From a virus: DNA of 32,420 nt. Made by a program: the position numbers and the translations under genes. Below the pieces are notes generated by a model. It made no database searches and was not told the DNA's origin. It worked only from the letters and a program-made list of their open reading frames with translations. How positions within the stretch are numbered: position 1 is the first letter of the stretch; the number at the start of each line of letters is the position of its first letter. This document shows, one piece after another, positions 1-32,420 of this stretch. The DNA lies in the IMG/VR virus record IMGVR_UViG_3300049617_000083, positions 1 through 32,420 of that record; one strand, written 5' to 3'.

Positions 1-232
1 CCCGAAGTGTGGAACAAGAAAGAAACTTTCGTTGAGTGAACGGACATACGAGTGTGATTGCGGTTTCGGCATGGATAGGGATGTAAAGTCCGCTATTTGT
101 ATTGAAATCGAAGGTTTGAAACGAGTACCTATGGACCATAGGGATTTTAAGGAGCAGGAGATTTCATCCTCTACTTTCTTTAACTTATTGACTAACATCG
201 ATGGAGTTGAAGTAAGCAAGATGAAGTCGTAG
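1..232 (+). CDS. tnpB: TnpB, C-terminal end (partial, runs off window start)
   Basis: The open frame from base 2 to the stop at 232 gives about 76 residues. It starts inside the TnpB zinc ribbon (PKCG, then CDCG) and carries the third RuvC acidic motif (MDRDVKSA), followed by a tail ending SKMKS. TnpB is the RNA-guided nuclease of IS200/IS605 and IS607 elements. The final 109 bases of the gene lie in the block repeated at 20531-20679, so this is the intact-gene version of the same element. The catalytic D is present in what can be seen; the rest is outside the window. Confidence 0.8.
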   Translation, partial: PKCGTRKKLSLSERTYECDCGFGMDRDVKSAICIEIEGLKRVPMDHRDFKEQEISSSTFFNLLTNIDGVEVSKMKS

Positions 233-271
233 AATGCTGGAAGCCGCAGGGCTTGCCCTGCGGTAGGTCAC
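1..271 (+). mobile_element. IS200/IS605-type element, right portion
   Basis: This is the 3' part of an element whose other ends occur at 20358-20678 (both ends) and 32329 onward (left end). Bases 124-272 match 20531-20679. The right end holds a perfect 8-bp hairpin (CCGCAGGG-CTTG-CCCTGCGG, 244-263) and then TAGGTCAC. In this family the DNA-level ends are subterminal hairpins, and the TnpB guide RNA normally ends at the right end, so the flank after 271 would be its guide. The right cut after GTCAC is inferred from the copy at 20678, where it restores a reading frame. Confidence 0.75.
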
Positions 272-386
272 CAAAGTCATAACTCCAACCTTCCATATTG
301 GGCACCTTTCCGGCAGCACCCTTTGTTAGTTGGTATGTTCTCTCTGTTTGAAGGTCGCAAATTACTTTTTCTGGAATTGGCGTCAT
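272..386 (-). pseudogene. Unknown gene, 5' part only, truncated by the IS
   Basis: The leftward start at 386 (MTPIPEKVICDLQ...) has a good Shine-Dalgarno (AGGAG) a few bases upstream. About 38 native residues are read before the frame enters the right end of the element at 271, after which it continues into IS sequence (DLPQGKPCGF...) and ends within it. I read it as a real phage gene whose 3' part was separated by the insertion. No family is recognisable from the remaining N-terminus. Confidence 0.5.
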
Positions 387-431
387 TTATTTCTCCTGTT
401 CAAGTGAGTGCAGTATGCCTTTCCTTAAACA

Positions 432-1106
432 TTATGTCAATCTTAAAAAGTGGAAAAAAGATTCATTTTTGGAAATTACTTTGTTTGTTAAATACTCAAG
501 ATATGGGTGAGGGGTAAATGGGCTACCTCGAAAGACCCGTATCAACGCTTCTGTCAAAACTCTTGGATCGCCGTTGTCTCCCCAATCTTCTCGATTAGAA
601 AAATGGTGTGCATATTTTCTGGAGATGATTTCAGAAAGTAATTTAGATTTGTCCTGTGCATTAGCATATTGAATTGCCAATTCCCTTAAAGAAAATCCCG
701 TGAGTGGGACAACAAAGTTTTTAATGTCAGTGACAATTTGAGTGTATCCTGAGACAGTTGGTGGCAGCTTGTATTCGGCGGCGATTTCTCTGGCCACAAG
801 TTCTGTAAAACCCTCGTTGAATTCGCTGCTGATATTGTGTTCTTCCAGGCCGGTGGCGTGCAGAAGTTCGTGCAAAAGCGATTCGTGGCCTTGGCCACGG
901 ACCAGAATGTCTCTGTCCTTGGTGAAGAGAGCCCCGGCTTTGCCGAACAAATTTTCATGTTCGTCACCGAACCTTTTCTTCCAGTCTGTGTCATTTAGAA
1001 AGGCAATTTCTCGGTAATTGGGTTCCATACCAAGATATTCCGCAACGGCATTGATGTGTTTTTTGATCAGAGGGTCCATGCAAGTATATATTGACAATAC
1101 ATTCAA
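432..1106 (-). CDS. Putative zinc metalloprotease (HExxH)
   Basis: A 224-residue protein with a textbook zincin motif HELLH at residues 79-83 and a downstream glutamate motif NEGFTELVARE (residues 97-107), which could supply the third zinc ligand as in gluzincins. No signal peptide or membrane segment is visible. The start is uncertain: ATG at 1106 or the in-frame ATG at 1079 (MDPLIKKH), neither with a clear ribosome site. It lies between a broken gene and the IS607-type recombinase, so its 5' region may have been disturbed. The metalloprotease assignment rests only on the motif; the substrate is unknown. Confidence 0.65.
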   Translation of the reverse strand: MNVLSIYTCMDPLIKKHINAVAEYLGMEPNYREIAFLNDTDWKKRFGDEHENLFGKAGALFTKDRDILVRGQGHESLLHELLHATGLEEHNISSEFNEGFTELVAREIAAEYKLPPTVSGYTQIVTDIKNFVVPLTGFSLRELAIQYANAQDKSKLLSEIISRKYAHHFSNREDWGDNGDPRVLTEALIRVFRGSPFTPHPYLEYLTNKVISKNESFFHFLRLT

Positions 1107-1129
1107 TAACGTTTAAGGTGACGGAATGA

Positions 1130-1750
1130 TCAGATTACATTTGGTGTATCGTCGTTGTCTTTTTACAAATAACAAGATATACTAAGTTACAAGCGGTAAG
1201 GACTGCTGGCGGGCATCGCCGTTATAAACTATCAGACCTTGAAAAGTTACAAGGTAGTATCCAAGTAACAGAACTACCTGACAAGGAAGAAGCGGTTTGT
1301 TGTTATGCAAGAGTGTCATCCCATGAACAGAAACAGAAGGGCGACCTTGATAGACAGAAAACACGCATCATGGAATATGCAGTTAAGAAGAAATATAAGG
1401 TTGCTCATGTTCTTGAAGATGTAGGCTCTGGCATGGGAAGTAACAGAGCAAGGTTAAAGAAACTTTTTGACCTTGTGGAAAATCATGAAATAACCAGAGT
1501 GATAGTTGAGCATAAGGATAGATTGACTCGCTTCAACTTTGGTGTATATGAAAGATACTTTCATTCTCATGGTGTAACGATTGAGTATGCGGAAGATGTT
1601 CAAAGCAAAACATATGAACAGGAATTGGTAGATGATATGATTTCGCTCATGTCATCATTCTCGGCGAAGATATATGGGAAGAGGTCAGCCGAGAACAGGA
1701 AGCGTAGGAAGGCAGAAAAATTGGCGGCAGGGGACGATAGTTTAACATAA
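1130..1750 (+). pseudogene. tnpA: IS607-type serine recombinase TnpA, N-terminally truncated
   Basis: The frame contains VRTAGGHRRYKLSDLEKL (the C-terminal half of the MerR-like DNA-binding domain) and then the serine recombinase domain: YARVSSHEQ with the nucleophilic serine, a D-x-x-x-Q segment, and EHKDRLTRFNFG. These are typical of IS607 TnpA. The normal first helix-turn-helix, about 30 residues, is missing: the frame opens after a stop at 1127 and has no ATG before TAGGHRRY. GTG at 1313 would start inside the catalytic motif. I therefore read it as 5'-truncated and probably inactive, although the catalytic half is intact. The matching TnpB would be the gene at 2490. Confidence 0.75.
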
Positions 1751-1780
1751 TTAACGAAGGTTGTGGGATTAAATATCAAT

Positions 1781-2209
1781 ATGATAAAATTTAGCGAATG
1801 GCTATTATTGAAAGAAGCAAGCCAGATACAATGGACTATGCCCAATATACAAGATGAAATGGGAGAATTAAACAGAACTGCAAAAACTCTTAATATTAAC
1901 CCACAACAACTTACGCAGGCAACTAAAACAGCCAGATTAGTTCCGTTGGATGATAACACATGGGCGAAAATGAGTAACACTGACTCATGGAATATTAAGT
2001 CAGGCGATATGGACTCCGTTAATTCATTAGCGAAAGGATATGGGCGAGACGCAACGAGTATTGCACAGGGCTTTCAATCTGGTTCGCCAATGCCAGCCCC
2101 AATTGTCTTATCTCATAAAGGAAGCCCATATTTGGTAGGCGGTAATACACGGCTTATGGTGGCAAGAGCAATGGGCATTAGACCAAGTATGTTGCATGTT
2201 GCATTGTAA
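1781..2209 (+). CDS. Small ParB-like-fold protein with capsid-targeting-like N-terminus
   Basis: 142 residues from ATG 1781; an upstream GTG at 1763 is less likely. The C-terminal part (PAPIVL...GSPYLVGGNTRLMVARAMG) resembles the ParB/sulfiredoxin-like fold with its G-G-N-x-R-L core. The N-terminus MIKFSEWLLLKEAS has the F-x-x-W-L-x-L-K-E pattern shared by three other proteins here and similar to T4 internal-protein capsid targeting peptides; L-K-E before A fits the [LI]-x-E rule for T4 gp21 cleavage. It lies between the recombinase and TnpB genes, as IS cargo or as a resident phage gene. The ParB-like fold is moderately supported; targeting is inference. Confidence 0.6.
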   Translation: MIKFSEWLLLKEASQIQWTMPNIQDEMGELNRTAKTLNINPQQLTQATKTARLVPLDDNTWAKMSNTDSWNIKSGDMDSVNSLAKGYGRDATSIAQGFQSGSPMPAPIVLSHKGSPYLVGGNTRLMVARAMGIRPSMLHVAL

Positions 2210-2223
2210 TATAGGAGATGTCC

Positions 2224-2475
2224 ATGAATTACTTGCAAAAGTTTCGGCAAAAAATGGCTGAAGATGGGTATGAAAAAACTATTGCAGAGGTAAGTGTCTT
2301 ATTTCAATGTGGAGTGGAACGTCTTATGTCTTCCTTAACATTAGAAGATTATTTAAGATATAAGAATATGAACAAAGATGATATTGTAGCAATTAGTTTT
2401 AATCAATCTTATGAAGAAGCAAAAGATACTATTGACCTTTTGATTTATGTAGGCAACTTAAAATTTAACTTTTAA
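2224..2475 (+). CDS. Hypothetical protein, 83 aa
   Basis: Begins MNYLQKFRQKMAED. ATG 2224 is preferred over ATG 2218 because the AGGAG at 2213-2217 is then about six bases away rather than directly adjacent. The gene follows the ParB-like gene by 14 bases, so the two probably share a transcript. The protein is acidic and helical in character with no cysteine pairs or membrane segment; no family is recognised. TnpB begins 14 bases after its stop. Confidence 0.6.
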   Translation: MNYLQKFRQKMAEDGYEKTIAEVSVLFQCGVERLMSSLTLEDYLRYKNMNKDDIVAISFNQSYEEAKDTIDLLIYVGNLKFNF

Positions 2476-2489
2476 TGCTCTATTAGAAC

Positions 2490-3572
2490 GTGAATATAAT
2501 ACGCTCTACAAGATGTTCGCTCAAGTTTAGCACCAACACTAAACTTGATAAGTTACAACTGGTGATGACGGAATACTCGAAGGTTGTTAATTTCTTCATT
2601 GATAGGTTCTTCGAGAAACCGCCAACCAAAGCACAACTGCTCAAGCCAATAGTAGACTTGCCGACAACATGGCTCTCGGCACGATTAAGGAAAGTAGCGG
2701 CGAGAGAAGCCATTGATATGATTGGCAGTGTCAAGGAAAGAGGATTGACTACCAAACCGCACCATAACGGCAAGAGTATGAGTGTCAGCAGCACGATTGC
2801 GGAGTTGCAACAGAGTGAGAATAGTTTTGATTGCTGGCTACATCTGGCAAGTATTGGTGACGGTATCATAATTGACTTGCCTATAAAGTTACACAAGCAC
2901 TACTACAAGTTGAAACAAAGAGGTAAGCAGTTAGCGAGTTATATCATCAAGCCAGATTGTGTCCAGTTTTGTTTCGAGATTGAGACAGGAGCGAAGAAGG
3001 AAGATGGTAAAATAATCGGCATTGATACTGGTATCAACTCTCTGGCAACTTCCAGTGAAGGTGAGCAATATGGCACTGACATAAAGAGTATCATTGAGAA
3101 AATCAAGCGTAAGGAACATGGAAGTAATAAACAACAGAGAGTGCGGAGAGCGTTGAAGCAGAGGATGAATGAAGTTGCCAAAGAGGTAATGAAACAAGAT
3201 GTAAAGTTAGTTGTGGTTGAAGACTTAAAGAAGATGAACCACAGCACAAAACTCAAACGCCGCTTGAGTAAAAATATGCGGCGTAGTCTCGGTGCATGGG
3301 TGTATCGCTACTGGCTAAACAGGGTACAGATGGCAACGGAAGATAACCGTGTTAGTTTCCGACGTGTCAATCCTGCTTATACCAGTCAGCGATGTAATGT
3401 ATGTGGTCATACCGAGAGAGGAAACCGAAACGGATTGATGTTCTTGTGTCTTAAATGTGGCTACAAGGACAATGCAGATTATAATGCTGCCAAGAACATC
3501 AAGTTTCGGTTTCTTAGTGGACCTTACGGTGCTGCTTACAAACCAAAAGATGAGGAATTATTGTTAAGGTAG
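2490..3572 (+). CDS. tnpB: TnpB RNA-guided endonuclease (IS607/IS605 type)
   Basis: 360 residues, a usual TnpB length. The RuvC triad is complete: D179 in IGIDTGINSL, E244 in VVVEDLKKM, and D330 in DNADYNAAKN. The zinc ribbon has C302, C305, C320 and C323 (RCNVCG...CLKCG). The start is the GTG at 2490 in a phage-like MNIIRSTRCS context. Its sequence differs from the TnpB tail at 1-232 and from the remnant at 11374-11577, so it is a separate lineage. The nearest recombinase is the truncated IS607-type TnpA at 1130-1750; IS607 pairs normally adjoin, so the intervening 700 bases with two genes are unusual. Nuclease activity is plausible from the residues. Confidence 0.88.
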   Translation: MNIIRSTRCSLKFSTNTKLDKLQLVMTEYSKVVNFFIDRFFEKPPTKAQLLKPIVDLPTTWLSARLRKVAAREAIDMIGSVKERGLTTKPHHNGKSMSVSSTIAELQQSENSFDCWLHLASIGDGIIIDLPIKLHKHYYKLKQRGKQLASYIIKPDCVQFCFEIETGAKKEDGKIIGIDTGINSLATSSEGEQYGTDIKSIIEKIKRKEHGSNKQQRVRRALKQRMNEVAKEVMKQDVKLVVVEDLKKMNHSTKLKRRLSKNMRRSLGAWVYRYWLNRVQMATEDNRVSFRRVNPAYTSQRCNVCGHTERGNRNGLMFLCLKCGYKDNADYNAAKNIKFRFLSGPYGAAYKPKDEELLLR

Positions 3573-3842
3573 ATTTTTTCCACATTTTGAGGAACGGTCA
3601 ATAAGACATAAAAGGCTCTGCTTGTTAAGAACAGCATTTGAACCGCTTGCCACCTGATAATCAATCGAATTGCTTGCCCGAATGTATCTGAGCAGCACCA
3701 GCTTACGCCGCTCGTTGTCATAAGCAACATCGAGCGGATTATGGTCATTTTTGCCGGGCATGCCGTAGGGGCCGAGGACGAGCATGACAATGAAAACCCA
3801 TGTCTGTATTAGACTTATGTAAAATTTAGCATTTGCAATCAT
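3564..3842 (-). CDS. Small membrane-anchored protein, 92 aa
   Basis: Very good Shine-Dalgarno (AGGAGGTGA) just upstream of ATG 3842. The N-terminus has one hydrophobic segment (about residues 8-24, YISLIQTWVFIVMLVLG), compatible with a signal anchor, followed by a polar domain with many R and K residues. It converges on TnpB and overlaps its last 9 bases. It is last in the leftward series 5854-3564. No family is recognised; a membrane-associated accessory role is a guess. Confidence 0.65.
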   Translation of the reverse strand: MIANAKFYISLIQTWVFIVMLVLGPYGMPGKNDHNPLDVAYDNERRKLVLLRYIRASNSIDYQVASGSNAVLNKQSLLCLIDRSSKCGKNLP

Positions 3843-3889
3843 GGATCACCTCCTATCTTATTATACTACAAATTCTCGATTTGTGTATA

Positions 3890-4258
3890 TCAAGGCATCG
3901 GTCCTGTCGGCAAACCAGGCTGATCGGCACTAGGGCTTACATGATTAGGTTTTGCATGTTGAGCATTTATTAAGCCCTTTTTAATATTCGTAGACAATCT
4001 GGTCACTTGTTGCGGGTTAAGTCCAAGGGAGTCCATCACTTCTTGAACGATGAATCCTTTGCGGATGAGATTCAATTTTTGGCCCTGTTTTTCAAGCAGT
4101 TCAGTCAACCAAGTCAAATATATCTTTATCTTGCCGCTTAAATGCGTATGATAAAAGTTATAGTCCTCAGCAGTAGGTTCTTCATTAGTGGTTTCATTGT
4201 TGCCAATAGAAACTGGTGGACTTACTAATTCGAGCCATTGTTTGAAATTTGGAACCAT
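3890..4258 (-). CDS. Hypothetical protein, 122 aa, with capsid-targeting-like N-terminus
   Basis: Starts MVPNFKQWLELVSPPVS. The F-K-Q-W-L-E-L pattern matches the N-terminal motif of the proteins at 1781, 16103 and 26311, although no clean [LI]-x-E site follows. The middle (residues 35-95) is predicted helical, with a KIKIYLTWLTELLEKQGQK segment and a short helix-turn-helix-like stretch (MDSLGLNPQQVTRLS). The C-terminus is rich in P, G and S. Its start lies 7 bases after the stop of the FkbM gene, so it is probably co-transcribed. No family is recognised. Confidence 0.6.
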   Translation of the reverse strand: MVPNFKQWLELVSPPVSIGNNETTNEEPTAEDYNFYHTHLSGKIKIYLTWLTELLEKQGQKLNLIRKGFIVQEVMDSLGLNPQQVTRLSTNIKKGLINAQHAKPNHVSPSADQPGLPTGPMP

Positions 4259-4265
4259 ACTGTAT

Positions 4266-4988
4266 TTAGGGTGTTGCTAACAAAAATTGTTGTTGTCCAC
4301 CGATGCCGCCCATGATGGATTCAAAAGTATGATACCCACAGTCTTTCAACAGTTGATAAATACCTTCCGGTGTTGTTCCATAATCTTTCATGTTTACGCC
4401 GCCGTTAACACTTAAATGCATTTCTATTTCCAAGCGTGGGTGGAAAGTGTTTAGAAGTTTCAAAGCTCCTTCCAGAACGTGAAATTCATAACCTTCTACG
4501 TCTATTTTCATCACGTTTGGTTTATGTTGAATGTAATCATCCAAACAAATGGATTGAATTGGAACTCCTGTCCCTGGTTTTTGAACCCGTTCAGCCAAGA
4601 AATAATGATCTTTTCCTGCTATGTTGGACACTACTTTGTTTACTAAAATTACATTTTTCAATTGATTTAGTTCCATATTCTTTTGGAGAACTTCACAGTT
4701 ATATTGTACTGCCTCAAAAGCTACGACTGAGCCTGAACTGCCTACGTGTGTAGCAAATACGGTTGTTGTCCAACCGTGATGGGCTCCTACGTCAAAGACT
4801 ACGTTTCCCGGAGCAATCATCTGTCGAAGCTTGGGATTCCAATTGTTTCGGTTGTGGAACCCCAACTCTCTGTCGCCACCAGCACCATTTATCCATGAAG
4901 TCTTATACCAATCCTCGTTCAACTTCGTTATTTGAAATTTTATCTGGTGATCCCATACTGTCTGATTGTCTACATACGGATAATTCAT
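4266..4988 (-). CDS. FkbM-family SAM-dependent methyltransferase
   Basis: 240 residues. The SAM-binding motif I is VVFDVGAHHGWTT (about residues 63-75), an acidic residue follows in AFEAVQYN, and the family motif MKIDVEGYEFHVLEGA is at about 160-175. FkbM enzymes O-methylate sugars or secondary metabolites, and in phages they commonly accompany glycosyltransferases. It lies 14 bases downstream of a second methyltransferase and near a TPR glycosyltransferase, which fits glycan decoration of a virion or cell-surface polymer. The substrate is unknown. Confidence 0.85.
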   Translation of the reverse strand: MNYPYVDNQTVWDHQIKFQITKLNEDWYKTSWINGAGGDRELGFHNRNNWNPKLRQMIAPGNVVFDVGAHHGWTTTVFATHVGSSGSVVAFEAVQYNCEVLQKNMELNQLKNVILVNKVVSNIAGKDHYFLAERVQKPGTGVPIQSICLDDYIQHKPNVMKIDVEGYEFHVLEGALKLLNTFHPRLEIEMHLSVNGGVNMKDYGTTPEGIYQLLKDCGYHTFESIMGGIGGQQQFLLATP

Positions 4989-5002
4989 CGTGTTTCTCCC
5001 AA

Positions 5003-5854
5003 TTACATAAGAGTATAATCCAAAAATTGTTGTTCCAATAACGTCAATGGAAAAACAGTTGCATCAACCCAATGTGCCTTGATTCTTTTTGCCACCAGGG
5101 GTGTGTTAAAGAAGAAGGGCTCCACGGGTCTCCTGGAAATGTCGTGGCTTATTATTCTCAGTCCAGCTTTAGTAAACATCTCGTTGTAGGTCATAGTCGG
5201 GTTAATTACTTTGATTATCTTTTGGCTAGAGGTGGTGAGATTAAGTATTTCCAATTCATATTCATTGAATACCAGATGGACAAAAGCTTTGTTGAGTTTC
5301 AGATGGGTTGCATGGCGAGAGCAAAACGGGTGTAAGCGAATAAAGATTTGTCCTTTAGAAGTTAGCAATTGTTTCAATTTTTTCAATACTTGCACCTGGC
5401 TTTCGTTGGTGATATGGTCGAGAACATCGTAAACCAAGATGATGTCATAGGGTTTGTTGTTTGCAACATCGGTCCAGTTGGAAGTAAGCTTATCTTCAGC
5501 AAAATCATTCCATTTTGGGTAGGCGACGATATCGTAACCGATGGACAATTTAGGTTTTTGTGATCTTGCTTTATGGACTACGTAGCCTTCACCGCAACCG
5601 AAGTCCAAGAGTTTCAAGCCAGTTAGATTCGTGTTGACAATGATGCTTAATATGCCTTCGGCTCGGTCTTCTTTTTCTTGTTCGGATGATATTTCAATTT
5701 CTATATCATCAGTGGTTGCGGCGGGCCACGCATCGCTTTCCAGCATGGCACTAAGTTGTTCAAATTCTGACAAGTTCCTAATAGCAACTTTGATGTTGGC
5801 GACATCTTGCTCAATTTTTAATAATTGTTCCTGGATAGCCTTTAGTGTATTCAT
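5003..5854 (-). CDS. Class I SAM-dependent methyltransferase with N-terminal coiled coil
   Basis: 283 residues. The first 35 residues form a heptad-rich helix (LKAIQEQLLKIEQDVANIK), then an acidic linker, then a Rossmann methyltransferase: motif I LLDFGCGEGYVV, an acidic position in GYDIVAYP, motif IV YDIILVYDVLDHI, and post-I/motif VI segments typical of Methyltransf_11/23 proteins. The coiled coil suggests oligomerisation or a partner. It is divergent from the TPR glycosyltransferase with only 29 bases between the two starts, so each promoter must overlap the other gene's 5' end or lie elsewhere. Sugar O-methylation is likely from context, not shown. Confidence 0.8.
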   Translation of the reverse strand: MNTLKAIQEQLLKIEQDVANIKVAIRNLSEFEQLSAMLESDAWPAATTDDIEIEISSEQEKEDRAEGILSIIVNTNLTGLKLLDFGCGEGYVVHKARSQKPKLSIGYDIVAYPKWNDFAEDKLTSNWTDVANNKPYDIILVYDVLDHITNESQVQVLKKLKQLLTSKGQIFIRLHPFCSRHATHLKLNKAFVHLVFNEYELEILNLTTSSQKIIKVINPTMTYNEMFTKAGLRIISHDISRRPVEPFFFNTPLVAKRIKAHWVDATVFPLTLLEQQFLDYTLM

Positions 5855-5883
5855 ACTAATATAAACTCAAGAAAGGACAAGAA

Positions 5884-7362
5884 ATGGAAAAAGAATTCAA
5901 CTTAGCAAAACGTATATCACCCAAATTAGTTGCCCCAGAGGATTTAATATCTGCCTTGGTTACCCTTGTTGAGAATGGTCAATCCAGGATGGCCCTGGAA
6001 TATGTCAAAAAGCAATCCTCCACGCTTCTTTCATTTATCTTGAGTCTTTATCATTCTGGAAGACTTGAAGATAAAGGCTCTCAAGCAACAACTTTGGCAC
6101 AGGCCGTTGTTTTAATTGAACCAACAGCGGAGAATTACAGCAATTTATTGTGTCTGCTTAACAAAGCGAGGAAAAGACAAGAGGCTTTAGATCTTTGGGA
6201 AAATAAAGTCAAAGAAATTGCCGAAACTGGCACAGGCATACACACGGCCAATCTATGGTATAACTATGGAACTATCTTGGGGGAACTGAACAGGAACAGG
6301 GAATCCGCCGACGCTCTTATCCGGGCTCGGGATTTGAATCCAGACTGTCCCATGACCCATTGTCAGTTGGGCAGCACCCTGATGGCACTTGGAGAAACCG
6401 CAGAAGGTTTGAAAGAAGGTCAATGGCGATTCAAGGCTTTTGGCAGTCTGACACGATTTCACAGGAGATTCAACGTCCCGGATTGGAACGGCAAAAACGC
6501 TGAACGGGTGGTAGTGTTTTCAGAACAAGGTGTCGGTGATGCTCTTCATCGTGTTCGTTATCTCAAGGATCTCAAAGCAATCGGCTGCAAGGTAATCTTG
6601 GAAGTGCAAAACGAATTGGTTGATTTGCTTAAGGGCCAAAAATATGTTGATGAAGTTTACGGCAGAAAGAATATCGATTTTGAGACCAAGATTGTGCCAG
6701 ATGGAACTTATGACAGTGTAATCTCAATCAACGATCTTTCTTGTTGGTTCGAACCAGAGATGTCCAATCCTCCCGTGGATGGATACCTGGACATTAAGCC
6801 AGATGGCAGTCTCAAAGCGTACAGGCGACCTAGGGTTGGCCTGGTTTGGGCAGGAAACGGTATGGCAGGACATGATCGGCTTCGCTCCAGTTTTTTGCGG
6901 GATCTTTCTGCCATTTTTGATGTGCCCGGCATTACTTTACTAAATTTCCAGAAGGGAGACATGAACCGATGTTGGGTGAAGGATTCCTGGTGTATTCTGG
7001 AGCCTGATGCTGAGTTCGACGTGGTAAACTTGGCAGAAGGGGCCGAGGATCTTTTGGCCAAAATGCCTAATGTAGTGGAGAACTGCAAGTCTTTTTATGA
7101 CACTGCATTGCTGCTGCGTGACCTGGATTTGTTGATCACGGTTGATACTTCAATGGCTCATTTGGCTGGAGCAATGGGCATTCCCACATGGTTACTACTT
7201 TCGAAATACTGTTCGTGGTATTGGATAAAAAACTGGTATACAAGTATCAAGTATTACAGGCCAGAGGGGGCTTCTGACGCTTGTTTTGCGGATCAGTGGA
7301 AAAAGATGGCATCCAGAGTAGCCGCAGACCTAATTTTGTGGAAAAAAGATCTGGACTATTGA
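5884..7362 (+). CDS. TPR-containing glycosyltransferase (GT-B, GT9/GT41-like)
   Basis: 492 residues, start supported by AAAGGA upstream. Tetratricopeptide-like repeats occupy about residues 85-185 (NLWYNYGTILGELNRNRESA, then MTHCQLGSTLMALGETAEG). The GT-B part follows: VVVFSEQGVGDALHRVRYL (about 209-227, the nucleotide-sugar enzyme EQGxGD motif), GLVWAGN, and DLLITVDTSMAHLAGAMGIP, the C-terminal donor-binding motif of ADP-heptose-transferase-like enzymes. Proteins of this design are common in bacteria and large phages. With the neighbouring methyltransferases it suggests a small glycan-modifying set; acceptor unknown. Confidence 0.83.
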   Translation: MEKEFNLAKRISPKLVAPEDLISALVTLVENGQSRMALEYVKKQSSTLLSFILSLYHSGRLEDKGSQATTLAQAVVLIEPTAENYSNLLCLLNKARKRQEALDLWENKVKEIAETGTGIHTANLWYNYGTILGELNRNRESADALIRARDLNPDCPMTHCQLGSTLMALGETAEGLKEGQWRFKAFGSLTRFHRRFNVPDWNGKNAERVVVFSEQGVGDALHRVRYLKDLKAIGCKVILEVQNELVDLLKGQKYVDEVYGRKNIDFETKIVPDGTYDSVISINDLSCWFEPEMSNPPVDGYLDIKPDGSLKAYRRPRVGLVWAGNGMAGHDRLRSSFLRDLSAIFDVPGITLLNFQKGDMNRCWVKDSWCILEPDAEFDVVNLAEGAEDLLAKMPNVVENCKSFYDTALLLRDLDLLITVDTSMAHLAGAMGIPTWLLLSKYCSWYWIKNWYTSIKYYRPEGASDACFADQWKKMASRVAADLILWKKDLDY

Positions 7363-7380
7363 TCGCAGTTATGCTATGAT
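7352..7380 (+). promoter_or_regulatory. Putative extended -10 promoter
   Basis: TGGACT (7352-7357, 4/6 match to TTGACA), a 17-base spacer, and TGC-TATGAT with the -10 hexamer at 7375-7380 preceded by the extended -10 TG. It lies just after the glycosyltransferase stop and 53 bases before the NYN gene, so it would drive the accessory block starting at 7433. Prediction by eye only. Confidence 0.45.
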
Positions 7381-7432
7381 ACTACCATCTTGATGGGCCG
7401 GATCTTGTAACCTGATTGCCAAGGAAGGAAAA

Positions 7433-8113
7433 ATGTGCAAGACTGCTGTCGTCAATCACACCGTGGACTTTGTGACTGATCACCTCTCAATGGAAGTAGA
7501 TTTCTTGAAAGAAATGCACGCAATGGAGCGTGTATGCGTGTTCATCGACAACAGCAATTTGTTCCATATGATGCGTTTGATGTATGGCAAAGAGACCCGC
7601 CTTGATTTCCTCAAACTCAAAGAATTTCTAGCCGCAGGCCAGCAAGCCAACTGTCGATTCTATTACAGTTTTCCGGTCAATCCCGAATCCCTCCCCGAAC
7701 CTTATCGCCAGAGCCACAAGCAAAGCGTCTTATTCTACGAGTATTTGGCAAGCATTGGCTTTCATCTCACATCTCTTCCACTTCGGGAAAGAATGGTCAA
7801 CGATGCACTTCTACCAACAGAGAAAGGGTTGGACTGCGAGATAGTGTATGACATGGCGGTGATCTCCAGAACCGGCACCTACAAAAGATTTGTCCTCGTT
7901 GCTGGGGACGAAGATTACGCTCGTACCATCAAACGAATCCGCAGCGAAACTGGCATTGAGGTTGACGTGGCCTTTTTTGGCGGCTCCTACATTTCTACCA
8001 TGTTGGTAAGGGAAGCGTCAAGGTTTTACGACCTGGGCCAGGTACATGACATTTTCAAGGAACCCAAGCAGAAACAGTCCAGGAAGCTTGAGATGACAAT
8101 GGCATCAAGGTAA
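7433..8113 (+). CDS. NYN-domain (LabA/DUF88-like) putative ribonuclease
   Basis: 226 residues. ATG 7433 follows AAGGAAGG. The PIN-like NYN pattern is clear: RVCVFIDNSNLFHMM (about residues 33-47), the second acidic cluster KGLDCEIVYDMAV (about 130-142) and FVLVAGDEDYARTIKRI (about 150-168), then VDVAFFGG. These aspartates form the metal site of NYN/PIN nucleases, which usually cut RNA. The roughly 30 residues before the domain have no match I recognise. It precedes a ParB-like gene in the same direction. RNA processing or a counter-defence role are both possible; neither is shown. Confidence 0.78.
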   Translation: MCKTAVVNHTVDFVTDHLSMEVDFLKEMHAMERVCVFIDNSNLFHMMRLMYGKETRLDFLKLKEFLAAGQQANCRFYYSFPVNPESLPEPYRQSHKQSVLFYEYLASIGFHLTSLPLRERMVNDALLPTEKGLDCEIVYDMAVISRTGTYKRFVLVAGDEDYARTIKRIRSETGIEVDVAFFGGSYISTMLVREASRFYDLGQVHDIFKEPKQKQSRKLEMTMASR

Positions 8114-8281
8114 ACTGGGTGTTTCAGGCACATCTTCTTCACATCTTTCAAATTCAGCTTGACAATATTTTTTACTTGCGATATGAGTGCTACTTGTGTC
8201 GCACACATTCCCATTTTAGAAAGGGGTAGTCGAAAGTTTAGCACGGATGTGTTGTCTTTTTTTCAAGGAAGGATTAAAAAC

Positions 8282-9550
8282 ATGCGAAGTGACAGCGTGG
8301 TATTAGCGGGTACGTCGTTTGACATCCCGGATACCATTAAATCTCTGGGACACGATAATCTTCATATCGTGCCCTTCGACCTGATTCTGGCAGCAGATGA
8401 AGAGATCCAGGGAGACGATTTCCACTGGGTTAACCCACGTCATTATGAGAAGGGCATCGCCGAAGATTTTATTCCGCAGGGGTTTGCAGACGACGAGATG
8501 CAAGCCTTGCTCAATGACATCCGAGAAGATGGTCTAATCTACTCCATCGTTTGTCGATGGTTTGCCATCGACAATAAGCTCTACGTGCAGATCCTCGATG
8601 GCGAACGCCGTTGGCGGTGCATCCGAAAATTGATTTCTGAAAACCAGATGTGCTGGGACAAGAATCAAAAGAAGATGCGACCGGCCAAGGATGTTTACAA
8701 GACTGTTCCGTGTGGTGTCTATCTGGTCAACGACAAGGAAAGCTTCAAGATCGCCTACCAGGCCACCAATCGCCAAGTAAAATGGGGCGATGGGGCTAAT
8801 GCCCGCAGCATCAAACACCTGCGAGCATCGGGTTGCAGCGATGAGGAGATCCTGGAGCTTACCAAGAAAACCGGCCAATGGTTGCGAGAGGAAGACAAAC
8901 TCTGCACCCTGGACAAGGAAACCTTCGCTTACTATGCCAGCGGCAAGAATAATCGAAGTGTGGCCTTGCTCCTGTGTGGCGTAGCTGACGTAGAGGTTCG
9001 TCTTGATTACGCCAAAAAAACCTACGAGCAAGCTCAGGAAGACGACGACAAACGGCTTGCTAAGCTGGATGCTGATATCAACCGTCTTGAAGAGAAAGAA
9101 GAATTGGCCGAAGCCAAGTTGGCTGAAGCAACAATTCTTGGCACTCCAGAAGAGGTTGAAGAGCGTGAGGCCGAGTTGGCTGAGGCTCAGGAAAAAGTCA
9201 AGGATGCCAAAAAGCAGCGAGCCCGTGGTTCCCAAGGCAAGACCAAACAACTGCGGAAAGTCGTCAATGCTGCTCAGCAAAATGGAAGCTCTGCTCCTCC
9301 CCCGCCTGAAAGTCTGAAGCAGGCTTTACGGCCTGGGAAGATCAAAAAGCAGCTTGAGTTGCTTGAAAAGATCCAAGAGCAGGATGGCAACTTCGAAGAT
9401 GAGCCTTTGATACCGCTGATTTCTCTTGGCTACCTTGTTGCTGCTTACAATGCCATTCTCAATGGTGATGAGAACATTGTGAAAGCAATCCGGCGACAGA
9501 CGAAAGTCAATGCCCAACTGGAAGAACGTCGTGCCAAACTGATTGCCTAG
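8282..9550 (+). CDS. ParB-like N-terminal-domain protein with long coiled coil
   Basis: 422 residues from ATG 8282, chosen for the AAGGAAGG 8-10 bases upstream; the frame is open further 5' but with no ribosome site. Residues 10-110 have the ParB/nuclease-like fold with LDGERRWRCIRKL, the ParB arginine-box equivalent. Residues about 125-215 are a KorB-like helical region (KHLRASGCSDEEILELTKKT). A long Glu/Ala/Lys coiled coil spans about 240-320, followed by a PPPPE linker and a helical C-terminus. A DNA-binding or segregation role is possible, but phage ParB-like proteins are diverse. A strong terminator follows directly. Confidence 0.75.
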   Translation: MRSDSVVLAGTSFDIPDTIKSLGHDNLHIVPFDLILAADEEIQGDDFHWVNPRHYEKGIAEDFIPQGFADDEMQALLNDIREDGLIYSIVCRWFAIDNKLYVQILDGERRWRCIRKLISENQMCWDKNQKKMRPAKDVYKTVPCGVYLVNDKESFKIAYQATNRQVKWGDGANARSIKHLRASGCSDEEILELTKKTGQWLREEDKLCTLDKETFAYYASGKNNRSVALLLCGVADVEVRLDYAKKTYEQAQEDDDKRLAKLDADINRLEEKEELAEAKLAEATILGTPEEVEEREAELAEAQEKVKDAKKQRARGSQGKTKQLRKVVNAAQQNGSSAPPPPESLKQALRPGKIKKQLELLEKIQEQDGNFEDEPLIPLISLGYLVAAYNAILNGDENIVKAIRRQTKVNAQLEERRAKLIA

Positions 9551-9566
9551 TTTGAAACGGAAAAAA

Positions 9567-9606
9567 ATGGGGAGTGGTTTTACTACCGCTCCCCATTTTT
9601 TTTTTT
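9567..9606 (+). terminator. Intrinsic terminator after the ParB-like gene
   Basis: ATGGGGAG (9567-9574) pairs with CTCCCCAT (9589-9596), with partial inner pairing GGT/ACC, followed by an 11-base T run (9596-9606). It starts 17 bases after the ParB-like stop and should end the 7433-9550 transcript. Confidence 0.85.
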
Positions 9607-9626
9607 GTAGATGCATAAATAAGGCA

Positions 9627-9908
9627 ATGATCCACGCTTGCCCTTTCTGTGGCTGTCTTGTCCAAACGCTAATCGATGGCCTAGCTTCATGTCCTAAATG
9701 CAGTCGAGTATTTACTAATACTCTTTTCACTAGGCTCTTATCAGCTTCCTGGCTGGTACGCAATAATACATATCACGGCATAGAAGAGCTAATCTCGGAT
9801 ACAAAGATATCCGAGCCAGAGGCAATCTTCGTCTATTCCTTTATCGCCGAGAATTTGTATTCACACGATGAATTTCTTCGTGTCCTCAAGGCATTTAAGA
9901 TTGACTAA
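9627..9908 (+). CDS. Small zinc-ribbon protein, 93 aa
   Basis: ATG 9627 gives MIHACPFCGCLV with a second pair SCPKC about 15 residues later, a four-cysteine zinc ribbon at residues 5-25. The remaining 65 residues are helical (IEELISDTK, EAIFVYSFIAENLYSHDEFLRVLKAFK). The frame remains open upstream through the terminator, but this ATG starts right at the ribbon. Phage proteins of this build can be transcription factors, but no specific family is identified. Confidence 0.65.
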   Translation: MIHACPFCGCLVQTLIDGLASCPKCSRVFTNTLFTRLLSASWLVRNNTYHGIEELISDTKISEPEAIFVYSFIAENLYSHDEFLRVLKAFKID

Positions 9909-9948
9909 TTTTGAGAAACAAATTACTTTATTCTTAAATGGAGGTCAA

Positions 9949-10452
9949 ATGAAAATATATTTGCTATGTGGAATGATAGCTTCTGGCAAAAGTACTTATT
10001 GTAAGCATGCAGCTAAGGAAGGTTCAATTATCGTCAATGATGATAGTATCGTTAATTGTGTACATGCCGACAATTATTTGCTTTACAACCCAAAGCTTAA
10101 AACTTTGTACAAATCCACTGAAAATCACCTTGTTAACATGGCAATTGCCTTACAAAGAACGGCCATAGTAGATCGTGGTCTTAATGTCAGTGTTCGTGCC
10201 CGTAAACGCTGGATTGCAATGGCTGATAGTCTTGATGTTCCTTGTGAAGCCATTGTATTTCCCCGTGATTCAAATGAATTACACGCCAAACGACGATTTG
10301 AGAACGATAGTCGAGGACTTAGTTATGATGTCTGGTTAAATATTGCCAGGCGTCATAGTGCCGATTATGCGGTTCCAACTGTTGAGGAGGGGCTTGATGC
10401 TGTTCACTATATTACCTGGGATGAGATACAAAAGGGGAAGGTGATTGTCTGA
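9949..10452 (+). CDS. P-loop nucleotide/polynucleotide kinase
   Basis: 167 residues; ATG 9949 follows GGAGG. The N-terminus MKIYLLCGMIASGKST has the Walker A motif (residues 8-16), and VNDDSIVN resembles the substrate-binding D-x-x-[RS] segment of the AAA_33/T4 polynucleotide kinase group. R-rich helices RARKRW and AKRRF may be the lid. It is shorter than T4 Pnk (301 aa) and lacks the phosphatase domain. Its stop overlaps the next start (TGATG), so the two are translationally coupled. It could phosphorylate nucleic-acid 5' ends or a small nucleotide. Confidence 0.78.
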   Translation: MKIYLLCGMIASGKSTYCKHAAKEGSIIVNDDSIVNCVHADNYLLYNPKLKTLYKSTENHLVNMAIALQRTAIVDRGLNVSVRARKRWIAMADSLDVPCEAIVFPRDSNELHAKRRFENDSRGLSYDVWLNIARRHSADYAVPTVEEGLDAVHYITWDEIQKGKVIV

Positions 10453-10667
10453 TGTTCAAGTCGTTAAAACAGAGATTGACGGAAAAGTTTCCAGTTGGTA
10501 GACATAAGATGCACGATTTGTATGATGTAATTATGGAGCATTTGGGGGTTACTGGTTACGAAGGTGGACAAGTTGCAGAAATAGTAGCTCAACAGCTTGA
10601 GTATGAGGGGTTGCTGGAGACTGGCATCATGCATTTCAAAATGAAAGACGAAAATGTTCCGTTTTGA
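10452..10667 (+). CDS. Hypothetical protein, 71 aa
   Basis: Start overlaps the kinase stop (TGATG). The protein is helical: MFKSLKQRLTEKFP, then MHDLYDVIMEHLGVTGYEGGQVAEIVAQQLEYEGLL, which looks like a small winged-helix or degradation-resistant helical bundle, but no family is recognised. Tight coupling suggests a role with the kinase or simply polycistronic packing. Confidence 0.6.
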   Translation: MFKSLKQRLTEKFPVGRHKMHDLYDVIMEHLGVTGYEGGQVAEIVAQQLEYEGLLETGIMHFKMKDENVPF

Positions 10668-10679
10668 AGGACAACATAA

Positions 10680-10859
10680 ATGAATAATGAACCGTTAACA
10701 GATGATGAAAAGGTTATTTTGGAAAGGGCTGGGTGGCAATTTTTGAGCGATGACTATATCTACATCCCTGACGATTATGATGGTAGCATGGCATACGGCG
10801 TTTCCAATATTCGGCAAATATTGGACAGAATAAACGAGAATTTATGGAATGAGAGCTAA
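10680..10859 (+). CDS. Tiny hypothetical protein, 59 aa
   Basis: ATG 10680 with GAAGGA about 10 bases upstream; the frame reads MNNEPLTDDEKVILERAGW and ends NENLWNES, stop at 10857-10859. It fits exactly between its neighbours (12 and 3 bases), on the same strand, which supports it as a real short gene. Acidic; residues 20-40 contain the repetitive DDYIYIPDDYDG. Function unknown. Confidence 0.6.
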   Translation: MNNEPLTDDEKVILERAGWQFLSDDYIYIPDDYDGSMAYGVSNIRQILDRINENLWNES

Positions 10860-10862
10860 ACA

Positions 10863-11246
10863 ATGAAGTTCCAAGAAACATGTCCGATAACAGTTAATCG
10901 TCCCTACACAAAAGAAAGAATAGAGAGAAAGATGCAAAATTACGCAAAAGAAGTTTGCCAGTATTGTCATTTGCAAACCGCTCCATTGAATTGGCACGAA
11001 GGCTATCAAGAGTGCCAAAAGGCGATGCGTGAATTTGTTGCCAAGATCAGGGTGCTGCTTGCCTACGCCGGTCATCTTGAGACGTGTAAGAAAGAAAGCA
11101 GGACATTTACCAGTTGTGATTGTGGCTGGGCGACCTATGAGCCTTTGGCTACGGAGTTTTTGAGAAATAACCAACTCTACCCGCTGAAGAAGGTTATGCG
11201 GGAAGAATTGAAAAAACAGATCCTTGATTTCCTGATTTTCTCGTAG
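10863..11246 (+). CDS. Cysteine-rich hypothetical protein, 127 aa
   Basis: Starts 3 bases after the preceding stop, with GAGAG upstream. Metal-binding character: CQYCHLQ at about residues 32-38, then HEGYQEC, HLETC and TSCDCGW at about 85-90. Two CxxC-type pairs and spaced histidines suggest one or two zinc sites. Helical C-terminus. No named family is recognised. Part of the close-packed series 9949-11246. Confidence 0.6.
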   Translation: MKFQETCPITVNRPYTKERIERKMQNYAKEVCQYCHLQTAPLNWHEGYQECQKAMREFVAKIRVLLAYAGHLETCKKESRTFTSCDCGWATYEPLATEFLRNNQLYPLKKVMREELKKQILDFLIFS

Positions 11247-11270
11247 GAGACATATGAGCAAAAAGTTTAC

Positions 11271-11582
11271 TGTTTTTGCGGCAGAAAGCCCCTACTTTCC
11301 AAAGGAAAGTTTGGTCGCAAAGCGAGTGAGCGAAGCGAACGAGACTGTGACCAAACCTCTTTAGGGTAGTGGGATGAATGCCGCCATAGGACTAAACTCA
11401 GGACTATTTAGGACGAACAACCAGCGTGACCATAATTCTGCGAAGAATGTCCTTGATGAAGGACTTAAAATACTAACCTCTGGAACAGAGGGGATAGCCG
11501 TTTGTCTTGGCGTAAGACCTGCTCAGAGTGGGCTGCTGATTGGAACGGAAGCCCCGCCGTCTTTAGCGGCGGGGTAGTTCAC
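11271..11582 (+). mobile_element. Decayed IS200/IS605-type TnpB element, non-autonomous
   Basis: About 312 bases. The left part has a long imperfect hairpin: GTTTGGTC (11309-11316) pairs with GACCAAAC (11349-11356). The middle holds only the 3' end of a tnpB: RDHNSAKNVLDEGLKIL (third RuvC motif) through the typical C-terminus TEAPPSLAAG, stop at 11575-11577. The right end is a perfect hairpin CCCCGCCG (11552-11559) / CGGCGGGG (11567-11574). The left target TTTAC and right TTCAC are family-like cut sites, inferred. Most of tnpB and its zinc ribbon are deleted. Confidence 0.7.
11374..11577 (+). pseudogene. tnpB: tnpB 3' remnant
   Basis: The 67-codon frame carries only the last RuvC acidic motif (QRDHNSAKN) and the C-terminal tail ending EAPPSLAAG, characteristic of IS605-group TnpB. 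RuvC motifs I and II and the zinc ribbon are missing, so it cannot be a nuclease. Its sequence differs from both other TnpB lineages in the window. Confidence 0.75.
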
Positions 11583-11758
11583 GAGACAACTGGAACTCTT
11601 CGGGACTGGAACAACGGGTGGAAATAATAAAGAAACTTTACGAGATTCACCCCCCAACTGCGAAGATATTTGCGGAACGCATCAACCAACCCATTGATGA
11701 GATTGAGGTTCATTTTTGAGTATGTGTTTGCTACTTTTATTTTTACTACGGAGGATTT

Positions 11759-12220
11759 ATGAACATGAACAGACGGCAAGCATTGGCAGCAGGAGCGGCA
11801 ACAATTGTTGGACTCACTGCTCCAATGGCTGTCGCACAAGTCGCCGAGAAAGAAGTCGTGGAGTGCGGTGGCGTGGTGTATGGTCACTGGTTACAGGTAG
11901 GTGGATGGTGGAAAATGAAAGTTTGCACCTGCACCGACGCCGACCATCAGCAATACCACAAGGAATTGTATTCTCGCACCGGCGTTGCCCTTATCGACAA
12001 GGACACCCCTATCGGCAAGGGAACGCCCGAAGAAAGTTTCTTGCGGTGGGGAGAACTTTTTCTGCAAGAGTTTCGTGCGGTAACAGCGTCCGGTAAAAGA
12101 TTGCACTTTTTCGTGGTGCAGGATATGACAGAAAATGGTGAAAGCAATGGGATGAGTTCTACTGGTCGCCGATACTATCCTTTGCGTGAATCACGTCATT
12201 TATTGGGCAATGACGACTGA
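11759..12220 (+). CDS. Secreted protein with twin-arginine signal, 153 aa
   Basis: GGAGG lies 6-7 bases before ATG 11759. The N-terminus MNMNRRQALAAGAATIVGLT has RR at residues 5-6, a moderately hydrophobic Ala/Gly-rich stretch, and a plausible AxA cleavage site near residue 26 (MAVA-Q): a Tat-type signal, as in many bacterial oxidoreductase-related proteins. The mature part has a Cys cluster (VECGG, KVCTCTD), and no cofactor motif I recognise. Export by the host Tat pathway would place it outside the cytoplasm. Such signals are uncommon in phages and may point to a host origin. A terminator follows. Confidence 0.65.
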   Translation: MNMNRRQALAAGAATIVGLTAPMAVAQVAEKEVVECGGVVYGHWLQVGGWWKMKVCTCTDADHQQYHKELYSRTGVALIDKDTPIGKGTPEESFLRWGELFLQEFRAVTASGKRLHFFVVQDMTENGESNGMSSTGRRYYPLRESRHLLGNDD

Positions 12221-12250
12221 AAGTTCCGCCAGTTTTCGATTGTATTGAGC

Positions 12251-12282
12251 AACGCCAGTGGGTTTTTCCACTGGCGTTTTTT
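12251..12282 (+). terminator. Intrinsic terminator
   Basis: AACGCCAGTGG (12251-12261) pairs perfectly with CCACTGGCGTT (12268-12278) around a GTTTTT-type loop and is followed by a T run. It ends the rightward series finishing with the Tat-signal gene. Confidence 0.88.
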
Positions 12283-12313
12283 TGTTGAGACAATTATTGG
12301 CGAAACTTGGCGG

Positions 12314-12634
12314 TCATCTCCCGAACAGCCATGCAATCATCCAGATGGGAAGCCACAAGCCACACGTCAAGAGCGTGAGGATGAAGTGAAAAAGGTGCGG
12401 AAATGGACGATGCCCGCCCACGACCACATTGACGTGCTGCTGAACCCCAACGCCCTGACGAACCGACCTATCATCATCCCTATCCCTGTCTCGCCGTCGC
12501 CTTGGTCTATCGTCATAATCATCATCGTAATCTTCGTCACGGTCACGGCGTCTCGGCTTCGATACCGTCCTTTTTGCCTCCTCCGCAGCCCGCATAGCCG
12601 CATTGACAGTTTCCCCGCAATGCTTGCATTTCAA
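12314..12634 (-). CDS. Small membrane protein with half zinc ribbon and Arg/Asp-rich linker
   Basis: The frame reads KCKHCGETVNAA at the N-terminus (one CxxC pair, the second pair of a normal ribbon being absent), then about 30 residues almost wholly R, D and Y, then a basic/His stretch, and a C-terminal hydrophobic segment (FHFILTLLTCGLWLPIWMIA). The GLWLPIW tail is common in small bacterial membrane proteins. The start is doubtful: TTG 12634 is the only obvious choice, the frame running on upstream through the 12-bp repeat to a stop near 12727 without an ATG. A deletion beside the repeat may have removed the true start. Confidence 0.5.
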   Translation of the reverse strand: MKCKHCGETVNAAMRAAEEAKRTVSKPRRRDRDEDYDDDYDDRPRRRRDRDRDDDRSVRQGVGVQQHVNVVVGGHRPFPHLFHFILTLLTCGLWLPIWMIAWLFGR

Positions 12635-12642
12635 CGCCGCAG

Positions 12643-12960
12643 GCCCCAGTTGAGGTACCAGTCGAGGTACCAGTCGAGGTACCAGTTGAGGTGCCAGTTG
12701 AGGTGCCAGTTGAGGTGCCAGTTGAGCTTAACGAAACGGAACTCGCAATCTTGGTTCTTTGCAGGAACTCCCCCCAGAGCAAATCGGCAATCATTGCAGG
12801 ATTGGGCTACGGCAAGATGACCGGGAATGTCTGGAGCATGACTGACCTTCCCCGAACCTCTGCCGTTAAGTATCATTGGCTATCAGTTTACGAGGAACTG
12901 CTTTATCGCCAATATAGATCGTTCCAGTCATGGTCTTTTCTAAAAGCGGCAGGTGCTTAA
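12643..12960 (+). pseudogene. Possible PVEV-linker winged-helix fragment
   Basis: The + frame through the repeat reads (PVEV)6-PVELNETELAILVLC, continuing KSAIIAGLGYGKMTGNV, which resembles the first helices of a winged helix domain. There is no ATG before 12691, where it would start inside the repeat. The last third overlaps the opposite-strand gene at 12866-13153. I regard it as the remains of a linker-plus-DNA-binding protein; it may be non-coding. Confidence 0.25.
12646..12729. repeat. Tandem repeat, seven 12-bp units
   Basis: Seven consecutive units of CCAGTYGAGGTR, the last diverged (CCAGTTGAGCTT). The units differ only at a Y position and the final base: three end in GTA and three in GTG, in blocks, which suggests stepwise duplication. 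On the + strand they encode P-V-E-V repeats leading into a possible helix-turn-helix. On the - strand no obvious protein results. Confidence 0.9.
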
Positions 12961-13153
12961 TAGAAGTATATTCGGTGTGCCCGAAAACTATCTTTTCTTG
13001 CTCTAGTTCTTCATTCTGAACGTATTGATAATGATAATAGAGGTCAAGACAACTACCGCCATTAGCCGTCTGCTGGAGGGCATTCATGTCGTCGGATGGG
13101 AATCCTGCTATTAATAATTTTTGTTTACGTTGGTCAAGCCAGAAATTTCTCAT
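12866..13153 (-). CDS. Hypothetical protein, 95 aa
   Basis: Starts MRNFWLDQRKQKLLIAG and ends with TMTGTIYIGDKAVPRKLIANDT. Codon content and amino-acid composition look genuine, and no ribosome site is evident. No cysteine pairs or membrane segment. Family not recognised. It is isolated between a terminator-like hairpin (13201-13239) and the repeat region. Confidence 0.5.
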   Translation of the reverse strand: MRNFWLDQRKQKLLIAGFPSDDMNALQQTANGGSCLDLYYHYQYVQNEELEQEKIVFGHTEYTSIKHLPLLEKTMTGTIYIGDKAVPRKLIANDT

Positions 13154-13200
13154 ATGTTAATATAGCAACATGCCTTGTAAAAAAGATTGGTAAAATAAAA

Positions 13201-13239
13201 AGACAGAGGCGAAAACGCACCCAGTTTTCGCCTCTGTCT
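13201..13239 (-). terminator. Strong hairpin, terminator-like on the minus strand
   Basis: A perfect 16-bp stem, AGACAGAGGCGAAAAC (13201-13216) with GTTTTCGCCTCTGTCT (13224-13239), loop of 7. On the minus strand it is followed by a T-rich tract (TTTTATTTT), so it fits leftward termination, although no leftward gene is visible just upstream. It may insulate the gene at 12866-13153 or be a relic. Confidence 0.65.
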
Positions 13240-13382
13240 CCATACATATTAGTGGATGAACCTTCATCAGAGGTGCATCCTAAGAGTAGCAACACCGCTG
13301 CTTTTCACACGATTTAATTACCACAGCACCGTTACCCATAATATATATAGTAACATGTCTGTGAAATTAGAAGGCGATTATA

Positions 13383-13574
13383 ATGCCAGACATGAAAATC
13401 TCTATGTGGTTAGTCAAACCTATCATAGAAGAAGTCAACAAATACTATCCAATTCAAAGGGATTACGATACTTTTCTTATAGGATTGAAAAGAGAGTGCC
13501 TGAACCAACACATTCTTTTAAGTTCAGAAAATTGGGAAGAAGTGCAAAAATACATTTTTTCAAAGTACCCATAA
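13383..13574 (+). CDS. Hypothetical protein, 63 aa
   Basis: Starts MPDMKISMWLVKPIIEEVNK with a weak GAAGG upstream. Contains NYD-type polar helices and ends YIFSKYP. The two overlapping frames in the area are less protein-like. No family is recognised. It lies 170 bases upstream of the Dam-type gene in the same direction and may be co-transcribed with it. Confidence 0.5.
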   Translation: MPDMKISMWLVKPIIEEVNKYYPIQRDYDTFLIGLKRECLNQHILLSSENWEEVQKYIFSKYP

Positions 13575-13746
13575 ATTGATTTGTTCAACGAAAGATCAGA
13601 ATCTTGAATTGACTAAAATTACAGGCGACGGTATCGTTCTTCTTGTTGGGGCGAGAAAAGGCGGCAACATTGTTTTTTGTGGCTGTGGACGCCTACTTGT
13701 AAACAATAACACGCTAAGAAGTTCTATGCATAAATTAAAGGTAAAA

Positions 13747-14667
13747 ATGAGTGATAATGAAATTGACGAAGCTGAACTTGAAGTTACCGAAGAAATGGAG
13801 CTTAATGAGGAAGTTGGGACTGGTGGCTCAATCAAACCTTTCCTTAAGTGGGCTGGCGGGAAATTTAGAGTTGTGGATCGACTTAAAAAGAAGTTCCCCA
13901 AAAATGCCAAACGATTTATTGAACCATTTCTTGGGGCAGGCTCGGTTTCCTTGAATGTAGATTATCCTGCTTATGTGGTCAGTGATACCTGCACAGATCT
14001 CATTTGTGTATGGGAGTGTTTCAAAGAGATGGGCATGAACTTTGTTAAAGAATGCCAAGAGCTTTTCATCCCGGAAAACCATACGCCAGAGCGGTACTAT
14101 GAGTTGCGAGATGAATTAAGCAAAACCAAGAAAAAACTTCGTAAAGCAACCATATTCGTTTACTTAAATCGACATTGCTTCAATGGCCTATGCAGGTATA
14201 ACGCTAGCGGCGGATTCAATGTTCCATTTGGTAAATACAAGACCATTTACTTTCCACAGAAACAGTTTGAGCAATCGCTGGAACAGGTTAAAAAGTTCGA
14301 AATACATAACAAAGATTTCAGAGAAATCTTCGCTATGGTCGAGGATGGTGACTTAGTATATTGTGATCCTCCATATCTTCCAATGTCTCAATCGGCAAGT
14401 TTTGATGCTTATGCAAAAGGGGGCTTTAGTCTTAGAGACCAAATTGATTTAGCGAAGTGTGCAGAAGAAGCGGCAGATAATGGGGCCACTGTCGTAATTT
14501 CTAATCACTATAATTGGTATTCTAGGCAAATATACACCGACCTTCACAAAGGCAAGGTGTCTAAAATCGAAGTGGCAAGAACCATCAGCAGTAAAACTGA
14601 CAAAAGGGATGCTGTTGATGAAATCGTGGCAGTGTTCCAAAAAAGTAAAAACGTTCAATCAGCTTAA
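13747..14667 (+). CDS. dam: Dam-type DNA adenine-N6 methyltransferase
   Basis: 306 residues from ATG 13747, chosen for AAAGG 5-7 bases upstream (the frame is open to 13576). An acidic leader precedes motif I at PFLKWAGGK (about residues 31-39), F-x-G-x-G-x in EPFLGAGSVSLN (59-70), and the catalytic DPPY at 207-210. This order is the D12/alpha class of Dam, T4 Dam and DpnII-type enzymes, which modify the A in GATC. Family knowledge, not the sequence itself, gives the specificity. The next gene is a MutH/Sau3AI-like nuclease 17 bases downstream, so this may be the methylase of a restriction pair. Confidence 0.9.
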   Translation: MSDNEIDEAELEVTEEMELNEEVGTGGSIKPFLKWAGGKFRVVDRLKKKFPKNAKRFIEPFLGAGSVSLNVDYPAYVVSDTCTDLICVWECFKEMGMNFVKECQELFIPENHTPERYYELRDELSKTKKKLRKATIFVYLNRHCFNGLCRYNASGGFNVPFGKYKTIYFPQKQFEQSLEQVKKFEIHNKDFREIFAMVEDGDLVYCDPPYLPMSQSASFDAYAKGGFSLRDQIDLAKCAEEAADNGATVVISNHYNWYSRQIYTDLHKGKVSKIEVARTISSKTDKRDAVDEIVAVFQKSKNVQSA

Positions 14668-14684
14668 CTTTAAGGAGTTCTATA

Positions 14685-15338
14685 ATGTTAACTCGCAGAA
14701 ATGCTTGCGATACTCTGACAAAATATCTCGGTCGTGACCTGCGTCCACTGGCAGAGCAACATGGCGTAACCGTCATGGCGGAAAACGGGAATATTAACAA
14801 AGGATGGAAGGGACTTGCATGTGAAGTCTTGGCTGGCATTACACCAAACAATCGAAAAGCACCTAATGGATTGGGGTTTGAGATGAAATCAGTGGCTTAT
14901 TATCTCAAAAATGGTCTTTGGATGCCAAAGGAAACTATGGCAATTACTATGGTTAAGCCAGAAGACTTCATTAAAGATGAATTCCTAAAAAGCCATTTGT
15001 GGGAAAAGTTGAAGAGCCTCATTTTTTGTGTTGTGTCTTGGCACGGTAGAAATAATCCAATGTCTCGGCTCCTCAAAGTAACAGCACTTGATTTTCTTGA
15101 AGATGACAATCTTATCAAAGAGATTGAGAAGGATTACGAGTTTATCCGCAACAAGCTGAAAATGCAGGGATTCAAATCCTTGACCAGTCGAGATGGCAAA
15201 TATGTTCAGGCTCGCACTAAGGGAGCGGGACACGGGTCAACTTCTAGGGCATTCTATGCCCGCAAGAATTTTCTGGAAGCTATTTGCCCATCTTTCAAGG
15301 CATTGACAGATAAAGCGGTTCTGACAGGCATATTATGA
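14685..15338 (+). CDS. MutH/Sau3AI-like DNA endonuclease
   Basis: 217 residues (MutH is 229); ATG follows AAGGAG. NKGWKGLACEVLAG (about residues 38-51) matches the N-K-G-x-x-G motif, and GLGFEMKSV (62-70) is the E-x-K half of the nuclease core, followed by KETMAITMV where MutH has its ETTF segment. The usual first acidic residue is not evident: N61 in KAPNG sits where PD would be expected, so activity is uncertain. With the Dam-type gene upstream it most simply suggests GATC cleavage or nicking. It could alternatively attack host DNA while the methylated phage DNA is safe. Confidence 0.68.
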   Translation: MLTRRNACDTLTKYLGRDLRPLAEQHGVTVMAENGNINKGWKGLACEVLAGITPNNRKAPNGLGFEMKSVAYYLKNGLWMPKETMAITMVKPEDFIKDEFLKSHLWEKLKSLIFCVVSWHGRNNPMSRLLKVTALDFLEDDNLIKEIEKDYEFIRNKLKMQGFKSLTSRDGKYVQARTKGAGHGSTSRAFYARKNFLEAICPSFKALTDKAVLTGIL

Positions 15339-15643
15339 AGGACTTTTTCATCGAGACAGAAGAGCAAGTGGAAAATGGTATTCCTGGTTTGATTTTGACC
15401 AGCGAAGCAGATTTCATTTGTTACTATTTCTTCAGAACCAGTCGTCTTTTCATTTTCGACACTAACTTTTTGCGACGATGGACAAGCTTGCACAAACACG
15501 CTTATGATGGTAAGCCGACACGAACACCTACTGGGAATAGCTATTATACGACACAAGGCATCCTGGTGCCAATTTCGGCACTAGCAGCACATTCTTTGAC
15601 GATTTCGCAACTGTGTCAAAAAATACTCAGCAGTATTTCTTGA
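15335..15643 (+). CDS. Unknown protein coupled to the MutH-like nuclease, 102 aa
   Basis: ATG 15335 overlaps the nuclease stop (ATGA), which indicates translational coupling. It reads MKDFFIETEEQVENGIPGLI, with FDTNFLRRWTSLH and RTPTGNSYYTTQGILVPISAL near the C-terminus. No motif is recognised. The conserved coupling makes an accessory role in the methylase-nuclease cassette (inhibitor, specificity or chaperone) worth considering. Confidence 0.6.
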   Translation: MKDFFIETEEQVENGIPGLILTSEADFICYYFFRTSRLFIFDTNFLRRWTSLHKHAYDGKPTRTPTGNSYYTTQGILVPISALAAHSLTISQLCQKILSSIS

Positions 15644-15743
15644 TTTCTACTTCACAAACGGTCATTTAGTAGTATAATGTGGTTGTTGATTACCACAAAA
15701 CCTGTAAACAAAAAAAATCACAAGTGGTGTCAGGGCTCCTTTG

Positions 15744-16043
15744 ATGAGAGCATATGAATATAATAAGAAAGATTCGACAGCGATGGCTCGCATCTTGAGT
15801 TTTTGCAAATTCATGCATACTGGACTCCAAGAACATGTTGATAATAGTATCCCAAAAAGCTGCATGCCTTGTCTTGCCAAATATTACAAAAACGTGCAGG
15901 CACAGAATTATGGCAGTAATGGTTATATTGATTTGTATCGTAAAACACAGGATATTCTCCACCACATAATCTTCAGCCCAGATTCTAAAAGGGTGAAGAA
16001 ACACTGCCATGAAGTGTTCATTTTGGGTCACGAAAAAATATGA
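15744..16043 (+). CDS. Hypothetical protein, 99 aa
   Basis: Reads MRAYEYNKKDSTAMARILSF, with KSCMPCLAKYYKNV as a possible metal-binding pair and C-terminal HCHEVFILGHEKI. No clear ribosome site is visible for ATG 15744 or TTG 15741. The opposite-strand frame here is longer but hydrophobic in a way typical of antisense reading. Moderate support only. Confidence 0.4.
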   Translation: MRAYEYNKKDSTAMARILSFCKFMHTGLQEHVDNSIPKSCMPCLAKYYKNVQAQNYGSNGYIDLYRKTQDILHHIIFSPDSKRVKKHCHEVFILGHEKI

Positions 16044-16102
16044 GTATTACACTCCTGATGTTTATCTGCTGGCATTTTTTGTTATTAGATCATACATAAA
16101 GT

Positions 16103-16378
16103 ATGATGACCTTCCAAGAATACATGGCTTTGAGAGAAGAGCAAGAAGCCGGATTAGATGACATTGATATCCAAGCCGCCAAAGAGGGCGAACACTTGAG
16201 GCGAGGCCAAAAATTGCAAAGAACCCACAGAGAAATCATAGGGATGGCTGGCAGTAAGGCTGGGGGACGATTTGCTCAATATCAAAAGTTTCCAGGCAGA
16301 ACCAGCCGTGGAAGTGGCGTTAAATCAACAAATCGTCCAGGAAATTTCGATAGAGTATCCTCAGATAAATATCGCTAG
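16103..16378 (+). CDS. Small protein with capsid-targeting-like N-terminus, 91 aa
   Basis: Starts MMTFQEYMALREEQEAGLDD (16103 or the second ATG 16106). F-Q-E-Y-M-A-L-R-E matches the motif F-x-[EQ]-[WYF]-[LM]-x-x-[KR]-E found in the genes at 1781 and 26311, and L-R-E is a fitting T4 gp21-type cleavage site. The remainder is basic and low in hydrophobic residues (GRFAQYQKFPGRTSRGSG), as expected for a small DNA-associated or packaged protein. Function unknown. Confidence 0.55.
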   Translation: MMTFQEYMALREEQEAGLDDIDIQAAKEGEHLRRGQKLQRTHREIIGMAGSKAGGRFAQYQKFPGRTSRGSGVKSTNRPGNFDRVSSDKYR

Positions 16379-16407
16379 GCTTCAAGCTGCCAAACTTGAA
16401 GCCTAGC
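16374..16407 (+). terminator. Hairpin at gene end, weak terminator
   Basis: GCTAGGCTTCAAG (16374-16386) pairs with CTTGAAGCCTAGC (16395-16407), a perfect 13-bp stem containing the TAG stop of the gene at 16103. There is no following T run, so it may be an RNA-end or processing structure rather than a true intrinsic terminator. Confidence 0.45.
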
Positions 16408-16417
16408 AGAACACATG

Positions 16418-16654
16418 TCACCCCGCCTTCCTAGCCGGTTCTTTGACGAGGCCGTGCATGGCGTCCTTCAAGTCTCCGATGAGGTGCTTGACGATACGCA
16501 CTGCGATTTCGTCAGTGGCCAGGGCTTCCTTGACTTCTTTGATGTCAGTCCATTGCGTGAACGCTGACAGCCCCAGGAACAGAAGATGTCTGGGCGAATC
16601 TTCAACGCCTGGCGTCGGGATCCTTACTTGGTCTTCGACCAGAGTATCGCCCAC
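16418..16654 (-). CDS. Hypothetical protein, 78 aa
   Basis: I prefer GTG 16654, because GGAGGA lies about 9 bases upstream, to TTG 16681. It begins MGDTLVEDQVRIPTPG and continues with an amphipathic helical region (DIKEVKEALATDEIAVRIVKHL) and a basic end (EPARKAG). The start overlaps the 3' end of the upstream gene, suggesting coupling. No family recognised. Confidence 0.5.
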   Translation of the reverse strand: MGDTLVEDQVRIPTPGVEDSPRHLLFLGLSAFTQWTDIKEVKEALATDEIAVRIVKHLIGDLKDAMHGLVKEPARKAG

Positions 16655-16938
16655 CTCTTCTCTTCCTCCAACAGGTGCCAATTGTAAGGAATGATGGGGT
16701 ACTTTCGCCAGTGAGCTTTGCTGGCACTTACTAGATACTCAATGTCTTTGTCCTTAAACCAATTTGTGGGCCGCTCGGTGCCGCAGGTATAGCAATGCTC
16801 GATCCCGCCATTCGTGAGCCCATTGCGGCTCGCAAAGGACTCAAACTCTTTGCACACGTCGCAATAGGCACACCAATGGGCATCCTTCCCTGGGACTGGG
16901 CTAGGTGCCTGAAAGAGGTTCTTAAACCAGTTAAGCAT
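16624..16938 (-). CDS. Zinc-binding protein, 104 aa
   Basis: ATG 16938 is preferred (AGGAG about 10 bases upstream); the frame stays open to 17022. MLNWFKNLFQAPSPVPGKDA precedes WCAYCDVCKEF and HCYTCGTERP, a four-or-five cysteine zinc site at about residues 24-55. The C-terminus is Trp-rich (YNWHLLEEEKRWAILWSK). Function unknown. It precedes 16418-16654 in the same direction. Confidence 0.55.
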   Translation of the reverse strand: MLNWFKNLFQAPSPVPGKDAHWCAYCDVCKEFESFASRNGLTNGGIEHCYTCGTERPTNWFKDKDIEYLVSASKAHWRKYPIIPYNWHLLEEEKRWAILWSKTK

Positions 16939-16999
16939 GATGGGTCTCACTCCTGTATTGTTCTTTGCACCTGCTATGACGATAAGTTTGGAGAGATTG

Positions 17000-17560
17000 T
17001 TAAGTGATAGCTTTTGGAACAAATTCTCTCAATTCTCCCTCGGTAAGAATGTAATTTAATGGGCCGTCGTCAAGCAATCTTTGCTGTTTGCCTTTCTTGA
17101 CATCGTTTGCCGATGCCCATCCTATTATTTCAATTTCAAACGGATCATTGCTTGGATTGTAATAACAAAGTATATAGCTGTTGACATCTTCTCGAAAATG
17201 TTCTTGTTCTACCCGCAAATATGGATCGTCGTAATAAGTTGTAGCCTTAATTGACATTACGCCATTGTCTTTAGAGACTAGATCGACGCCATCGTCTCCA
17301 TGATCGGTAAAGATACGACTGTCGATTTCGGCATTACAAATTATTGATATAGCCATTTCTGGAACGATGCCTATAAGGTGAGCTTCGAGAGATTTTCTTT
17401 TTCCTCCATACGTCATTGCCCCAAATCTAGCTTCTTTCTGATTACGTTTCTTTGCTAGATCTAAAGCTATTTCAAATTGTTTGTCTGATAAAACAACTGA
17501 AACTCTTCTTGCCTTTAGTTTATTTCTCTCCATCATTCTCAAATATACTTCTTTGCTCAT
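17000..17560 (-). CDS. Putative PD-(D/E)XK-like nuclease
   Basis: 186 residues. An N-terminal basic helical region (KARRVSVVLSDKQFEIALDLAKK) leads to GDDGVDLVSKDNGVMSIKATTYY (from about residue 92): acidic D-G-x-D, then a lysine in an I-K-A-T strand, the layout of many phage and restriction nucleases. The middle acidic residue of the E-x-K pair is replaced (S-I-K), so activity is uncertain. A later segment (IEIIGWASANDVKKG) is typical of these proteins. It follows the HNH-helicase gene by 20 bases on the same strand, so the two probably form one unit. Confidence 0.6.
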   Translation of the reverse strand: MSKEVYLRMMERNKLKARRVSVVLSDKQFEIALDLAKKRNQKEARFGAMTYGGKRKSLEAHLIGIVPEMAISIICNAEIDSRIFTDHGDDGVDLVSKDNGVMSIKATTYYDDPYLRVEQEHFREDVNSYILCYYNPSNDPFEIEIIGWASANDVKKGKQQRLLDDGPLNYILTEGELREFVPKAIT

Positions 17561-17580
17561 GATATCTCCTATGATTGCGT

Positions 17581-19581
17581 TTATGCTATGGACAGTCGCT
17601 GCTTGGCTTCATTTTTTGCTTCGTTAAGTAACCACCTGTAACATTTCTGAAGTTCATCCAAAATCATATCTTTGCGATTTTTGCCTCTAAAGGCATTGAA
17701 AATCTTTTTGTTCCAAAAACCATCTTTTTCATAAAATTTTCTGTCAAGCAATGACGCCTTTCTTTGAATTTTCTTACGCAAGATGGCTTCCTTTTCTCTT
17801 ATAGTAAGATCTATGTCGTCGGAGTTTTTTTGTTTCAATACTTCTTCTTCGACAGAGATAAACTCACCCAGCCCCCCCAGTGCATTGGCAGCACGTAATG
17901 TTTCATATACCTTGATCTCTGGCACATCACGTATTTTGTTTTTTGACATAAACATCTGCACTTTGACCATCAGGTCAGAACCTAATTCATTGCCCATAGC
18001 ATCTGCTTGTTGGTATCCACGAATCGCTGATGATTTATTCTCAATTACTGTAGGCTCATTGTTGTCTCCACCATCTTCATCATTTTCGAGTTGTCCCAAA
18101 AGCTCCGTCAGTTCATCTTCTTGATCTATCGGGAGAGAAATGTCATACCCGCCAACATATTTGATTGCATTACTCATTTCTTTGTCATCTGGTGCGAAAG
18201 CAAAGGCATTTTGTTTTTTGTATTCAATACCATCTTTGTCATATCTCATTATTCTAGTCAATGCTTGTATCAGCCAGGGTATAGATCTGATTCTAGTCAG
18301 TATGATCAGGTGGGTGGCCTCTTTGCAATCAAGACCTTCATATGCCATTTGACAGGTTATCAGTATCTCACATCCAGGTTTAGTGCGAAACGTCTTAATG
18401 TTTTCATGTGCATTTTTCTCATCACTTATGGCAAGCACCGTGCCAGTTGGCTTTATTGAAAACACTTCGGTTGCCAGATCCTTACAATGCTTTTGGCTGT
18501 GCCCTATTATGATTAATTTTGATCTTGGGTTTGCATTTGCCTTGTAGTCCATCCAATGCGTTATTCCTGCCTTTAATATGTTTTTGCCAATCTCAGAATC
18601 AATAGCCACAGATAGATCAGTCTTGTTTTCTATTGACGTTTTATCTACTTTCTCTCCATTACGCTCGTATTTGACAGATAAGGTCTCGGCTTTGTTGCAA
18701 TACAGAGGAATGATCGCCTTTTCGTTCAGGGCGTCATCGTAAGTGTATTCAAGATCAAGCACTGGAGCCTTATTGCCAGTTGATTCATTTTCCTTGTATT
18801 CGACAAAGGCTGTTTCTTCTTCGTCGTGTCTTTTTATTGTCCCAGTCATGCCCAATACAAAAGCTGCTCTATCGTAAAGCGGTTTTACGGCCTCATAGTA
18901 GCCACGCTCCTCTTCATCATGAGCATTTTTAGAAACATGATGGAATTCATCAAGCACTAAGAGATATTTGCAATTATCAAACTCGTATTCATTGTTATTT
19001 TGACGCCCTTTATTGTTATTTCGAGCGGCAACCAAGGCTTGATATGTTGTTATGAATCCGTTGCCTCCTCTTGTCGGGTTGACATCATTGACCCTTTCCA
19101 ATTCACGAATCTCAAGATTATGCGGGAAAAGTGATTTTAGATATCCTTTGGCGAATTCTTGGGCACCCTGGATCTTCAGACTACTTCGAGGAACCACCCA
19201 ACAGACCTTATCGACGATGCCAGCTTCCGATAGCTTTTGCAATGCGATAATTGGCAGCACACTTTTCCCTCCACCTGGAAAGATGCTACTGAAAATTGAT
19301 TTTTTAGGCAATTTGCCAGTTGTCTTATACTCGTCGATGATTTTGTCGAGTAATTCGCCAAGTTCACGCTGATGTTTACGTAACATATTATCCCCCTTTT
19401 TTAAGTTGCATGTTTTACATACTGCACGCATGTTTTCTAATTCGGTGTCTTTGCATACATTGAACGGGATCGTATGGTCTGCATGCCAATCATCTCCTAA
19501 ATTATTGCCGCAAATTTGGCATTTCCCGTTGGCTATAATGTAAAGATGATTTCTATCATGCTTCGATCTCAATGTCCTCAT
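17581..19581 (-). CDS. HNH endonuclease-SF2 helicase fusion
   Basis: 666 residues. The N-terminal HNH domain (about 10-65) has C21/C24, the W32-H33-A-D35-H36 catalytic segment and C55/C58 (VCKTCNLKKGD). The SF2 helicase follows: Walker A PGGGKS (102-107), Walker B-type DEFH (211-214), motif III TGT (246-248), and motif VI QALTRIMRY near 440. The C-terminal 200 residues are acidic and then basic helical. DEAD/DEAH helicases fused to HNH occur in restriction-like and phage proteins. The adjacent nuclease-like gene suggests a two-gene DNA-cutting module; target unknown. Confidence 0.82.
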   Translation of the reverse strand: MRTLRSKHDRNHLYIIANGKCQICGNNLGDDWHADHTIPFNVCKDTELENMRAVCKTCNLKKGDNMLRKHQRELGELLDKIIDEYKTTGKLPKKSIFSSIFPGGGKSVLPIIALQKLSEAGIVDKVCWVVPRSSLKIQGAQEFAKGYLKSLFPHNLEIRELERVNDVNPTRGGNGFITTYQALVAARNNNKGRQNNNEYEFDNCKYLLVLDEFHHVSKNAHDEEERGYYEAVKPLYDRAAFVLGMTGTIKRHDEEETAFVEYKENESTGNKAPVLDLEYTYDDALNEKAIIPLYCNKAETLSVKYERNGEKVDKTSIENKTDLSVAIDSEIGKNILKAGITHWMDYKANANPRSKLIIIGHSQKHCKDLATEVFSIKPTGTVLAISDEKNAHENIKTFRTKPGCEILITCQMAYEGLDCKEATHLIILTRIRSIPWLIQALTRIMRYDKDGIEYKKQNAFAFAPDDKEMSNAIKYVGGYDISLPIDQEDELTELLGQLENDEDGGDNNEPTVIENKSSAIRGYQQADAMGNELGSDLMVKVQMFMSKNKIRDVPEIKVYETLRAANALGGLGEFISVEEEVLKQKNSDDIDLTIREKEAILRKKIQRKASLLDRKFYEKDGFWNKKIFNAFRGKNRKDMILDELQKCYRWLLNEAKNEAKQRLSIA

Positions 19582-19622
19582 TCACTAAGTGAGAAAGTAA
19601 CATAAAATAATTCTCAACGCAA

Positions 19623-19647
19623 GAGAAAATTTTTCAAATATTTTCTC
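19623..19647. promoter_or_regulatory. Inverted repeat in promoter region, possible operator
   Basis: GAGAAAAT (19623-19630) and ATTTTCTC (19640-19647) are perfect inverted 8-mers 9 bases apart, about 5 bases upstream of the -35 of the promoter at 19652 and within the divergent gap to the helicase start. A repressor or activator site is possible. Confidence 0.35.
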
Positions 19648-19651
19648 AGGC

Positions 19652-19680
19652 TTGACTTTACGTAAGAATTACTATATAAT
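19652..19680 (+). promoter_or_regulatory. Near-consensus sigma-70-type promoter
   Basis: TTGACT (19652-19657), exactly 17 bases, TATAAT (19675-19680). It predicts a start near 19687, giving a leader of about 17 bases before ATG 19704. Strong by sequence for the interrupted endonuclease gene. Confidence 0.85.
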
Positions 19681-19703
19681 TGATGGAGAAAGGAAGGTGG
19701 TAT

Positions 19704-21056
19704 ATGTACCTGCAAGAAACCGCTGGCATTTTGGAAAGTCAGTTTGTGAAAATCAAGTATGACTGTGATGGCGACTTTGACCGTTGTGGCAAGGAGTGGC
19801 TTCTGAAGCTCAAGGACGCCAAAAAGAACTTCCTACAAAATTTGGAACGACACGTCTGCCGCCAATGCCAATTACGTAGCAAGAATCCAATGAGTCGCAA
19901 AGAAGTGCAGGAGAAGGTCAAAAAAACCACTTTGCGAAAATATGGTGTCTCCTGTGCCATGAATACGCATGAGAACATTGATACTCGCAACGAAAGGATG
20001 TTCGGCTCACAAGAAGCCATTGACGCTCGTACCAAGAAAACCAAGGAAACTAACTTGATAAGATATGGGGTTGAGCATGCTGCCCAGTCCACTGAGAAAA
20101 AGGAAAAGACTCACCGCACAAACAGAGAACGATACGGCACAAATCATCCGATGCAGAATGCAGAAGTGGCGAAGCAGGCATTGCAAACAGTTAGGGATAG
20201 GTACAAGGTCGATAATGTCATGCAAGTGCTGGAAGTTCAACAGAGACAGGTCGAGACTACTTTGGGAAGGCATGGTGTTGAACACTACAATCAGCTACCA
20301 GAGATGAAGGACTATCTGCGGAATCATTGCACCACCTGGCTGGCAGAGAGTTATAACGGCGGCGTAAAACCACAACCCGAAGGTGCTGCCTGTCGGTACT
20401 CCGACAGGCAGGGCTTGCCTTGTGGATGTAAGCCGCCAAATTGAAAAATATATTTTGTTTCGTCCATGAAAATTGTTAGTGTCATAACTATATTCTGATA
20501 TGGACAGGAGACGTAGCCGAAAACTTACAAAGTACCTATGGACCATAGGGATTTTAAGGAGCAGGAGATTTCATCCTCTACTTTCTTTAACTTATTGACT
20601 AACATCGATGGAGTTGAAGTAAGCAAGATGAAGTCGTAGAATGCTGGAAGCCGCAGGGCTTGCCCTGCGGTAGGTCACCCGGTTAAATGCGACAAAAATA
20701 AGGTTTACTTTCGTTCTTCGTATGAAGCAATTTATTGTTACTACTTAGACAACAATCCAAATGTGGAATCGTTCTCATTCGAAGCGTTCAGAATCTCGTA
20801 TGAATATGAAGGCAAAATCAGATTTTATGTACCTGATTTTTTAGTACGATGGACTGATGGCAGGTTGTCTATCAAGGAATTAAAGGCTGAGTTCTTGAGG
20901 GACGATGATAAAAATTTGGCAAAACAAAATGCTGGGACATTGTTCGCAGATCTTAATGGCATGGATTATGAATTGTTGTTCAATGATTACATTAAATCAC
21001 TAAACATACAGTTTGATACGCTAAAGAAAATTGGATTTGCAAAAACAGAGGCATAA
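19704..21056 (+). pseudogene. Homing-endonuclease-like gene, split by a mobile element
   Basis: Start ATG 19704 after AGGAAGG; the true reading is 19704-20357 joined to 20679-21056, giving 343 residues in frame. The N-terminal part has C-x-x..C pairs (YDCDGDFDRCG, HVCRQCQL) and five repeats of about 35 residues of the type RYGVEH-x-x-Q-x-x-E, as in large phage DUF7487-like proteins, probably DNA-binding. The C-terminal part reads VYFRSSYEAIYCYYL, then YVPDFLVRW and IKELKAEF: a TnsA/PD-(D/E)XK nuclease core with PD and E-L-K. The 321-bp insertion stops translation soon after residue 218. Confidence 0.75.
20358..20678 (+). mobile_element. Non-autonomous IS200/IS605-type (TnpB-family) element, 321 bp
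   Basis: Left end GGCGGC...: nested hairpin, outer GGCGGC/GCCGCC and CCACAA/TTGTGG around CTGCCTGTCGG/CCGACAGGCAG. The right end repeats bases 124-271 including CCGCAGGG/CCCTGCGG. The left 100 bases (20350-20449) match 32321-32420. The left flank is TTATAAC and the right cut is after GTCAC. These boundaries give 321 bases, and their removal restores the host gene frame as ...AESYNPVKCDKNK... . Only a sliver of tnpB remains, so it must be mobilised in trans. Confidence 0.85.
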
Positions 21057-21058
21057 AA

Positions 21059-21084
21059 AAAGCCTGGGCTTGCACCCAGGCTTT
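21059..21084. terminator. Bidirectional intrinsic terminator
   Basis: AAAGCCTGGG (21059-21068) pairs with CCCAGGCTTT (21075-21084). On the minus strand the stem is followed by TTTTTTT, so it ends the head-gene transcript after the capsid gene; on the plus strand it follows the endonuclease stop by two bases. Confidence 0.85.
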
Positions 21085-21087
21085 AAC

Positions 21088-21113
21088 GTTCACATTAGTG
21101 AACATATGTTCAC
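21088..21113. repeat. Short palindromic GTTCAC/GTGAAC cluster
   Basis: GTTCACATTAGTGAAC (21088-21103) is an imperfect palindrome followed by GTTCAC (21108-21113), which runs into the stop codon of the capsid gene. Three 6-mers in 26 bases between a terminator and the gene end; a binding site or second weak hairpin is possible. Confidence 0.4.
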
Positions 21114-22546
21114 ACGACAAAATTAGCGATTGTCATTCTCGCATAAAACTTTGCCCCCTCCCGTAACAATTTTTTGCCGTACCGAGTAAGTATACCTTTT
21201 CTTGGGCAGAAGCTCTCTGGGTCTAACACGACTGGAGTCTGTGTTAAAGGTACGTATGGGCAGTAAAAGTAACCTGAGTCCATATAAGAATCGCCCTTAT
21301 ACCCAAGCAAAATCTGGTTCTGCTTAAAGAGTGGATCTTTGTAGAGCTTCCATCTCTTATTGATAGTTCCAACGTATTGGATACCAAGGTTAGAGGTGAA
21401 AGTTTCACTAGGATCAGGAGCGAAACCTGCTGTAGCCGTTTCAAAGATAGCTGCTACTTCTGGTGAAGTCACCAACCAGTTACAACCACCTCTTAAGGTC
21501 TTACGGTGAACTACTGCGGAAAGTTCTACGACCTTTACATAAAGGCTTTCGTATTTTTCCTTAATTGTATCGCCTAACGTAGTGCTGAAGTCCCACGCAG
21601 CCACAGTTCCAGCATTGTTCAAAAGGTCCGTGAGGACTTCTCGGTCAATTTCCAGGTTAATTTCCTGGGCCAAGACGGCTGTCAATTCAGCTTCGGCGTC
21701 GAGGTTATGTTGAGACCTAAGATCCTGTTGAGCTTCGTAGGACCATACAGCTTTAAGCTTACGGGTACGAGCAACGATTTCTTCAGACTCAACAACGAGA
21801 TTTATTTCGGGGAGGTCTTGATTGCACTCCATGTTGTATTCGTACGACATGACGACGTGGTTCGCCGAAGGAGCGTTATTCCAGGTCACAGTAACTTCAC
21901 CAGTAGTGTAGTTAATTGAGCCAGCGGTTGCATATGTGGAATAAGCACCGAGCAAGGTAAAGGTAAACGTGCCACCAGCGGAGACCGTAAAGGTCTGGAC
22001 TGCTGTAGTGCCGTCATAAACTGTTCCGGTAACAGTTCCAGGGATAACCGGAGTATGCTCAACTGGGGCATAGGAAGCGGTTAGGATTGCACCTGGGTCA
22101 GTTGATGAAGTTTCGTTCTGGACGAACTGTGATGTGAAGTACACATCGAGCAGTGCGTTACCAGCAGCGTCTTGCATCAAGCTGTTCTGGTCGTCACCTG
22201 GGAAGCCACCGTTATTATCTGCACCACGGGTAGCACCCTTATTGCTTGAGTACCTGAATCTCAGGTAGTAGACCAAGCCAGTTGGGCCGAGCAGTGGCTG
22301 AACTGACACGATCTTATTTGCGATCAATTGCGGGTAGATACGTCGAACAAGAGGAATCGAAATTCTCTTGAACTGAGCGATATCACCACTATCTGTGCTG
22401 ATTTCATTCATCAGCCTTTGGTTTTCCAGTAGTACTGCGGCAGCAGAGCGTTCGTATCGGTTGCCGATACCACGGAGGAGACCAGTACGAGACCATTTCC
22501 TCTCCATTTCCTTGGCCTCATTCAAAAAACGAGCATTAGCGTTCAT
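21110..22546 (-). CDS. Major capsid protein (T4 gp23-like)
   Basis: 478 residues (T4 gp23 is 521). LVRRIYPQLIANKIVSVQPLLGPTGLVYYL (given in parts: RRIYPQLIANKI at 68-79, VQPLLGPTGLVYYL at 82-95) is the conserved gp23 HK97-fold N-terminal signature, and the C-terminus KLLREGAKFYARMTIAN is also gp23-like. Residues about 166-240 form a beta-rich, Thr/Gly/Val insertion (TVTGTVYDGTTAVQTFTVS). Possible gp21 cut sites include FLNE-A (residues 7-10) and LLE-N (39-41). It is last in the leftward head block and ends at a terminator. Confidence 0.93.
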   Translation of the reverse strand: MNANARFLNEAKEMERKWSRTGLLRGIGNRYERSAAAVLLENQRLMNEISTDSGDIAQFKRISIPLVRRIYPQLIANKIVSVQPLLGPTGLVYYLRFRYSSNKGATRGADNNGGFPGDDQNSLMQDAAGNALLDVYFTSQFVQNETSSTDPGAILTASYAPVEHTPVIPGTVTGTVYDGTTAVQTFTVSAGGTFTFTLLGAYSTYATAGSINYTTGEVTVTWNNAPSANHVVMSYEYNMECNQDLPEINLVVESEEIVARTRKLKAVWSYEAQQDLRSQHNLDAEAELTAVLAQEINLEIDREVLTDLLNNAGTVAAWDFSTTLGDTIKEKYESLYVKVVELSAVVHRKTLRGGCNWLVTSPEVAAIFETATAGFAPDPSETFTSNLGIQYVGTINKRWKLYKDPLFKQNQILLGYKGDSYMDSGYFYCPYVPLTQTPVVLDPESFCPRKGILTRYGKKLLREGAKFYARMTIANFVV

Positions 22547-22590
22547 TTATGTAAACCTCTCTTGTGTGTTAATGAACTTTATCTATGGTC

Positions 22591-23595
22591 TTAGTTCCTA
22601 TTTTTCTTGGACTTTGACCTTCTTTTGGTTTCCTTAGTTCCAGCCAGGAGGTTTAACGTATCCAAGTTAGCCCCCTCATAACCTTCAAATAGCTGGTCGG
22701 TATCTTCTTCTTCTTGGGTTTCATCGGCGTCGTCGTCTGCGTAGTGACTTTCGTCATAATGACTTTCGTCATATTCTTGAATAATGTCTCTCTTAGGGAC
22801 TCTATTGTCGATGTAACCTTTCCCCGATACTTGCTTTGCTTTCTTACTTCTTTCTTTCCTGTCAGATTGAACGGCCTCACTAAGCATCTTGTCCTTAGTT
22901 CGGACGCTTTCCAGAAGCTTACGATTCTCACCATTAAGGCGGATCTGACGAGCTTCCATAAATTGAACTTGAGCCTTAAGGTCTTCAATCTGACGTTGAG
23001 ACTCTTCTAGTTTGGCTCCAGTAGCGAACACTTTTTCTTCATCTGAAAGATACGTGGCAACGTCCTCGACAACCTTGTCCAAGACAACTCTGTCTTGGGC
23101 GTAACGAGGATCGGCGAGAATATCTCGTCTGGCCTGTTCGTAAATTTCTTTGCCTTTTTGCTGTAAGAATTCATCCAACTTCTCGACCATAAAGGTTCGT
23201 ACTTCATTGAATTTGCTGTTGTATTCTGCGTGAAGATCCAACTCCAAGGTTCCGTTTTTAGCTTTCTCTTCTTTGATGACCTTGTAAGCTTCTTCCCAAC
23301 CGGAAATGAGTTCTTTTTCAAACTCTTCTGTTTGCATTTCAAGACGATTTCGTAATTCGTTAATTACGTTATAAGCATCTTGATAACCTTGAATTGCAAC
23401 CTTCTCGGCTTCGGCCAATTCCTGAGCAGCCCCTGAGTAGGCTTTCTCTAACTCAACATTAGCTTCGGCTTCGAGATCGGCCTTCATCTCTGCTTTAGAC
23501 TCTGCAAGGATTGCATCTACTGCCGAGGTCACATCATTGACCATTTCTGAAGGAAGAGCCTTCTTCAGGGATTCAAAAAGATCTATTTTGCTCAT
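22591..23595 (-). CDS. Prohead scaffold/core protein (T4 gp22-like)
   Basis: 334 residues, highly charged and largely coiled-coil (EAEANVELEKAYSGAAQELAE, KLEESQRQIEDLKAQVQFM), flanked by protease and capsid genes as in T4. It starts one base after the protease stop. The C-terminal region has a tandem YDESHYDESHYADDD segment and an acidic stretch, then a basic end (RRSKSKKNRN). Scaffold proteins of this type fill the prohead core and are degraded by the protease; the assignment rests mostly on position and composition. Confidence 0.85.
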   Translation of the reverse strand: MSKIDLFESLKKALPSEMVNDVTSAVDAILAESKAEMKADLEAEANVELEKAYSGAAQELAEAEKVAIQGYQDAYNVINELRNRLEMQTEEFEKELISGWEEAYKVIKEEKAKNGTLELDLHAEYNSKFNEVRTFMVEKLDEFLQQKGKEIYEQARRDILADPRYAQDRVVLDKVVEDVATYLSDEEKVFATGAKLEESQRQIEDLKAQVQFMEARQIRLNGENRKLLESVRTKDKMLSEAVQSDRKERSKKAKQVSGKGYIDNRVPKRDIIQEYDESHYDESHYADDDADETQEEEDTDQLFEGYEGANLDTLNLLAGTKETKRRSKSKKNRN

Positions 23596-23596
23596 A

Positions 23597-24268
23597 TTAG
23601 CCTAACCTCGCTTTGATATTATTAGCACTTTGTTTGATAATTCCACCTACAGCGGCTATTATTACTTCCTTGCTTAATCTATCTATGCCGGACTTGTTAA
23701 TTTTCACATCAGAATCACGGTAATAATTCCTAGGATCAACATCTTCTCTCTTCCCGACCACCTTTTCTTGGAAGGCGGCAAAAGTAGAAGGGTCGGCAAC
23801 TGCATCAAAAGTAATCAGCCTGTAGCTTTCTCCGATAACAAGAATCCCGTTCTCGTTAACTTTACCATTTCCTACACCACGGCTACTAATGCCGACTCTT
23901 ACGCCGCCATTAATAAGCTCTTTCAATACTTTCCCATGTGGGGTATTAAGGATTTCTCCTTCGCCCATAAGAATGTTTCCATCCCACCACAACTTTGTGA
24001 TAACGTGAGATGCTTCTTTGAAGTGAATAATGCTATCCGTAGGGTGGTCTAATTCACCAACTAAGCCACGGGCTTTTACTACTTCTTGAAGTCTTCCAAC
24101 ATTTTCGTCTAATACCCCGTACGGGTATAGTCTTTTATTTTTATTAACCGCCTCAGCCTCTTGAAACTTGCCACGAAATTTAATCAAACCTTTTTCAATA
24201 TTAGATTCTTTCAGGTCTATTTCAAAAGCAGCCCCGCAGCAGTCAATCAATAACATTTGATCAATCAT
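23597..24268 (-). CDS. Prohead core serine protease (T4 gp21-like)
   Basis: 223 residues (T4 gp21 is 212), AAGGAG upstream. NKRLYPYGVLDENV precedes the catalytic histidine H75 in GELDHP; the nucleophile region is VGISSRGVG (S128 or S129), and the acidic residue is likely in ITFDAVADP (D155 or D159). It cleaves head proteins after [LI]-x-E-type sites during maturation. Order portal, core protein, protease, scaffold, capsid matches T4. Confidence 0.93.
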   Translation of the reverse strand: MIDQMLLIDCCGAAFEIDLKESNIEKGLIKFRGKFQEAEAVNKNKRLYPYGVLDENVGRLQEVVKARGLVGELDHPTDSIIHFKEASHVITKLWWDGNILMGEGEILNTPHGKVLKELINGGVRVGISSRGVGNGKVNENGILVIGESYRLITFDAVADPSTFAAFQEKVVGKREDVDPRNYYRDSDVKINKSGIDRLSKEVIIAAVGGIIKQSANNIKARLG

Positions 24269-24289
24269 TTTTCTCCTTGTGTTATGTTG

Positions 24290-24315
24290 GCCAAGGACTG
24301 TTGTCAGTCCTTGGC
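24290..24315 (-). terminator. Intercistronic hairpin between core protein and protease genes
   Basis: GCCAAGGACTG (24290-24300) pairs with CAGTCCTTGGC (24305-24315), an 11-bp perfect stem with a 4-base loop. There is no T run on either side, so it is more likely an attenuation or mRNA-processing/stability element setting the ratio of protease to core protein than a full stop. Confidence 0.5.
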
Positions 24316-24324
24316 TGCTGCTGC

Positions 24325-26205
24325 TTATTTATCAACAATCAAGTCATCAGACTTCATCTTGTATTTGCTCTTGTCCCAAGGTGATGGTTTCACGTTAGGA
24401 TTCTGAAGGGCTGGCCAGGTATCGCCTAACTGATAACGGCTCCAATCACTTTCACCACTATTGGTGGCATTTGGTTCTTTCATCTTGTAGTCACCAAATG
24501 GCTTTTTTGTGTTTGGGTTCTTAAGTGATGGATAAGTATCTTCCCCACCGATGTTGCCCCATGAACGATGTCTCATTTCATCGGCCAAACCATTCCTATA
24601 ACTTTTGCCGTCACTTACTGGAGCATTATCGCCCCAGTTGCCACTGAAGTCAGAGGAAGGCGTATAGCCTTTACCTGCATTCTTGGCCATTTGTGGATGG
24701 TCTCCATTGATTGTGTCGTGTGGTTTGTTACTTACAGTCCACGAATTGCCATCAATGTTGGTTTCAACCAAATCATGCAACCAACTTGCTACTTCACCGG
24801 CTAGGTCAGTGTTTGGCTCGGTGTCCTGTTCAACAATAGCTCTGAGTTCAACCAAATATTCTTCGGCCTCAGTCTTGAGGACTTCGTTACCTTCGGTTTG
24901 AGCGGCCTTGTGGATTTCAGCCAGGGTGTTGTAGAGGTCAACGAATACTTGCATCTCAACGTACTTGTTTTCATCCAAGGTGCTGTAGAATCCAGCAGCG
25001 ATCCTCTGGAAGTCTTCGTAAACGTCTTCTTTGGCTTTATCGAGAGGGTTATTTCCAGACAACCGAACGATGCGAGCTACACGTTCTTCATAAGCCTCCA
25101 TAGCCTTTCTCAAAATGCCTTCGGCGAAGAAGTTACAAACTGATTCATCGTGCTGGTCAATACCAGCAGCATCCAAAGCAAAGGCAATCTGTTCGGCCAG
25201 TTCCTCTTGTGTCAAACAAAGCAGGCTTGGCCATTGGGCAACAATTGCCTCAAGAACAGTTTCGAAATGACTTGTGTCAGATATAGCATTGGCTTGTCTG
25301 AGGTCGGACATTGCGTGACAGAAGGATGAATCTTCGTGAACCTTCTTAACCTTGCTGCGAAGAACTTGAACTTCGGTGTTCAATGTCTTCCAATTAAAGG
25401 TGAGAAGTTTATTCTCATTGCGAAGATCAGTTGTTGGAATCCTAAAAGCAACTACGTTGCCACGTTCGTCATGATTGATCTCGGATTCTCTTAAAATTGG
25501 GCCAAATTCTTGATAATCAAGATAGTTAAATACGTTTTCTGTAAGGTTATACCATTCACGCATCTTCTTTGGCTTGACGGAATTCATTTTGGTCTTAGAT
25601 CCAGGCTTACGCATGTGGACTTCAACATTGCCTTTACCAAAGCGTTGGTGAATTTCTTTTCTCTTGTTAGCGTCTTGGGCTTTTTCAAAACTTGTCATTT
25701 TATTTTGACTATTTTTCTTAGCAAGAGTCCTTTTCTTAACAACCCAATCTGGCTGCTTGCCACGATGCTTGGTGCCTGTGCCTTTTTTCTTGACCCAAAT
25801 TTGTTCGGCACCTTCCATGAATTGACGACGGATGGTTGGTAAATCTAGGTATTGTGCGAATAGCTTATCCGCTTTATCCTTGCTGTTTTCAAGGATGTTA
25901 TCAACAACCTGCACTAACATTGATTTAGCCTTCTCTTTGGCAGAGGATTCGTCGATGACTAATTCCTCTATGCCTTCGAACACCAGGCTGTTTTTATTAC
26001 GTTGATAGGCGGCATGAACATAAGACTTGTCCAAAGTCTCATAAGTCACATCTGATTCAGTGAAAGCATGTAATCGCAGGCAGTCCTTGCCAAGGATGGT
26101 GGCAACAGTATCTTCCGCCTCGATCAGTTCTTTTTCTGTGGTAATCAGAGAACCTTCGTGAAGCTTATCAAAGACTTCGAAATTGATCAGTTTTCTTTTC
26201 ATCAT
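24325..26205 (-). CDS. Large head-associated protein, probable prohead core component
   Basis: 626 residues; AGGAG favours the second ATG (26202) by spacing. It lies between portal-side genes and the protease, where T4 has small core genes 67 and 68, but it is far larger. It has an INFEVFDKLHEGS N-terminus with L-H-E before G, a possible protease site. The middle is basic (GTKHRGKQPDWVVKKRTLAKK), followed by helical acidic domains, and the C-terminus carries two copies of a G-x-x-T-x-P-x-L-x-N-P-N-x-K...YKMK unit about 40 residues apart. No homologue recognised. Role inferred from position. Confidence 0.7.
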   Translation of the reverse strand: MMKRKLINFEVFDKLHEGSLITTEKELIEAEDTVATILGKDCLRLHAFTESDVTYETLDKSYVHAAYQRNKNSLVFEGIEELVIDESSAKEKAKSMLVQVVDNILENSKDKADKLFAQYLDLPTIRRQFMEGAEQIWVKKKGTGTKHRGKQPDWVVKKRTLAKKNSQNKMTSFEKAQDANKRKEIHQRFGKGNVEVHMRKPGSKTKMNSVKPKKMREWYNLTENVFNYLDYQEFGPILRESEINHDERGNVVAFRIPTTDLRNENKLLTFNWKTLNTEVQVLRSKVKKVHEDSSFCHAMSDLRQANAISDTSHFETVLEAIVAQWPSLLCLTQEELAEQIAFALDAAGIDQHDESVCNFFAEGILRKAMEAYEERVARIVRLSGNNPLDKAKEDVYEDFQRIAAGFYSTLDENKYVEMQVFVDLYNTLAEIHKAAQTEGNEVLKTEAEEYLVELRAIVEQDTEPNTDLAGEVASWLHDLVETNIDGNSWTVSNKPHDTINGDHPQMAKNAGKGYTPSSDFSGNWGDNAPVSDGKSYRNGLADEMRHRSWGNIGGEDTYPSLKNPNTKKPFGDYKMKEPNATNSGESDWSRYQLGDTWPALQNPNVKPSPWDKSKYKMKSDDLIVDK

Positions 26206-26310
26206 ATTCTCCTATAGGATGTATCCCAGATATTTACAGCGTCTGGATACGCATCAAAAAAACAAGAACTTAATATAGATATGCAGATGGAGCAAAAACT
26301 TGGAGGCAAA

Positions 26311-26565
26311 ATGACAAGGTTTGAACAATTTATGCAAGAACGTGAAGGAATGTTTGAGAGAGACAACGGTCTTGCGGCTATTTTACAAATGGCGGCAGAG
26401 TATCATAAAGAGGAAGTATTAAGTTTCCTTAATATAAAGAAAAGGCAGGTAGACGTGACGACAATTTGCCATCTAATAAACACAATTCAGAGTTCGATGA
26501 AATCATTCCTAGTTCGGCAGATGGCGGTGGCGGGGCATCACAAGAAGATGATAACTAACGAATAG
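26311..26565 (+). CDS. Small protein with capsid-targeting-like N-terminus, 84 aa
   Basis: ATG 26311 is preferred to 26281 because GGAGG is 7 bases upstream. MTRFEQFMQEREGMFERDNG has the F-x-[EQ]-F-M-x-x-R-E pattern shared with 1781 and 16103. It is the only + strand gene between the core and glycosyltransferase genes, starting about 105 bases from the opposite start at 26205 and overlapping the glycosyltransferase end by 11 bases. The rest is helical (AAILQMAAEYHKEEVLSFL). Possible packaged head protein. Confidence 0.6.
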   Translation: MTRFEQFMQEREGMFERDNGLAAILQMAAEYHKEEVLSFLNIKKRQVDVTTICHLINTIQSSMKSFLVRQMAVAGHHKKMITNE

Positions 26566-27811
26566 CTTCGTAAACTCCCAGGTATCGATCAGCAGAAATG
26601 TCCCAGTTATTTTTCTCAATGTAGCTGTTAATACTTTCCAGTATTTTGTTTTTATACGACGAGTCGCTGAAAATTTTGTCTATCTCATTCGCTAAAGTAG
26701 TGGTATTGGCACATCGTGGAACCACCCCCTCCAGGTCGTCGAAAAGATGTGCATCGCTAGCAATTACTGGGATTCCATTGGCCATTGCAATGCGGATAGC
26801 CCCGGAGGCTCCATAAACCATATTTTTGGGATCGTTTGTATATGGGAATAATGCCACCTTGGCTGTTCTTAAGTAGTTGTTTATTGTCTGTTCGGTATGA
26901 AACTTTTTGATGATTGCAACATTATCTGATAGGTCTAATTGATTTATTTGTCCACGCAAAAAGTCATAATATTGTTCGTGGATTATGTTAGTGTGAATGT
27001 TACTACTGCACAGATAGCAATAGAAAATGTCCTTGAATTTATTATCTTGATTTTTCAGTAAATGGATTGCCTGTAAGGCACGATCAACGCCTTTATAGAA
27101 GAAACCAAATCCAAACTGGACCAATGCATGAGGTGTTTGAAAAATGTTCCACAACTCTTGCTTCTCGATTGGATCAAACTGCACACACCCGTGTGGCACC
27201 ACAAAAATTTCACTGTTGTTACCAATTTTACGAAGCGTCTTTTTGGCTTCTTCACTATGAACAATGATACACTTAGCCGCTGCACTACACACGCTTTTAT
27301 CTAAATGCTCATAGACCGAATGCATTGCTACAGCATAAGGTATATCTTCAAGGGCAGACAGCATTTGCAAAAAATTAGTAGCTTTCGGAAAAATGCCATA
27401 TTCGTGCTGAATGATTACAAAATCCGGCTTCCACTCAACAACTAATTCAATGGCATGTTTCATGCTCTGGCCACGTTGCCAACAACAGATTACTTCTGGG
27501 TCGCCTGCTGTGGGGATGTAGACTTGATTGAATTCGGAGAAGATCCTTACTTTGTCAACTTTGGGAACCAGGGCATCCACTAGATATTTCGTGTAAGTGC
27601 TTATGCCGCAGTTATCTCTCCAGTTGCATATTACTGCAATTTTCATTTCTTTCCTAGATTTATTGCTTTTATATGCCCGTTGACCAATTAACTTATTCCA
27701 GTGTTCCTTGGGCAATGTTGTTTCTCGTTCTTCAACAGTGTATCCTTCTGCTGTAAATAATATCTCAGATACAGCTATGATTACATCCCTTTTGTTGAAT
27801 GCTATATACAT
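26555..27811 (-). CDS. Glycosyltransferase, GT4/GT-B type
   Basis: 418 residues from ATG 27811, or about 363 from ATG 27646 (MKIAVICNWRDNCGISTYTKYL), which has the better ribosome site (AGGAAAG). The GT-B N-terminal GIST motif begins there, HEYGIF follows, and the C-terminal donor domain has GFGFFYKGVDRALQA and FPYTNDPKNMVYGASGAIRIAMANGIPVIAS (E-x7-E region). The 55-residue extension (MYIAFNKRDVIIAVSEILF) is of unknown nature, perhaps a fused small gene. Three small genes separate it from the portal. Confidence 0.82.
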   Translation of the reverse strand: MYIAFNKRDVIIAVSEILFTAEGYTVEERETTLPKEHWNKLIGQRAYKSNKSRKEMKIAVICNWRDNCGISTYTKYLVDALVPKVDKVRIFSEFNQVYIPTAGDPEVICCWQRGQSMKHAIELVVEWKPDFVIIQHEYGIFPKATNFLQMLSALEDIPYAVAMHSVYEHLDKSVCSAAAKCIIVHSEEAKKTLRKIGNNSEIFVVPHGCVQFDPIEKQELWNIFQTPHALVQFGFGFFYKGVDRALQAIHLLKNQDNKFKDIFYCYLCSSNIHTNIIHEQYYDFLRGQINQLDLSDNVAIIKKFHTEQTINNYLRTAKVALFPYTNDPKNMVYGASGAIRIAMANGIPVIASDAHLFDDLEGVVPRCANTTTLANEIDKIFSDSSYKNKILESINSYIEKNNWDISADRYLGVYEAIR

Positions 27812-27813
27812 AA

Positions 27814-28131
27814 TTACTTTTTACGAGTATATTCCATAATCCAATAAACATTTGAAACGTTGTGTTGAATATCGGCATAGATGATAAATCCATCGTGGGA
27901 TATAACGCCATTGCACATATCCATGTGCCCCTGACACACAGGGTGACCAATACCTTCACAGCAAAGATAAACACGCCTGCTTGTGAAATTTACATCGGTA
28001 GGCAATGAAAAAAATAATTCATGCGAGCCATAACTAAGCTGCACAACCCCATCAGTAAATTTATTGTTGTCAAAAAGTTCTGCATTCAAATGATAATACC
28101 ACCAGCGGTTACCGTGTTCTATTCTTGGCAT
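27814..28131 (-). CDS. Hypothetical protein, 105 aa, Cys/His-rich
   Basis: ATG 28131 is preferred to the longer frame from 28146 because AGGAG is 6 bases upstream. Begins MPRIEHGNRWWYYHLNAEL; CCEGIGHPVCQGHMDMC is a Cys/His cluster that could bind metal. Ends WIMEYTRKK. The stop lies 2 bases before the glycosyltransferase start at 27811, so they are likely co-translated. No family is recognised. Confidence 0.6.
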   Translation of the reverse strand: MPRIEHGNRWWYYHLNAELFDNNKFTDGVVQLSYGSHELFFSLPTDVNFTSRRVYLCCEGIGHPVCQGHMDMCNGVISHDGFIIYADIQHNVSNVYWIMEYTRKK

Positions 28132-28138
28132 ATTTCTC

Positions 28139-28366
28139 CTAAGCAAAGAGGTTTTTTTTTATTTCTTTCAGGTTTTCTTCGTTAGAGTTTGGAATGACAG
28201 ATTCACTGCCACATAGTGGACAAATTGCTGTGTCTTCTTCATACGTCCATTCTTTAACCTCTGTCGAATCAAATGTTTTGCAACATTGATAGCATCCACA
28301 TCTTTTGGCCTGCTTAACCAAAGTGTGGTTGCGTATCGACCAAGCTATTGCCTGCATCGCATTCAT
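28139..28366 (-). CDS. Small zinc-ribbon protein, 75 aa
   Basis: Reads MNAMQAIAWSIRNHTLVKQA, with RCGCYQCCKTF and CPLCGSESVI as a four-cysteine ribbon. This build (first pair, acidic loop with EVKEW, second pair CPLCG) is common in small phage and bacterial cytoplasmic proteins of unknown function. It lies 10 bases after the portal stop. Confidence 0.7.
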   Translation of the reverse strand: MNAMQAIAWSIRNHTLVKQAKRCGCYQCCKTFDSTEVKEWTYEEDTAICPLCGSESVIPNSNEENLKEIKKNLFA

Positions 28367-28376
28367 GTTTACCTAT

Positions 28377-30950
28377 CTATTGACCTAGTTCAGAATAATC
28401 AACATCTTCTTCGTCTTGCTCAGCATCATATGACTGTATTTCCAAGTCATATCGTATGACTTCTTCGTCTGAAGGATCTGGCAATGGTTTACCTTGACCT
28501 TCTGGCGGCATCATATCTGGCTCGTCGTTATCAAGTGCTGGTTCATTCTTTGCGAATGTCTGCGGCTGTCCACCACCTCCAGGCTGCGGCCCTCCACCAG
28601 GAGGTCCAGCCGGTGGCTGTTCACCGCCCGGACCCAACATTGGATTTGGGCCACCTGGCTCAGCACCAATTTCTTTTTCACCTTGACCTGGAACGCCAAC
28701 TCCCAGGAGTTGCGGGTTCTGTGCCAGAACTTGCAGTTTAAGATCCTCAAGTTTTTGAACCTTATTACGAGAGATCATTTCTTTAGCTCTCTCTTCAGGA
28801 ACGTGCATATAGTCAATCAGGATGTCAAAGTCACTTAGTAATTGCGATCCTTTAATACTATTGGCGTTGTTAATGCGGCTCGTAATCACTTCTGCATTGG
28901 CCATTTCACGCCACGCAGAAGGAGGAGTCATATGTATTTCTAGGTCTTCATACAACTCAGGTGGAAAACCACGTAGAGTCAAATGCCTTTCGCCCACTTC
29001 ACGTAAGGCTTCCTCGAAATAAGATTGCAACCGTTCAACTAATTGAGCAAATTGAACATTTTGAGCAGACAACGTAAGGCGAGTTGATTGCGGGTCATCA
29101 TTTGCAAAATAGTTAGGAGGAAAATTCAGGGCACAAAACAGTTTGTTTCTGAAGTATACAGTATCATCAATTTCACCCAGGTTTTGGGCACCCGGTAAGG
29201 TTTCAATTCTGGTGTTAGACTGTGGACGCACCGGCAACCAGTAATCTTCATCGGCTGCTGGTGCATGCCATTTCTCTTCTACTGCATTGGCACCGCCATA
29301 TACGTTACTATTTCTTACTACCTTTTTCTTTCTAAATTGATCCTTTATTCGATCCATTAAAGCTTCAGCCTTAGCTGAAGTTAACTGGCCAACGTCAATG
29401 TAAAACACTCGACGTTCAGGTGCCCGTGTTAGCCTGTAAACCACCATCGCATCTTCCATCATGCGAAGTTGATGAGCAGGCCCCCGAGCCGGTTCAATTA
29501 AAGAGACTCCATAAGGATAAAAGTTCTTACGATAGTCGCCTAGCCTAATATGCACTATTTGTTTAGGACTGAAACGAATTGCATTAGCTTGAGATAATTC
29601 TGAATCGGTAGCCGTTTCAATAGGCACATTTTCAATAGCTTTGTAATCAGGCCCTTCACGGGTTTGTTGAAACTCTACAAGACGACCCTTGGTAGTCTCA
29701 ATACGAAACATCGATTCTGGCTGCAAATCCTGCAAACCGCACAAGCCCATTTTGGGGTCATCTGGATCAATTACCATTTCCCAAAATGTATCACCTTTAA
29801 TGAGCAAGCGACGGAATCTATCCCAAGCAGTCCTTTGATTAAAGTTCAATCTTTCCCGGTTGAAGAACATGTATTCAAGCTCGTCTTTGACCTCCAAGTT
29901 GTCAACTTCTATCTTAAAGACACGATTTTCTTCGTTCTTCTGACAGTTGTGCATGACTGTAGATTCGGTACAGAAGTTCTCATATTTTTCAACAGAAAGA
30001 TCGGCAACCGGCATTGATTCAGATTTCTGAATACCTATGATCCTACGACGATCCGGTTTGTATTTTGCTAGGTAGCGGATTTCTTTGAAGGAAAATCCTT
30101 CACGTTGGTAGCTACTTTCAATTGTTTTCCAGTCATGTCCCATCAACTTGGCCATTTCACGGGCCTGCATGCCGCCGTGAATAAGGCGGCATGCTTTATT
30201 AGCTCGTTCATATTCGGGCAGATCTCTACCTAAACGCCACTCATCAATGAACTGTCTTTCGTGTACCCAGCCTTTGTTGTGCGTGTAAATGCGAGGAAAC
30301 TGTTTTATCTTCAGGTTTGTATGACCCATATTTGGTCGCAGACGATAGAAAGGCATCAATTCATCACCTTCTCTAAGATCGCCAGCATGCGACCAGCTAC
30401 TGTCTCTCCTTAAAATACGATGGTCTGGAGTTACTATCTCGAAAGTTCCATCATCAAATATGACCTTTACTGTTTCTGCATACTTGACATGTCGAGGGTT
30501 GAAAGCCCAGCCAATGGTGTAATCACCTTTTTCAAAATCGAAACAGTAAACTGGGAATCGTTCATCAGCTTTGTTTTTAATCAACCATTCAATGGTCTTC
30601 AGTCCATCGAAAACAGTAGCTATATTGGTCTTGTAAGCCACGCATGCTTCGTCGGCAAAAACCGTCATTGCTCTATCGATTTCAGCAACACCATCGGCAA
30701 GACGCTGGTATTCCTTCATCCGGTTCATTCTGCTTGTAGTAGTCTGTACGTCAATTAGGTCGTTTTGAACTCTAATGAACGCACCGCTACCGCCAGTAAG
30801 TCCATCCCCACCACGTAGGTCCGGCATTACGTCAGGTTGGGTTACCCCAGCACCAGATAAATTCTTCTTGTCTCGTTTTCGACTAAGAGGGTCGTCCAGA
30901 AAACTGTACGTGAAAACCTTAAAAAAATCGTACCACTTGAGATTATCCAT
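28377..30950 (-). CDS. Portal protein (T4 gp20-like) with in-frame intein
   Basis: 857 residues; about 624 remain after intein removal (T4 gp20 is 524). The extein has MDNLKWYDFFKVFTYSFL, IDRAMTVFADEA at the splice site, FRRLLIKGDTFWEMVIDPDD, EPARGPAHQLRMMEDAMVVYRL, and the portal-typical AP-x-RRVFYIDVG. The C-terminus (about residues 760-857) is a Pro/Gly-rich tail and acidic end. Portal forms the DNA-entry vertex and starts prohead assembly. It is first in the leftward head block; a promoter for it was not identified. Confidence 0.92.
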   Translation of the reverse strand: MDNLKWYDFFKVFTYSFLDDPLSRKRDKKNLSGAGVTQPDVMPDLRGGDGLTGGSGAFIRVQNDLIDVQTTTSRMNRMKEYQRLADGVAEIDRAMTVFADEACVAYKTNIATVFDGLKTIEWLIKNKADERFPVYCFDFEKGDYTIGWAFNPRHVKYAETVKVIFDDGTFEIVTPDHRILRRDSSWSHAGDLREGDELMPFYRLRPNMGHTNLKIKQFPRIYTHNKGWVHERQFIDEWRLGRDLPEYERANKACRLIHGGMQAREMAKLMGHDWKTIESSYQREGFSFKEIRYLAKYKPDRRRIIGIQKSESMPVADLSVEKYENFCTESTVMHNCQKNEENRVFKIEVDNLEVKDELEYMFFNRERLNFNQRTAWDRFRRLLIKGDTFWEMVIDPDDPKMGLCGLQDLQPESMFRIETTKGRLVEFQQTREGPDYKAIENVPIETATDSELSQANAIRFSPKQIVHIRLGDYRKNFYPYGVSLIEPARGPAHQLRMMEDAMVVYRLTRAPERRVFYIDVGQLTSAKAEALMDRIKDQFRKKKVVRNSNVYGGANAVEEKWHAPAADEDYWLPVRPQSNTRIETLPGAQNLGEIDDTVYFRNKLFCALNFPPNYFANDDPQSTRLTLSAQNVQFAQLVERLQSYFEEALREVGERHLTLRGFPPELYEDLEIHMTPPSAWREMANAEVITSRINNANSIKGSQLLSDFDILIDYMHVPEERAKEMISRNKVQKLEDLKLQVLAQNPQLLGVGVPGQGEKEIGAEPGGPNPMLGPGGEQPPAGPPGGGPQPGGGGQPQTFAKNEPALDNDEPDMMPPEGQGKPLPDPSDEEVIRYDLEIQSYDAEQDEEDVDYSELGQ
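29946..30644 (-). other. Intein in the portal protein, 233 aa, with HTH in place of endonuclease
   Basis: Starts CVAYKTNIATVFDG (block A), has VIFDDGTFEIVTPDHRIL (block B, T-x-x-H with H near residue 75) and ends VADLSVEKYENF...VMHN before cysteine +1 of the C-extein. Terminal N and the preceding H are present, and splicing residues look intact. Between them lies KGWVHERQFIDEWRLGRDLPE, reminiscent of HNH homing enzymes, but then ACRLIHGGMQAREMAKLMG and KTIESSYQREGFSF, a helix-turn-helix rather than an H-N-H motif. Residues 103-335 of the precursor. Confidence 0.88.
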
Positions 30951-30976
30951 ATAACCATACCTTGAAAAATTCGTGC

Positions 30977-31005
30977 TTGCTAATTTAAAGCCAATCCTAT
31001 ATAAT
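30977..31005 (+). promoter_or_regulatory. Sigma-70-type promoter for the HNH gene
   Basis: TTGCTA (30977-30982, 4/6), a 17-base spacer, and TATAAT (31000-31005). It lies 28 bases before ATG 31034, between divergent genes. Same design as the promoter at 19652. Confidence 0.7.
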
Positions 31006-31033
31006 GTAGTTAGAATGTAAATTGGAGAAAATC

Positions 31034-32032
31034 ATGGATATGCCTAAAGATAAAAGATTCAAAGACCTTATTGGCAAAACATTCGGAAGATTATTAGTGC
31101 TGGAATACTCTGGCAAGAGAAACACAAGCCAACATCAGTGGTTATGTAAATGCCACTGCGGCAGTAAAAAATTTATTGGCGGAAACGAACTTAAAAGAGG
31201 AAAAACAAAATCTTGCGGCTGTTACCACAAAGAAGTGACGGAGCAAGCTAGGGAAAATTTAACAGGTCAAATTTTTGGACGATACACTGTAATTTCATAC
31301 GCAGGAGCGAAATGGCCTAATAAAAAATCAAAGGGACATCAATGGCTTTGCCAATGCAAATGTGGCAAAAAGAAGATAGTAATGGGCATGGGCCTCAAAA
31401 GCGGCAAAACTACTTCTTGTGGGTGCTATCACAAAGAACAAACAAGTAAAGCTAGACTAATAGACTTAACTGGCAACAAATATGGCAGACTTACAGTGAT
31501 TGAACGTGTAGGATGTAAAAATAATCAGCCCACATGGCTGTGTAAATGTGAATGTGGCAACGAGAAAGTCATATCAGGTAATAGTCTAACATACGGTAAT
31601 TCTAAATCTTGTGGATGCAGACAAGGCCAATTCAAGCATGGACTCTGGGGAACACCAGAATACAGAAAATATTATCTTTCCGATCCAGCTAAACGTTTGC
31701 GTCATTATGTCGGAACGAGAATAAGGACTGCATTAAAGGCAACCAATGGTTCTAAGCAAGGCAAGAGTGTTTTTGATGTTTTGCCGTATACTCCAGAAGA
31801 ATTGAAAAAATATCTTGAATCATTGTGGGAACCTTGGATGAGTTGGAATAATTACGGTGGTCCAAACAATAGCAAGAAGAAAACATGGCATATAGACCAT
31901 ATCATTCCACAGAGCAGATTCTATTATACATCACTTGAAGAACCGGCATTTTTGGAGTGTTGGGACTTGAGGAATCTTAGGCCGCTCGAAAAGATTGCTA
32001 ATATGCAAAAATCAAATAAGATACTGGTATAG
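31034..32032 (+). CDS. HNH endonuclease with three zinc repeats, homing-type
   Basis: 332 residues; ATG 31034 with TTGGAG upstream (TTG 31022 is less likely). Three repeats of about 55-65 residues of form [LN]-x-G-x-x-[FY]-G-R ... W-L-C-x-C-x-C-G ... [KT]-S-C-G-C: near residues 12, 74 and 142. These resemble AP2-related DNA-binding repeats in phage homing enzymes. The C-terminal HNH part has WHIDHIIPQSRFYYT (H-D-H) and CWDLRNLRPLEKIANMQKSNK. It has its own promoter, typical of selfish endonuclease genes. Confidence 0.83.
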   Translation: MDMPKDKRFKDLIGKTFGRLLVLEYSGKRNTSQHQWLCKCHCGSKKFIGGNELKRGKTKSCGCYHKEVTEQARENLTGQIFGRYTVISYAGAKWPNKKSKGHQWLCQCKCGKKKIVMGMGLKSGKTTSCGCYHKEQTSKARLIDLTGNKYGRLTVIERVGCKNNQPTWLCKCECGNEKVISGNSLTYGNSKSCGCRQGQFKHGLWGTPEYRKYYLSDPAKRLRHYVGTRIRTALKATNGSKQGKSVFDVLPYTPEELKKYLESLWEPWMSWNNYGGPNNSKKKTWHIDHIIPQSRFYYTSLEEPAFLECWDLRNLRPLEKIANMQKSNKILV

Positions 32033-32040
32033 ATACTTAC

Positions 32041-32301
32041 ATGAACATGCTTCAACTTGAACCAATGATTCCAGTTTTCGTTCCTAAATTTAACATGGAA
32101 GGGTATGCCTTTATTGCGACTCAACTTTCGCAAGAGCATCATATTCTTTTCACGATAGCCCTTGACAATGGTGAGATTTGGGAGTTGAACAACAAAGAAG
32201 TGAGATTTTGCAAGAACATTACTATGGAGAGAGAAAAACTGCTAAGTTCTCCTACTGAATTCGGAGCTAAGCAACATTTCAACAAAAACGCTCCTGCATA
32301 A
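32041..32301 (+). CDS. Hypothetical protein, 86 aa
   Basis: Starts MNMLQLEPMIPVFVPKFNME, 8 bases after the HNH stop. Contains a beta-rich LFTIALDNGEIWELNNKEVRF core, resembling a small SH3-like or OB-like fold, but no family is recognised. Its stop is inside the following hairpin. Start lacks a good ribosome site. Confidence 0.5.
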   Translation: MNMLQLEPMIPVFVPKFNMEGYAFIATQLSQEHHILFTIALDNGEIWELNNKEVRFCKNITMEREKLLSSPTEFGAKQHFNKNAPA

Positions 32302-32323
32302 CTTATGCAGGAGCGTTTTTGTT
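32281..32323. terminator. Bidirectional terminator, near-perfect 21-bp palindrome
   Basis: Arms of 21 bases (32281-32301 and 32303-32323) flank a single base; the stem includes AACGCTCCTGCATAA and ends in TTTTTGTT. The gene stop TAA is in the left arm, and the inserted element abuts the right foot. Confidence 0.85.
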
Positions 32324-32328
32324 ATAAC

Positions 32329-32420
32329 GGCGGCGTAAAACCACAACCCGAAGGTGCTGCCTGTCGGTACTCCGACAGGCAGGGCTTGCCTTGTGGATGT
32401 AAGCCGCCAAATTGAAAAAT
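32329..32420 (+). mobile_element. Left end of a further IS200/IS605-type element copy (runs off window)
   Basis: 32321-32420 is identical to 20350-20449: nested hairpin with GGCGGC/GCCGCC, CCACAA/TTGTGG and CTGCCTGTCGG/CCGACAGGCAG. The flank is TTATAAC (32322-32328), the same as at 20351-20357, so that heptamer is the likely target. Whether this copy carries tnpB cannot be seen. Confidence 0.85.

Follow-up and report, generated by a model that had tools for sequence, protein, structure and literature searches.

Internal proteins of T-even phages have in common only an N-terminal leader, which directs them into the head and has been used to find ip genes (PMC12373910, PMC3012670, PMC9026906). 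A review of Black's work assigns targeting by this capsid-targeting sequence (CTS) in T4 mainly to residues 4 and 7 and its processing to residues 8 and 10 (PMC9026906). The cargo is consequential: an anti-restriction function has been shown for the internal proteins IPI–III, all three of which inhibit GmrSD restriction enzymes (PMC12373910). T4 Alt and gp24 also carry a short N-terminal propeptide that is cut by gp21 (PMC9026906), and neither is known to contain the MKTF..F consensus. Elsewhere, in phiKZ and SPN3US a distant relative of gp21 cuts many head proteins after glutamate, and these proteins are ejected (PMC5694885); polyvalent or MuF-fused effectors (2H, Nudix, ART and others) are predicted to enter heads and to be injected against defence (Iyer and co-workers, PMC9503650).

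Here we show that, in a clade of uncultured huge phages, unrelated proteins share a short N-terminal tag that is modular, is enriched for a downstream cut site, precedes basic bodies, lies behind a late-like promoter box and occurs alongside genes for a gp21-type protease and a late sigma factor. We consider it likely (probability about 0.82) that the tag is a T4-type CTS; packaging, cleavage and injection are inferred, with no virion proteomics or N-terminal sequencing behind them.

The T4 IPs are the closest match. Their leader, M-K-T-[FY]-x-E-F-[IL]-x-E, places aromatics at positions 4 and 7, L or I at 8 and E at 10, and it too is the one common element of unrelated basic bodies in a phage with an S77 protease. 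The clade differs in scale, with about 15–23 tagged proteins per genome against 3 in T4 and a reported ~10 over the T-even group (PMC12373910). Its tags often have W at position 7 and a site that is either L-[KR]-E two residues on or W-L-E. Unlike the T4 genes, the tagged genes are scattered genome-wide, mostly have a late box at the ATG that predicts leaderless mRNA, include recognisable enzymes and belong to a deep lineage. The T4 Alt and gp24 propeptides resemble the clade tags in being short, N-terminal and gp21-type substrates, cutting being inferred for the clade, whereas those of phiKZ and SPN3US are mostly long (several exceed 100 residues) and do not form one common short tag; in the part of phiKZ that we searched, neither an S77 hit nor a tag excess appeared. 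MuF-type effectors are recognised as packaged when a MuF, portal or protease domain is fused to them, or from their gene neighbourhood; in the clade the sign is instead a short, putatively cleavable peptide on separate proteins, mostly far from the head genes.

A deep branch of the T4 superfamily

The window, meaning the entire 32,420-base virus record analysed here, encodes a gp23-type major capsid protein (MCP), an S77 (gp21-type) prohead protease and a gp20-type portal. No close DNA relative was found among GenBank phages. At the protein level the window is close to IMG/VR contigs reaching 532 kb in length (MCP identity ~79–85%) and to the uncultured 595-kb phage LR756511.1 (78%), the only such relative in GenBank. 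Cultured T4-like phages compared at similar coverage reach about 28–33%, and no close cultured relative emerged, the proteases of isolates all falling below 40% identity to that of the window. With such MCP and protease distances from cultured T4-like phages, the window belongs to a deeply branching line of huge phages within the T4 superfamily. The head genes are as follows.

21110..22546, minus strand: major capsid protein, gp23 family (Pfam E=3e-83)
22591..23595, minus strand: predicted scaffold/core protein, from its position alone between the gp21-like and gp23-like genes
23597..24268, minus strand: prohead protease, Peptidase_S77 (T4 gp21 family; Pfam PF03420, E=7.4e-28), the predicted processing enzyme
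28377..30950, minus strand: portal protein, gp20 family, with an intein-like insert inside; outside the tag system

The protease scores 97.8 bits against PF03420 (curated cut-off 27) and matches the PHROG for head maturation protease (E=2e-45). All 18 relatives checked encode an S77 protease, as does LR756511. The product of 22591..23595 has no family match of weight in Pfam or PHROG; its role as docking partner of the tags is inferred from position.

Four tagged genes in the window

The original prediction, made from the letters of the window without database searches, held that four genes encode unrelated proteins with a common capsid-targeting-like N-terminus ending in an acidic cut site, that one of the four is ParB-like and that a gp21-like protease is present. 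The four genes and their boxes are listed here.

1770..1775, plus strand: TAAATA box, T4-late-promoter-like, 5 nt 5' of the gene 1 ATG
1781..2209, plus strand: tagged gene 1, 142 aa, N-terminus MIKFSEWLLLKE, tag score 15.8
1781..1816, plus strand: capsid-targeting-like N-terminal peptide of gene 1, 12 residues
3890..4258, minus strand: tagged gene 2, 122 aa, N-terminus MVPNFKQWLELV, tag MVPNFKQWLE-LV, body unknown, tag score 16.1
4263..4268, minus strand: TAAATA box, 4 nt 5' of the gene 2 ATG, at the 3' end of the preceding gene
16093..16098, plus strand: TACATA box, 4 nt 5' of the gene 3 ATG
16103..16378, plus strand: tagged gene 3, 91 aa, start 16103 or 16106, tag (M)MTFQEYMALRE, tag score 11.7
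26276..26281, plus strand: TAGATA box ~30 nt 5' of gene 4, which has a short leader with a Shine-Dalgarno sequence
26311..26565, plus strand: tagged gene 4, 84 aa, tag MTRFEQFMQERE, in the head cluster on the strand opposite the MCP

Most of this prediction held. The genes at 1781, 4258 (minus strand), 16103 and 26311 have the predicted positions and N-termini with small corrections, their four bodies are unrelated and without a Pfam match, and the protease is the Peptidase_S77 at 23597-24268 (minus strand). The acidic cut site held in part: [LM]-x-E is present in three of the four tags, and the 4258 protein has W-L-E rather than a strict [LI]xE. The ParB-like label is only weakly supported. 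The C-terminal part of the 1781 protein looks ParB/sulfiredoxin-like (GGNTRLMVARAMG, with a GNTR motif), its ParB PHROG match is weak (E=0.22), it aligns with p033 of phage RM378 at 39% over 51 aa (pairwise E=2e-9, database E=0.05), and a single-sequence AlphaFold model was unusable (pLDDT 37).

Searches with phmmer of the clade genomes and loci that we fetched found no relatives of the 1781, 4258 or 16103 bodies, and an IMG/VR scan with the 1781 body came back empty. Cleavage is predicted after L-K-E (residue 12, followed by A) in the 1781 protein and after L-R-E in the 16103 protein, whose body is rich in glycine, arginine and lysine. Gene 4 starts 24 nt inside an ORF that may begin at 26287; the Shine-Dalgarno sequence and 42 syntenic orthologs back 26311. 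These orthologs (42 distinct sequences) all lie in the portal–protease interval of relatives, with N-termini resembling MKTFxx[YF]hxL[KR]E and L-[KR]-E as the usual site. The tag pattern is matched by 40 of the 42, the other two come near it, and the bodies diverge.

RM378 p033 (L357:1222-1671), a ParB-like protein related to the C-terminal part of the 1781 protein, begins with the tag-like MKFNNWVEY and adjoins a tail-sheath gene. The RM378 protein is conserved (45%) in Alishewanella phage Slicko01 (L361:256-735), where the N-terminus differs (MKFNFLYESMLNES..FTNWV). RM378 was considered as a cultured member of the clade and rejected: although it encodes gp21 and one ParB-like protein that is clearly tagged, no wider set of tagged proteins accompanies them.

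The tag recurs across whole genomes

Five relatives were fetched whole or mostly: G003 (532 kb), G005 and G001 (340 kb each), G006 (380 kb) and LR756511 (400 of 595 kb). For comparison we took other S77-bearing phages (T4, KVP40, S-SM1, Flavobacterium immuto, Mel-JY01 and RAS14) and partial sequences of SPO1, phage G, crAss001 and phiKZ, in which no S77 protease is detectable. A five-position profile (F, x, E/Q, W/F/Y, L) was trained on some genomes and tested on the rest; it was seeded with the motif of the original prediction but tested on held-out genomes. The tests were run over all start ATGs as well as caller-free; a gene caller that favours Shine-Dalgarno sequences undercounted tagged genes, because most of them have none.

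M-x(1-3)-F-x-[EQ]-[FWY]-L opens about 15–23 genes per genome in the five relatives (340–595 kb), and these genes are scattered on both strands across the whole huge-phage genomes. On held-out genomes the profile found 45 of 2042 and 51 of 2386 start ATGs, compared with 4 of 3355 and 5 of 4153 internal ATGs. Taking the five relatives and the window together, the tag is present at 104 of 4428 potential starts. In a cellular control of 1.45 Mb, mostly proteobacterial, 1 of 1634 starts scored. The search for the pattern through whole genomes that the original prediction had proposed thus turned up the expected unrelated tagged set in relatives, and one outcome named as a refutation, a motif equally common in non-phage proteins of the host, found no support in this mostly proteobacterial DNA.

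Outside the clade the picture is different. No tag excess appeared in the searched portions of the four phages without an S77 hit, and none in the S77-bearing cyanophage S-SM1 or in Flavobacterium immuto. The tag is weak in KVP40 and RAS14, and in T4 it picks out the known IPs. The absence of enrichment in S-SM1 and Flavobacterium immuto means that an S77 protease does not imply the tag, and for these two phages we reject the idea that the tag is a general trait of S77 phages.

The consensus is M-x-[TNS]-F-[RK]-[EQ]-[WF]-L-x-L-[KR]-E, 10–14 residues long and probably helical. In the logo, F at position 0 and W/F/Y at +3 are at 100%, and +4 is mostly L, V, F, M or I. The two aromatic positions are partly set by the profile; the preferences beyond the profile are not. 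Some hits at the score cut-off are visibly false, for example signal-peptide starts such as MFKAFSLFLLVLVVGC.

The tag matches the T4 leader and is followed by a cut-site excess

In the T4 record, IPII and IPIII begin MKTYQEFIAEA and IPI begins MKTFKEF. The clade tags fix the same positions, with F4, W/F/Y7, L8 and a glutamate at 9–12. Although [LIVM]xE played no part in finding the tag, it occurs downstream in 47 of 112 tagged proteins (42%), against 576 of 4216 other starts (14%) and 7 of 55 internal look-alikes (13%), a 3-fold enrichment that is not universal. Many tags carry W-L-E directly, which would need a laxer P3 position. The MCP suggests that such laxity is plausible: the window protein has a conserved [MFIYV]-N-E at residues 46–48, aligned with the T4 gp23 cut, and among 50 distinct homologs E48 is invariant while P3 may be M, F, I, Y or V.

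Tagged bodies are diverse, basic and modular

Once their first 20 residues are trimmed off, the 112 tagged proteins sort into 93 body clusters, of which 79 are singletons. The precursors have a median length of 155 aa (range 61–1191), and the bodies are basic (median pI 8.81 vs 6.95, p=4e-6). The majority have no known domain. Among the recognisable ones are a Nudix domain that begins at residue 14, directly behind the tag; a 184-aa 2H phosphoesterase in G001 (Pfam Acb1 37 bits, cut-off 27, plus 2_5_RNA_ligase2); a poly(A)-polymerase/CCA-adding-type body in three genomes; an RNA-repair HAD in two; a P-loop kinase (AAA_33/zeta group); C39-like peptidases; a tRNA-ligase-CPD-type phosphodiesterase; and radical SAM, DUF3293 and small HTH proteins. 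The G001 2H protein is only remotely similar to Acb1, the anti-CBASS 2H phosphodiesterase, and Acb1-like activity is inferred from its sequence. An S-adenosylmethionine lyase assignment, on a DUF3293 protein, was rejected as marginal (27.3 bits vs a cut-off of 28).

Among homologous bodies, some bear the tag and others lack it. Tagged versions of the Acb1-like protein occur in G001 and in L080 (MKTWQQFLQEK, with TATATA-type DNA in front); the G003 version has TTFRQFL a few residues inside its start, and those of G005, G006, L033, L036 and L082 are untagged. G005 and G006 have the HAD with a tag, G003 without one. In G001, a body that is tagged elsewhere forms the C-terminal part of a longer protein, and the fusion itself begins MPDALSFRLWLQQQE. 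A tag that comes and goes on homologous bodies and reappears on a fusion fits the expectation for a swappable sorting signal.

Several domains would suit counter-defence: cleavage of cyclic or 2'-5' nucleotides, repair of tRNA and other RNA, and hydrolysis of ADP-ribose or nucleotides. That the cargo serves injected counter-defence and RNA repair is a less certain inference; it rests on a minority of bodies, since most have no known function, and no enrichment test against untagged genes supports it.

A late-type box sits at the ATG of most tagged genes

The words common upstream of tagged genes are TAAATA, TATATA, TACATA and TAGATA. A box of the form TA[ACGT]ATA (TANATA), most often (C)TAAATA, lies in front of the ATG at 70 of 104 tagged starts (67%), its end 4–8 nt away and the distances peaking sharply at 5. 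The same box precedes 183 of 4269 untagged starts (4%) and 30 of 7508 internal ATGs. In a caller-free test of ATG-ORFs of at least 40 codons, the tag was present on 88 of 352 boxed ORFs vs 204 of 24003 unboxed ones (p=2e-92). The association recurred in 80 further loci (46/132 vs 153/9526) and within the window itself (4/12 vs 4/349, p=5e-5). It was not significant in T4, KVP40, S-SM1, Flavobacterium, Mel-JY01, RAS14, SPO1, G, phiKZ or crAss001.

The late promoters of T4 have a −10 element, TATAAATA, without a −35 element, and use the phage sigma factor gp55. The clade box resembles this element, and a diverged gp55-like late sigma is present in 8 of 8 clade genomes tested (E 1e-4 to 1e-9); none was detected in SPO1 or phage G. 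T4 late promoters start transcription about 6 nt past the box. The same spacing would make the clade mRNAs begin at or beside the ATG, that is, leaderless. Most tagged genes lack a Shine-Dalgarno sequence. Late, probably leaderless expression is inferred from box sequence and spacing, with no transcript data. The codons inside the tag vary synonymously.

Clade-wide (L084-L163, L174-L193), a TANATA box 4–8 nt before the ATG also precedes genes without the tag that resemble late genes, tail and glycan genes among them. These boxes suggest that (near-)leaderless late transcription is widespread in huge T4-related phages.

Capsid targeting and its rivals

In the mechanism that we propose, a gp55-like late sigma would transcribe the tagged genes late, into leaderless or near-leaderless mRNAs. 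The two aromatics of the tag would dock the nascent proteins on the prohead scaffold core, and the S77 protease (23597-24268, minus strand) would cut after the glutamate of [L/V]-x-E or W-L-E. The tag would then leave, and the mature, mostly basic protein would remain among the DNA until ejected into the next host, where the recognisable cargo may act in early counter-defence and RNA repair. Independent agreement with capsid targeting comes from the [LIVM]xE site, the basic bodies, the presence or absence of the tag on homologs, the match to the T4 IPs and the TANATA box. The capsid-targeting reading of the original prediction is therefore supported, in that the predictions tested were met and the scattered, genome-wide tagged set exists; the packaging, cleavage and injection it also foresaw remain inferred.

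The strongest rival accepts packaging but holds that the tagged proteins serve mainly as structural core, condensing or scaffolding components rather than as injected counter-defence effectors. This is possible. The bodies are basic on average, T4 IPIII also has a role in assembly (PMC9026906), and the tagged family with the strongest conservation belongs to the head cluster. Against it, several bodies are enzymes (Nudix, Acb1-like 2H, CCA-adding-like, HAD, C39 and kinase), and 79 of the 93 body clusters are singletons, which marks the tagged genes as accessory rather than core. A structural role is nonetheless likely for some tagged proteins, such as the 26311 family.

A second rival, which we regard as unlikely, is that the N-terminus targets proteins to another site (membrane, replication or transcription compartment, tail, or a host or phage adaptor) and that L-x-E is incidental. 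In its favour, a short helix of aromatic and aliphatic residues could have many binding partners, most tagged bodies are without known function, and the tagged enzymes would also be of use in the infected cell. However, the fixed positions match the mapped T4 CTS, [LIVM]xE is in excess, the boxes are of late type, the bodies are basic, and every ortholog found of one tagged family lies in the head cluster.

Third, the tag could be a translation feature of leaderless mRNAs, with the amino-acid pattern as a by-product. In favour are the strong association of the tag with a box 4–8 nt before the ATG and the lack of a Shine-Dalgarno sequence in most tagged genes. Yet 264 of the 352 boxed ATG-ORFs are untagged, one in three tagged starts is without a nearby box, members of the 26311 family carry a Shine-Dalgarno leader, and the codons of the conserved residues vary synonymously. 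Synonymous variation, untagged boxed genes and tagged genes with ordinary leaders together indicate that the tag is selected as a peptide, and we find this rival very improbable.

Finally, chance (a degenerate motif spotted by eye) or common ancestry (one old N-terminal domain) is all but ruled out, for although the motif is short and a few cut-off hits are clearly false, chance is contradicted by the held-out, internal-ATG, other-phage and cellular controls and ancestry by the unrelatedness of the bodies (93 clusters), so that both are refuted for the set even if individual members may still be false.

Returning to capsid targeting, a bolder version is that a portable cassette, a late box plus a cleavable capsid-entry peptide, fronts dozens of genes, and that each virion carries and delivers a large number of counter-defence and RNA-repair enzymes, the set of which changes quickly. 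We lean towards this version, by a narrow margin.

Novelty and significance

The signal itself is known in T-even phages; what look new are the lineage, the scale, the cargo and the promoter coupling. We found no report of a short tag in huge T4-related phages in the literature searched, which left most subscription papers out of reach. Nor did that literature contain a report of ~20 tagged genes per genome, of tagged Acb1-like or CCA-adding-like enzymes, or of a tag coupled to a late box at the ATG. The statement in the original prediction that the tag was undescribed in this phage holds for the lineage within these searches, the principle being well known in T-even phages.

The injected proteins of uncultured huge phages are unknown, and nearly all genes of these phages are unannotated. 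The tag and promoter signature yields about 15–23 candidate injected proteins per genome, many of them unknowns. If the capsid-targeting reading is true, it extends the T4 internal-protein principle, delivery of restriction inhibitors, far past the T-even phages; box and tag would let the full injected list be read from sequence, and the unknowns would become new anti-defence candidates. The tags also suggest new leaders for loading proteins into phage heads.

Other features of the window and its relatives

The portal insert lies in the middle of the gp20 homolog (residues 121–335) and scores 31.6 bits against Pfam Intein_splicing (cut-off 35.8). A short frame at 12890-13108 (minus strand) is 40% identical to MCP residues 113–185 (E=1e-13), and we read it as another MCP-like gene or domain, of partial length. 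Two relatives have an additional, diverged S77 protease gene far from the head cluster (G003:238202-238600, minus strand; LR756511.1:242621-242989).

Judged by eye from their translations, 2490-3572, 31022-32032 and 19680-20444 (all plus strand) encode TnpB-like and HNH/homing-endonuclease-like proteins. The genes at 5884-7362, 4266-4988, 5003-5854 and 26555-27811 appear, also by eye, TPR/glycosyltransferase-like, FkbM-type and other methyltransferase-like, and glycosyltransferase-like; the last-placed gene, 26555-27811, sits within the head cluster with the portal on one side and the protease on the other.

The window also contains two exact long repeat pairs, 124-272 with 20531-20679 and 20350-20449 with 32321-32420, the latter at its very end. 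The repeat at 124-272 overlaps and then follows a TnpB-like zinc-finger C-terminus at 2-232, and the pairs are probably transposon copies, or transposon ends, that broke the assembly.
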